A DNA stretch of 64,000 bases. It comes from Aspidiotus rigidus. Taxonomy: Eukaryota > Arthropoda > Insecta > Hemiptera > Diaspididae. Under the pieces are notes generated by a model. The model searched no databases and was not told the origin of the DNA. It saw only the letters and a list, made by a program, of their open reading frames with translations. The stretch spans positions 1,984,001 to 2,048,000 of the forward strand of contig JAVHKY010000055.1 of assembly GCA_035079385.1 (NCBI GenBank). Reading direction: 5' to 3'. The position numbers and the translations under genes are program-made. Every line of letters begins with the position of its first letter. The first letter of the stretch is position 1. Shown in pieces: positions 1-64,000 of this stretch.

Positions 1-1618
1 GATGGGCAATGAAACTTCCCAATGTGTGCAGTAATGATGACATAAGCAGTATCTATAATGGATAGGCAGATATATGATCGCATTACTGTATGAGGTGGGA
101 AGTAACGCGGTGGAGGCTATTCAGTAGAGGTGAAGCTGGATATGCCGAAAGGCAATAGAGTGCTCCCATGCTCCATGGATAGAATATGCTAAAAGACAAC
201 CCAATGGTAAGGAGTGAACTAATAAGTAGAACAGAGTGTACTGGACAAGACCAGTGGGTGTAAAGACCGGTACCTAACAAAAGGGCCTTGACCCGGGAAA
301 GTAGATACACTCACTACTTGTCAAGAAACAGACTGAACTAATGTAATAGTAAACACTCAACGACAGTCCTACATTCACCTAAACAATCCCAACCCTGTAC
401 TTTTTTTTTAACAAAGACCAGAGTGCAGCGGAACGTGATAGGCCAAAAAGCTTGGTCCAAAGTAGGTCAAGGACTCGAACCCAAAAATAAGCATGTCTAA
501 CTTCTCGTCACAAAGTAGGCAAGATAAGTAGGGCCAAATGACATAACCCCCTCTTCCCACCAATATACCCTATTTTAAATTCCCCCACCCCCCTCTTACT
601 GTATAGTAAAATGCAGCCCTCCAGTAGGAACAACACAAACAAGTTCAATCCAGTTAACAAAAGCCACTTCCCAAACTAATACCCATCCAAAATACAAGCC
701 TGTGCCAATGAAGTACAAGAATCATACAAGGACTCACAGTCACTTCAGCATTCATATGGAAAAGTTGGTGACAGGGTGACAGACAAATCTTCCTCCCTGG
801 TTAATCGAAGTTAAACTTGATTGACATAATTTCCCAACAGCCGATATTTAATGCTGCGCAAGTAGAGTACCAGTCTCAGTACAGGCCATGATCTGGAAAG
901 CAGTGGGCTTGATGGTGCAGTACTAAATACAATAAAATCCCAGATGCTGTGATGTGATTAATAATCAACATTGCAAAATCTTGAAATATCCGTTACATTG
1001 CGTTGTTCTAGCAGTCCAGCTGTACAAACGTATACTGCGAGTCCCAGGATCATTAAGTTGTGTTGGTAAAACGGTACCACGTGTTGTGCCGGTGGAGTGG
1101 TAGTGCAACACAGTGTGGCAAAAAGACAGCAGAACTGACACGGACATCCCGACACTAAACAGTTGTTCGATATAAGTAGCGGTAATTGACGGTGCTAGGT
1201 AGTGTACGGCACTTCCAATATATTGTCGGCTTATATATGAATAGCTGAAACCAATGTATCTCTGAACAGTGTGCCAAAAATACCGAATTACGTATTAACA
1301 CTGCACTGAGATACTTTGAAGGACCCTGTTTGATTGCAAATGACTACCTTCATTTACACAAACAACAGGCACAGATCGATCGTCTGGTTGAACAAGCCCG
1401 CGGGGCATCAATAGGGCGAACCTGAAGTGCCAAAACAGTTACCGCGTCAGTGCACAAGTGTCAACCTGAGGTTGAAATGTAGGTGCAGACCCTAAACCTA
1501 AGGTTGACATTTGAACAAAGACTGAGTGACAAAAATAGGGATCTCCTTGCACTTATCCCATCCTCAACTCACTCCCTCTCCCACAAACGAACCAAAAAAA
1601 AAAAAAAAAAAAAAAAAA
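1..1618 (+). mobile_element. 3' end of a family-D telomeric non-LTR retrotransposon
   Basis: This stretch matches 45347-46986 almost base for base (a longer T run near 400 and a few substitutions are the visible differences). That region is the distal 3' UTR of the family-D element near the right side of the window. It ends in poly(A) at 1594-1618 and is followed directly by TTAGG repeats, the signature of an element inserted in telomeric DNA. The coding part lies upstream of the window. No convincing gene is present: the short reading frames on both strands have no recognisable domain and simply recur in both copies. A small GGGAT...ATCCC hairpin sits about 60 bases before the poly(A). Confidence 0.88.
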
Positions 1619-1632
1619 GGTTAGGTTAGGTT
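1619..1632 (+). repeat. telomeric TTAGG spacer, 14 nt
   Basis: GGTTAGGTTAGGTT lies between the poly(A) of the preceding element and the CCCCCTCC start of the next one. This is the arthropod telomere repeat, G-rich strand on +. Confidence 0.9.
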
Positions 1633-2935
1633 CCCCCTCCGGGGGGCGCACTGGCGGGGGCACAATCGTGCCTTGGAACTGGTGCGTCTTCAAGTCTTAC
1701 CACTGCCTTGCCGTGGTGAGGGGGCTTACGACTGGGAGAGGAAGCTACTGCTTTGGACAGCACGCGGTGGAAGCTGAAAAGCGGAAAGGCAAATAGTCGC
1801 TGTCACTCTCCAACACAGTCAACTAAAAGTGGTGTAGGCGAACTCCCCCCTCGAAGGATGTGAACCAGGGTCCTCCCTGCAGAAATGTGGGAAGAAAGGA
1901 GTAACTGACACATCCTTAAGTCTAGCTGCTACCATACTTGTATGGTGAGGGGAATCACCCCTTCGGGAGTGATAAAGCAGCATGGCTCGCGCAGCCTTCA
2001 CCCTGCGTATGTCACCCGCACCCTTTAGCGCACCTGAACACCTTTACACCTTCGCTCACAATCTCTTCGCTTTTCGTACTGCTGACTACTAAAGCAGGCC
2101 AGGCCGGGCTTAGAGGCGGGGTATGCTCAGGGAATTTGGTCTTCCTCTTCCAAGGACGAACAAAAACCCCGAGTAGGAGCAGATAGTAAGTCTGACAGAT
2201 CCTCCAGGATGGTTGCGGGTAGCTCTTTCAGGAGAAATGCAACACGAACAGTTTTTCACTACAAACAACTGCGTGTAACGAAAAATCAGACTGTCGCATC
2301 AACCCTGCACTTGCACGTCCTCCCATCTTGTTGCCAGCGGGACTTCACAAGACGCTCCTTCCTCTCTTTCACACGCTTACCATCTTCGCTTTTCATGGTT
2401 GCCGACTTAAGGCAAATAGGAGAACTCAGACTATTCGGCCTCCCATACATCAAGGGAGTACGAAAAATCTGAGTACGAACAAATGTCAAGTCTGTCAGAT
2501 CTTCCAGAATGGCTGCTGGTGTCTCTTGCAGGAGCAGTTGAGGCATGAAAATTCTTTCCCTCTCTCAAACAAGAAAGTGAAACAATCAGAACTGCACCAA
2601 TTGACTCTTGCACTTGAACGTCCTCCCATGCTGTTATCAGCGGGACTACGACAAATGTTCACTCCCTATAAACTATCCACTCTTGTACTTCATGGCTGCC
2701 CACTTAAGGCGAGCATAGCGGCTATAACGTGGAGTCTGCTTAGGTATCTGGACTGCGGAGTAAAATATATCTCCAAAACCACTACCAATATCTTTGACTC
2801 ATCTTCTCTGTTTTCTATGGGCTTGCTCTCTTGCATGACCTACAAAACCACAACATGAGGTCTCGCACCACATGATCGGGGCCTGCTGTTCCCCCCCAGG
2901 CGGCAGACGTTACCCCATAATTGGTACGGGTAGTA
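1633..2935 (+). repeat. 1.3-kb tandem 5' unit 1.1, with 14-nt extra tail
   Basis: First of eight near-identical units in the window. It starts with the 5'-terminal CCCCCTCCGGGGGGCG also used by the element bodies. It contains CCATAC/GTATGG and UUCG-type hairpins near 1930-1970 and internal degenerate ~300-bp repeats (2191 and 2492 onset). It ends ...CCCCATAAT followed here by TGGTACGGGTAGTA before the next unit. The longest + frame (2328-2858, 176 codons) has no recognisable domain, so I do not call it a gene. The first 140 bases resemble the body 5' UTR, so the unit is probably a diverged 5' UTR or a non-autonomous RNA derived from one. Confidence 0.85.
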
Positions 2936-4224
2936 CCCCCTCCGGGGGGCGCACTGGCGGGGGCACAATCGTGCCTTGGAACTGGTGCGTCTTCAAGTCT
3001 TACCACTGCCTTGCCGTGGCGAGGGGGCTTACGACTGGGAGAGGAAGCTACTGCTTTGGACAGCACGCGGTGGAAGCTGAAAAGCGGAAAGGCAAATAGT
3101 CGCTGTCACTCTCCAACACAGTCAACTAAAAGTGGTGTAGGCGAACTCCCCCCTCGAAGGATGTGAACCAGGGTCCTCCCTGCAGAAATGTGGGAAGAAA
3201 GGAGTAACTGACACATCCTTAAGTCTAGCTGCTACCATACTTGTATGGTGAGGGGAATCACCCCTTCGGGAGTGATAAAGCAGCATGGCTCGCGCAGCCT
3301 TCACCCTGCGTATGTCACCCGCACCCTTTAGCGCACCTGAACACCTTTACACCTTCGCTCACAATCTCTTCGCTTTTCGTACTGCTGACTACTAAAGCAG
3401 GCCAGGCCGGGCTTAGAGGCGGGGTATGCTCAGGGAATTTGGTCTTCCTCTTCCAAGGACGAACAAAAACCCCGAGTAGGAGCAGATAGTAAGTCTGACA
3501 GATCCTCCAGGATGGTTGCGGGTAGCTCTTTCAGGAGAAATGCAACACGAACAGTTTTTCACTACAAACAACTGCGTGTAACGAAAAATCAGACTGTCGC
3601 ATCAACCCTGCACTTGCACGTCCTCCCATCTTGTTGCCAGCGGGACTTCACAAGACGCTCCTTCCTCTCTTTCACACGCTTACCATCTTCGCTTTTCATG
3701 GTTGCCGACTTAAGGCAAATAGGAGAACTCAGACTATTCGGCCTCCCATACATCAAGGGAGTACGAAAAATCTGAGTACGAACAAATGTCAAGTCTGTCA
3801 GATCTTCCAGAATGGCTGCTGGTGTCTCTTGCAGGAGCAGTTGAGGCATGAAAATTCTTTCCCTCTCTCAAACAAGAAAGTGAAACAATCAGAACTGCAC
3901 CAATTGACTCTTGCACTTGAACGTCCTCCCATGCTGTTATCAGCGGGACTACGACAAATGTTCACTCCCTATAAACTATCCACTCTTGTACTTCATGGCT
4001 GCCCACTTAAGGCGAGCATAGCGGCTATAACGTGGAGTCTGCTTAGGTATCTGGACTGCGGAGTAAAATATATCTCCAAAACCACTACCAATATCTTTGA
4101 CTCATCTTCTCTGTTTTCTATGGGCTTGCTCTCTTGCATGACCTACAAAACCACAACATGAGGTCTCGCACCACATGATCGGGGCCTGCTGTTCCCCCCC
4201 AGGCGGCAGACGTTACCCCATAAT
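2936..4224 (+). repeat. 1289-bp tandem 5' unit 1.2
   Basis: Head-to-tail copy of the unit at 1633, joined to the next unit as CATAAT|CCCCCTCC without extra bases. Differs from unit 1.1 visibly by GGC instead of GGT in the predicted P3 strand of the 5' fold. Confidence 0.88.
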
Positions 4225-5513
4225 CCCCCTCCGGGGGGCGCACTGGCGGGGGCACAATCGTGCCTTGGAACTGGTGCGTCTTCAAGTCTTACCACTGCCT
4301 TGCCGTGGCGAGGGGGCTTACGACTGGGAGAGGAAGCTACTGCTTTGGACAGCACGCGGTGGAAGCTGAAAAGCGGAAAGGCAAATAGTCGCTGTCACTC
4401 TCCAACACAGTCAACTAAAAGTGGTGTAGGCGAACTCCCCCCTCGAAGGATGTGAACCAGGGTCCTCCCTGCAGAAATGTGGGAAGAAAGGAGTAACTGA
4501 CACATCCTTAAGTCTAGCTGCTACCATACTTGTATGGTGAGGGGAATCACCCCTTCGGGAGTGATAAAGCAGCATGGCTCGCGCAGCCTTCACCCTGCGT
4601 ATGTCACCCGCACCCTTTAGCGCACCTGAACACCTTTACACCTTCGCTCACAATCTCTTCGCTTTTCGTACTGCTGACTACTAAAGCAGGCCAGGCCGGG
4701 CTTAGAGGCGGGGTATGCTCAGGGAATTTGGTCTTCCTCTTCCAAGGACGAACAAAAACCCCGAGTAGGAGCAGATAGTAAGTCTGACAGATCCTCCAGG
4801 ATGGTTGCGGGTAGCTCTTTCAGGAGAAATGCAACACGAACAGTTTTTCACTACAAACAACTGCGTGTAACGAAAAATCAGACTGTCGCATCAACCCTGC
4901 ACTTGCACGTCCTCCCATCTTGTTGCCAGCGGGACTTCACAAGACGCTCCTTCCTCTCTTTCACACGCTTACCATCTTCGCTTTTCATGGTTGCCGACTT
5001 AAGGCAAATAGGAGAACTCAGACTATTCGGCCTCCCATACATCAAGGGAGTACGAAAAATCTGAGTACGAACAAATGTCAAGTCTGTCAGATCTTCCAGA
5101 ATGGCTGCTGGTGTCTCTTGCAGGAGCAGTTGAGGCATGAAAATTCTTTCCCTCTCTCAAACAAGAAAGTGAAACAATCAGAACTGCACCAATTGACTCT
5201 TGCACTTGAACGTCCTCCCATGCTGTTATCAGCGGGACTACGACAAATGTTCACTCCCTATAAACTATCCACTCTTGTACTTCATGGCTGCCCACTTAAG
5301 GCGAGCATAGCGGCTATAACGTGGAGTCTGCTTAGGTATCTGGACTGCGGAGTAAAATATATCTCCAAAACCACTACCAATATCTTTGACTCATCTTCTC
5401 TGTTTTCTATGGGCTTGCTCTCTTGCATGACCTACAAAACCACAACATGAGGTCTCGCACCACATGATCGGGGCCTGCTGTTCCCCCCCAGGCGGCAGAC
5501 GTTACCCCATAAT
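4225..5513 (+). repeat. 1289-bp tandem 5' unit 1.3
   Basis: Third copy; its ...CCCCATAAT end joins directly to the CCCCCTCC start of the element body at 5514. All three units of this array share TATGTC near the TTCACCCTGCG motif, whereas units of elements 3 and 5 have TACGTC, so arrays are partly homogenised internally. Confidence 0.88.
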
Positions 5514-5623
5514 CCCCCTCCGGGGGGCGTATCAGGGGGCCCTGATGCGTCACCAAGTGTTTCCACAACCTTGCCGCGGTGAGGGGGCTCAAGATCACAA
5601 GGATCGACTAATAGTGGAAATGC
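5514..5623 (+). ncRNA. candidate HDV-like self-cleaving ribozyme at the 5' end of element 1
   Basis: Strand order seen: P1 5' CCCCCUC (5514-5520) pairs with GAGGGGG (5581-5587). P2 GUGUUUCCAC (5557-5566) pairs with GUGGAAAUGC (5614-5623). P3 ACC (5568-5570) pairs with GGU (5578-5580), enclosing a 7-nt loop UUGCCGC. P4 is GAUC-ACAAG-GAUC (5593-5605). J4/2 is GACUAAUA (5606-5613), with a CUAA like the catalytic-C strand of HDV antigenomic RNA (candidate C 5608). The interval between P1 and P2 contains an extra hairpin around AUCAGG/CCUGAU. HDV-like ribozymes at 5' ends of R2 and some other non-LTR elements are established. The weak point is that I see no clean P1.1 pairing. Confidence 0.5.
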
Positions 5624-6344
5624 TCGCATGGTTTTTCACCCCATGTATGACTGTCACAATCCCAAATCATCAATCCTTCCTTCACACATCCGCAGGGAAG
5701 CAATCACACTTACCCTGTCCTAAATTCCCCATTTCCCCACTCCTCTGTCGTGAGCCGCGGGACAACTCACCATCCTGCGGATGTCTTGTGAGGGCCAAGT
5801 CTGGGAAAGAAATCTCGCGCTTTCCTGTAGCCCAAGCGGGAAACAAGGCTCTCGATCACCAGGGAATGATGGACTGGGGTTACGTACTGCCTGCAGCCTT
5901 CACGTCCACCAAGGGTTAAGTACTGCTGCTCACCTAGTCCTCACTTGGCGGAGTATGGATGAAGTGGGCAGCCTTCACTTCCAGAAGTGGGTTACGTACT
6001 GCCTGTGGCCTTCACGTCCTGGACCAACATCTCCCACTCACTCTTCACCAAAGTCGCCGGGAGAGTCACCCCTCGGTGCAGTCTTCTGGGTGTCTCTACT
6101 GGGATGCCCCTTGCTCCTGTAACTCTAGGGCTCAGAGAGTAGAGACTGTGCTTTAATGTACACCCGCTTCACCCCACTCGTCACGTCAATCCCACGGTAC
6201 CTGGCCAGGGGATGCATGGCTGAGACGTATGTCAGTCTACAGGGAACCTGCAGATACCTCCCGACCTCTGCAGTATATAGGGCCACCCAGGTACGACGCA
6301 CTGCCTGGGGGGAGACTAATTCGTTCGTTCTCGTGGGAACACAT
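5514..6344 (+). promoter_or_regulatory. 5' UTR of element 1 body
   Basis: 831 nt from CCCCCTCC to the ORF1 ATG. It holds the candidate HDV-like ribozyme (5514-5623) and a degenerate minisatellite built on GGGTTACGTACTGC and CCTTCACGTCC (about 5877-6030). The last ~200 nt match element 3. The first ~330 nt are closer to element 2 (for example ATCAGGGGGCCCTGAT and TGGTTTTTCACC) than to element 3, the closest relative by coding sequence. Many short upstream ATGs are present. R1-clade promoters are usually internal and near the first transcribed base; I cannot point to a specific promoter element. Confidence 0.75.
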
Positions 6345-8282
6345 ATGGACTTTTTACTACCCCAAAATTCATCGACCTCTCACACTGGATCCCAGATCAC
6401 AGACCTGAGACAGCAGGACCAAGCGGCTGCTGCTCAGACGAACCCCCCGCAAGAGACCGAGCCGTTTTTGCCGCCACAAAAAGCAGCTCATCATACCGAC
6501 ATCAGCTCTGACGAAGAATACATCCCACCAGCGCAGAAGAAGCGCACATTCCGTTTCCATCCAAGGCCACAGCACAAAAAGGCCAAAGAACACTTTAAGC
6601 GACTAACAGCCCTTGGTGTGCATAACTTTGCCGAGACTGGTATCACATATTGGGAACCACAACATATAGGTGAAGAAGATGCAGCGTTCAAGTGGCGCAG
6701 ACAACAAGAGTGTGAAGCCATGACTCGTTACATTGAAGGAAAAGAAAAAGAAAGAAACCTATTGAAAGAGAAACCAACTTGTTACACCTCTGCCACACCA
6801 GTACCCACTGGCATAAAGAAACTCACTGTCAACCTCCCCAGCTGTATTCTTCCTTCAACAGCAAATAGGAGCCGAAGTATGGAATCTAAGATGGCCAACG
6901 AGACCGAACCTGGCAAACGCAAAAGATCACCAACCGTAAAATCTACGGACAATTCCACCAATATCACAGTTGCACAACTGCAAAAGGAATTGAGCCACGA
7001 ACGAAAAGCCAGAAAGGAGCTGGCAGACAAAGTTTCCACTCTATCCCTACAAATATCAACGCTACATGATGCGATACGTAAACTAACAGAAGAAATTGCT
7101 GCTAAACCTCAAATAGCACAACCTGTCCAAGGCACCCAAGGCACTGCACTTACTCCTGAGGTTGAAAACCTAGTGCATACTCTTCTAAAACCAGTGCTAC
7201 AGTCACTGACTACCTCGGCCACCAACGCTGGGAAAAAAGCCGGACCCACAAAAACTGGCAAAACCTATGCCAGTGCCGCCGGTGCCTCATCCTCCCACAA
7301 GTCCACAGGCTGTCAAATCAAAGGCAACGGCCCCGCTGCTACCCATGTCCAAAAAACACTAGAAGCGCATAAGGAAGCAACGAATGCTATAGCTAGTAAC
7401 AGCGCTGCTAGCAACAGCAACACACCCCCCGACCCAGAGGAAGAATTTACAACGGTCATCCACAAAAGAAGGAGAACAGGAATCAACACCCAACCCACAC
7501 TACAAAAGAAACGACTTCCAAAAACCAGGAAGCAGGATCCAAAAACTGTACTACTCCTCCCTACACAGGAACATCCAGACATCCTCACCAAGCTGCAAAC
7601 AATGCCTGAAGCCAACCCCGAGAAACTGGGTGTAAAAAGGCATGTACCTTTTCCATCAGGCGCTGTACTAATCACGTGTACTACTGAAGAACAAGTAACC
7701 AAACTGCGATCAATAACCACAAAAATTGGTATCAAGGAAAAAGAGGCACACCAGAATGCCCCAACGGTACGTATCCATGGCATTCACCCCACTATCTCGA
7801 AAGAAACAATTGCACACCGAATACAGAAGAAATTCAACGAAGAGCCAATGAACATCGAACTCTTTGAATGCAAAAACCCCAAATATCCAGGGAACCTCTT
7901 TGCAGTACTTACCACATCTTTAAGCTTACGCGAGAAAATGTCCAAACACTCGAACATCCGACTCGGATGGATAATGTGTCGCATAGACACCGAGGTAATA
8001 GTCCGACGTTGTCAAAAGTGCAACCTGCTTGGCCACTCAGCTGCCAAGTGCACTGAAATGGAGACATCCGAACCTACAGCACCGCAAACACAAGTAAGCT
8101 GCGCAGACTGCACAAACTTTAACAACACACTAAAGAAGACAACTTCCACCTACGTCAAACGCAAACCGCGCCCTACTGATCATAAAACGGCTGACAAGAG
8201 ATGCCCCACGCTACTGGCCTTTAAGAAAAAAGCACTGCCAACACGCCCATCAGAGGGGGCCAATACATCTGCCACACAATGA
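6345..8282 (+). CDS. ORF1 of element 1: Gag-like nucleic-acid-binding protein
   Basis: 645 residues. I start it at ATG 6345 because the start lies at the same place in elements 2 and 4, and because element 3 carries an in-frame TAA in the upstream extension that is open here from 6156. Seen: an N-terminal low-complexity Gln/Ser/Thr/Pro region; a charged heptad-like stretch at residues ~209-252 (likely coiled coil); a basic, Ala-rich middle; a CCHC zinc knuckle C-x2-C-x4-H-x4-C at C556, C559, H564, C569; and a second CADC...H...C motif from residue 586. In TRAS/SART elements ORF1 packages element RNA and helps bring it to telomeres. The stop TGA overlaps the ORF2 ATG. Nearly identical to ORF1 of element 3 (Thr/Ile difference visible). 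Confidence 0.9.
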   Translation: MDFLLPQNSSTSHTGSQITDLRQQDQAAAAQTNPPQETEPFLPPQKAAHHTDISSDEEYIPPAQKKRTFRFHPRPQHKKAKEHFKRLTALGVHNFAETGITYWEPQHIGEEDAAFKWRRQQECEAMTRYIEGKEKERNLLKEKPTCYTSATPVPTGIKKLTVNLPSCILPSTANRSRSMESKMANETEPGKRKRSPTVKSTDNSTNITVAQLQKELSHERKARKELADKVSTLSLQISTLHDAIRKLTEEIAAKPQIAQPVQGTQGTALTPEVENLVHTLLKPVLQSLTTSATNAGKKAGPTKTGKTYASAAGASSSHKSTGCQIKGNGPAATHVQKTLEAHKEATNAIASNSAASNSNTPPDPEEEFTTVIHKRRRTGINTQPTLQKKRLPKTRKQDPKTVLLLPTQEHPDILTKLQTMPEANPEKLGVKRHVPFPSGAVLITCTTEEQVTKLRSITTKIGIKEKEAHQNAPTVRIHGIHPTISKETIAHRIQKKFNEEPMNIELFECKNPKYPGNLFAVLTTSLSLREKMSKHSNIRLGWIMCRIDTEVIVRRCQKCNLLGHSAAKCTEMETSEPTAPQTQVSCADCTNFNNTLKKTTSTYVKRKPRPTDHKTADKRCPTLLAFKKKALPTRPSEGANTSATQ

Positions 8283-11200
8283 TGCTAAAGCTACTATACC
8301 TGAACTGCAACCACGCCCATGGAGCTACACTCAATGCCACCGTCCTTGCTGCAAAAATGAACATAGATGCACTATGCATCACTGAACCGTACTATCCCGT
8401 TGGCACTTACACTCTAAAGTACCCAGGATGGAACTCACTGTGCGGCCCTCACGCAGCAATCCTAATACGTAAAGATATAAAACACACCCCAGGAACAACA
8501 CATCAAGATTATCACGAAGATATCATTACCACCAAAATAGGAGAAACAATCATACTCTGCACCTACGCCTCACCAAACGAAGAAATCGGAGACATCATCA
8601 CTCCACTTTACGCCTATATAAGAAAACTGAAAGACACCCCCTGTATCATCCTAGGAGACTTCAACTGTCAGACCAGTCTCATCCCTGGATACAGGACAAC
8701 CAATAGAGGAGAACAGCTTGAAGACTTACTTCACATTGCAGGACTATCCCTAGCCAACAACACACAACCTACTTGGAGAAGAGGAAAACATACAAGTATA
8801 AATGACTACATCTGTTACAAAAACACGGAAGTCAACAATTACAGAGTACTTAAAGAAGAATCCCTGTCTGACCACTTCCTGATAACTGCAAACGCCTCTG
8901 CCACTTATGAAAAAACCAAGAAATGCTTCAAAACTGATGCTAGTAAGCTATCCATTGCCATTAGAAACCTAGTGATTGCCACTCCAACACTCAATGACAC
9001 TCGAGATATTGATGGCTTTATTGAAAACCTTACAATTATGCTACAAGGATGCATTGAGAAATGCTCCACAGAAATTCCAATCAGAAAGAAGAAACCCTAC
9101 TTCTGGAAACCTGAACTGGAAACGCTGAAAAATGCACTGCGTACCCTGAACCGACGCATAAAAAGGTGTACAAATGAAGAAAGATTACATATCTACCTCT
9201 ACACAAAGAAGATGATACAAAAAGCTTATCGAAAGTTGATGCTTGAAAGTAAGTACTCTGCCTTTAGAGAACTTTGCACACAAAGCAAACCCTGGGGTAC
9301 CCCATATAAGATGCTGAAATACGTTCCCAAAACTCCCCTTCCTCTGCTTACTAGCAACACAGGAAGGAAATGTAAAACAAAGGAGGAAAGTATACAACTG
9401 CTCCTAACTGAAAAATTTCCAAAATCCAACGAAACCCTCGAGAGAAATAAATACACAGGTTCAGAGGGACCTAGCCCCAATATATCCGATGCTGAAATTA
9501 GAGAAATAGTTAGACACCTTCAAAACCACAAAGCTCCTGGTCCTGACCTACTAAACACACTTGCCATCAAAGCCCTCATAAGACATCACTCTGATGTTCT
9601 ACCGGTACTCTTCACAGAATGTCTAGCCCAAGGCTACTTCCCTAAGTCCTGGAGAAAAGGAAGAATCCTGTTCTTACATAAAACAGGTAAAGATCCAACA
9701 AAGACTGACAGCTACAGACCCCTAGCTTTGCTCTCCATTCTTGGAAAAATATTTGAACGCATCATAAACTGGCGAATTGTAGAACACTATAACACACACC
9801 AACCACTACACTCTAGACAATTCGGCTTCAGAAAGGACACTGGAACTGAAGAAGCGATACATAAAGTGGCACAAATATATAAGTGTCAATCAACTAACAA
9901 CCGTCTAACCGCGGCCATCTCGCTAGATATAAAAGGTGCATTCGACCACCTAGAGTGGAACGGAATACTTAGAGAACTTGCAGCAGCCAACACTCCACAA
10001 TACATCATCCGCACCATATCATCATATCTGGACAATAGAACAGCCCATTCTGAAGGCCAATCAGTCCGACTCGAAAGAGGATGTCCCCAAGGATCAGTGC
10101 TCGCCCCAACGCTCTGGAACATCCTCTACGATGTCTTGATAAAGAATATCTACAACGATACTACCAAGAACATTTGTGTATACGCCGACGATACAATACT
10201 TATTATAGCAGCAAACACTGCAAATGAGCTAGAAATCAAAATTAAGCAATGCATTCAGACAATAGCAGAAGAACTACAAAAAATCGGACTCCTCTTAAAT
10301 GTAGGTAAGACCGAAATACTGCTACGAAACCATCTACCATTATACGCACGAAACGGCAATGAAATGCTCACTATAAACGTAGATAACTACATACTGACCA
10401 CAAAGAAAACCATAAAATACCTAGGTATAATGCTGGACCACAAGCTAAAGTATAAAGAACACCTGAAATATATTGAAGAAAAATCCCTAAAACGCATACC
10501 CATCCTACAGAATGTGGCAAGAAACTTATACGGTTACAGCTATAAGGCTCGCAAAACTATGTTCCAGGGTCTCATCTACAGTGTAATAAAATACTGTTCA
10601 ACAGTCTGGTATGATAGACTACAACTGAAAACTTATAAGAACATAATCAGCAAAATCCAAAGACGCTGTGATATCATCATAAGCAGGGCGTATCATGACA
10701 TCAACAAAGAAACAGCAAACATCTTAGCCAATGATCCCCCACTACACCTAAAAATCTATGAAAGGTCCATCAAATGGCTACTAAAGAAAAATCTCCCAAT
10801 ACCCCACTGGGGACATCTACCGCAAGTGGAAATCGGCCCCAATGGAGAGTACACCCGAGACGACAACACACCCATATCTGGAAGCGAACTCTCCAAAGTC
10901 CTTCATAATGCCACAATAGAACAGTGGAATAACGAATGGCAAAACATCACACCTAAGAAATGGGCCCATCATCTCTACCCCACTGTATATGATCGAAGGA
11001 GAATAAAAGAGCCACCAAACTTCTGGACATCTATGGCAATCAGTGACCACGGATGTTTTAAACACTACCTAAAGAGGATAAATAAAATCCCAAATGACCA
11101 ATGCCCTTGCGGATTTGATGTTGAAAATGCAAAACATGTGTTCACTAACTGCATCCGCTTTGTCAGCAATAGACCACTCGACTGGAACAAGCTGGAAAGC

Positions 11201-11356
11201 TATCATCTACCATATCTAAATCAGGTCATGCTGAAACTCTGGAAAATAGAAAACCCTCTGTTCACCATAAAGAACACACCAACGGAAGACGATCAATTTG
11301 CGCCGAAACCAAGATACCAAACCTCTCCATCATCAACACCTACATTAATTAATTAA
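8279..11356 (+). CDS. ORF2 of element 1: APE-like endonuclease / reverse transcriptase
   Basis: 1025 residues. The ATG at 8279 overlaps the ORF1 stop as ATGA, so reinitiation after ORF1 termination is likely, as shown for SART1. Endonuclease domain at residues 1-~205: YLNCN (N9/N11), TEPYYP (E36), GDFN (126-129), IND (D176), SDH (197-199), a complete set of catalytic positions. A linker rich in Lys/Arg follows. RT domain: LDIKGAFDH (D550, motif A) and YADD (635-638, metal-binding aspartates). C-terminal zinc motif CPC...H...C at 942-958, typical of the R1 clade. Predicted job: nick the CCTAA strand and copy the RNA from the nicked end. No frameshift or stop seen. Confidence 0.93.
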   Translation: MMLKLLYLNCNHAHGATLNATVLAAKMNIDALCITEPYYPVGTYTLKYPGWNSLCGPHAAILIRKDIKHTPGTTHQDYHEDIITTKIGETIILCTYASPNEEIGDIITPLYAYIRKLKDTPCIILGDFNCQTSLIPGYRTTNRGEQLEDLLHIAGLSLANNTQPTWRRGKHTSINDYICYKNTEVNNYRVLKEESLSDHFLITANASATYEKTKKCFKTDASKLSIAIRNLVIATPTLNDTRDIDGFIENLTIMLQGCIEKCSTEIPIRKKKPYFWKPELETLKNALRTLNRRIKRCTNEERLHIYLYTKKMIQKAYRKLMLESKYSAFRELCTQSKPWGTPYKMLKYVPKTPLPLLTSNTGRKCKTKEESIQLLLTEKFPKSNETLERNKYTGSEGPSPNISDAEIREIVRHLQNHKAPGPDLLNTLAIKALIRHHSDVLPVLFTECLAQGYFPKSWRKGRILFLHKTGKDPTKTDSYRPLALLSILGKIFERIINWRIVEHYNTHQPLHSRQFGFRKDTGTEEAIHKVAQIYKCQSTNNRLTAAISLDIKGAFDHLEWNGILRELAAANTPQYIIRTISSYLDNRTAHSEGQSVRLERGCPQGSVLAPTLWNILYDVLIKNIYNDTTKNICVYADDTILIIAANTANELEIKIKQCIQTIAEELQKIGLLLNVGKTEILLRNHLPLYARNGNEMLTINVDNYILTTKKTIKYLGIMLDHKLKYKEHLKYIEEKSLKRIPILQNVARNLYGYSYKARKTMFQGLIYSVIKYCSTVWYDRLQLKTYKNIISKIQRRCDIIISRAYHDINKETANILANDPPLHLKIYERSIKWLLKKNLPIPHWGHLPQVEIGPNGEYTRDDNTPISGSELSKVLHNATIEQWNNEWQNITPKKWAHHLYPTVYDRRRIKEPPNFWTSMAISDHGCFKHYLKRINKIPNDQCPCGFDVENAKHVFTNCIRFVSNRPLDWNKLESYHLPYLNQVMLKLWKIENPLFTIKNTPTEDDQFAPKPRYQTSPSSTPTLIN

Positions 11357-11630
11357 TAAGTAACGTAAGCTAAGTACGGAATCTCCTCTACAGAGCAGAA
11401 ATCCTCCTGGATAAGACTCTGGGGGCCTCCGTGGCTGGCAAGAAGTTCATTATTTGTCAACTGCTGTCCGCAATACTGGGAGACCACTGTCTTGGCCAAT
11501 TCCCCAATACTGCGTGACATCTGTAAAACCCCCCTGCCAGGAGCGATCTTCTGGCAGGGGCTATCATATAATAATTGCATATTACGCGGAATACACTTGC
11601 GCCAGGGAGAAAGTTCCCATTGGCGAACCC

Positions 11631-11633
<3 letters not shown>
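11357..11633 (+). other. 3' UTR of element 1
   Basis: 277 nt between ORF2 and poly(A), carrying the two 3'-terminal hairpins described separately. Identical in layout to the 3' UTRs of elements 3 and 5. Confidence 0.85.
11531..11625 (+). promoter_or_regulatory. 3'-terminal twin RNA hairpins of element 1
   Basis: Hairpin 1: 13-bp stem 11531-11543 with 11548-11560, loop CGAT. Hairpin 2: CGCCA (11600-11604) with TGGCG (11621-11625), inner GGGA with TCCC, loop GAAAGT, two-base bulge AT. Families B and C have different stem bases but the same pairing and the same loops, so the structure is conserved by compensatory change. For SART1 the 3' UTR is known to be needed for recognition by its own RT; the same role is inferred here. 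Confidence 0.8.
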
Positions 11634-11667
<34 letters not shown>

Positions 11668-11669
<2 letters not shown>

Positions 11670-11680
11670 TTAGGTTAGGT
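11668..11680 (+). repeat. telomeric TTAGG spacer, 13 nt
   Basis: GGTTAGGTTAGGT between the poly(A) of element 1 and a truncated family-C copy. Confidence 0.9.
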
Positions 11681-12255
11681 CACCATCACACCGCAATCGG
11701 CTGTCCTGTTACTGGGGAAGGCGGTTATCTCCCTGTAACCATCGACCAAAAGTGGAGTACTGGACATGCCCTGCGGACCTTCTCTTCCTACTATTACAGG
11801 TATAGAAGTAAGATTGTTAATCACCATATAATTTTACAATTGTAATATTTATTTAACACTTAATATTATTGTAATTATTATTAGGTCCCCTCTACCCCAC
11901 TTATCTAGGGATATGTAGAGGAGTCCCCCCCGGTATTGTACCTCCCAACCTACTTTTTCTCCTCTCAGCCGCCCCGAGATCATTGTTAGATCAGACGGGG
12001 CAACTGAGTGGATGATTAACAGCCGAAGTAAAAAAGGGAAACCCGTCCAGTGCATAAGTCAACTTGACAAGTCTCTGCGGGCAACCTTTGAGTATGGAAG
12101 CACTAACCATAAATTACACTTAAGATGATAAAACCCCTTGCAGTGAGCGATCTCGCTGCAAGGGCTAGTTTATAATATTGTCTTTTCCGCGTAATATACT
12201 CGCCCCACCGAGAAAGTTCGGACTGGGGAACCCCAAAAAAAAAAAAAAAAAAAAA
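11681..12255 (+). mobile_element. 5'-truncated family-C element (3' UTR only)
   Basis: The ~554 nt before the poly(A) (12235-12255) match 34948-35502, the distal 3' UTR of element 4, with small differences (for example CCAACC against CCATCC and a shorter C run). No coding sequence remains. Truncation falls in the third 170-bp repeat of the family-C 3' UTR. Ordinary 5' truncation during target-primed reverse transcription explains it. The twin hairpins are at 12135-12164 and 12203-12228. Confidence 0.88.
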
Positions 12256-12269
12256 GGTTAGGTTAGGTT
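12256..12269 (+). repeat. telomeric TTAGG spacer, 14 nt
   Basis: GGTTAGGTTAGGTT between the truncated family-C copy and element 2. Confidence 0.9.
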
Positions 12270-12379
12270 CCCCCTCCGGGGGGCGTATCAGGGGGCCCTG
12301 ATGCGTCACCAAGTGTTTCCACAACCTTGCCGCGGTGAGGGGGCTCAAGATCACAAGGATCGACTAATAGTGGAAATGC
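12270..12379 (+). ncRNA. candidate HDV-like ribozyme of element 2
   Basis: Same strand order and spacing as at 5514: CCCCCUC with GAGGGGG, UUUCCAC with GUGGAAA (12370-12376), P3 ACC/GGU around UUGCCGC, GAUC/GAUC P4, and GACUAAUA as J4/2. Its presence in a family with diverged ORFs does not by itself show selection, because this region has probably been exchanged between families. Confidence 0.48.
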
Positions 12380-13103
12380 TCGCATGGTTTTTCACCCCAT
12401 GTATGACTGTCACAATCCCAAATCATCAATCCTTCCTTCACACATCCGCAGGGAAGCAATCACACTTACCCTGTCCTAAATTCCCCATTCCCCACTCCTC
12501 TGTCGTGAGCCGCGGGACAACTCACCATCCCGCGGATGTCTTGTGAGGGCCAAGTCTGGGAAAGAAATCTCGCGCTTTCCTGTAGCCCAAGCGGGAAACA
12601 AGGCTCTCGATCACCAGGGAATGATGGACTGGGGTTACGTACTGCCTGCAGCCTTCACGTCCACCAAGGGTTAAGTACTGCTGCTCACCTAGTCCTCTCT
12701 TGGCGGAGTCTGGATGAAGTGGGCAGCCTTCACTTCCAGAAGTGGGTTACGTACTGCCTGTGGGCCTTCACGTCCTGGACCAACATCTCCCACTCACTCT
12801 TCACCAAAGTCGCCGGGAGAGTCACCCCTCGGCGCAGTCTTCTGGGTGTCTCTACTGGGATGCCCCTTGCTCCTGTAACTCTAGGGCTCAGAGAGTAGAG
12901 ACTGTGCTTCAATGTACACCCGCTTCACCCCAAATCGTCACGTCAATCCTAGGGTACCTGGCCAAGGGATGCATGGCTGAGACGTATGTCAGTCTACAGG
13001 GAACCTGCAGATATCTCCCGTCCTCTGCAGTATAATTGGGACATCCGGGTACGACGCACTGCCCGGGGGTAGACTATTTCGTTCTTACTCGTGGGAACCA
13101 CAT
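12270..13103 (+). promoter_or_regulatory. 5' UTR of element 2
   Basis: 834 nt. The first ~330 bases differ from element 1 by about one single-base indel and one substitution by eye. Divergence from family A rises towards the ORF1 start (an extra A near 12935; CCGGGTACG against CCAGGTACG). It includes the same TTACGTACTGC/CCTTCACGTCC minisatellite. Confidence 0.75.
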
Positions 13104-15146
13104 ATGTATTTTGAATCCTCCTCCTCCTCGATTACTCACACTGGATCACCGATCTCGAACCTGAACGCCCAGGACCAAGCGGCTGACGTTCAGATGTCCA
13201 CCCCGCAAGAAAGGGAGACTACCTTGCCGCCACAAGGCCCGTCTCAACACATCAATGACCTACACAGCATCATCTCCTCATCTGATGATGATCGCAGTAC
13301 CTCCTCAACCACCCTCACGCAATTATCTCACTCGCAGAAGAAAAAGAAGATGACCAACCACCACCCGCCTCCAGCGTACAAAGCGGCCAAAGACCATCTG
13401 AAGCGACTGAGGAACCTCGGAATAAACAACTTCTCTGAAACCGGGATCGACTACTGGGAGATGAAAAGAACAAATGAGACGGCGGTTGAACATAAAGCGC
13501 GCCGACAACACGAATGTACACAAATGGCAGCGTACATTACAACCTTGGAGGAGAAACGTGGACTCTCCAAAAAGAACACAAGCCCCAACCAGGACTCCAC
13601 TCCAAGCTGCATCCTTGGATCTGGAAACAAATCGCTGGCTGTAATGCTGTCCGACATCAACGCCAGTCAACACAAAGCCGCCAGCAGCAAGAGCAGCTCT
13701 ACTACAACTTCAACCTTGAACCGAAAAAGGCCATTTACCGAAACCACACCAGACAGTGAAATCGAATCTCTGAAGAAAGACCTCCATCACGAAAGGAAGG
13801 CTAGGAGAGAACTTGCTGACAAAGTCACGGCCATGACAAAGAAAATGGCCGGACTAGTAAATACCATCCAAGAGCTGACACGTCAGCTGAATGACCGACC
13901 CCCCCTCTCGTCAACTTCAGCTACACAGAAAGAAAACAACGCCTCTGATCTTACCCCTGAGATTAAAAAACTGGTTGAGTCTATACTACAACCAATAATC
14001 AAAACACTAACTGACTCCCAATCCAACAACGCTGCCCTAGACAAGAAGAAAAAGAAGAATCAACCAGCGACAACAGAAGCTGCTAATCCAGCGAAAACAT
14101 ACGCCAATGTAGCTGCTCCCAATGTAGCCTCCACATCCACTGCACAAATTGTGGGCAGCGGACCAGCAACCACACACCTCAGAAAGGTGGCAGCGGCACA
14201 CGCAGCTAAATCCAACGACACCAATGCCTCCAGCAGCACCATTGTACAAACAGCTGTAGAGGAAGAATTCCAGCTCCAACGCTCCGAAAGACGACGCCGA
14301 GCTAAGAAACAACAGCGAAAAGAAAAACCATCCGAAACAACCCCTGCTAAACCAAAAAAGCAGAAGAAACGCCTCCCCTCCTCCCAGAAGCAGGATCCGC
14401 GGAATGTTCTCCTACTCCCCTCACAGGAAATCCCAAATGTTCTGCAAAAACTGCAGAACATGCCAGAAGCGGATCCAGTCAAGTTGGGAGTGAAACGTCA
14501 TGTGCCATTCCCCTCCGGCGCAGTCTTAGTCTCCTGCGCCACTGAGACTCAAGCTAATAGTCTCCGTAATATCACCACCAACATCGGCATAGCTGAGAAG
14601 ATAGTGGCTACAAGAATGCCAGAAGTGCGCATTCATGGCATTCACGCCAACATAACCACCGAGGAGATCGCCCGCCGAATCACTGCAAAGTTTCATGAAA
14701 CTCCCCAATCCATCCAGCTATTCCCCAGCAAATCAACCAAACACCCTGGTTCTAAATTTGCGGTAGTCACTACCTCTCTAAAACTAAGGGAGAACATGGC
14801 CAAACATAACACCATACGTCTGGGATGGACCATGTGTCGTATTGATACAAGCATTGTCGTCAAGCGCTGCCCCACATGCAACCTCCTGGGCCACTCTGCC
14901 CAGAAATGCACCAAAATGGATACCCCAGCCATGGAAGACGAACAAACCACCTCCCAGCCAACTTGCGGAGACTGCAAAAATTTCAATGAGCTGAGAAAGA
15001 AGACCCAAGGCTCTTCCATCATTAAGTCTAAACTGAGACCTACCAACCACGGCACAGGCAGTAAGAACTGCCCTACACTCCTCGCCTTCCAGAGGAAAGC
15101 TCTACCAACCCGCCCATCCCAGGCTACTCCACCGGCAACACAATGA
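13104..15146 (+). CDS. ORF1 of element 2: Gag-like protein
   Basis: 680 residues. ATG at 13104 follows GGGAACCACAT at the position corresponding to the ORF1 start in the other families. Seen: a Ser/Thr-rich N-terminus; a region resembling family-A ORF1 around KAAKDHLKRLRNLGINNFSE; a heptad-like charged segment at residues ~220-264 (coiled coil); a long Lys-rich stretch; and a CCHC knuckle at C589, C592, H597, C602, followed by a second Cys/His cluster starting CGDC. Predicted RNA-binding Gag-like protein. The stop overlaps the ORF2 ATG. Confidence 0.9.
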   Translation: MYFESSSSSITHTGSPISNLNAQDQAADVQMSTPQERETTLPPQGPSQHINDLHSIISSSDDDRSTSSTTLTQLSHSQKKKKMTNHHPPPAYKAAKDHLKRLRNLGINNFSETGIDYWEMKRTNETAVEHKARRQHECTQMAAYITTLEEKRGLSKKNTSPNQDSTPSCILGSGNKSLAVMLSDINASQHKAASSKSSSTTTSTLNRKRPFTETTPDSEIESLKKDLHHERKARRELADKVTAMTKKMAGLVNTIQELTRQLNDRPPLSSTSATQKENNASDLTPEIKKLVESILQPIIKTLTDSQSNNAALDKKKKKNQPATTEAANPAKTYANVAAPNVASTSTAQIVGSGPATTHLRKVAAAHAAKSNDTNASSSTIVQTAVEEEFQLQRSERRRRAKKQQRKEKPSETTPAKPKKQKKRLPSSQKQDPRNVLLLPSQEIPNVLQKLQNMPEADPVKLGVKRHVPFPSGAVLVSCATETQANSLRNITTNIGIAEKIVATRMPEVRIHGIHANITTEEIARRITAKFHETPQSIQLFPSKSTKHPGSKFAVVTTSLKLRENMAKHNTIRLGWTMCRIDTSIVVKRCPTCNLLGHSAQKCTKMDTPAMEDEQTTSQPTCGDCKNFNELRKKTQGSSIIKSKLRPTNHGTGSKNCPTLLAFQRKALPTRPSQATPPATQ

Positions 15147-18100
15147 GCACAGCAAAACACCTGCAGATACTCTATCTAAACTGCAATCACGCGCAGGCAG
15201 CTACCCTGAATGCGGCTGTAGTGGCGGCAGAGAGAAACGCAGACATATTATGTCTAACAGAGCCTTATTACCCTTCTGGATGCGACACCATTAGGGCTCC
15301 TGGCTGGGATACACTCTGCCTACCACGCTGTGCACTTCTGGTCAGAAAAGACATAGAACACACGCCAAGACCAGTCATCCACCCTGACATCATCTCTACT
15401 CAGATTGGTAATGCAGTCATTCACTGCTGCTATGCCTCCCCGAGCGAAGAAATCCAAGATCTCCTAGACCCACTGTGTGCTTACCTCATGCAACATCGCA
15501 ACAAACCAACTATAGTACTAGGAGACTTCAACTGTCGCACAGGCCTCATTCCCGGCTATCATACCAATGAGAGAGGAGCCCAGTTTGAGGACTTTGCAGT
15601 ACTATGCGACTTACAGTTGGCAAACAACTCACAACCAACCTGGAGACGCAGCACTCACTCCACAGTGAACGATTACATAAGCTACAAAGGTGTAACTGTG
15701 AACAACTTTGCAGTACTCGAGGACGATTCACACTCTGATCACTACTTCATCTCCGCCAGTGCGACTATGGACATCCCAAAAAAGGAGAAGATATACAGTA
15801 CCGATGGTGATAAACTGTCGAGAGCTATCCGCAACCTAGCAATAGAAGAGCCAGCATTACACTCCACAGACGAAGTTGATGGTTTCCTCAGCAACCTGAC
15901 AGCAATGATCCAAGGCTGCATCAAGACTGCATCCAAGGAAATCACCATCAGAAAAAAGAAACCTCCTTTCTGGTGCGCTGAACTAGAAACCATCAAACGC
16001 TCTCTAAAGATGATAGAGCGACGAATAAAGCGCACCAAAGTCTCCACAAACATCAGCATCCTGTTATGCGCACGACTGCTGCTACGCCAAACTTTTCGGA
16101 AAATGGTGCTACGCAACAAATATGACACCTTTCGTGAGTTTTGTACCCAGTCAACACCATGGGGCATTCCGTACAAACTCACAAAACATACACCACCAAA
16201 ACCTATACCCCTGCTAATCAGTGTCAACGGCGTACAATGCAGCTCTAAAGAGGAAAGCATCAAGCTTCTCCTCACCGAAAAGTTCCCACAATCAACGCAG
16301 CAACTGAACAGGGATATGCACATTGGCACCCCTGCTCCTAGTCCACTGATCACTGCGGAAGAAGTGACAGATATCATCAAAAGACTTCCCAACAACAAGG
16401 CTCCTGGTCCTGACTGCATCAACACCAAAGCAGTAAAAGCCCTGAACAAGCACCACCCAAAAATTCTACCAGCACTCTTCACTAGCTGTCTCTCGCTGGG
16501 CTACTTTCCTCGACTGTGGAGGGAAGGAAGAGCAGTCTTCATCCATAAGCCCGGCAAAGACCCAGCAATCACAGGCAGTTACCGCCCGCTCACCCTCCTC
16601 TCCACCCTTGGAAAGGTGTACGAGCGTGTAATTAATTGCAGGATCACGGAGCACTATGCTGTGTACCAACCTCTACACCATCGTCAATACGGATTTCGTA
16701 AAGGTATCGGCACGGAGCTGGCATTACATCAAGCCTGCAGCCTCTTCAAGGCTGAACAAGGCGCGCATAGAGCCACGGCAGCTATATCCCTCGATATCAA
16801 AGGAGCGTTCGACCACATCGAATGGAATGGTATCTTGGAGCAGCTTGCCGTGGCAAAAGTCCCCCACTACCTGGTGAGTACTATCTCATCATACCTCTGC
16901 GACCGCACGGTACACTCAGAGGGGCAGTCAATAACACTAGAGAGAGGATGCCCACAGGGCTCAGTTCTTGCACCGACCCTCTGGAACATCCTCTACGACC
17001 TAATCATAAACAAGATTGAGAAAACCTACCCTAACATCTGCGTCTACGCCGACGACACATTGATAATTACATCAGGTGACTCTGCACAGGAGCTGGAGGA
17101 GAAAGTACAGCAATGCATCATCACTGTCGCTAAATACCTCCTAGAAAATGGACTCCTCCTCAACGTGGGGAAAACTGAAATCCTTCTTAGAAATCAACTG
17201 CCCCTCTACCAGCGTCCAGATCGTCGGGAAGCCTTACACTTCAATGTGCTTAACCATGACATCAAAACACGTGATGCGATAAAAGTCCTCGGAGTAATGC
17301 TAGACCACAAACTCAACTTCAAAGTTCATCTTCATTACATGGAAGAAAAGATGATGAAGCGAATACCCATCATACAAAACCTTGCGCGCAACTTGTACGG
17401 CTACAGCTTCAAGGCGCGCAAGGTTATGTTCCAGGGGCTCATATTCTCCTTGGTAAAATATTGCTCCTCAGTATGGTACCACAAACTACAACTCAAAACT
17501 TATCGAAAGATAATTGAGAAAGTCCAACGCCGCTGCGACGTCATCAGTAGCAGGAGCTACAGCGACGTAAGCTCTCAGGTTGCAAGTGTGCTAGCAGCCA
17601 GCCCACCAGTCCACCTTCAGATCATTGAACGATCGGTGAAATGGTTGCTGTCGAAAGGTAGGCCAGTTCACCACTGGGGACATTTACCCCAGATCAATGC
17701 TGATGAAGACGGTGGCCTCCTGCTTGAAGGAAGCCCAGCCTCCTTTGCAGAGGTCTCAAAGGCCTTCAAAATAGCCACCACCAAAGAATGGGATAGAACG
17801 TGGAAATCCATCGAGCCAAAGAAGTGGCCCCAGAGACTATTCCCATCAGTGTACGACCGACTAAAGATCAAGGAGCCACCCACATTCTGGACCTCACAAG
17901 CGATCACAGACCACGGCTGTTTTAAAGCATATCTCTATAACAGAAAGAGGACGGACTGCAACCTGTGCCCGTGCAACTCTGGCGACACCGAGACTGCTGA
18001 GCACGCATTCACAGAATGCATCCGATTCGTTGATGGCCGTCCTATGGAATGGGAAAAGACAGCAGAGTACCACCTCTCATACATGCAGAAAGTGGTACTG

Positions 18101-18151
18101 AAGATGTGGAAGTTGGAAAATCCCAACTTCCGCATCAAAAACCAGGATTGA
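15143..18151 (+). CDS. ORF2 of element 2: endonuclease / reverse transcriptase
   Basis: 1002 residues, ATGA overlap with ORF1. The endonuclease has YLNCNHA, LTEPYYP, VLGDFNC, VNDYISY and SDHYFI, so all catalytic positions are present. The RT has LDIKGAFDH (D551) and YADD at 635-638, the same residue number as family A. The C-terminal zinc motif CPC...H-x4-C near residue 945-965 is present. No disruption seen. Function inferred from family: TTAGG-targeted nicking and cDNA synthesis. Confidence 0.93.
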   Translation: MSTAKHLQILYLNCNHAQAATLNAAVVAAERNADILCLTEPYYPSGCDTIRAPGWDTLCLPRCALLVRKDIEHTPRPVIHPDIISTQIGNAVIHCCYASPSEEIQDLLDPLCAYLMQHRNKPTIVLGDFNCRTGLIPGYHTNERGAQFEDFAVLCDLQLANNSQPTWRRSTHSTVNDYISYKGVTVNNFAVLEDDSHSDHYFISASATMDIPKKEKIYSTDGDKLSRAIRNLAIEEPALHSTDEVDGFLSNLTAMIQGCIKTASKEITIRKKKPPFWCAELETIKRSLKMIERRIKRTKVSTNISILLCARLLLRQTFRKMVLRNKYDTFREFCTQSTPWGIPYKLTKHTPPKPIPLLISVNGVQCSSKEESIKLLLTEKFPQSTQQLNRDMHIGTPAPSPLITAEEVTDIIKRLPNNKAPGPDCINTKAVKALNKHHPKILPALFTSCLSLGYFPRLWREGRAVFIHKPGKDPAITGSYRPLTLLSTLGKVYERVINCRITEHYAVYQPLHHRQYGFRKGIGTELALHQACSLFKAEQGAHRATAAISLDIKGAFDHIEWNGILEQLAVAKVPHYLVSTISSYLCDRTVHSEGQSITLERGCPQGSVLAPTLWNILYDLIINKIEKTYPNICVYADDTLIITSGDSAQELEEKVQQCIITVAKYLLENGLLLNVGKTEILLRNQLPLYQRPDRREALHFNVLNHDIKTRDAIKVLGVMLDHKLNFKVHLHYMEEKMMKRIPIIQNLARNLYGYSFKARKVMFQGLIFSLVKYCSSVWYHKLQLKTYRKIIEKVQRRCDVISSRSYSDVSSQVASVLAASPPVHLQIIERSVKWLLSKGRPVHHWGHLPQINADEDGGLLLEGSPASFAEVSKAFKIATTKEWDRTWKSIEPKKWPQRLFPSVYDRLKIKEPPTFWTSQAITDHGCFKAYLYNRKRTDCNLCPCNSGDTETAEHAFTECIRFVDGRPMEWEKTAEYHLSYMQKVVLKMWKLENPNFRIKNQD

Positions 18152-18558
18152 CTCTTAAGCTTAACTCTCAAGCTTAAATATTAAATACTGTACATATGTA
18201 ATTATAACCTTGATATACAACTGTATAAACTGTATCATAAATAACTGTATTATAAACCACACCTTTCTCTCTTCACCAGCTGTTACCTGAGGTCACTTGT
18301 CCAGACTGATTCAGGCCAGCTGGGAAGACTGATTAAAATGCCGGTAGTGCGAGAGGGGGACCCGTTCAGTGCATAGATCGTCTCGATAAGTCTCTGCGGG
18401 CCCCCCTCAACCACGAAAGCAGCAATTTAAGATACATATATATAGGATTGTTAAAACCCCTTGCAGCGAGCGATCTCGCTGCAGGGGCTAGGTTCTAACA
18501 TGTTCTATTACGTGATAATAAACTCGCCCCAGAGGGAAAGTCCTCAATGGGGAACCAC
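18152..18558 (+). other. 3' UTR of element 2 with twin hairpins
   Basis: Hairpin 1 at 18458-18487 has loop CGAT. Hairpin 2 at 18527-18552 has outer CCCCA/TGGGG, inner GAGG/CCTC, loop GAAAGT and bulge AA. The inner stem bases differ from family A (GGGA/TCCC) and C (CCGA/TCGG) but always pair. The first ~200 nt are AT-rich with no gene. Confidence 0.8.
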
Positions 18559-18582
18559 AAAAAAAAAAAAAAAAAAAAAAAA

Positions 18583-18595
18583 GGTTAGGTTAGGT
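18583..18595 (+). repeat. telomeric TTAGG spacer, 13 nt
   Basis: GGTTAGGTTAGGT between elements 2 and 3. Confidence 0.9.
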
Positions 18596-19884
18596 CCCCC
18601 TCCGGGGGGCGCACTGGCGGGGGCACAATCGTGCCTTGGAACTGGTGCGTCTTCAAGTCTTACCACTGCCTTGCCGTGGCGAGGGGGCTTACGACTGGGA
18701 GAGGAAGCTACTGCTTTGGACAGCACGCGGTGGAAGCTGAAAAGCGGAAAGGCAAATAGTCGCTGTCACTCTCCAACACAGTCAACTAAAAGTGGTGTAG
18801 GCGAACTCCCCCCTCGAAGGATGTGAACCAGGGTCCTCCCTGCAGAAATGTGGGAAGAAAGGAGTAACTGACACATCCTTAAGTCTAGCTGCTACCATAC
18901 TTGTATGGTGAGGGGAATCACCCCTTTGGGAGTGATAAAGCAGCATGGCTCGCGCAGCCTTCACCCTGCGTACGTCACCCGCACCCTTTAGCGCACCTGA
19001 ACACCTTTACACCTTCGCTCACAATCTCTTCGCTTTTCGTACTGCTGACTACTAAAGCAGGCCAGGCCGGGCTTAGAGGCGGGGTATGCTCAGGGAATTT
19101 GGTCTTCCTCTTCCAAGGACGAACAAAAACCCCGAGTAGGAGCAGATAGTAAGTCTGACAGATCCTCCAGGATGGTTGCGGGTAGCTCTTTCAGGAGAAA
19201 TGCAACACGAACAGTTTTTCACTACAAACAACTGCGTGTAACGAAAAATCAGACTGTCGCATCAACCCTGCACTTGCACGTCCTCCCATCTTGTTGCCAG
19301 CGGGACTTCACAAGACGCTCCTTCCTCTCTTTCACACGCTTACCATCTTCGCTTTTCATGGTTGCCGACTTAAGGCAAATAGGAGAACTCAGACTATTCG
19401 GCCTCCCATACATCAAGGGAGTACGAAAAATCTGAGTACGAACAAATGTCAAGTCTGTCAGATCTTCCAGAATGGCTGCTGGTGTCTCTTGCAGGAGCAG
19501 TTGAGGCATGAAAATTCTTTCCCTCTCTCAAACAAGAAAGTGAAACAATCAGAACTGCACCAATTGACTCTTGCACTTGAACGTCCTCCCATGCTGTTAT
19601 CAGCGGGACTACGACAAATGTTCACTCCCTATAAACTATCCACTCTTGTACTTCATGGCTGCCCACTTAAGGCGAGCATAGCGGCTATAACGTGGAGTCT
19701 GCTTAGGTATCTGGACTGCGGAGTAAAATATATCTCCAAAACCACTACCAATATCTTTGACTCATCTTCTCTGTTTTCTATGGGCTTGCTCTCTTGCATG
19801 ACCTACAAAACCACAACATGAGGTCTCGCACCACATGATCGGGGCCTGCTGTTCCCCCCCAGGCGGCAGACGTTACCCCATAAT
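18596..19884 (+). repeat. 1289-bp tandem 5' unit 3.1
   Basis: Unit directly after TTAGG. It carries the CCCCTTTGGG variant (TTCGGG in the units of element 1), shared with both units of element 5. Confidence 0.88.
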
Positions 19885-21173
19885 CCCCCTCCGGGGGGCG
19901 CACTGGCGGGGGCACAATCGTGCCTTGGAACTGGTGCGTCTTCAAGTCTTACCACTGCCTTGCCGTGGCGAGGGGGCTTACGACTGGGAGAGGAAGCTAC
20001 TGCTTTGGACAGCACGCGGTGGAAGCTGAAAAGCGGAAAGGCAAATAGTCGCTGTCACTCTCCAACACAGTCAACTAAAAGTGGTGTAGGCGAACTCCCC
20101 CCTCGAAGGATGTGAACCAGGGTCCTCCCTGCAGAAATGTGGGAAGAAAGGAGTAACTGACACATCCTTAAGTCTAGCTGCTACCATACTTGTATGGTGA
20201 GGGGAATCACCCCTTCGGGAGTGATAAAGCAGCATGGCTCGCGCAGCCTTCACCCTGCGTACGTCACCCGCACCCTTTAGCGCACCTGAACACCTTTACA
20301 CCTTCGCTCACAATCTCTTCGCTTTTCGTACTGCTGACTACTAAAGCAGGCCAGGCCGGGCTTAGAGGCGGGGTATGCTCAGGGAATTTGGTCTTCCTCT
20401 TCCAAGGACGAACAAAAACCCCGAGTAGGAGCAGATAGTAAGTCTGACAGATCCTCCAGGATGGTTGCGGGTAGCTCTTTCAGGAGAAATGCAACACGAA
20501 CAGTTTTTCACTACAAACAACTGCGTGTAACGAAAAATCAGACTGTCGCATCAACCCTGCACTTGCACGTCCTCCCATCTTGTTGCCAGCGGGACTTCAC
20601 AAGACGCTCCTTCCTCTCTTTCATACGCTTACCATCTTCGCTTTTCATGGTTGCCGACTTAAGGCAAATAGGAGAACTCAGACTATTCGGCCTCCCATAC
20701 ATCAAGGGAGTACGAAAAATCTGAGTACGAACAAATGTCAAGTCTGTCAGATCTTCCAGAATGGCTGCTGGTGTCTCTTGCAGGAGCAGTTGAGGCATGA
20801 AAATTCTTTCCCTCTCTCAAACAAGAAAGTGAAACAATCAGAACTGCACCAATTGACTCTTGCACTTGAACGTCCTCCCATGCTGTTATCAGCGGGACTA
20901 CGACAAATGTTCACTCCCTATAAACTATCCACTCTTGTACTTCATGGCTGCCCACTTAAGGCGAGCATAGCGGCTATAACGTGGAGTCTGCTTAGGTATC
21001 TGGACTGCGGAGTAAAATATATCTCCAAAACCACTACCAATATCTTTGACTCATCTTCTCTGTTTTCTATGGGCTTGCTCTCTTGCATGACCTACAAAAC
21101 CACAACATGAGGTCTCGCACCACATGATCGGGGCCTGCTGTTCCCCCCCAGGCGGCAGACGTTACCCCATAAT
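19885..21173 (+). repeat. 1289-bp tandem 5' unit 3.2
   Basis: Head-to-tail copy joined CATAAT|CCCCCTCC. It has TTCGGG and a private CATACGC (CACACGC elsewhere) near 20624. Confidence 0.88.
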
Positions 21174-22477
21174 CCCCCTCCGGGGGGCGCACTGGCGGGG
21201 GCACAATCGTGCCTTGGAACTGGTGCGTCTTCAAGTCTTACCACTGCCTTGCCGTGGCGAGGGGGCTTACGACTGGGAGAGGAAGCTACTGCTTTGGACA
21301 GCACGCGGTGGAAGCTGAAAAGCGGAAAGGCAAATAGTCGCTGTCACTCTCCAACACAGTCAACTAAAAGTGGTGTAGGCGAACTCCCCCCTCGAAGGAT
21401 GTGAACCAGGGTCCTCCCTGCAGAAATGTGGGAAGAAAGGAGTAACTGACACATCCTTAAGTCTAGCTGCTACCATACTTGTATGGTGAGGGGAATCACC
21501 CCTTCGGGAGTGATAAAGCAGCATGGCTCGCGCAGCCTTCACCCTGCGTACGTCACCCGCACCCTTTAGCGCACCTGAACACCTTTACACCTTCGCTCAC
21601 AATCTCTTCGCTTTTCGTACTGCTGACTACTAAAGCAGGCCAGGCCGGGCTTAGAGGCGGGGTATGCTCAGGGAATTTGGTCTTCCTCTTCCAAGGACGA
21701 ACAAAAACCCCGAGTAGGAGCAGATAGTAAGTCTGACAGATCCTCCAGGATGGTTGCGGGTAGCTCTTTCAGGAGAAATGCAACACGAACAGTTTTTCAC
21801 TACAAACAACTGCGTGTAACGAAAAATCAGACTGTCGCATCAACCCTGCACTTGCACGTCCTCCCATCTTGTTGCCAGCGGGACTTCACAAGACGCTCCT
21901 TCCTCTCTTTCACACGCTTACCATCTTCGCTTTTCATGGTTGCCGACTTAAGGCAAATAGGAGAACTCAGACTATTCGGCCTCCCATACATCAAGGGAGT
22001 ACGAAAAATCTGAGTACGAACAAATGTCAAGTCTGTCAGATCTTCCAGAATGGCTGCTGGTGTCTCTTGCAGGAGCAGTTGAGGCATGAAAATTCTTTCC
22101 CTCTCTCAAACAAGAAAGTGAAACAATCAGAACTGCACCAATTGACTCTTGCACTTGAACGTCCTCCCATGCTGTTATCAGCGGGACTACGACAAATGTT
22201 CACTCCCTATAAACTATCCACTCTTGTACTTCATGGCTGCCCACTTAAGGCGAGCATAGCGGCTATAACGTGGAGTCTGCTTAGGTATCTGGACTGCGGA
22301 GTAAAATATATCTCCAAAACCACTACCAATATCTTTGACTCATCTTCTCTGTTTTCTATGGGCTTGCTCTCTTGCATGACCTACAAAACCACAACATGAG
22401 GTCTCGCACCACATGATCGGGGCCTGCTGTTCCCCCCCAGGCGGCAGACGTTACCCCATAATCTGGTACGGGTAGTA
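21174..22477 (+). repeat. 1.3-kb tandem 5' unit 3.3, with extra tail
   Basis: Third copy. Its end is CATAAT plus CTGGTACGGGTAGTA before the body at 22478, almost the same extra tail seen at 2922-2935 and 38121-38135. Confidence 0.88.
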
Positions 22478-22587
22478 CCCCCTCCGGGGGGCGCATCAGG
22501 GGGTCCTGATGCGTCACCAAGTGTTTCCACAACCTTGCCGCGGTGAGGGGGCTTAAGATCACAAGGATCGACTAATAGTGGAAATGC
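22478..22587 (+). ncRNA. candidate HDV-like ribozyme of element 3
   Basis: P1 CCCCCUC/GAGGGGG, P2 UUUCCAC/GUGGAAA (3' strand 22578-22584), P3 ACC/GGU, P4 GAUC/GAUC, J4/2 GACUAAUA. The hairpin between P1 and P2 is a perfect CGCATCAGG/CCTGATGCG here, where element 1 has a G-U wobble, a change that keeps pairing. Confidence 0.5.
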
Positions 22588-23306
22588 TCGCATGGTTTTC
22601 ACCCCATGTATGACTGTCACAATCCTAATCACCATTCCTTCCTTCACACATCCGCAGGGAAGCATTCACACTTACCCTGTATCCTATCCTAAATTCCCCA
22701 CTCCTCTGTCGTGAGCCGCGGGACAACTCACCATCCCGCGGATGTCTTGAGAGAGCCAAGTCTGGGAAAGAAATCTCGCGCTTTCCTGTAGCCCAAGCGG
22801 GAAACAAGGCTCTCGATCACCAGGGAATGATGGACTGGGGTTACGTACTGCCTGCAGCCTTCACGTCCACCAAGGGTTAAGTACTGCTGCTCACCTAATC
22901 CTCTCTTGGCGGAGTCTGGATGAAGTGGGCAGCCTTCACTTCCAGAAGTGGGTTACGTACTGCCTGTGGGCCTTCACGTCCTGGACCAACATCTCCCACT
23001 CACTCTTCACCAAAGTCGCCGGGAGAGTCACCCCTCGGTGCAGTCTTCTGGGTGTCTCTACTGGGACGCCCCTTGCTCCTGTAACTCTAGGGCTCAGAGA
23101 GTAGAGACTGTGCTTTAATGTACACCCGCTTCACCCCACTCGTCACGTCAATCCCACGGTACCTGGCCAGGGGATGCATGGCTGAGACGTAAGTCAGTCT
23201 ACAGGGAACCTGCAGATACCTCCCGACCTCTGCAGTATATAGGGCCACCCAGGTACGACGCACTGCCTGGGGGGAGACTAATTCGTTCGTTCTCGTGGGA
23301 ACACAT
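22478..23306 (+). promoter_or_regulatory. 5' UTR of element 3
   Basis: 829 nt. It shares CCTGTATCCTATCC and TGGTTTTCACC with element 4 rather than with element 1, supporting exchange of 5' UTRs. A TAA at 23190-23192 closes the upstream extension of ORF1 that is open in element 1, fixing the ORF1 start downstream. Confidence 0.75.
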
Positions 23307-25244
23307 ATGGACTTTTTACTACCCCAAAATTCATCGACCTCTCACACTGGATCCCAGATCACAGACCTGAGACAGCAGGACCAAGCGGCTGCTGCTCAGA
23401 CGAACCCCCCGCAAGAGACCGAGCCGTTTTTGCCGCCACAAAAAGCAGCTCATCATACCGACATCAGCTCTGACGAAGAATACATCCCACCAGCGCAGAA
23501 GAAGCGCACATTCCGTTTCCATCCAAGGCCACAGCACAAAAAGGCCAAAGAACACTTTAAGCGACTAACAGCCCTTGGTGTGCATAACTTTGCCGAGACT
23601 GGTATCACATATTGGGAACCACAACATATAGGTGAAGAAGATGCAGCGTTCAAGTGGCGCAGACAACAAGAGTGTGAAGCCATGACTCGTTACATTGAAG
23701 GAAAAGAAAAAGAAAGAAACCTATTGAAAGAGAAACCAACTTGTTACACCTCTGCCACACCAGTACCCACTGGCATAAAGAAACTCACTGTCAACCTCCC
23801 CAGCTGTATTCTTCCTTCAACAGCAAATAGGAGCCGAAGTATGGAATCTAAGATGGCCAACGAGACCGAACCTGGCAAACGCAAAAGATCACCAACAGTA
23901 AAATCTACGGACAATTCCACCAATATCACAGTTGCACAACTGCAAAAGGAATTGAGCCACGAACGAAAAGCCAGAAAGGAGCTGGCAGACAAAGTTTCCA
24001 CTCTATCCCTACAAATATCAACGCTACATGATGCGATACGTAAACTAACAGAAGAAATTGCTGCTAAACCTCAAATAGCACAACCTGTCCAAGGCACCCA
24101 AGGCACTGCACTTACTCCTGAGGTTGAAAACCTAGTGCATACTCTTCTAAAACCAGTGCTACAGTCACTGACTACCTCGGCCACCAACGCTGGGAAAAAA
24201 GCCGGACCCACAAAAACTGGCAAAACCTATGCCAGTGCCGCCGGTGCCTCATCCTCCCACAAATCCACAGGCTGTCAAATCAAAGGCAACGGCCCCGCTG
24301 CTATCCATGTCCAAAAAACACTAGAAGCGCATAAGGAAGCAACGAATGCTATAGCTAGTAACAGCGCTGCTAGCAACAGCAACACACCCCCCGACCCAGA
24401 GGAAGAATTTACAACGGTCATCCACAAAAGAAGGAGAACAGGAATCAACACCCAACCCACACTACAAAAGAAACGACTTCCAAAAACCAGGAAGCAGGAT
24501 CCAAAAACTGTACTACTCCTCCCTACACAGGAACATCCAGACATCCTCACCAAGCTGCAAACAATGCCTGAAGCCAACCCCGAGAAACTGGGTGTAAAAA
24601 GGCATGTACCTTTTCCATCAGGCGCTGTACTAATCACGTGTACTACTGAAGAACAAGTAACCAAACTGCGATCAATAACCACAAAAATTGGTATCAAGGA
24701 AAAAGAGGCACACCAGAATGCTCCAACGGTACGTATCCATGGCATTCACCCCACTATCTCGAAAGAAACAATTGCACACCGAATACAGAAGAAATTCAAC
24801 GAAGAGCCAATGAACATCGAACTCTTTGAATGCAAAAACCCCAAATATCCAGGGAACCTCTTTGCAGTACTTACCACATCTTTAAGCTTACGTGAGAAAA
24901 TGTCCAAACACTCGAACATCCGACTCGGATGGATAATGTGTCGCATAGACACCGAGGTAATAGTCCGACGTTGTCAAAAGTGCAACCTGCTTGGCCACTC
25001 AGCTGCCAAGTGCACTGAAATGGAGACATCCGAACCTACAGCACCGCAAACACAAGTAAGCTGCGCAGACTGCACAAACTTTAACAACACACTAAAGAAG
25101 ACAACTTCCACCTACGTCAAACGCAAACCGCGCCCTACTGATCATAAAACGGCTGACAAGAGATGCCCCACGCTACTGGCCTTTAAGAAAAAAGCACTGC
25201 CAACACGCCCATCAGAGGGGGCCAACACATCTGCCACACAATGA
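23307..25244 (+). CDS. ORF1 of element 3: Gag-like protein, family A
   Basis: 645 residues from ATG 23307 (a GTG four codons upstream is in frame but is not a plausible eukaryotic start here). Coiled-coil-like segment, basic middle and CCHC knuckles are at the same residues as in element 1. One visible change is Ile for Thr just after the GNGPAA stretch. TGA overlaps the ORF2 ATG. Confidence 0.9.
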   Translation: MDFLLPQNSSTSHTGSQITDLRQQDQAAAAQTNPPQETEPFLPPQKAAHHTDISSDEEYIPPAQKKRTFRFHPRPQHKKAKEHFKRLTALGVHNFAETGITYWEPQHIGEEDAAFKWRRQQECEAMTRYIEGKEKERNLLKEKPTCYTSATPVPTGIKKLTVNLPSCILPSTANRSRSMESKMANETEPGKRKRSPTVKSTDNSTNITVAQLQKELSHERKARKELADKVSTLSLQISTLHDAIRKLTEEIAAKPQIAQPVQGTQGTALTPEVENLVHTLLKPVLQSLTTSATNAGKKAGPTKTGKTYASAAGASSSHKSTGCQIKGNGPAAIHVQKTLEAHKEATNAIASNSAASNSNTPPDPEEEFTTVIHKRRRTGINTQPTLQKKRLPKTRKQDPKTVLLLPTQEHPDILTKLQTMPEANPEKLGVKRHVPFPSGAVLITCTTEEQVTKLRSITTKIGIKEKEAHQNAPTVRIHGIHPTISKETIAHRIQKKFNEEPMNIELFECKNPKYPGNLFAVLTTSLSLREKMSKHSNIRLGWIMCRIDTEVIVRRCQKCNLLGHSAAKCTEMETSEPTAPQTQVSCADCTNFNNTLKKTTSTYVKRKPRPTDHKTADKRCPTLLAFKKKALPTRPSEGANTSATQ

Positions 25245-28200
25245 TGCTAAAGCTACTATACCTGAACTGCAACCACGCCCATGGAGCTACACTCAATGCC
25301 ACCGTCCTTGCTGCAAAAATGAACATAGATGTACTATGCATCACTGAACCGTACTATCCCGTTGGCACTTACACTCTAAAGTACCCAGGATGGAACTCAC
25401 TGTGCGGCCCTCACGCAGCAATCCTAATACGTAAAGACATAAAACACACCCCAGGAACAACACATCAAGACTATCACGAAGATATCATTACCACCAAAAT
25501 AGGAGAAACAATCATACTTTGCACCTACGCCTCACCAAACGAAGAAATCGGAGACATCATCACTCCACTTTACGCCTATATAAGAAAACTGAAAGACACC
25601 CCCTGTATCATCCTAGGAGACTTCAACTGTCAGACCAGTCTCATCCCTGGATACAGGACAACCAATAGAGGAGAACAGCTTGAAGACTTACTTCACATTG
25701 CAGGACTATCCCTAGCCAACAACACACAACCTACTTGGAGAAGAGGAAAACATACAAGTATAAATGACTACATCTGTTACAAAAACACGGAAGTCAACAA
25801 CTACAGAGTACTTGAAGAAGAATCCCTGTCTGACCACTTCCTGATAACTGCAATCGCCTCTGCCACTTATGAAAAAACCAAGAAATGCTTCAAAACTGAT
25901 GCTAGTAAGCTATCCATTGCCATTAGAAACCTAGTGATTGCCACTCCAACACTCAATGACACTCGAGATATTGATGGCTTTATTGAAAACCTTACAATTA
26001 TGCTACAAGGATGCATTGAGAAATGCTCCACAGAAATTCCAATCAGAAAGAAGAAACCCTACTTCTGGAAACCTGAACTGGAAACGCTGAAAAATGCACT
26101 GCGTACCCTGAACCGACGCATAAAAAGGTGTACAAATGAAGAAAGATTACATATCTACCTCTACACAAAGAAGATGATACAAAAAGCTTATCGAAAGTTG
26201 ATGCTTGAAAGTAAGTACTCTGCCTTTAGAGAACTTTGCACACAAAGCAAACCCTGGGGTACCCCATATAAGATGCTGAAATACGTTCCCAAAACTCCCC
26301 TTCCTCTGCTAACTAGCAACACAGGAAGGAAATGTAAAACAAAGGAGGAAAGTATACAACTACTCCTAACTGAAAAATTTCCAAAATCCAACGAAACCCT
26401 CGAGAGAAATAAATACACAGGTTCAGAGGGACCTAGCCCCAATATATCCGATGCTGAAATCAGAGAAATAGTTAGACACCTTCAAAACCACAAAGCTCCT
26501 GGTCCTGACCTACTAAACACACTTGCCATCAAAGCCCTCATAAGACATCACTCTGATGTTCTACCGGTACTCTTCACAGAATGTCTAGCCCAAGGCTACT
26601 TCCCTAAGTCCTGGAGAAAAGGAAGAATCCTGTTCTTACATAAAACAGGTAAAGATCCAACAAAGACTGACAGCTACAGACCCCTAGCTTTGCTCTCCAT
26701 TCTTGGAAAAATATTTGAACGCATCATAAACTGGCGAATTGTAGAACACTATAACACACACCAACCACTACACTCTAGACAATTCGGCTTCAGAAAGGAC
26801 ACTGGAACTGAAGAAGCGATACATAAAGTGGCACAAATATATAAGTGTCAATCAACTAACAACCGTCTAACCGCGGCCATCTCGCTAGATATAAAAGGTG
26901 CATTCGACCACCTAGAGTGGAACGGAATACTTAGAGAACTTGCAGCAGCCAACACTCCACAATACATCATCCGCACCATATCATCATATCTGGACAATAG
27001 AACAGCCCATTCTGAAGGCCAATCAGTCCGACTCGAAAGAGGATGTCCCCAAGGATCAGTGCTCGCCCCAACGCTCTGGAACATCCTCTACGATGTCTTG
27101 ATAAAGAATATCTACAACGATACTACCAAGAACATTTGTGTATACGCCGACGATACAATACTTATTATAGCAGCAAACACTGCAAATGAGCTAGAAATCA
27201 AAATTAAGCAATGCATTCAGACAATAGCAGAAGAACTACAAAAAATCGGACTCCTCTTAAATGTAGGTAAGACCGAAATACTGCTACGAAACCATCTACC
27301 ATTATACGCACGAAACGGCAATGAAATGCTCACTATAAACGTAGATAACTACATACTGACCACAAAGAAAACCATAAAATACCTAGGTATAATGCTGGAC
27401 CACAAGCTAAAGTATAAAGAACACCTGAAATATATTGAAGAAAAATCCCTAAAACGCATACCCATCCTACAGAATGTGGCAAGAAACTTATACGGTTACA
27501 GCTATAAGGCTCGCAAAACTATGTTCCAGGGTCTCATCTACAGTGTAATAAAATACTGTTCAACAGTCTGGTATGATAGACTACAACTGAAAACTTATAA
27601 GAACATAATCAGCAAAATCCAAAGACGCTGTGATATCATCATAAGCAGGGCGTATCATGACATCAACAAAGAAACAGCAAACATCTTAGCCAATGATCCC
27701 CCACTACACCTAAAAATCTATGAAAGGTCCATCAAATGGCTACTAAAGAAAAATCTCCCAATACCCCACTGGGGACATCTACCGCAAGTGGAAATCGGCC
27801 CCAATGGAGAGTACACCCGAGACGACAACACACCCATATCTGGAAGCGAACTCTCCAAAGTCCTTCATAATGCCACAATAGAACAGTGGAATAACGAATG
27901 GCAAAACATCACACCTAAGAAATGGGCCCATCATCTCTACCCCACTGTATATGATCGAAGGAGAATAAAAGAGCCACCAAACTTCTGGACATCTATGGCA
28001 ATCAGTGACCACGGATGTTTTAAACACTACCTAAAGAGGATAAATAAAATCCCAAATGACCAATGCCCTTGCGGATTTGATGTTGAAAATGCAAAACATG
28101 TGTTCACTAACTGCATCCGCTTTGTCAGCAATAGACCACTCGACTGGAACAAGCTGGAAAGCTATCATCTACCATATCTAAATCAGGTCATGCTGAAACT

Positions 28201-28318
28201 CTGGAAAATAGAAAACCCTCTGTTCACCATAAAGAACACACCAACGGAAGACGATCAATTTGCGCCGAAACCAAGATACCAAACCTCTCCATCATCAACA
28301 CCTACATTAATTAATTAA
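25241..28318 (+). CDS. ORF2 of element 3: endonuclease / reverse transcriptase, family A
   Basis: 1025 residues with intact endonuclease (E36, GDFN 126-129, SDH 197-199), RT (D550, YADD 635-638) and C-terminal zinc motif (942-958). A few substitutions from element 1, none at a catalytic residue; Asn205Ile lies shortly after SDH. Likely functional by sequence. Confidence 0.93.
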   Translation: MMLKLLYLNCNHAHGATLNATVLAAKMNIDVLCITEPYYPVGTYTLKYPGWNSLCGPHAAILIRKDIKHTPGTTHQDYHEDIITTKIGETIILCTYASPNEEIGDIITPLYAYIRKLKDTPCIILGDFNCQTSLIPGYRTTNRGEQLEDLLHIAGLSLANNTQPTWRRGKHTSINDYICYKNTEVNNYRVLEEESLSDHFLITAIASATYEKTKKCFKTDASKLSIAIRNLVIATPTLNDTRDIDGFIENLTIMLQGCIEKCSTEIPIRKKKPYFWKPELETLKNALRTLNRRIKRCTNEERLHIYLYTKKMIQKAYRKLMLESKYSAFRELCTQSKPWGTPYKMLKYVPKTPLPLLTSNTGRKCKTKEESIQLLLTEKFPKSNETLERNKYTGSEGPSPNISDAEIREIVRHLQNHKAPGPDLLNTLAIKALIRHHSDVLPVLFTECLAQGYFPKSWRKGRILFLHKTGKDPTKTDSYRPLALLSILGKIFERIINWRIVEHYNTHQPLHSRQFGFRKDTGTEEAIHKVAQIYKCQSTNNRLTAAISLDIKGAFDHLEWNGILRELAAANTPQYIIRTISSYLDNRTAHSEGQSVRLERGCPQGSVLAPTLWNILYDVLIKNIYNDTTKNICVYADDTILIIAANTANELEIKIKQCIQTIAEELQKIGLLLNVGKTEILLRNHLPLYARNGNEMLTINVDNYILTTKKTIKYLGIMLDHKLKYKEHLKYIEEKSLKRIPILQNVARNLYGYSYKARKTMFQGLIYSVIKYCSTVWYDRLQLKTYKNIISKIQRRCDIIISRAYHDINKETANILANDPPLHLKIYERSIKWLLKKNLPIPHWGHLPQVEIGPNGEYTRDDNTPISGSELSKVLHNATIEQWNNEWQNITPKKWAHHLYPTVYDRRRIKEPPNFWTSMAISDHGCFKHYLKRINKIPNDQCPCGFDVENAKHVFTNCIRFVSNRPLDWNKLESYHLPYLNQVMLKLWKIENPLFTIKNTPTEDDQFAPKPRYQTSPSSTPTLIN

Positions 28319-28595
28319 TAAGTAACGTAAGCTAAGTACGGAATCTCCTCTACAGAGCAGAAATCCTCCTGGATAAGACTCTGGGGGCCTCCGTGGCTGG
28401 CAAGAAGTTCATTATTTGTCAACTGCTGTCCGCAATACTGGGAGACCACTGTCTTGGCCAATTCCCCAATACTGCGTGACATCTGTAAAACCCCCCTGCC
28501 AGGAGCGATCTTCTGGCAGGGGCTATCATATAATAATTGCATATTACGCGGAATACACTTGCGCCAGGGAGAAAGTTCCCATTGGCGAACCCCAT
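28319..28595 (+). other. 3' UTR of element 3 with twin hairpins
   Basis: Same 277-nt layout as element 1. Hairpins at 28493-28522 (loop CGAT) and 28562-28587 (loop GAAAGT). Confidence 0.82.
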
Positions 28596-28616
28596 AAAAA
28601 AAAAAAAAAAAAAAAA

Positions 28617-28629
28617 GGTTAGGTTAGGT
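28617..28629 (+). repeat. telomeric TTAGG spacer, 13 nt
   Basis: GGTTAGGTTAGGT between elements 3 and 4. Confidence 0.9.
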
Positions 28630-28739
28630 CCCCCTCCGGGGGGCGTATCAGGGGGTCCTGATGCGTCACCAAGTGTTTCCACAACCTTGCCGCGGTGAGG
28701 GGGCTCAAGATCACAAAGATCGACTAATAGTGGAAATGC
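28630..28739 (+). ncRNA. candidate HDV-like ribozyme of element 4
   Basis: Same P1, P2, P3 and J4/2 as the others. P4 loop is ACAAA instead of ACAAG, with the GAUC/GAUC stem kept. P2 3' strand at 28730-28736. Confidence 0.48.
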
Positions 28740-29456
28740 TCGCATGGTTTTCACCCCATGTATGACTGTCACAATCCTTAATCATCAATCCTTCCTTCAC
28801 ACTTCCGCAGGGAGGCAATCACACCTACCCTGTATCCTATCCTAAATTCCCCATTCCTCTGTCGTGAGCCGCGGGACAACTCACAATCCCGCGGATGTCT
28901 AGCGAGTACTGACTTGGGAGAAATAGCGCTCTCCTGTAGCCCAAGCGGGAATGAAGTACTCGAACACCAGGGAATGTCAGACTGGGGTTACGTACTGCTT
29001 GCAGCCTTCACGTCCACTGTGGGGTTAAGTACTGCAGGCCTTCACGTCCATCTTGGCGGATTTGGGTTACGTACTGCCCTGCCTTCACTTCCTACAGTGG
29101 GTGACGTACTGCTGCGAGCCTTCACGTCCCGGACCAACATCTCCCACTCACTCACATTCAAGTCGTCGGGAGAGTCACCCCTCGATGCAGTCTACTGGGT
29201 GTCTCTACTGGGATGCCCCGTGCTCCTGTAACTCTAGGGCTCGGAGAGTAGAGACTGTGCTTCAATGTACACCCGCTTCACCCAAAATCGTCACGTCAAT
29301 CCCACGGTACCTGGCCAGGGGATGCATGGCTGAGACGTATGTCAGTCTACAGGGAACCTGCAGATACCTCCCGACCTCTGCAGTATATAGGGTCATCCAG
29401 GTACGACGCACTGCCTGGAGGAAGACTACTTCGTTCACTACTCGTGGGAACACATT
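28630..29456 (+). promoter_or_regulatory. 5' UTR of element 4, with minisatellite
   Basis: 827 nt. At 28985-29130 there are four degenerate 35-43 bp repeats, each with GGGT(T/G)A(C/A)GTACTGC followed by GCCTTCAC(G/T)TCC. The other families have about three. This is the clearest copy of the motif; it could be a protein-binding array, but nothing in the sequence proves it. Confidence 0.7.
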
Positions 29457-31439
29457 ATGTATTCTTTAAATCCAACTACCCCCCCTACGACCGCTCAAAC
29501 CGGAAATCCGAATATGGACCTGGGAAAGCAGAACCTTGCGGCTGCTTCCCGGATGATCGAACCGCAAGTCATCTTGTCTCCTCTGCCGCCACAGAACGAG
29601 ACAAACAGCGCCAACATGATGGAAATGGACCCGTCCACGCCTATCAACCTATCATCGGACTCAGACGACGACTGGTTGAACAACAGCCAACCAACAGGAA
29701 CGAGAAAACCTAAAACCAGATTCCACCCCGCACCAGTCCACAAGGCGGCCAAGGACCACCTGAAGAGATTGCGAGCCCTCGGCTTCCATAACCTTGGCGA
29801 CACCAGAGTAAAATACTGGGAACCGAAATACCTCCACGAAGACCCTGCTCAACACAAAAGCAGGCGCCTAGTCGAATGCAGCAATATGGACACATTCCTT
29901 GCGTCCAAGGAAAAGGCAAACAACACCCACCACCCCAAGGCGAAAACACCAACCAGTAAACAACCCAGCTGCGTGCTCCCCCAAGAAAGCAACAGCAGTG
30001 CAACTGCCAGGAAGAGGCAACGGCTAGATGACACCACCCTAGAGGAATCAGCCATCATAGAGAACCTACGGAAGGAGCTGAGCCAAGAACGCAAGGCCCG
30101 CAGGGAGCTCAATGACAGAGTGAACTCTATGACAAAACAGATCTCGACGCTGACTAAAACAATTAGGGAGCTAACTGATAAACTGATGAAGCAGCAGACT
30201 CCCACCACAACCCCATCCACCCAAGATCCTAGTCTTGAAGTCCTAGCTCCAGGAATCAAGAAATTGGTGGACACAATACTCCAACCAATCCTGAGCTCCC
30301 TTGCAAGCAACGCCTCATCCACCACCTCTGGAGAGAAAAAGAAGAAGAAGAAGGGCCCTGCGCCACCAATACCCATGGCTCAGACCCAACAAAAAACCTA
30401 CGCTGCAGCAGTGACCACTCCAACGGTCCAGATTGCCGGCCATGGCCCAGCCACCAGCCACCTCAAGAAGGTTGCCGCAGCCCATGCGGCGGCAACCTCC
30501 AGTCAGTCACAAACGACCACCTCAACCCCCGCCAATTCTGCACAGGAACCTGTATTCCAGTTCCAACGTGCGGAAAAACGGCGACTGGCAAAGAAGGCCA
30601 AGGAGGCCAAGAGAGCCGAGGTGCCAAAAAAGCCCACCCCAGCTCCAATGAAGAAGAAGCGCCTGCCCTCCTCGCAGACACAGAACACCCGGAACGTCCT
30701 GTTACTCCCATCACAGGACAATCCGAACGTGCTGCAGAAGCTACAGAACATGCCGGAGGCCAACCCCGAGGCCTTGGGGGTCAAGAGGCATGTACCATTC
30801 CCATCTGGAGCGGTACTTGTCTCTTGCTCCTCACAGGAGAAGGCAGACGCCCTTAGAAAAATCGCATGTAGTGTTGGCATCCAAGAAAAGAAGATGACCA
30901 CCAAACTTCCGGAAGTCCGCATTCATGGCATCCACAAGTCCATTACTACAGAGGATATAACCACAAAAATATCCAACAAGTTTGGGGAAGCGCCCACTGA
31001 CGTGAAGCTTTTCCCCAGCAAATCCACTAAATACCCTGACTCCTTCTTCGCAGTCGCAACAACCTCGCTTGCCTTGAAGGAGAAAATGGGGAAAGCCAAC
31101 ACCATGCGATTAGGCTGGACCATGTGCCGCATTGACACTACCATCCAGGTGAAACGCTGTCCGAACTGCGACCTACTGGGACACACTGCCAGCAAGTGCA
31201 CCAGGATGGACACGCCGTCGGCAGAAGCCTCCCCCCAACCCGCTCAGACTACCTGCAAGGACTGCGTCAACTACAACGACACAGTGAAGAAGACGACAGC
31301 GGGATCCTCACACGTGAAGGCAAGATTGAGGCCTATCAACCACAAGACGGGCAACAAACAGTGCCCCACCCTTCTTGCCTTCCAAAGGAAGGCCCTGCCG
31401 ACACGCCCAGGAAAGGCTCCAACACCCGCCACACAATGA
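29457..31439 (+). CDS. ORF1 of element 4: Gag-like protein, family C
   Basis: 660 residues from ATG 29457, at the homologous position of the other families. Seen: an N-terminal Pro/Thr/Asn-rich part with SSDSDDD; a KAAKDHLKRLRALGFHN segment shared with families A and B; a charged coiled-coil-like region ~200-244; a KKKKK basic tract; a CCHC knuckle C568, C571, H576, C581; and a second CKDC...H...C cluster. Predicted RNA-binding Gag-like protein. Ends TGA overlapping the ORF2 ATG. Confidence 0.9.
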   Translation: MYSLNPTTPPTTAQTGNPNMDLGKQNLAAASRMIEPQVILSPLPPQNETNSANMMEMDPSTPINLSSDSDDDWLNNSQPTGTRKPKTRFHPAPVHKAAKDHLKRLRALGFHNLGDTRVKYWEPKYLHEDPAQHKSRRLVECSNMDTFLASKEKANNTHHPKAKTPTSKQPSCVLPQESNSSATARKRQRLDDTTLEESAIIENLRKELSQERKARRELNDRVNSMTKQISTLTKTIRELTDKLMKQQTPTTTPSTQDPSLEVLAPGIKKLVDTILQPILSSLASNASSTTSGEKKKKKKGPAPPIPMAQTQQKTYAAAVTTPTVQIAGHGPATSHLKKVAAAHAAATSSQSQTTTSTPANSAQEPVFQFQRAEKRRLAKKAKEAKRAEVPKKPTPAPMKKKRLPSSQTQNTRNVLLLPSQDNPNVLQKLQNMPEANPEALGVKRHVPFPSGAVLVSCSSQEKADALRKIACSVGIQEKKMTTKLPEVRIHGIHKSITTEDITTKISNKFGEAPTDVKLFPSKSTKYPDSFFAVATTSLALKEKMGKANTMRLGWTMCRIDTTIQVKRCPNCDLLGHTASKCTRMDTPSAEASPQPAQTTCKDCVNYNDTVKKTTAGSSHVKARLRPINHKTGNKQCPTLLAFQRKALPTRPGKAPTPATQ

Positions 31440-34400
31440 GCAGTACATTGCGAATTGTCTACCTGAACTGCAACCATGGGAAAAGCGCCACTTACAACGC
31501 CCCCTTGTTTGCAGCCTCAGAAGATGCAGACATCCTCTGCCTAACGGAGCCACACTATCCACCTGGAGCGGACAGCATAAGAGCACCTGGATGGGATTCC
31601 ATATGCCAACCCAGATGCGCTATACTCGTCAGGAAGGATATTGAGCATGTGCCCACACCAACCAACCACGAGGACATTGTAGCAACACAGATAGGATTGA
31701 CCATATTCTTCTGCTGTTATCTATCTCCAAGCGAAGAGATCCACAATGTCCTAGACCCGCTATTTGCACATGTTCAACGTCTCCAGAGAGCACCCATCAT
31801 CATCACGGGTGACTTCAACTGCCAGACCAGCATGATCCCGGGCTACCACACTACAGAGAGAGGTGCCCACTTCGAGGACTTCCTGGTGCTGGCAGACTTG
31901 GAACTGGCTAATAACACCCAGCCAACCTGGAGACGCGGCATACACACCTCAGTAAACGACTACTTCTGCTATAAGAACGTGGAGGTAGGCGATTATCTGG
32001 TGGTGGACGACGACTCTCATTCTGACCACTACCTTATCACGGCAGTGGCCAGAATGGCGGTGAGTAGGAAAGAAAAATCCTATAGTACTGACCCAGACAA
32101 GCTCTCGTCCGCAATCAGGAACCTTACATTCGCCCCGCTGAAAGTAGATACAATCAGCGAGGTGGATGGATTCCTAGGGAATCTGACTGCAATGCTCCAG
32201 GGATGCATCAAATCCGCATCCAAGGAGATTGTAGTCAGGAACAAGAAACCCCCATTCTGGTGCGCTGAACTGGAGGTCCTCAAAAGAACCTTGAAGACCA
32301 TCGCTCGCCGGATCAAGCGCACCAACTGCGACACATCTAAGTCAGTACTCCTACTCACCCGAAAGATGCTGAGGCAGGCGTACAGGAAGATACTCCTGCA
32401 GAAGAAGTTCACCTCATTCAGGGAACTCTGTACGCAGTCGTCACCGTGGGGTAAACCTTATAAACTTATGAAGTATACCCCACAGAAGCCGCTCCCACTC
32501 CTGACTAGCGCATCTGGCCAGCACTGCGTCACCAAAGCAGACAGCATCCAGCTGCTGCTAAGGGAGAAGTTTCCAGCTTCGACGCAGCTGCTGGACCGTG
32601 ACCAGCACACCGGATCCGAAGCGCCGAGCCCAGAAATAACGCCGGAAGAGGTCAAGGACATCATCCGCGTCCTTCCAAACCACAAGGCCCCCGGACCTGA
32701 CGGAATTAACACCAGAGCGGTGAAAGCCCTCAACCGCCATCACCCGGAGGTTCTCGCAGCGCTATTCACCATCTGTCTGGGACTCGGCTACTTCCCCCGC
32801 CAATGGAGAGAGGGTAGGGCCGTCTTCCTACCCAAACCAGGGAAGGATCCATCGGTCACTGGCAGTTACAGGCCACTGACCATGCTTTCTATCCTGGGGA
32901 AAGTGTACGAAAGAGTGGTCAACCGCAGAATAGTTGATCACTTTGACGTGCACAAACCACTCCACAGGCGGCAGTACGGATTCCGGAAAGGTATTGGTAC
33001 AGAGATGGCCGTCACTGAAGTGTGCAACACCTATGCGGAGAAATCAACTCAACACAGAGCAACAGCAGCTGTCTCTCTGGATATCAAAGGAGCCTTCGAC
33101 CACATCGAATGGAATGGTATCCTGGAGCAGCTAGCGGCGGCCAACGTACCACAATACCTGGTGAGGACCATTTCTTCCTACCTGTGCGACCGTACAGTGC
33201 ATTGCGAGGGCCAGAGTACAACACTGGAACGGGGCTGCCCCCAAGGCTCAGTACTGGCCCCCACTCTATGGAATGTACTGTACGACGTACTAATCAACCA
33301 AGTGGAGCAGGCCTACCCTGACATCTTCGTATATGCGGATGACACTATAGTTATTGCATCCGCAGATACAAGAGAGGAACTAGAGGAGGGAGTAAGGGAC
33401 TGCATTACCAAGGTCTCTGACTCCCTCAACACCTCCGGCCTGCTCCTCAACATTGGGAAGACAGAGATACTCCTGAAGTACCAACTGCCTCTGTACAGTA
33501 GGGGAAATGGTCAGGAAATCACCTTCACCGTGCTTGGTCACACTATCAAAGCGTCCAAGGTCATTAAGTACCTTGGCGTGATGATAGACAACAAGATGAA
33601 ATTCAAGGCGCACCTCGAGTATATGGAGGAGAAGATGATGAAGCGCATCCCCCTCCTCCAGAAACTTGCCCGCAACTTGTACGGATACAGCTTCAAGGCG
33701 CGGAAAGTGATGTTCCAGGGGCTGATCTTTTCACTTGCCAAATACTGCTCCTCTGTCTGGTACCATCGACTCCAGCTGAAGACCTATCGCAGCTCTATCG
33801 ATAAGGTCCAACGCCGGTGCGATGTGATCAGCAGCAGGAGCTACAAGGACGTTAGCAAAGAAGTCGCTAGGGTCCTTGCAGCAAGCCCTCCACTACACTT
33901 GCAAATAGCGGAAAGATCAGTCAAGTGGCTGCTCTCGAAAGATATGCCTGTCAAACACTGGGGACACCTTCCCCAGGTGGAGACTGACGACGAAGGCGGC
34001 CTAGTGCTTCATGGCGACCCGGTATCTCCAGCCGAGGTAGCCAAAGCCTTCAGAGCAGCCACCCTGAACGAGTGGAACAGAGAATGGGTTAACATATCGC
34101 CAAAGAAGTGGCCCCAGACTATGTTCCCCACCGTTCACGACCGACTGCGGATAAAGACTCCACCTAGCTTTTGGACTTCACAAGCACTCTCAGATCATGG
34201 CTGCCTCAGGTCATATCTGAAGCGAGTGAAGCCCAACGCACCCGAAGGATTTGAACTCTGTCCAGCATGTGGACCCGGCTACCCTGAGACGGCCGAGCAC
34301 GTGCTGACAGAGTGCATGCGCTTCACAGTCGGTCGACCAATGGACTGGGACAGACTCGAGGAGCACCACATACCATACCTCCAGGAGGTGATGCTGAAGC

Positions 34401-34462
34401 TGTGGAAGACGGAGAACCCACACTTCCGCATCATCAACCCAGAGATGGATGTAAGACCCTAA
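31436..34462 (+). CDS. ORF2 of element 4: endonuclease / reverse transcriptase, family C
   Basis: 1008 residues. The frame is open upstream to 31196, but that part overlaps ORF1. I take ATG 31436 because it reproduces the ATGA overlap of families A and B and gives the conserved N-terminus (YLNCNHG). Endonuclease: LTEPHYP, ITGDFNC, VNDYFCY, SDHYLI. RT: LDIKGAFDH (D549), YADD at 633-636. C-terminal zinc motif C-x2-C-x9-H-x4-C (CPAC...AEHVLTEC). Intact and likely functional. Confidence 0.92.
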   Translation: MSSTLRIVYLNCNHGKSATYNAPLFAASEDADILCLTEPHYPPGADSIRAPGWDSICQPRCAILVRKDIEHVPTPTNHEDIVATQIGLTIFFCCYLSPSEEIHNVLDPLFAHVQRLQRAPIIITGDFNCQTSMIPGYHTTERGAHFEDFLVLADLELANNTQPTWRRGIHTSVNDYFCYKNVEVGDYLVVDDDSHSDHYLITAVARMAVSRKEKSYSTDPDKLSSAIRNLTFAPLKVDTISEVDGFLGNLTAMLQGCIKSASKEIVVRNKKPPFWCAELEVLKRTLKTIARRIKRTNCDTSKSVLLLTRKMLRQAYRKILLQKKFTSFRELCTQSSPWGKPYKLMKYTPQKPLPLLTSASGQHCVTKADSIQLLLREKFPASTQLLDRDQHTGSEAPSPEITPEEVKDIIRVLPNHKAPGPDGINTRAVKALNRHHPEVLAALFTICLGLGYFPRQWREGRAVFLPKPGKDPSVTGSYRPLTMLSILGKVYERVVNRRIVDHFDVHKPLHRRQYGFRKGIGTEMAVTEVCNTYAEKSTQHRATAAVSLDIKGAFDHIEWNGILEQLAAANVPQYLVRTISSYLCDRTVHCEGQSTTLERGCPQGSVLAPTLWNVLYDVLINQVEQAYPDIFVYADDTIVIASADTREELEEGVRDCITKVSDSLNTSGLLLNIGKTEILLKYQLPLYSRGNGQEITFTVLGHTIKASKVIKYLGVMIDNKMKFKAHLEYMEEKMMKRIPLLQKLARNLYGYSFKARKVMFQGLIFSLAKYCSSVWYHRLQLKTYRSSIDKVQRRCDVISSRSYKDVSKEVARVLAASPPLHLQIAERSVKWLLSKDMPVKHWGHLPQVETDDEGGLVLHGDPVSPAEVAKAFRAATLNEWNREWVNISPKKWPQTMFPTVHDRLRIKTPPSFWTSQALSDHGCLRSYLKRVKPNAPEGFELCPACGPGYPETAEHVLTECMRFTVGRPMDWDRLEEHHIPYLQEVMLKLWKTENPHFRIINPEMDVRP

Positions 34463-35502
34463 TTGGGCATTCACCAAACTTCAAGAAGCCATCGGGCCGC
34501 AGGATGTTCCTCAAGATGCCATCGGGCCGCAGCTGATTACCAACCAACCCAAGGACTTCGGACCTTAGATAAGTATCTAGCAACAGCTTGTACTCACTAC
34601 ACCACACCCTGCTGAAGCGCCTAATTACTGGGATTGTAGCTATTTCCTGTAACCACGGGCGATAAGTGGAGTATTAGTCACGCAACAGCAGGATCACTTC
34701 TTCTCATCTATTTCAGGATAAGAATAAGTTGTCAAACAATTCATACCATAAATGTATACATGTTTTCATGACCACCCTCACACCGCATCCGGATGCTCTA
34801 CTACTGGGGAAGGCGGTTATCTCCCTGTAACCATCGACCAAAAGTGGAGTACTGGGCAATCCGCTGCGGATCAACATTTTACCTCTACTATTTCAGCTTA
34901 GAGTAAGATGTTATGAATCCACCATGCAAAGTATATGTCTCACAACCACCATCACACCGCAATCGGCTGTCCTGTTACTGGGGAAGGCGGTTATCTCCCT
35001 GTAACCATCGACCAAAAGTGGAGTACTGGACATGCCCTGCGGATCTTCTCTTCCTACTATTACAGGTATAGAAGTAAGATTGTTAATCACCATATAATTT
35101 TACAATTGTAATATTTATTTAACACTTAATATTATTGTAATTATTATTAGGTCCCCTCTACCCCACTTATCTAGGGATATGTAGAGGAGTCCCCCCCCCC
35201 GGTATTGTACCTCCCATCCTACTTTTTCTCCTCTCAGCCGCTCCGAGATCATTATTAGATCAGACGGGGCAACTGAGTGGATGATTAACAGCCGAAGTAC
35301 GAAAGGGAAACCCGTCCAGTGCATAAGTCAACTTGACAAGTCTCTGCGGGCAACCTTTGAGTATGGAAGCACTAACTATAAATTACACTTAAGATGATAA
35401 AACCCCTTGCAGTGAGCGATCTCGCTGCAAGGGCTAGTTTATAATATTGTCTTTTCCGCGTAATATACTCGCCCCACCGAGAAAGTTCGGACTGGGGAAC
35501 CC
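34463..35502 (+). other. 3' UTR of element 4 with three tandem 170-bp repeats
   Basis: 1040 nt without a gene. Repeats begin at 34601, 34771 and 34945 (periods 170 and 174). Each carries ACCAC(C)..., then ACTGGG...CTGTAACCA(T/C)...AAGTGGAGTA. Repeats 2 and 3 contain GGTTA-TCTCCCTG-TAACC, a five-base-pair hairpin. A shorter direct repeat CCATCGGGCCGCAG occurs twice near 34489-34535. The terminal twin hairpins follow at 35404-35433 and 35472-35497. Confidence 0.8.
35404..35497 (+). promoter_or_regulatory. 3'-terminal twin RNA hairpins of element 4
   Basis: Hairpin 1: 13-bp stem 35404-35416/35421-35433, loop CGAT. Hairpin 2: CCCCA/TGGGG, inner CCGA/TCGG, loop GAAAGT, bulge AC. Compared with family A, four positions of stem 1 and all four inner positions of stem 2 differ in a way that keeps pairing or gives wobble pairs. 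Confidence 0.8.
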
Positions 35503-35528
35503 AAAAAAAAAAAAAAAAAAAAAAAAAA

Positions 35529-35542
35529 GGTTAGGTTAGGTT
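35529..35542 (+). repeat. telomeric TTAGG spacer, 14 nt
   Basis: GGTTAGGTTAGGTT between element 4 and element 5. Confidence 0.9.
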
Positions 35543-36831
35543 CCCCCTCCGGGGGGCGCACTGGCGGGGGCACAATCGTGCCTTGGAACTGGTGCGTCTT
35601 CAAGTCTTACCACTGCCTTGCCGTGGCGAGGGGGCTTACGACTGGGAGAGGAAGCTACTGCTTTGGACAGCACGCGGTGGAAGCTGAAAAGCGGAAAGGC
35701 AAATAGTCGCTGTCACTCTCCAACACAGTCAACTAAAAGTGGTGTAGGCGAACTCCCCCCTCGAAGGATGTGAACCAGGGTCCTCCCTGCAGAAATGTGG
35801 GAAGAAAGGAGTAACTGACACATCCTTAAGTCTAGCTGCTACCATACTTGTATGGTGAGGGGAATCACCCCTTTGGGAGTGATAAAGCAGCATGGCTCGC
35901 GCAGCCTTCACCCTGCGTACGTCACCCGCACCCTTTAGCGCACCTGAACACCTTTACACCTTCGCTCACAATCTCTTCGCTTTTCGTACTGCTGACTACT
36001 AAAGCAGGCCAGGCCGGGCTTAGAGGCGGGGTATGCTCAGGGAATTTGGTCTTCCTCTTCCAAGGACGAACAAAAACCCCGAGTAGGAGCAGATAGTAAG
36101 TCTGACAGATCCTCCAGGATGGTTGCGGGTAGCTCTTTCAGGAGAAATGCAACACGAACAGTTTTTCACTACAAACAACTGCGTGTAACGAAAAATCAGA
36201 CTGTCGCATCAACCCTGCACTTGCACGTCCTCCCATCTTGTTGCCAGCGGGACTTCACAAGACGCTCCTTCCTCTCTTTCACACGCTTACCATCTTCGCT
36301 TTTCATGGTTGCCGACTTAAGGCAAATAGGAGAACTCAGACTATTCGGCCTCCCATACATCAAGGGAGTACGAAAAATCTGAGTACGAACAAATGTCAAG
36401 TCTGTCAGATCTTCCAGAATGGCTGCTGGTGTCTCTTGCAGGAGCAGTTGAGGCATGAAAATTCTTTCCCTCTCTCAAACAAGAAAGTGAAACAATCAGA
36501 ACTGCACCAATTGACTCTTGCACTTGAACGTCCTCCCATGCTGTTATCAGCGGGACTACGACAAATGTTCACTCCCTATAAACTATCCACTCTTGTACTT
36601 CATGGCTGCCCACTTAAGGCGAGCATAGCGGCTATAACGTGGAGTCTGCTTAGGTATCTGGACTGCGGAGTAAAATATATCTCCAAAACCACTACCAATA
36701 TCTTTGACTCATCTTCTCTGTTTTCTATGGGCTTGCTCTCTTGCATGACCTACAAAACCACAACATGAGGTCTCGCACCACATGATCGGGGCCTGCTGTT
36801 CCCCCCCAGGCGGCAGACGTTACCCCATAAT
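35543..36831 (+). repeat. 1289-bp tandem 5' unit 5.1
   Basis: Starts right after TTAGG. Carries TTTGGG and TACGTC variants, like unit 3.1. Joined CATAAT|CCCCCTCC to the next unit. Confidence 0.88.
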
Positions 36832-38135
36832 CCCCCTCCGGGGGGCGCACTGGCGGGGGCACAATTGTGCCTTGGAACTGGTGCGTCTTCAAGTCTTACC
36901 ACTGCCTTGCCGTGGCGAGGGGGCTTACGACTGGGAGAGGAAGCTACTGCTTTGGACAGCACGCGGTGGAAGCTGAAAAGCGGAAAGGCAAATAGTCGCT
37001 GTCACTCTCCAACACAGTCAACTAAAAGTGGTGTAGGCGAACTCCCCCCTCGAAGGATGTGAACCAGGGTCCTCCCTGCAGAAATGTGGGAAGAAAGGAG
37101 TAACTGACACATCCTTAAGTCTAGCTGCTACCATACTTGTATGGTGAGGGGAATCACCCCTTTGGGAGTGATAAAGCAGCATGGCTCGCGCAGCCTTCAC
37201 CCTGCGTACGTCACCCGCACCCTTTAGCGCACCTGAACACCTTTACACCTTCGCTCACAATCTCTTCGCTTTTCGTACTGCTGACTACTAAAGCAGGCCA
37301 GGCCGGGCTTAGAGGCGGGGTATGCTCAGGGAATTTGGTCTTCCTCTTCCAAGGACGAACAAAAACCCCGAGTAGGAGCAGATAGTAAGTCTGACAGATC
37401 CTCCAGGATGGTTGCGGGTAGCTCTTTCAGGAGAAATGCAACACGAACAGTTTTTCACTACAAACAACTGCGTGTAACGAAAAATCAGACTGTCGCATCA
37501 ACCCTGCACTTGCACGTCCTCCCATCTTGTTGCCAGCGGGACTTCACAAGACGCTCCTTCCTCTCTTTCACACGCTTACCATCTTCGCTTTTCATGGTTG
37601 CCGACTTAAGGCAAATAGGAGAACTCAGACTATTCGGCCTCCCATACATCAAGGGAGTACGAAAAATCTGAGTACGAACAAATGTCAAGTCTGTCAGATC
37701 TTCCAGAATGGCTGCTGGTGTCTCTTGCAGGAGCAGTTGAGGCATGAAAATTCTTTCCCTCTCTCAAACAAGAAAGTGAAACAATCAGAACTGCACCAAT
37801 TGACTCTTGCACTTGAACGTCCTCCCATGCTGTTATCAGCGGGACTACGACAAATGTTCACTCCCTATAAACTATCCACTCTTGTACTTCATGGCTGCCC
37901 ACTTAAGGCGAGCATAGCGGCTATAACGTGGAGTCTGCTTAGGTATCTGGACTGCGGAGTAAAATATATCTCCAAAACCACTACCAATATCTTTGACTCA
38001 TCTTCTCTGTTTTCTATGGGCTTGCTCTCTTGCATGACCTACAAAACCACAACATGAGGTCTCGCACCACATGATCGGGGCCTGCTGTTCCCCCCCAGGC
38101 GGCAGACGTTACCCCATAATTGGTACGGGTAGTAC
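36832..38135 (+). repeat. 1.3-kb tandem 5' unit 5.2, with 15-nt tail
   Basis: Private ACAATTGTGCC (ACAATCGTGCC elsewhere) changes the loop of a GGCAC/GTGCC hairpin. Ends CATAAT plus TGGTACGGGTAGTAC, then the truncated ORF2. Confidence 0.88.
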
Positions 38136-40368
38136 GCTGAAAAATGCACTGCGTACCCTGAACCGACGCATAAAAAGGTGTACAAATGAAGAAAGATTAC
38201 ATATCTACCTCTACACAAAGAAGATGATACAAAAAGCTTATCGAAAGTTGATGCTTGAAAGTAAGTACTCTGCCTTTAGAGAACTTTGCACACAAAGCAA
38301 ACCCTGGGGTACCCCATATAAGATGCTGAAATACGTTCCCAAAACTCCCCTTCCTCTGCTAACTAGCAACACAGGAAGGAAATGTAAAACAAAGGAGGAA
38401 AGTATACAACTACTCCTAACTGAAAAATTTCCAAAATCCAACGAAACCCTCGAGAGAAATAAATACACAGGTTCAGAGGGACCTAGCCCCAATATATCCG
38501 ATGCTGAAATCAGAGAAATAGTTAGACACCTTCAAAACCACAAAGCTCCTGGTCCTGACCTACTAAACACACTTGCCATCAAAGCCCTCATAAGACATCA
38601 CTCTGATGTTCTACCGGTACTCTTCACAGAATGTCTAGCCCAAGGCTACTTCCCTAAGTCCTGGAGAAAAGGAAGAATCCTGTTCTTACATAAAACAGGT
38701 AAAGATCCAACAAAGACTGACAGCTACAGACCCCTAGCTTTGCTCTCCATTCTTGGAAAAATATTTGAACGCATCATAAACTGGCGAATTGTAGAACACT
38801 ATAACACACACCAACCACTACACTCTAGACAATTCGGCTTCAGAAAGGACACTGGAACTGAAGAAGCGATACATAAAGTGGCACAAATATATAAGTGTCA
38901 ATCAACTAACAACCGTCTAACTGCGGCCATCTCGCTAGATATAAAAGGTGCATTCGACCACCTAGAGTGGAACGGAATACTTAGAGAACTTGCAGCAGCC
39001 AACACTCCACAATACATCATCCGCACCATATCATCATATCTGGACAATAGAACAGCCCATTCTGAAGGCCAATCAGTCCGACTCGAAAGAGGATGTCCCC
39101 AAGGATCAGTGCTCGCCCCAACGCTCTGGAACATCCTCTACGATGTCTTGATAAAGAATATCTACAACGATACTACCAAGAACATTTGTGTATACGCCGA
39201 CGATACAATACTTATTATAGCAGCAAACACTGCAAATGAGCTAGAAATCAAAATTAAGCAATGCATTCAGACAATAGCAGAAGAACTACAAAAAATCGGA
39301 CTCCTCTTAAATGTAGGTAAGACCGAAATACTGCTACGAAACCATCTACCATTATACGCACGAAACGGCAATGAAATGCTCACTATAAACGTAGATAACT
39401 ACATACTGACCACAAAGAAAACCATAAAATACCTAGGTATAATGCTGGACCACAAGCTAAAGTATAAAGAACACCTGAAATATATTGAAGAAAAATCCCT
39501 AAAACGCATACCCATCCTACAGAATGTGGCAAGAAACTTATACGGTTACAGCTATAAGGCTCGCAAAACTATGTTCCAGGGTCTCATCTACAGTGTAATA
39601 AAATACTGTTCAACAGTCTGGTATGATAGACTACAACTGAAAACTTATAAGAACATAATCAGCAAAATCCAAAGACGCTGTGATATCATCATAAGCAGGG
39701 CGTATCATGACATCAACAAAGAAACAGCAAACATCTTAGCCAATGATCCCCCACTACACCTAAAAATCTATGAAAGGTCCATCAAATGGCTACTAAAGAA
39801 AAATCTCCCAATACCCCACTGGGGACATCTACCGCAAGTGGAAATCGGCCCCAATGGAGAGTACACCCGAGACGACAACACACCCATATCTGGAAGCGAA
39901 CTCTCCAAAGTCCTTCATAATGCCACAATAGAACAGTGGAATAACGAATGGCAAAACATCACACCTAAGAAATGGGCCCATCATCTCTACCCCACTGTAT
40001 ATGATCGAAGGAGAATAAAAGAGCCACCAAACTTCTGGACATCTATGGCAATCAGTGACCACGGATGTTTTAAACACTACCTAAAGAGGATAAATAAAAT
40101 CCCAAATGACCAATGCCCTTGCGGATTTGATGTTGAAAATGCAAAACATGTGTTCACTAACTGCATCCGCTTTGTCAGCAATAGACCACTCGACTGGAAC
40201 AAGCTGGAAAGCTATCATCTACCATATCTAAATCAGGTCATGCTGAAACTCTGGAAAATAGAAAACCCTCTGTTCACCATAAAGAACACACCAACGGAAG
40301 ACGATCAATTTGCGCCGAAACCAAGATACCAAACCTCTCCATCATCAACACCTACATTAATTAATTAA
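38136..40368 (+). pseudogene. 5'-truncated family-A ORF2 (RT and C-terminal zinc domain only)
   Basis: Begins at the residue matching about 285 of full ORF2 (LKNALRTLNRRIKR), so the whole endonuclease is gone, while RT motif A, YADD and the C-terminal zinc motif are intact. By chance the frame stays open through the linker into unit 5.2, giving a chimeric frame from ATG 38071 (765 codons, MIGACCSPPGGRRYPIIGTG then ORF2). Whether it is translated is unknown. As a retrotransposon gene it is dead for endonuclease-dependent insertion. Confidence 0.88.
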
Positions 40369-40642
40369 TAAGTAACGTAAGCTAAGTACGGAATCTCCTC
40401 TACAGAGCAGAAATCCTCCTGGATAAGACTCTGGGGGCCTCCGTGGCTGGCAAGAAGTTCATTATTTGTCAACTGCTGTCCGCAATACTGGGAGACCACT
40501 GTCTTGGCCAATTCCCCAATACTGCGTGACATCTGTAAAACCCCCCTGCCAGGAGCGATCTTCTGGCAGGGGCTATCATATAATAATTGCATATTACGCG
40601 GAATACACTTGCGCCAGGGAGAAAGTTCCCATTGGCGAACCC

Positions 40643-40645
<3 letters not shown>
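40369..40645 (+). other. 3' UTR of element 5 with twin hairpins
   Basis: Same 277 nt as elements 1 and 3; hairpins at 40543-40572 and 40612-40637. Confidence 0.82.
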
Positions 40646-40674
<29 letters not shown>

Positions 40675-40676
<2 letters not shown>

Positions 40677-40708
40677 TTAGGTTAGGTTAGGTTAGGTTAG
40701 GTTAGGTT
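40675..40708 (+). repeat. telomeric TTAGG tract, 34 nt
   Basis: About seven TTAGG repeats between the poly(A) of element 5 and the truncated family-D element; longer than the 13-14 nt spacers to its left. Confidence 0.92.
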
Positions 40709-43639
40709 CAAAATAGATATACCCAAATTGGCAGTGATAAAGCGGTGATACTGGTAAAAAAAGGGATCAATTATTCAGTCAATCACGTATCTTCACTCAT
40801 TGTCTCCATCACTATCAATACCACTACATTCATTAGCCTCTACTCGTCTCCAAACGAGAATAATAAGGACATCCGTCCAGCTCTGGACAGCCTAACGCAA
40901 TTACTCCCATCTGATGACATCCCTGTAGTTATAGGCGGCGACTTCAACGCTGGTACAGCCACATTCAAGAGCACTCTCAATAAAACACAGGCTCACAATA
41001 AACGCACACAATATTTCGATGATTTCATAGTATCTAACACACTCACCATTCACAACTATGAAAAACCAACGTGGCATGCACGCGGTCTGTCATCAATCAC
41101 CGACTATACACTATCACGCAATGCACCAATCCATAGCTGGAAAATTGAATCCGAATATACAGCATCAGATCACAGCTTTGTCACTTTCAATATTGGGTCT
41201 ATTCCTAAATTATTGCCTCACAGAGACTGCCTACAGGTTACGGATAAGGACGCATTTAAAAGAAATATACAGGAACCTCCTCAATTAAAGTCATATAATA
41301 ATAATGAAACAATTAACCAAAATGCGATAACTATTAATGGATACCTAGAGAAAGCACTAAATAATAGTACACAAACAGTTAACAAGTCTCAAGAACTACC
41401 TTACTGGAATAGGGAACTGGCAGCACTTCGCAATAAAATTGTCAGGATCAACAAAAAGATTAATAGATGTAGGAATAGGAATACACCATTTAAGATAGAG
41501 TTGCAGGAACTTAACAAATTATATAAGAAAAAGAAAAACGAAGCAAAGAAAGTTTCGTGGAGGAACTTTGTGTCGCTCACCTCCCCCTATGGCAAACCTT
41601 ATAAGGTAATGGTTAAATATACAGCTCCTCTACATATAAGCCTCCCACTCAAATCAATCCACAACGTCACTGCTTCCTCCTACAAACATGCCTATCAACT
41701 TATCCTTGAAGATAAATTCCCACGAATCAACAACCCTGGTAGCGTCTTCACCCCAGGGCCACTCCTCACTCCGCAAACAATCGAAACCTACACCCACCAT
41801 CCTGAAATTGTACCATATCCAGAAGCCACCACTCCTGATACTGCCAAGGTCACACAGGTGGAGGTGAAAGACATATTGCGTTCTCGAAATAATAAATCCT
41901 CACCAGGGCTAGATGAACTTAGGTATACTCACATCAAAATGTTCAACAAGATACATCCACATATCTTAGTTGAACTCATTAATGCCTGCTTGCAAAATCA
42001 GCATTATCCCAATATCTATAAGGTAGCCAAGCTGTCGGTTCTTCTTAAACCGACTAAGGATCCACACATTACAAGTGCGTACCGTCCCCTCTCCCTACTG
42101 CCTGCTATCGGCAAAGTTATTGAGAAAGTCATTTCCAATCTCATTACTGACTTTCTTGATAATGATGCTCCCATTACACTCAGCCCATATCAATATGGTT
42201 TCCGCAGAAACACCTCTCCTGAGGCTGCGCTCTCTAGAGTAATCAGCAAGATTCAGGAACTCTCCCTCAATCCCGGATACACTATAGCTATATCATTTGA
42301 TATTGAAGCAGCCTTCGATTCAATGTTATATCAAGCCATTCTAATAGGATGCCAAAACTTCCAAATGCCCAAATATCTTGTCAACATAATTCACTCTTAC
42401 TTACACTCCCGTACTGCTATCTTCAAAGATGTCGTTTATCATCCAGAGAAAGGTTGCCCACAAGGCTCAGTCCTAGGACCGCTCCTGTGGAACATAGGAT
42501 ACAACCCCATCCTTGAGGTTATCTCAAAACTGGAGCATACCACCTGCTTTGCCGACGATACAATGTGCATTATGAATGCACCAAGTATCGCTAAACTACA
42601 GGAAAAATTTAGGTTATTTTGCCAGATATTTAACGCCCTCCTTGCTCCAGTTGCTGTTAAACAAAATATCAATAAAATAGAAATTCTCTTCATACCTGGC
42701 ACACATCACCATGAAGGAGAATATCCCACATTCATATTCAACGACGTCAGTATTAGGTCAATGTCAGTTATTAAGTATCTTGGTGTACTCATTGACAATA
42801 GATTCACATACACCCCGCACTGCAAGTACCTGTACACCAAGTGTCTCAAAATCATCAACGCCCTAAAGCCACTTTTTGCTAATAAGTACGGGTATAGCAA
42901 TAAGTGTCGTAGAATCATGCTCAATGGCATTATTGGGGCAATTTGGAAATATGGCTCTACAGCGTTTTCACACACGCTAACCAACACCGCTAATAGGGAA
43001 CTCATTCGCAAGCTACACAGGCAAATGTTACTCCTCACATGTAGGTCTTATAGAACTGTCTCATACCTGGCACTAACAGTCATCAATAACTGGCCGCCAA
43101 TGGAGTATGAAGTACACTCACGCACCATCTCTTATCTGCATGTTCGGGAGCTGCCTTATTACCAAAACGCACCTCTTCTTCCTATCCCACTCGATCTTGT
43201 TCCCACTAAGTCATCGCTTAGGAAATTCCTACTGGAGCGTATACTAATCTTGTGGCAAGAAGAGTGGGACAATCATGATAGCACTGGTCAATGGACCAAA
43301 CAACTAATCCCTAAAGTAAACACTGGGCCATTCAATACTACATTTTGGTTGACGCAAATGCTTACCGGACATGGCTCCTTTGGAAGCTATTTGTACAAGC
43401 ACAAGCGAAGGCCAAACGCTAGCTGTAGACACTGCCCACACAATGAGGACACCCCCGAGCATGCACTTTACACTTGTCCGTTTCTTGCGGATAAGCGACC
43501 ACCACAGAGTCAACTTATACCTAGTTCATCAGCATTTAGAGGCTTTGCTACACTTCTTATGAAATCTAGATGGGAGCAGGAGAGAATTTACCAAAACTTC
43601 TCCTCCTCCCAATCCTCCTCATCATCAACATCTACGTAG
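40709..43639 (+). CDS. family-D ORF2, 5'-truncated: partial endonuclease / reverse transcriptase
   Basis: The frame is open from the truncation point (40709) and codes 976 residues to the TAG at 43637-43639; no real start codon remains. The N-terminal catalytic Asn and Glu motifs of the endonuclease are lost. The remainder has AVILVKKG, IGGDFNAG, ITDYTLS and SDHSFV. RT: FDIEAAFDS (motif A, codons at 42296 onward) and FADD (42548-42559), a Tyr-to-Phe version of YADD seen in many non-LTR RTs. C-terminal zinc motif C-x2-C-x7-H-x4-C (CRHC...EHALYTC). No internal stops, so the insertion is recent, but it is inactive without the missing N-terminus. Confidence 0.88.
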   Translation, partial: QNRYTQIGSDKAVILVKKGINYSVNHVSSLIVSITINTTTFISLYSSPNENNKDIRPALDSLTQLLPSDDIPVVIGGDFNAGTATFKSTLNKTQAHNKRTQYFDDFIVSNTLTIHNYEKPTWHARGLSSITDYTLSRNAPIHSWKIESEYTASDHSFVTFNIGSIPKLLPHRDCLQVTDKDAFKRNIQEPPQLKSYNNNETINQNAITINGYLEKALNNSTQTVNKSQELPYWNRELAALRNKIVRINKKINRCRNRNTPFKIELQELNKLYKKKKNEAKKVSWRNFVSLTSPYGKPYKVMVKYTAPLHISLPLKSIHNVTASSYKHAYQLILEDKFPRINNPGSVFTPGPLLTPQTIETYTHHPEIVPYPEATTPDTAKVTQVEVKDILRSRNNKSSPGLDELRYTHIKMFNKIHPHILVELINACLQNQHYPNIYKVAKLSVLLKPTKDPHITSAYRPLSLLPAIGKVIEKVISNLITDFLDNDAPITLSPYQYGFRRNTSPEAALSRVISKIQELSLNPGYTIAISFDIEAAFDSMLYQAILIGCQNFQMPKYLVNIIHSYLHSRTAIFKDVVYHPEKGCPQGSVLGPLLWNIGYNPILEVISKLEHTTCFADDTMCIMNAPSIAKLQEKFRLFCQIFNALLAPVAVKQNINKIEILFIPGTHHHEGEYPTFIFNDVSIRSMSVIKYLGVLIDNRFTYTPHCKYLYTKCLKIINALKPLFANKYGYSNKCRRIMLNGIIGAIWKYGSTAFSHTLTNTANRELIRKLHRQMLLLTCRSYRTVSYLALTVINNWPPMEYEVHSRTISYLHVRELPYYQNAPLLPIPLDLVPTKSSLRKFLLERILILWQEEWDNHDSTGQWTKQLIPKVNTGPFNTTFWLTQMLTGHGSFGSYLYKHKRRPNASCRHCPHNEDTPEHALYTCPFLADKRPPQSQLIPSSSAFRGFATLLMKSRWEQERIYQNFSSSQSSSSSTST

Positions 43640-46600
43640 TAATAAAATATAAAAAAATTAAATCTAATTATAACTAGCATAATAGAAATTAATTTAGAAT
43701 TGTAAAGTACAGAGCAAACCTTCTGAGAAGAACGGCGATGGGCTGGTAAATTACACATAATGCAAATACCGAGACACCAAGCGCTCGCTCGACAACTCTA
43801 GTAATATACTATAGAAAGAGATGCTCCCATAAGATAAACAAATAGCTATAACTACTATTATCAATATACATATATGGAAATTATCATTAGAAATTTATTG
43901 AAGGCTTACATCAGAGGAGAGTGGCAATGAACTGGTAAATTACATTTATGCAAATACCGAGACTTTATATGCAATACTCAGAACTCATACTCAATGTATA
44001 AGATGTACCTGTATAAAATACCCTTAGATCAAAACATCATATTAGAATTACAAAATATAATTTATGGTAACTAATAAAATATATCAATACTTTATCAGCA
44101 GATCACTATGCAAAAATACCCAAGAATAAATGTCACCTCAGAAGAAAATAAGCCAAAATATTTTAGCAGGACTTTCATTACAGAAACAGCAGGAACAACG
44201 ACCAGGTATACAGCATACAAGCCACCAAAAGAGGAATAAAATGTACAAAGTGGAATGTACATTCAATCCGCATCAACGAAAAGTAGAAGAAATCTGAATA
44301 GAATTATATACCCATAATAATATTTCAATGAGGAAAATTAACAATACTTAGATTCTTATATAAAATATGTAACTAAATATAAGAAAAAAGGGCAAGTTTT
44401 GGTATAGCCATAGGCCCATTTACCTACAGCCAAGATACCTCCAATGACGAAAACAACAGCACACTATGTATAAGCTGCAAATGAGGATGTGTATCATAAT
44501 AGTAATGCTAGTAATAAATTAACAATAATGTAGATACAATATAACGTTATTAAAACTATAAAAAAATAAATAAATAAATAAATACTAGCAATAGAAGACA
44601 GATGTATAGGATAAGATCTCCACTCCTCAATACCACTAGCCTGTAATCCTCACTCCTCAATGAAATGAGGTCAGAGAAAGCGGTACCTTAGGGTGGGCAA
44701 AAATTCTCGACTCACAACATTGCATCCAAAACAAAACTCATTATAATTACACTTCCAAAATGACCTCCAATCCCCAAAAACCAAAAACCTGTACTCCTCA
44801 CTCCTCAATGAAACGAGCACAGAGAAAGCGGTACCTCAGGGTGGGCAAAAATTTCTCGACTCACAACATTGAAACAGATACAAAACTATGTTCTAATCAC
44901 ATTTCCAATAATATCCCCAGCTATATAATCTGGTAATACTGAATGCAACCCAATCCTACAGGCACTTATCCTTCGCATAATGTATAGAGCAATAAAGTAC
45001 AAGAATCTGGAAAGTCAACCTGATGTCGGCTTCAGGTAGGCGGAACAGACATTGTTACTTACAAAATCTATAGAGTAAGCACTATTAGAGTCTGATAGTA
45101 AATAGGTAGATAAGGAATAAAAGTCTCTCTACTAAGCTAATAGGTAAAATAGGTAGCCTGGTCTTGTCTGTCAAGAGTCCTAAATGTAAATTATGGCATG
45201 AAAATGAAAATCAACCTGATAGTCAGTCTTGTCTATATGCTGCTCACCTCCTGATAGTGTAACTAACCCACACTAAGAAACACCCCCCTTGCAACTACCC
45301 AGCATCATTGTGTCCATGTACAGATGGGAAGTCGCGGCATCAATATGATGGGCAATGAAACTTCCCAATGTGTGCAGTAATGATGACATAAGCAGTATCT
45401 ATAATGGATAGGCAGATATATGATCGCATTACTGTATGAGGTGGGAAGTAACGCGGTGGAGGCTATTCAGTAGAGGTGAAGCTGGATATGCCGAAAGGCA
45501 ATAGAGTGCTCCCATGCTCCATGGATAGAATATGCTAAAAGACAACCCAATGGTAAGGAGTGAACTAATAAGTAGAACAGAGTGTACTGGACAAGACCAG
45601 TGGGTGTAAAGACCGGTACCTAACAAAAGGGCCTTGACCCGGGAAAGTAGATACACTCACTACTTGTCAAGAAACAGACTGAACTAATGTAATAGTAAAC
45701 ACTCAACGACAGACCTACATTCACCTAAACAATCCCAACCCTGTACTTTTAACAAAGACCAGAGTGCAGCGGAACGTGATAGGCCAAAAAGCTTGGTCCA
45801 AAGTAGGTCAAGGACTCGAACCCAAAAATAAGCATGTCTAACTTCTCGTCACAAAGTAGGCAAGATAAGTAGGGCCAAATGACATAACCCCCTCTTTCCA
45901 CCAATATACCCTATTTTAAATTCCCCCACCCCCCTCTCACTGTATAGTAAAATGCAGCCCTCCAGTAGGAACAACACAAACAAGTTCAATCCAGTTAACA
46001 AAAGCCACTTCCCAAACTAATACCCATCCAAAATACAAGCCTGTGCCAATGAAGTACAAGAATCATACAAGGACTCACAGTCACTTCAGCATTCATATGA
46101 AAAAGTTGGTGACAGGGTGACAGACAAATCTTCCTCCCTGGTTAATCGAAGTTAAACTTGATTGACATAATTTCCCAACAGCCGATATTTAATGCTGCGC
46201 AAGTAGAGTACCAGTCTCAGTACAGGCCATGATCTGGAAAGCAGTGGGCTTGATGGTGCAGTACTAAATACAATAAAATCCCAGATGCTGTGATGTGATT
46301 AATAATCAACATTGCAAAATCTTGAAATATCCGTTACATTGCGTTGTTCTAGCAGTCCAGCTGTACAAACGTATACTGCGAGTCCCAGGATCATTAAGTT
46401 GTGTTGGTAAAACGGTACCACGTGTTGTGCCGGTGGAGTGGTAGTGCAACACAGTGTGGCAAAAAGACAGCAGAACTGACACGGACATCCCGACACTAAA
46501 CAGTTGTTCGATATAAGTAGCGGTAATTGACGGTGCTAGGTAGTGTACGGCACTTCCAATATATTGTCGGCTTATATATGAATAGCTGAAACCAATGTAT

Positions 46601-46933
46601 CTCTGAACAGTGTGCCAAAAATACCGAATTACGTATTAACACTGCACTGAGATACTTTGAAGGACCCTGTTTGATTGCAAATGACTACCTTCATTTACAC
46701 AAACAACAGGCACAGATCGATCGTCTGGTTGAACAAGCCCGCGGGGCATCAATAGGGCGAACCTGAAGTGCCAAAACAGTTACCGCGTCAGTGCACAAGT
46801 GTCAACCTGAGGTTGAAATGTAGGTGCAGACCCTAAACCTAAGGTTGACATTTGAACAAAGACTGAGTGACAAAAATAGGGATCTCCTTGCACTTATCCC
46901 ATCCTTAACTCACTCCCTCTCCCACAAACAAAC

Positions 46934-46934
<1 letters not shown>
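43640..46934 (+). other. 3.3-kb 3' UTR of family D, with internal duplications
   Basis: AT-rich and without recognisable genes. Two diverged duplications are visible: CTGGTAAATTACA...TGCAAATACCGAGAC at 43743 and 43932 (period 189), and TCCTCACTCCTCAATGAAA...GGTGGGCAAAAA at 44647 and 44795 (period 148). The last 1.59 kb equals 1-1593. A 3' UTR this long is unusual against the 0.28-1.04 kb of families A to C. Confidence 0.8.
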
Positions 46935-46988
<54 letters not shown>

Positions 46989-46990
<2 letters not shown>

Positions 46991-47042
46991 TTAGGTTAGG
47001 TTAGGTTAGGTTAGGTTAGGTTAGGTTAGGTTAGGTTAGGTT
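46989..47042 (+). repeat. telomeric TTAGG tract, 54 nt
   Basis: Ten full repeats in perfect register, the longest telomeric tract in the window, joined directly to the satellite. Confidence 0.95.
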
Positions 47043-50000
47043 GACCAGTCCGAACGTATTTTGAGAAGGTATACTATTGCGCGCGTTGATCGTAGAGTTT
47101 AAATATTACGTTCTGAACCCCTTTTTCTTGCTCGAAAGCCGCGAAAATTACGAATTTTACATTTTTATATTTTTCATTTTACTTTTCATCGTAACTTGCT
47201 CGTAATTGAAACAATCGACGTAATTATTGTAACGTAAATTTACAGTGCTTGTTTGTGCGTAATCAATTGCCATCCATCCTCTCCCTTCACATCTGCTCGA
47301 TTGAATTTTGAAGACATGTAAGTGCATAATACATACATTTCTTGGGATCAACGAATTAGATGAGCGCTCTTCTGAGGTTGAAAAAAAGGCCAATTAGAAT
47401 AATTAATTAATATTACTCACTTACAATATTCAGAATTTTAAATTGCATGCCTTATGGGGTTTTATACGCTTTAAAGTAAACAGTTTTTCTCTCTTTTAAA
47501 TTGCAAACATTTTTCAAGTCCCTGCCTTTCCTCTATACGGTGAAGATTAATTTTAAATGAATAGTAACTGGATCAGATTACCCTCCCCCTCCCCACGGAT
47601 ACAATTTTTACTCACGTTGATTCTAGAATTCCCTTAAAATTTCGAACAAAAAGTTCAATTTTCGTCTGTAATCAAATTTTTAAAAATGTGGAAGGAAGAG
47701 GATAGATGCAAAAATTTTCAAAATTACTTTCAAAATGAAACTCGGTTGTAGGACAATGCACTAAGAGCCCATTACCAGGAAAAATGAGAGTGATATTAGA
47801 AGAAAATCAAGAGGAATCGCGTGTTAATTAGGTATTTTACCCATTAAATTACGAGTTGAATTGAATGAAGGGAAGGAAGTAAGGAAAATTGAAAACGTTA
47901 GTCAGTCGACAGGAAAATAGGTCTAGATTCATTAGAAATATTAATTAAGTAAGATTATGCAATACCCATCAAAAATTTCGAATCCGTCCAGAATTTTTGC
48001 CAACTTTTGTCTACTTTTTCACACATTTTTAGGCCAAAAAATCAATCTCAGATATACTTTAAACCCCTCTAAAACGCAAAAATTTTCCCCGGGAATATGG
48101 TAATTAAGTAATAGTGCGTATAGACTGTCAGCTAAGATGATACCTGCTCGAAACACAAGCGAGAGAATGTAGAATGCCTTAATAAAAAAAGGAATAGAAA
48201 AGGAAGAAAAGTGAGAGAGAAAGAAGAAAGTCAGTTAAATTAGATACGTGACGAATATCAGATACGAATTTACAGTGTCTATTAGCGGCCTGAAAAATGC
48301 AGACAAAATTCAATAGGGTTTCCTGTATGTAGACGTACGTATTATTGAATGAATGAGATGAGACGAAAGCAAAAAATTGATACATTAACTGAGCAATAAA
48401 ATTCTAACTTTTGAATATACCGCACTTCATTGTATTTAAGTCTGTCCCTCTCTCTCGGTCTGTCTCTCTCTCGCGTACAAGGAACGAGCAACAAAAAATG
48501 TAAACCCCTATTTCAATCAGGACGAGAAGGAGAGAAAAGTGTTTTGATCGAGTAACATATTAACCAGTCCGAACGTATTTTGAGAAGGTATACTATTGCG
48601 CGCGTTGATCGTAGAGTTTAAATATTACGTTCTGAACCCCTTTTTCTTGCTCGAAAGCCGCGAAAATTACGAATTTTACATTTTTATATTTTTCATTTTA
48701 CTTTTCATCGTAACTTGCTCGTAATTGAAACAATCGACGTAATTATTGTAACGTAAATTTACAGTGCTTGTTTGTGCGTAATCAATTGCCATCCATCCTC
48801 TCCCTTCACATCTGCTCGATTGAATTTTGAAGACATGTAAGTGCATAATACATACATTTCTTGGGATCAACGAATTAGATGAGCGCTCTTCTGAGGTTGA
48901 AAAAAAGGCCAATTAGAATAATTAATTAATATTACTCACTTACAATATTCAGAATTTTAAATTGCATGCCTTATGGGGTTTTATACGCTTTAAAGTAAAC
49001 AGTTTTTCTCTCTTTTAAATTGCAAACATTTTTCAAGTCCCTGCCTTTCCTCTATACGGTGAAGATTAATTTTAAATGAATAGTAACTGGATCAGATTAC
49101 CCTCCCCCTCCCCACGGATACAATTTTTACTCACGTTGATTCTAGAATTCCCTTAAAATTTCGAACAAAAAGTTCAATTTTCGTCTGTAATCAAATTTTT
49201 AAAAATGTGGAAGGAAGAGGATAGATGCAAAAATTTTCAAAATTACTTTCAAAATGAAACTCGGTTGTAGGACAATGCACTAAGAGCCCATTACCAGGAA
49301 AAATGAGAGTGATATTAGAAGAAAATCAAGAGGAATCGCGTGTTAATTAGGTATTTTACCCATTAAATTACGAGTTGAATTGAATGAAGGGAAGGAAGTA
49401 AGGAAAATTGAAAACGTTAGTCAGTCGACAGGAAAATAGGTCTAGATTCATTAGAAATATTAATTAAGTAAGATTATGCAATACCCATCAAAAATTTCGA
49501 ATCCGTCCAGAATTTTTGCCAACTTTTGTCTACTTTTTCACACATTTTTAGGCCAAAAAATCAATCTCAGATATACTTTAAACCCCTCTAAAACGCAAAA
49601 ATTTTCCCCGGGAATATGGTAATTAAGTAATAGTGCGTATAGACTGTCAGCTAAGATGATACCTGCTCGAAACACAAGCGAGAGAATGTAGAATGCCTTA
49701 ATAAAAAAAGGAATAGAAAAGGAAGAAAAGTGAGAGAGAAAGAAGAAAGTCAGTTAAATTAGATACGTGACGAATATCAGATACGAATTTACAGTGTCTA
49801 TTAGCGGCCTGAAAAATGCAGACAAAATTCAATAGGGTTTCCTGTATGTAGACGTACGTATTATTGAATGAATGAGATGAGACGAAAGCAAAAAATTGAT
49901 ACATTAACTGAGCAATAAAATTCTAACTTTTGAATATACCGCACTTCATTGTATTTAAGTCTGTCCCTCTCTCTCGGTCTGTCTCTCTCTCGCGTACAAG

Positions 50001-53000
50001 GAACGAGCAACAAAAAATGTAAACCCCTATTTCAATCAGGACGAGAAGGAGAGAAAAGTGTTTTGATCGAGTAACATATTAACCAGTCCGAACGTATTTT
50101 GAGAAGGTATACTATTGCGCGCGTTGATCCTAGAGTTTAAATATTACGTTCTGAACCCCTTTTTCTTGCTCGAAAGCCGCGAAAATTACGAATTTTACAT
50201 TTTTATATTTTTCATTTTACTTTTCATCGTAACTTGCTCGTAATTGAAACAATCGACGTAATTATTGTAACGTAAATTTACAGTGCTTGTTTGTGCGTAA
50301 TCAATTGCCATCCATCCTCTCCCTTCACATCTGCTCGATTGAATTTTGAAGACATGTAAGTGCATAATACATACATTTCTTGGGATCAACGAATTAGATG
50401 AGCGCTCTTCTGAGGTTGAAAAAAAGGCCAATTAGAATAATTAATTAATATTACTCACTTACAATATTCAGAATTTTAAATTGCATGCCTTATGGGGTTT
50501 TATACGCTTTAAAGTAAACAGTTTTTCTCTCTTTTAAATTGCAAACATTTTTCAAGTCCCTGCCTTTCCTCTATACGGTGAAGATTAATTTTAAATGAAT
50601 AGTAACTGGATCAGATTACCCTCCCCCTCCCCACGGATACAATTTTTACTCACGTTGATTCTAGAATTCCCTTAAAATTTCGAACAAAAAGTTCAATTTT
50701 CGTCTGTAATCAAATTTTTAAAAATGTGGAAGGAAGAGGATAGATGCAAAAATTTTCAAAATTACTTTCAAAATGAAACTCGGTTGTAGGACAATGCACT
50801 AAGAGCCCATTACCAGGAAAAATGAGAGTGATATTAGAAGAAAATCAAGAGGAATCGCGTGTTAATTAGGTATTTTACCCATTAAATTACGAGTTGAATT
50901 GAATGAAGGGAAGGAAGTAAGGAAAATTGAAAACGTTAGTCAGTCGACAGGAAAATAGGTCTAGATTCATTAGAAATATTAATTAAGTAAGATTATGCAA
51001 TACCCATCAAAAATTTCGAATCCGTCCAGAATTTTTGCCAACTTTTGTCTACTTTTTCACACATTTTTAGGCCAAAAAATCAATCTCAGATATACTTTAA
51101 ACCCCTCTAAAACGCAAAAATTTTCCCCGGGAATATGGTAATTAAGTAATAGTGCGTATAGACTGTCAGCTAAGATGATACCTGCTCGAAACACAAGCGA
51201 GAGAATGTAGAATGCCTTAATAAAAAAAGGAATAGAAAAGGAAGAAAAGTGAGAGAGAAAGAAGAAAGTCAGTTAAATTAGATACGTGACGAATATCAGA
51301 TACGAATTTACAGTGTCTATTAGCGGCCTGAAAAATGCAGACAAAATTCAATAGGGTTTCCTGTATGTAGACGTACGTATTATTGAATGAATGAGATGAG
51401 ACGAAAGCAAAAAATTGATACATTAACTGAGCAATAAAATTCTAACTTTTGAATATACCGCACTTCATTGTATTTAAGTCTGTCCCTCTCTCTCGGTCTG
51501 TCTCTCTCTCGCGTACAAGGAACGAGCAACAAAAAATGTAAACCCCTATTTCAATCAGGACGAGAAGGAGAGAAAAGTGTTTTGATCGAGTAACATATTA
51601 ACCAGTCCGAACGTATTTTGAGAAGGTATACTATTGCGCGCGTTGATCGTAGAGTTTAAATATTACGTTCTGAACCCCTTTTTCTTGCTCGAAAGCCGCG
51701 AAAATTACGAATTTTACATTTTTATATTTTTCATTTTACTTTTCATCGTAACTTGCTCGTAATTGAAACAATCGACGTAATTATTGTAACGTAAATTTAC
51801 AGTGCTTGTTTGTGCGTAATCAATTGCCATCCATCCTCTCCCTTCACATCTGCTCGATTGAATTTTGAAGACATGTAAGTGCATAATACATACATTTCTT
51901 GGGATCAACGAATTAGATGAGCGCTCTTCTGAGGTTGAAAAAAAGGCCAATTAGAATAATTAATTAATATTACTCACTTACAATATTCAGAATTTTAAAT
52001 TGCATGCCTTATGGGGTTTTATACGCTTTAAAGTAAACAGTTTTTCTCTCTTTTAAATTGCAAACATTTTTCAAGTCCCTGCCTTTCCTCTATACGGTGA
52101 AGATTAATTTTAAATGAATAGTAACTGGATCAGATTACCCTCCCCCTCCCCACGGATACAATTTTTACTCACGTTGATTCTAGAATTCCCTTAAAATTTC
52201 GAACAAAAAGTTCAATTTTCGTCTGTAATCAAATTTTTAAAAATGTGGAAGGAAGAGGATAGATGCAAAAATTTTCAAAATTACTTTCAAAATGAAACTC
52301 GGTTGTAGGACAATGCACTAAGAGCCCATTACCAGGAAAAATGAGAGTGATATTAGAAGAAAATCAAGAGGAATCGCGTGTTAATTAGGTATTTTACCCA
52401 TTAAATTACGAGTTGAATTGAATGAAGGGAAGGAAGTAAGGAAAATTGAAAACGTTAGTCAGTCGACAGGAAAATAGGTCTAGATTCATTAGAAATATTA
52501 ATTAAGTAAGATTATGCAATACCCATCAAAAATTTCGAATCCGTCCAGAATTTTTGCCAACTTTTGTCTACTTTTTCACACATTTTTAGGCCAAAAAATC
52601 AATCTCAGATATACTTTAAACCCCTCTAAAACGCAAAAATTTTCCCCGGGAATATGGTAATTAAGTAATAGTGCGTATAGACTGTCAGCTAAGATGATAC
52701 CTGCTCGAAACACAAGCGAGAGAATGTAGAATGCCTTAATAAAAAAAGGAATAGAAAAGGAAGAAAAGTGAGAGAGAAAGAAGAAAGTCAGTTAAATTAG
52801 ATACGTGACGAATATCAGATACGAATTTACAGTGTCTATTAGCGGCCTGAAAAATGCAGACAAAATTCAATAGGGTTTCCTGTATGTAGACGTACGTATT
52901 ATTGAATGAATGAGATGAGACGAAAGCAAAAAATTGATACATTAACTGAGCAATAAAATTCTAACTTTTGAATATACCGCACTTCATTGTATTTAAGTCT

Positions 53001-56000
53001 GTCCCTCTCTCTCGGTCTGTCTCTCTCTCGCGTACAAGGAACGAGCAACAAAAAATGTAAACCCCTATTTCAATCAGGACGAGAAGGAGAGAAAAGTGTT
53101 TTGATCGAGTAACATATTAACCAGTCCGAACGTATTTTGAGAAGGTATACTATTGCGCGCGTTGATCGTAGAGTTTAAATATTACGTTCTGAACCCCTTT
53201 TTCTTGCTCGAAAGCCGCGAAAATTACGAATTTTACATTTTTATATTTTTCATTTTACTTTTCATCGTAACTTGCTCGTAATTGAAACAATCGACGTAAT
53301 TATTGTAACGTAAATTTACAGTGCTTGTTTGTGCGTAATCAATTGCCATCCATCCTCTCCCTTCACATCTGCTCGATTGAATTTTGAAGACATGTAAGTG
53401 CATAATACATACATTTCTTGGGATCAACGAATTAGATGAGCGCTCTTCTGAGGTTGAAAAAAAGGCCAATTAGAATAATTAATTAATATTACTCACTTAC
53501 AATATTCAGAATTTTAAATTGCATGCCTTATGGGGTTTTATACGCTTTAAAGTAAACAGTTTTTCTCTCTTTTAAATTGCAAACATTTTTCAAGTCCCTG
53601 CCTTTCCTCTATACGGTGAAGATTAATTTTAAATGAATAGTAACTGGATCAGATTACCCTCCCCCTCCCCACGGATACAATTTTTACTCACGTTGATTCT
53701 AGAATTCCCTTAAAATTTCGAACAAAAAGTTCAATTTTCGTCTGTAATCAAATTTTTAAAAATGTGGAAGGAAGAGGATAGATGCAAAAATTTTCAAAAT
53801 TACTTTCAAAATGAAACTCGGTTGTAGGACAATGCACTAAGAGCCCATTACCAGGAAAAATGAGAGTGATATTAGAAGAAAATCAAGAGGAATCGCGTGT
53901 TAATTAGGTATTTTACCCATTAAATTACGAGTTGAATTGAATGAAGGGAAGGAAGTAAGGAAAATTGAAAACGTTAGTCAGTCGACAGGAAAATAGGTCT
54001 AGATTCATTAGAAATATTAATTAAGTAAGATTATGCAATACCCATCAAAAATTTCGAATCCGTCCAGAATTTTTGCCAACTTTTGTCTACTTTTTCACAC
54101 ATTTTTAGGCCAAAAAATCAATCTCAGATATACTTTAAACCCCTCTAAAACGCAAAAATTTTCCCCGGGAATATGGTAATTAAGTAATAGTGCGTATAGA
54201 CTGTCAGCTAAGATGATACCTGCTCGAAACACAAGCGAGAGAATGTAGAATGCCTTAATAAAAAAAGGAATAGAAAAGGAAGAAAAGTGAGAGAGAAAGA
54301 AGAAAGTCAGTTAAATTAGATACGTGACGAATATCAGATACGAATTTACAGTGTCTATTAGCGGCCTGAAAAATGCAGACAAAATTCAATAGGGTTTCCT
54401 GTATGTAGACGTACGTATTATTGAATGAATGAGATGAGACGAAAGCAAAAAATTGATACATTAACTGAGCAATAAAATTCTAACTTTTGAATATACCGCA
54501 CTTCATTGTATTTAAGTCTGTCCCTCTCTCTCGGTCTGTCTCTCTCTCGCGTACAAGGAACGAGCAACAAAAAATGTAAACCCCTATTTCAATCAGGACG
54601 AGAAGGAGAGAAAAGTGTTTTGATCGAGTAACATATTAACCAGTCCGAACGTATTTTGAGAAGGTATACTATTGCGCGCGTTGATCGTAGAGTTTAAATA
54701 TTACGTTCTGAACCCCTTTTTCTTGCTCGAAAGCCGCGAAAATTACGAATTTTACATTTTTATATTTTTCATTTTACTTTTCATCGTAACTTGCTCGTAA
54801 TTGAAACAATCGACGTAATTATTGTAACGTAAATTTACAGTGCTTGTTTGTGCGTAATCAATTGCCATCCATCCTCTCCCTTCACATCTGCTCGATTGAA
54901 TTTTGAAGACATGTAAGTGCATAATACATACATTTCTTGGGATCAACGAATTAGATGAGCGCTCTTCTGAGGTTGAAAAAAAGGCCAATTAGAATAATTA
55001 ATTAATATTACTCACTTACAATATTCAGAATTTTAAATTGCATGCCTTATGGGGTTTTATACGCTTTAAAGTAAACAGTTTTTCTCTCTTTTAAATTGCA
55101 AACATTTTTCAAGTCCCTGCCTTTCCTCTATACGGTGAAGATTAATTTTAAATGAATAGTAACTGGATCAGATTACCCTCCCCCTCCCCACGGATACAAT
55201 TTTTACTCACGTTGATTCTAGAATTCCCTTAAAATTTCGAACAAAAAGTTCAATTTTCGTCTGTAATCAAATTTTTAAAAATGTGGAAGGAAGAGGATAG
55301 ATGCAAAAATTTTCAAAATTACTTTCAAAATGAAACTCGGTTGTAGGACAATGCACTAAGAGCCCATTACCAGGAAAAATGAGAGTGATATTAGAAGAAA
55401 ATCAAGAGGAATCGCGTGTTAATTAGGTATTTTACCCATTAAATTACGAGTTGAATTGAATGAAGGGAAGGAAGTAAGGAAAATTGAAAACGTTAGTCAG
55501 TCGACAGGAAAATAGGTCTAGATTCATTAGAAATATTAATTAAGTAAGATTATGCAATACCCATCAAAAATTTCGAATCCGTCCAGAATTTTTGCCAACT
55601 TTTGTCTACTTTTTCACACATTTTTAGGCCAAAAAATCAATCTCAGATATACTTTAAACCCCTCTAAAACGCAAAAATTTTCCCCGGGAATATGGTAATT
55701 AAGTAATAGTGCGTATAGACTGTCAGCTAAGATGATACCTGCTCGAAACACAAGCGAGAGAATGTAGAATGCCTTAATAAAAAAAGGAATAGAAAAGGAA
55801 GAAAAGTGAGAGAGAAAGAAGAAAGTCAGTTAAATTAGATACGTGACGAATATCAGATACGAATTTACAGTGTCTATTAGCGGCCTGAAAAATGCAGACA
55901 AAATTCAATAGGGTTTCCTGTATGTAGACGTACGTATTATTGAATGAATGAGATGAGACGAAAGCAAAAAATTGATACATTAACTGAGCAATAAAATTCT

Positions 56001-59000
56001 AACTTTTGAATATACCGCACTTCATTGTATTTAAGTCTGTCCCTCTCTCTCGGTCTGTCTCTCTCTCGCGTACAAGGAACGAGCAACAAAAAATGTAAAC
56101 CCCTATTTCAATCAGGACGAGAAGGAGAGAAAAGTGTTTTGATCGAGTAACATATTAACCAGTCCGAACGTATTTTGAGAAGGTATACTATTGCGCGCGT
56201 TGATCGTAGAGTTTAAATATTACGTTCTGAACCCCTTTTTCTTGCTCGAAAGCCGCGAAAATTACGAATTTTACATTTTTATATTTTTCATTTTACTTTT
56301 CATCGTAACTTGCTCGTAATTGAAACAATCGACGTAATTATTGTAACGTAAATTTACAGTGCTTGTTTGTGCGTAATCAATTGCCATCCATCCTCTCCCT
56401 TCACATCTGCTCGATTGAATTTTGAAGACATGTAAGTGCATAATACATACATTTCTTGGGATCAACGAATTAGATGAGCGCTCTTCTGAGGTTGAAAAAA
56501 AGGCCAATTAGAATAATTAATTAATATTACTCACTTACAATATTCAGAATTTTAAATTGCATGCCTTATGGGGTTTTATACGCTTTAAAGTAAACAGTTT
56601 TTCTCTCTTTTAAATTGCAAACATTTTTCAAGTCCCTGCCTTTCCTCTATACGGTGAAGATTAATTTTAAATGAATAGTAACTGGATCAGATTACCCTCC
56701 CCCTCCCCACGGATACAATTTTTACTCACGTTGATTCTAGAATTCCCTTAAAATTTCGAACAAAAAGTTCAATTTTCGTCTGTAATCAAATTTTTAAAAA
56801 TGTGGAAGGAAGAGGATAGATGCAAAAATTTTCAAAATTACTTTCAAAATGAAACTCGGTTGTAGGACAATGCACTAAGAGCCCATTACCAGGAAAAATG
56901 AGAGTGATATTAGAAGAAAATCAAGAGGAATCGCGTGTTAATTAGGTATTTTACCCATTAAATTACGAGTTGAATTGAATGAAGGGAAGGAAGTAAGGAA
57001 AATTGAAAACGTTAGTCAGTCGACAGGAAAATAGGTCTAGATTCATTAGAAATATTAATTAAGTAAGATTATGCAATACCCATCAAAAATTTCGAATAGA
57101 ATAAGTGAAATTCGTAATTATTTTTCGCATGAAATAGTATCATGAAAGGGGAATTTAGACAATTTTTCAAAATTATGTTCGTCAAAAATAAGACAAGGGG
57201 AATTTTTCATGTCTCAACCTTCAATTTTTGAAAAATTCAAATTTCTGTCATTTTATAATTTAAAATCCAATTTTTCGCTAATCCGTCCAGAATTTTTGCC
57301 AACTTTTGTCTACTTTTTCACACATTTTTAGGCCAAAAAATCAATCTCAGATATACTTTAAACCCCTCTAAAACGCAAAAATTTTCCCCGGGAATATGGT
57401 AATTAAGTAATAGTGCGTATAGACTGTCAGCTAAGATGATACCTGCTCGAAACACAAGCGAGAGAATGTAGAATGCCTTAATAAAAAAAGGAATAGAAAA
57501 GGAAGAAAAGTGAGAGAGAAAGAAGAAAGTCAGTTAAATTAGATACGTGACGAATATCAGATACGAATTTACAGTGTCTATTAGCGGCCTGAAAAATGCA
57601 GACAAAATTCAATAGGGTTTCCTGTATGTAGACGTACGTATTATTGAATGAATGAGATGAGACGAAAGCAAAAAATTGATACATTAACTGAGCAATAAAA
57701 TTCTAACTTTTGAATATACCGCACTTCATTGTATTTAAGTCTGTCCCTCTCTCTCGGTCTGTCTCTCTCTCGCGTACAAGGAACGAGCAACAAAAAATGT
57801 AAACCCCTATTTCAATCAGGACGAGAAGGAGAGAAAAGTGTTTTGATCGAGTAACATATTAACCAGTCCGAACGTATTTTGAGAAGGTATACTATTGCGC
57901 GCGTTGATCCTAGAGTTTAAATATTACGTTCTGAACCCCTTTTTCTTGCTCGAAAGCCGCGAAAATTACGAATTTTACATTTTTATATTTTTCATTTTAC
58001 TTTTCATCGTAACTTGCTCGTAATTGAAACAATCGACGTAATTATTGTAACGTAAATTTACAGTGCTTGTTTGTGCGTAATCAATTGCCATCCATCCTCT
58101 CCCTTCACATCTGCTCGATTGAATTTTGAAGACATGTAAGTGCATAATACATACATTTCTTGGGATCAACGAATTAGATGAGCGCTCTTCTGAGGTTGAA
58201 AAAAAGGCCAATTAGAATAATTAATTAATATTACTCACTTACAATATTCAGAATTTTAAATTGCATGCCTTATGGGGTTTTATACGCTTTAAAGTAAACA
58301 GTTTTTCTCTCTTTTAAATTGCAAACATTTTTCAAGTCCCTGCCTTTCCTCTATACGGTGAAGATTAATTTTAAATGAATAGTAACTGGATCAGATTACC
58401 CTCCCCCTCCCCACGGATACAATTTTTACTCACGTTGATTCTAGAATTCCCTTAAAATTTCGAACAAAAAGTTCAATTTTCGTCTGTAATCAAATTTTTA
58501 AAAATGTGGAAGGAAGAGGATAGATGCAAAAATTTTCAAAATTACTTTCAAAATGAAACTCGGTTGTAGGACAATGCACTAAGAGCCCATTACCAGGAAA
58601 AATGAGAGTGATATTAGAAGAAAATCAAGAGGAATCGCGTGTTAATTAGGTATTTTACCCATTAAATTACGAGTTGAATTGAATGAAGGGAAGGAAGTAA
58701 GGAAAATTGAAAACGTTAGTCAGTCGACAGGAAAATAGGTCTAGATTCATTAGAAATATTAATTAAGTAAGATTATGCAATACCCATCAAAAATTTCGAA
58801 TCCGTCCAGAATTTTTGCCAACTTTTGTCTACTTTTTCACACATTTTTAGGCCAAAAAATCAATCTCAGATATACTTTAAACCCCTCTAAAACGCAAAAA
58901 TTTTCCCCGGGAATATGGTAATTAAGTAATAGTGCGTATAGACTGTCAGCTAAGATGATACCTGCTCGAAACACAAGCGAGAGAATGTAGAATGCCTTAA

Positions 59001-62000
59001 TAAAAAAAGGAATAGAAAAGGAAGAAAAGTGAGAGAGAAAGAAGAAAGTCAGTTAAATTAGATACGTGACGAATATCAGATACGAATTTACAGTGTCTAT
59101 TAGCGGCCTGAAAAATGCAGACAAAATTCAATAGGGTTTCCTGTATGTAGACGTACGTATTATTGAATGAATGAGATGAGACGAAAGCAAAAAATTGATA
59201 CATTAACTGAGCAATAAAATTCTAACTTTTGAATATACCGCACTTCATTGTATTTAAGTCTGTCCCTCTCTCTCGGTCTGTCTCTCTCTCGCGTACAAGG
59301 AACGAGCAACAAAAAATGTAAACCCCTATTTCAATCAGGACGAGAAGGAGAGAAAAGTGTTTTGATCGAGTAACATATTAACCAGTCCGAACGTATTTTG
59401 AGAAGGTATACTATTGCGCGCGTTGATCGTAGAGTTTAAATATTACGTTCTGAACCCCTTTTTCTTGCTCGAAAGCCGCGAAAATTACGAATTTTACATT
59501 TTTATATTTTTCATTTTACTTTTCATCGTAACTTGCTCGTAATTGAAACAATCGACGTAATTATTGTAACGTAAATTTACAGTGCTTGTTTGTGCGTAAT
59601 CAATTGCCATCCATCCTCTCCCTTCACATCTGCTCGATTGAATTTTGAAGACATGTAAGTGCATAATACATACATTTCTTGGGATCAACGAATTAGATGA
59701 GCGCTCTTCTGAGGTTGAAAAAAAGGCCAATTAGAATAATTAATTAATATTACTCACTTACAATATTCAGAATTTTAAATTGCATGCCTTATGGGGTTTT
59801 ATACGCTTTAAAGTAAACAGTTTTTCTCTCTTTTAAATTGCAAACATTTTTCAAGTCCCTGCCTTTCCTCTATACGGTGAAGATTAATTTTAAATGAATA
59901 GTAACTGGATCAGATTACCCTCCCCCTCCCCACGGATACAATTTTTACTCACGTTGATTCTAGAATTCCCTTAAAATTTCGAACAAAAAGTTCAATTTTC
60001 GTCTGTAATCAAATTTTTAAAAATGTGGAAGGAAGAGGATAGATGCAAAAATTTTCAAAATTACTTTCAAAATGAAACTCGGTTGTAGGACAATGCACTA
60101 AGAGCCCATTACCAGGAAAAATGAGAGTGATATTAGAAGAAAACCAAGAGGAATCGCGTGTTAATTAGGTATTTTACCCATTAAATTACGAGTTGAATTG
60201 AATGAAGGGAAGGAAGTAAGGAAAATTGAAAACGTTAGTCAGTCGACAGGAAAATAGGTCTAGATTCATTAGAAATATTAATTAAGTAAGATTATGCAAT
60301 ACCCATCAAAAATTTCGAATCCGTCCAGAATTTTTGCCAACTTTTGTCTACTTTTTCACACATTTTTAGGCCAAAAAATCAATCTCAGATATACTTTAAA
60401 CCCCTCTAAAACGCAAAAATTTTCCCCGGGAATATGGTAATTAAGTAATAGTGCGTATAGACTGTCAGCTAAGATGATACCTGCTCGAAACACAAGCGAG
60501 AGAATGTAGAATGCCTTAATAAAAAAAGGAATAGAAAAGGAAGAAAAGTGAGAGAGAAAGAAGAAAGTCAGTTAAATTAGATACGTGACGAATATCAGAT
60601 ACGAATTTACAGTGTCTATTAGCGGCCTGAAAAATGCAGACAAAATTCAATAGGGTTTCCTGTATGTAGACGTACGTATTATTGAATGAATGAGATGAGA
60701 CGAAAGCAAAAAATTGATACATTAACTGAGCAATAAAATTCTAACTTTTGAATATACCGCACTTCATTGTATTTAAGTCTGTCCCTCTCTCTCGGTCTGT
60801 CTCTCTCTCGCGTACAAGGAACGAGCAACAAAAAATGTAAACCCCTATTTCAATCAGGACGAGAAGGAGAGAAAAGTGTTTTGATCGAGTAACATATTAA
60901 CCAGTCCGAACGTATTTTGAGAAGGTATACTATTGCGCGCGTTGATCGTAGAGTTTAAATATTACGTTCTGAACCCCTTTTTCTTGCTCGAAAGCCGCGA
61001 AAATTACGAATTTTACATTTTTATATTTTTCATTTTACTTTTCATCGTAACTTGCTCGTAATTGAAACAATCGACGTAATTATTGTAACGTAAATTTACA
61101 GTGCTTGTTTGTGCGTAATCAATTGCCATCCATCCTCTCCCTTCACATCTGCTCGATTGAATTTTGAAGACATGTAAGTGCATAATACATACATTTCTTG
61201 GGATCAACGAATTAGATGAGCGCTCTTCTGAGGTTGAAAAAAAGGCCAATTAGAATAATTAATTAATATTACTCACTTACAATATTCAGAATTTTAAATT
61301 GCATGCCTTATGGGGTTTTATACGCTTTAAAGTAAACAGTTTTTCTCTCTTTTAAATTGCAAACATTTTTCAAGTCCCTGCCTTTCCTCTATACGGTGAA
61401 GATTAATTTTAAATGAATAGTAACTGGATCAGATTACCCTCCCCCTCCCCACGGATACAATTTTTACTCACGTTGATTCTAGAATTCCCTTAAAATTTCG
61501 AACAAAAAGTTCAATTTTCGTCTGTAATCAAATTTTTAAAAATGTGGAAGGAAGAGGATAGATGCAAAAATTTTCAAAATTACTTTCAAAATGAAACTCG
61601 GTTGTAGGACAATGCACTAAGAGCCCATTACCAGGAAAAATGAGAGTGATATTAGAAGAAAATCAAGAGGAATCGCGTGTTAATTAGGTATTTTACCCAT
61701 TAAATTACGAGTTGAATTGAATGAAGGGAAGGAAGTAAGGAAAATTGAAAACGTTAGTCAGTCGACAGGAAAATAGGTCTAGATTCATTAGAAATATTAA
61801 TTAAGTAAGATTATGCAATACCCATCAAAAATTTCGAATCCGTCCAGAATTTTTGCCAACTTTTGTCTACTTTTTCACACATTTTTAGGCCAAAAAATCA
61901 ATCTCAGATATACTTTAAACCCCTCTAAAACGCAAAAATTTTCCCCGGGAATATGGTAATTAAGTAATAGTGCGTATAGACTGTCAGCTAAGATGATACC

Positions 62001-64000
62001 TGCTCGAAACACAAGCGAGAGAATGTAGAATGCCTTAATAAAAAAAGGAATAGAAAAGGAAGAAAAGTGAGAGAGAAAGAAGAAAGTCAGTTAAATTAGA
62101 TACGTGACGAATATCAGATACGAATTTACAGTGTCTATTAGCGGCCTGAAAAATGCAGACAAAATTCAATAGGGTTTCCTGTATGTAGACGTACGTATTA
62201 TTGAATGAATGAGATGAGACGAAAGCAAAAAATTGATACATTAACTGAGCAATAAAATTCTAACTTTTGAATATACCGCACTTCATTGTATTTAAGTCTG
62301 TCCCTCTCTCTCGGTCTGTCTCTCTCTCGCGTACAAGGAACGAGCAACAAAAAATGTAAACCCCTATTTCAATCAGGACGAGAAGGAGAGAAAAGTGTTT
62401 TGATCGAGTAACATATTAACCAGTCCGAACGTATTTTGAGAAGGTATACTATTGCGCGCGTTGATCGTAGAGTTTAAATATTACGTTCTGAACCCCTTTT
62501 TCTTGCTCGAAAGCCGCGAAAATTACGAATTTTACATTTTTATATTTTTCATTTTACTTTTCATCGTAACTTGCTCGTAATTGAAACAATCGACGTAATT
62601 ATTGTAACGTAAATTTACAGTGCTTGTTTGTGCGTAATCAATTGCCATCCATCCTCTCCCTTCACATCTGCTCGATTGAATTTTGAAGACATGTAAGTGC
62701 ATAATACATACATTTCTTGGGATCAACGAATTAGATGAGCGCTCTTCTGAGGTTGAAAAAAAGGCCAATTAGAATAATTAATTAATATTACTCACTTACA
62801 ATATTCAGAATTTTAAATTGCATGCCTTATGGGGTTTTATACGCTTTAAAGTAAACAGTTTTTCTCTCTTTTAAATTGCAAACATTTTTCAAGTCCCTGC
62901 CTTTCCTCTATACGGTGAAGATTAATTTTAAATGAATAGTAACTGGATCAGATTACCCTCCCCCTCCCCACGGATACAATTTTTACTCACGTTGATTCTA
63001 GAATTCCCTTAAAATTTCGAACAAAAAGTTCAATTTTCGTCTGTAATCAAATTTTTAAAAATGTGGAAGGAAGAGGATAGATGCAAAAATTTTCAAAATT
63101 ACTTTCAAAATGAAACTCGGTTGTAGGACAATGCACTAAGAGCCCATTACCAGGAAAAATGAGAGTGATATTAGAAGAAAATCAAGAGGAATCGCGTGTT
63201 AATTAGGTATTTTACCCATTAAATTACGAGTTGAATTGAATGAAGGGAAGGAAGTAAGGAAAATTGAAAACGTTAGTCAGTCGACAGGAAAATAGGTCTA
63301 GATTCATTAGAAATATTAATTAAGTAAGATTATGCAATACCCATCAAAAATTTCGAATCCGTCCAGAATTTTTGCCAACTTTTGTCTACTTTTTCACACA
63401 TTTTTAGGCCAAAAAATCAATCTCAGATATACTTTAAACCCCTCTAAAACGCAAAAATTTTCCCCGGGAATATGGTAATTAAGTAATAGTGCGTATAGAC
63501 TGTCAGCTAAGATGATACCTGCTCGAAACACAAGCGAGAGAATGTAGAATGCCTTAATAAAAAAAGGAATAGAAAAGGAAGAAAAGTGAGAGAGAAAGAA
63601 GAAAGTCAGTTAAATTAGATACGTGACGAATATCAGATACGAATTTACAGTGTCTATTAGCGGCCTGAAAAATGCAGACAAAATTCAATAGGGTTTCCTG
63701 TATGTAGACGTACGTATTATTGAATGAATGAGATGAGACGAAAGCAAAAAATTGATACATTAACTGAGCAATAAAATTCTAACTTTTGAATATACCGCAC
63801 TTCATTGTATTTAAGTCTGTCCCTCTCTCTCGGTCTGTCTCTCTCTCGCGTACAAGGAACGAGCAACAAAAAATGTAAACCCCTATTTCAATCAGGACGA
63901 GAAGGAGAGAAAAGTGTTTTGATCGAGTAACATATTAACCAGTCCGAACGTATTTTGAGAAGGTATACTATTGCGCGCGTTGATCGTAGAGTTTAAATAT
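47043..64000 (+). repeat. 1519-bp satellite array
   Basis: Head-to-tail units starting at ACCAGTCCGAACG: 47044, 48563, 50082, 51601, 53120, 54639, 56158 (1704 bp, with an insertion), 57862, 59381, 60900, 62419, and a partial one at 63938 to the window end. Units look almost identical by eye; seen variants are GATCCTAG at about 50127 and 57907 (GATCGTAG elsewhere) and AAAACCAAG at about 60142. AT-rich with a pyrimidine CTCTCT tract. Two short minus-strand frames (78 and 68 codons) recur in every unit only because the DNA is the same; no domain is recognisable. No TTAGG lies between units. Interpreted as subtelomeric satellite DNA. Confidence 0.95.
57096..57280. repeat. 185-bp insertion unique to satellite unit 7
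   Basis: Interrupts TTTCGA|ATCCGTCC of the standard unit. The inserted sequence is very AT-rich, has no clear terminal inverted repeats and could carry at most a 2-bp AT duplication. It may be a small mobile insertion, or the ancestral longer form retained in one unit. Confidence 0.85.

Follow-up and report, generated by a model that had tools for sequence, protein, structure and literature searches.

Our analysis covered a window of 64,000 nucleotides of the Aspidiotus rigidus genome (C55:1984001-2048000 of a 441-Mb assembly), which contains a telomeric array of non-LTR elements, and all elements lying between telomeric repeats are on the + strand (Table 1). Four element bodies, the two copies of body A (5514 and 22478) together with bodies B and C, represent three families and are accompanied by eight 1.29-kb units. 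Pfam matches in ORF2 of body A comprised an endonuclease and a reverse transcriptase and included no RNase H. A protein search with the 211-aa ORF of the unit found no relatives at E 0.001, and the unit is therefore treated as non-coding. The coding parts of the three body families are about 63–73% identical where blastn aligns them and the first ~850–970 nt are 85–93% identical, so that 5' UTRs seem to have been exchanged or homogenised between element families. Another telomeric family in SART orientation occupies 40706-46935; its ORF2 is 28% identical to that of body A, and longer relatives carry a long internal A-run upstream of ORF2. The element array is adjoined by an AT-rich tandem satellite (47585-64000, spacing mostly 1519 bp), and satellite of this type is also found beside telomeric elements on another contig (C92, locus L155).

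Table 1. Positions of the predicted ribozyme, its copies and the neighbouring features in the window.
Feature	Position	Strand	Remark
Array of three 1.29-kb units, each headed by the fold, running into body A at 5514	1633..5513	+	
Unit-type fold with long P4, after telomeric repeats	1633..1835	+	likewise at 2936, 4225, 18596, 19885, 21174, 35543, 36832
P1 5' strand CCCCCUC	5514..5520	+	predicted cleavage just 5' of 5514
Local hairpin CCCCCUCCGGGGGG competing with P1	5514..5527	+	4-5 bp, -10.5 vs -13.6 kcal/mol for P1 duplex
J1/2 hairpin (P1.2-like)	5526..5551	+	11 bp in minimum-energy fold, covaries between families
P2 5' strand UUUCCAC	5560..5566	+	
P3 5' strand ACC	5568..5570	+	
L3 UUGCCGC	5571..5577	+	U5571 and G5576 fit HDV loop-3 U.G signature; G5573 is P1.1 candidate
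P3 3' strand GGU	5578..5580	+	
P1 3' strand GAGGGGG	5581..5587	+	
C5588, candidate P1.1 partner of G5573	5588..5588	+	invariant column
P4 GAUC-ACAAG-GAUC	5593..5605	+	
J4/2 CUAA	5608..5611	+	C5608 is candidate catalytic C (C75 equivalent)
P2 3' strand GUGGAAA	5614..5620	+	
ORF1 of body A	6129..8282	+	
ORF2 of body A	8225..11356	+	APE endonuclease and reverse transcriptase (Pfam EN, RT)
Poly(A) joined to GGTTAGG	11634..11679	+	SART-type 3' junction
Body B 5' end, same fold	12270..12376	+	directly after telomeric repeats
Three units joined to body via 14-bp linker	18596..22477	+	
Second copy of body A, same fold at 5' end	22478..22584	+	
Body C 5' end, same fold	28630..28736	+	directly after telomeric repeats
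Two units joined via linker to 5'-truncated body	35543..38134	+	
Similar 5' parts of bodies	5514-6480, 12270-13236, 22478-23310, 28630-29460		85-93% identity

The orientation of these elements was determined from their 3' junctions. Seven of the eight A-runs in the window lead straight into GGTTAGG (at 1618, 11667, 12255, 18582, 28616, 35528 and 40674), and the eighth, at 46986, does so with GA interposed. According to the available part of PMC7265360, SART elements occupy the TTAGG strand, where they insert at TT/AGG and their poly(A) is joined to AGG, and TRAS elements lie on the CCTAA strand, inserted between C and T. The original prediction had called the elements TRAS-like; this assignment was rejected because the sense strand carries TTAGG at the eight junctions examined and poly(A) is joined to AGG, which is the SART arrangement. 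The endonuclease profile of body A ORF2 matched R1Bm and TRAS1 about equally (E 3.3e-11 and 6.9e-11) in a list with no entry named SART, and the name SART-like as used here rests on orientation.

All 12 element heads of the window (four bodies and eight units) begin with CCCCCTCC and contain, from nucleotide 1, the strand order P1-P2-P3-P3'-P1'-P4-J4/2-P2' of a nested double pseudoknot. The helices originally proposed for the segment were recovered where they had been placed, namely P1 between 5514-5520 and 5581-5587, P3 with its loop, P4, the CUAA junction and a crossing P2, the last of which had been thought extendable to 10 bp and, with wobbles counted, reached 11 bp in the minimum-energy fold. 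The same fold was found at 12270, 22478 and 28630 as proposed and additionally at all eight unit heads. P3 had been described as ACC/GGU in bodies and GCC/GGC in units, which holds for the bodies and for seven of the eight units; the unit at 1633 has GCC/GGU. Three further features were added by our analysis: a covarying hairpin in J1/2, a candidate single G-C pair for P1.1 and a hairpin between a C-run and a G-run that competes with P1. Units and bodies have in common only their first 16 nt and nucleotides 47-94/29-76 (48 nt, 81%), with no detectable similarity beyond, so that conservation is confined to the ribozyme core.

The frequency of such folds was estimated with a descriptor composed of a 7-bp P1, a 3-bp P3, L3 as UNNNCGY, CNAA and a 6-bp P2, which matched exactly the 12 heads on the + strand of the window and nothing on the - strand. 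Shuffled sequence (40 shuffles of 46 kb, both strands) gave 18 chance loci in 3.68 Mb, the expectation by shuffling was 0.155 loci per 64-kb + strand with a maximum of 2 (200 shuffles), and the motif with P1 at nucleotide 1 arose in none of 5000 local shuffles of the body segment and in none of 5000 of the unit segment. Swapping the L3 U in the descriptor left 0 loci on the + strand and 1 on the - strand, and swapping the L3 G left 0 and 2. Swapping the first J4/2 letter gave 8 loci with A, 8 with T and 0 with G; the A and T matches are the same eight units slid by 1–2 bases within CUAAAAGUGG, and this control therefore does not discriminate in the units. A viral-contig control of 35 loci (33 picked for the core pattern and two distant RT loci from a protein-guided scan; 300 kb, both strands) gave four descriptor matches, two of them with identical sequence.

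Relatives were then collected from the whole genome, in which the exact core pattern occurred 78 times and a reversed control pattern 0 times; 60 loci were taken, covering 64 of the 66 core matches outside the window. A second sample consisted of 20 ORF2 relatives (L134-L153) chosen among the matches listed, whose upstream stretches were inspected, L145-L147 being cut at the place predicted from L142. Among these matches the fold was found upstream of ORF2 in 13 of the 20 loci (L134-L139, L142, L143, L145-L148 and L152) and persisted down to about 30% ORF2 protein identity. No motif was found upstream of ORF2 in L140, L141, L144, L150, L151 and L153, and the sole motif match in L149 is the head of what appears to be a neighbouring element. 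Within the 40706-46935 family, followed upstream in L149-L151, L153 and L155, no HDV-like motif was found near its uncertain 5' end.

ORF2 identity to the window element, again among the matches listed, was 58% for L148, 55–60% in two pieces for L143, 48% for C92 (L134 and L135), 31–33% for C20, C15, C82 and C34, and 30% for C52 (L138); L152 belongs to an ORF2 that is 32% identical to that of the 40706 element. The HDV strand order was seen in seven family types of the genome, with P1 formed by CCCCCUU/AAGGGGG, CCCCCAC/GUGGGGG, CCUCCAC/GUGGGGG and CUCCCAC/GUGGGGG and, further, by CUUCUAC/GUGGAGG, CCUUUUC/GAAGAGG and CCCUCUC/GAGAGGG. Heads appear to be exchanged between families, as L148 carries a family-3 head, the head type of the 48% family, and window bodies B and C (ORF2 57–58%) carry a family-1 head. 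L143, a dispersed relative, has a core that looks intact (P1 CCCUCUC/GAGAGGG, CCAA) but an unrelated J1/2.

Covariation was calculated for 24 pairs in 18 distinct rows (423 cells) with helix columns placed by hand. Paired cells amounted to 99.5% in comparison to 80.3% in shuffles, 17 of the 24 pairs had changed on both sides (10.1 in shuffles) and the covariation score was 0.614 (0.238 in shuffles). None of 500 shuffles reached the paired percentage, the double-change or the covariation value, and 35 of the 500 reached the value for further pair types. Sliding the partners by 1–3 columns reduced pairing to 34.5–50.9%. Rows within a family are closely related, and independent changes are thus fewer than the cell counts. 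The covariation of P1 and P2 among relatives, a check named beforehand, was borne out: P1 (7 bp) and the P2 core (5 bp) were each 100% paired, with 5/7 and 4/5 pairs doubly changed. P3 was also 100% paired with one pair doubly changed, and the J1/2 hairpin, a type that L143 does not have, was 98.7% paired with 7/9 pairs doubly changed. Three P2 positions, paired in only 11, 14 and 10 of 19 rows, were excluded from the test, and the base pair adjoining P3 was unpaired in 9/19 rows.

These values should be read together with the way in which the sequences were found. The window heads, L134, L135, L136, L138 and L142 were found by the descriptor, which requires P1, P2 and P3 pairing, and the core copies by a pattern fixing P1' and nearly all of P3'. 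For L137, L139, L143, L145-L147, L148 and L152, the search used only L3 and the CC/GG of P3, and the P1 partners were located afterwards; J4/2 in L134, L138, L139 and L148 was picked after inspection within ~400 nt.

Fortuitous pairing in DNA rich in G- and C-runs has to be weighed here, as such runs ease pairing and both the shuffled sequence and the viral-contig control yielded descriptor matches. It is nevertheless hardly credible, given that the motif lies at nucleotide 1 in 12/12 copies, that unit and body are two otherwise unrelated sequences, and that pairing is kept where P1 is not a C-run (the last three pairs listed above). The covariation test in practice refutes it.

The residues that characterise HDV-like ribozymes were also compared. 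L3 reads UUGNCGY, and its U was present in 18/18 and its G in 17/18 aligned sequences (the exception is A in L137, UUGUCAC), a conservation that the selection of sequences partly demanded. The C after P1' and the J4/2 C-N-A-A (CUAA or CCAA) were found in 18/18, with extra nucleotides in J4/2 before P2. The L3 U and G correspond to the trans U.G pair described as part of the HDV family signature, where U20, G25 and C75 are the numbered residues (PMC3386971), and the helix lengths may be set beside the R2 consensus of a 6-7 bp P1 and a P2 of at least 5 bp (PMC3774820). P1.1 is described as one or two base pairs (PMC4908430), and the original prediction had conceded that no clear P1.1 was present. 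This weakness is eased in part by a single G-C, between the third L3 base and the first base after P1', that is invariant in the 18 aligned sequences; being invariant, the pair cannot covary and has no covariation support. The missing P1.1 may be this one pair, which would correspond to G22-C38. P1 starts with C in the present sequences and with G in R2 and HDV, and for trypanosomatid ribozymes a different orientation of the P1 G-C pairs is described.

The position of the fold at element nucleotide 1 agreed with what had been proposed, as all five telomere-flanked heads of the window start CCCCCTC. Seven of the eight unit 3' ends likewise lead to a CCCCCTC head (five directly, two via a 14-bp linker), and one leads via the linker to a truncated body. 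Among 76 core matches (64 from the genome and 12 from the window), 68 had a recognisable start and eight had truncated or altered heads without one. Mutually unlike 30-nt flanks precede 29 starts outside the window, of which 25 are CCCCCTC and four have 1–2 extra C, an outcome favoured by the recognition of starts through their C-run. CCCCCTC was present in 49 of the 64 genomic copies and was preceded by T in 32, A in 11, C in 4 and G in 2. Among the ORF2 relatives, L134 and L152 start exactly at P1 nucleotide 1 after AGGTT, L148 has one extra C and L137 five; in the 31% family, with unrelated flanks, L146 and L147 are exact at P1, L142 is ambiguous by one or two C and L145 has a partial second head. 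A dispersed copy at C2 (L048, L154; ~2.07 kb) is flanked by GGTTGAGTCCAGGA as a target duplication of 14 bp that begins with GGTT, and runs from exactly CCCCCTCC to a poly(A) end. Stop-free stretches in it do not exceed 86 codons on the + and 145 on the - strand, and the copy, which has no long open frame, is thus non-autonomous.

Sequence, helix order, signature residues, covariation, exact 5' ends and SART-type junctions are all directly observed, and an HDV-like identity is strongly supported by the structure, the signature residues, the covariation between distant families and the exact 5' ends. The segment is therefore best read as the 5' end of a SART-like, telomere-targeted non-LTR retrotransposon encoding a predicted HDV-like self-cleaving ribozyme, to which we assign a probability of roughly 0.83. 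Exact 5' ends would likewise be produced if the element start were simply the transcription start, fixed by an internal promoter at +1, with the fold incidental or a remnant, and Bombyx SART1 and TRAS1 are cited with downstream promoter elements in their core promoters (PMC4748587). This explanation is unlikely, as it leaves the paired changes of P1, P2 and P3 between distant families unexplained together with the conservation of L3 and C-N-A-A. It is important to note that promoter and ribozyme need not exclude each other, since L1Tc is described with both functions in one 77-nt sequence.

The predicted ribozyme was further compared with Rfam and with competing folds. Rfam gave no match in the window at gathering score, and its HDV-type models gave none on the segment at E up to 10, none on 46.5 kb up to 3, none on eight relatives up to 5 and none on 201 nt of L143 up to 10; the covariance-model search proposed originally thus returned no HDV-type match in window, segment or relatives, a match that would have been supporting evidence but is not what defines the class. 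The main competitor of P1 is a hairpin of the first 4–5 nt with the G-run that follows P1. Its energy in comparison to that of P1 was -10.5 vs -13.6 kcal/mol in families 1 and 2 (-8.2 in L045), -9.6 vs -11.6 kcal/mol in family 3 and -4.3 to -10.2 vs -10.4 to -13.4 in family 4; it is weak in L139 (-2.4 kcal/mol) and none is predicted in L138 and L143. The pseudoknot-free minimum of the body (-47.6) contains this hairpin and lacks P1, and the P1-forced fold reaches -44.0. A second CCCCC..TC run lies just after P2' in 35/51 unit-type copies, and this second P1-like strand could compete for P1'. This repeat of the P1 strand reads CCCCCCTC at 4438, just 3' of the unit ribozyme, and lies at the equivalent place in the other units.

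Strong local hairpins, one of them sequestering the P1 5' strand, would suit a structured and conserved 5' RNA that has lost cleavage or that serves mainly in translation initiation or RNP assembly, and HDV-like ribozymes are reported to matter for downstream ORF translation as well (PMC11620745). Such an RNA would not account for the conservation of the candidate catalytic C (18/18), the L3 U (18/18) and the L3 G (17/18), which is as expected under selected catalysis, or for the coincidence of element 5' ends with the predicted cut, and we regard this interpretation as quite improbable. The recurrence in four families of the hairpin that competes with P1 may reflect regulation or a post-cleavage form.

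For a self-cleaving ribozyme at the element head, we infer upstream transcription, folding, cleavage and use of the cut RNA for insertion. Transcription would start upstream, in the telomeric repeat, the preceding element or the preceding unit, and the nascent RNA, at about nucleotide 110 in a body or 200 in a unit, would adopt the P1-P2-P3-P1.1-P4 fold, place C5608 in the active site and cleave itself 5' of nucleotide 1. Once released, the RNA beginning with CCCCCUC would serve as template for target-primed reverse transcription at TT/AGG, and full-length copies would thus begin at P1 nucleotide 1.

The junctions between units and bodies were mapped for their bearing on how arrays are assembled. 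Position +1 of four units (4225, 19885, 21174 and 36832), of the family-1 body at 5514 and of one family-3 body (L135:1729) directly follows the unit 3' end CCCCATAAT, and the first bases common to the family-1/unit and family-3 partners are only CCCCCT. The 14-bp linker TGGTACGGGTAGTA is present at three of the eight unit ends (2922-2935, 22464-22477 and 38121-38134), where it precedes the heads at 2936 and 22478 and leads to the truncated body at 38134, and is absent from the other five. Outside the window, two cores per locus were found in L054, L079 and L086, spaced 958, 1045 and 1058 nt, and upstream sequences recurred in L054/L059/L068/L070 (four loci), L061/L077/L086 (three) and L083/L100 (two), which suggests other module ends. 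These joints can tentatively be interpreted as the product of interchangeable RNA modules defined by their ribozymes, whose role would then go beyond trimming the 5' end: cleavage of long telomeric transcripts would free unit-length RNAs with fixed ends, and the reverse transcriptase would jump from the cleaved 5' end of one to the cleaved 3' end of another, leaving arrays joined exactly at cleavage sites; template jumping to a second RNA is described for the R2 reverse transcriptase (PMC3414825). Unequal recombination is the simpler explanation for the window arrays, which resemble duplicates of one another (99.2% over 10 kb), but the family-3 joint is harder to explain in this way because only CCCCCT is common to the partners.

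If the ribozyme reading is correct, the telomere-embedded retrotransposons of Aspidiotus rigidus need no promoter at +1, and full-length templates could be cut out of read-through telomeric transcripts. At least seven variants of the predicted ribozyme occur in this genome, some intact-looking and others degenerate, both at telomeres and dispersed. This natural panel allows a direct comparison of cleavage site, element 5' end and target duplication, and the arrays may record RNA-level joining at cleavage sites.

The original prediction named no earlier ribozyme of this type in TRAS. HDV-like ribozymes are, in the available part of PMC11620745, already listed for R2, R4, R6, RTE, telomere-specific SART, Baggins and L1Tc, with their occurrence credited to Ruminski et al. 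2011 and Weinberg et al. 2019. Our search of the literature on HDV-like ribozymes with SART, TRAS, telomere or R1, whose coverage excluded most subscription journals, found no report of the present elements or of tandem ribozyme-headed units. The SART ribozymes (PMC11620745) share with those described here a telomere-targeted SART-type non-LTR element and an HDV-like ribozyme in the 5' UTR. R2 ribozymes, as far as described by Eickbush et al. 2013 (PMC3774820), resemble them in strand order, a 6-7 bp P1, a P2 of at least 5 bp, a variable P4, conserved L3 positions, the catalytic C and a cut that falls at the element 5' end or near it; R2 belongs to another clade and resides in rDNA, and many of its ribozymes cut upstream in 28S, whereas the cut is predicted here at the junction.

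The J1/2 hairpin finds its parallel in the mosquito ribozyme drz-Agam-2-1, where a J1/2 hairpin (P1.2) and an extended P2 are reported to speed cleavage (PMC4908430), and by analogy the present hairpin would fit that role; unlike in drz-Agam-2-1, a G-run that can pair with the 5' strand of P1 lies in front of it. The L1Tc/Pr77 ribozyme (PMC4035085, PMC4748587) likewise forms the extreme 5' end of a non-LTR element and is common to non-autonomous relatives, and a switch in structure once downstream sequence has been transcribed is proposed for it; it differs in clade and sequence and in the promoter function shown for it. A further parallel is offered by the R2 and R2/R1 SIDEs of Drosophila, as portrayed in PMC3414825, which are non-autonomous with a 5' HDV-like ribozyme and 14-bp duplications. 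These duplications are made by the R1 machinery, and template jumps are invoked for extra 5' sequences, which in the present arrays, unlike in SIDEs, are ribozyme-headed units in up to three repeats.
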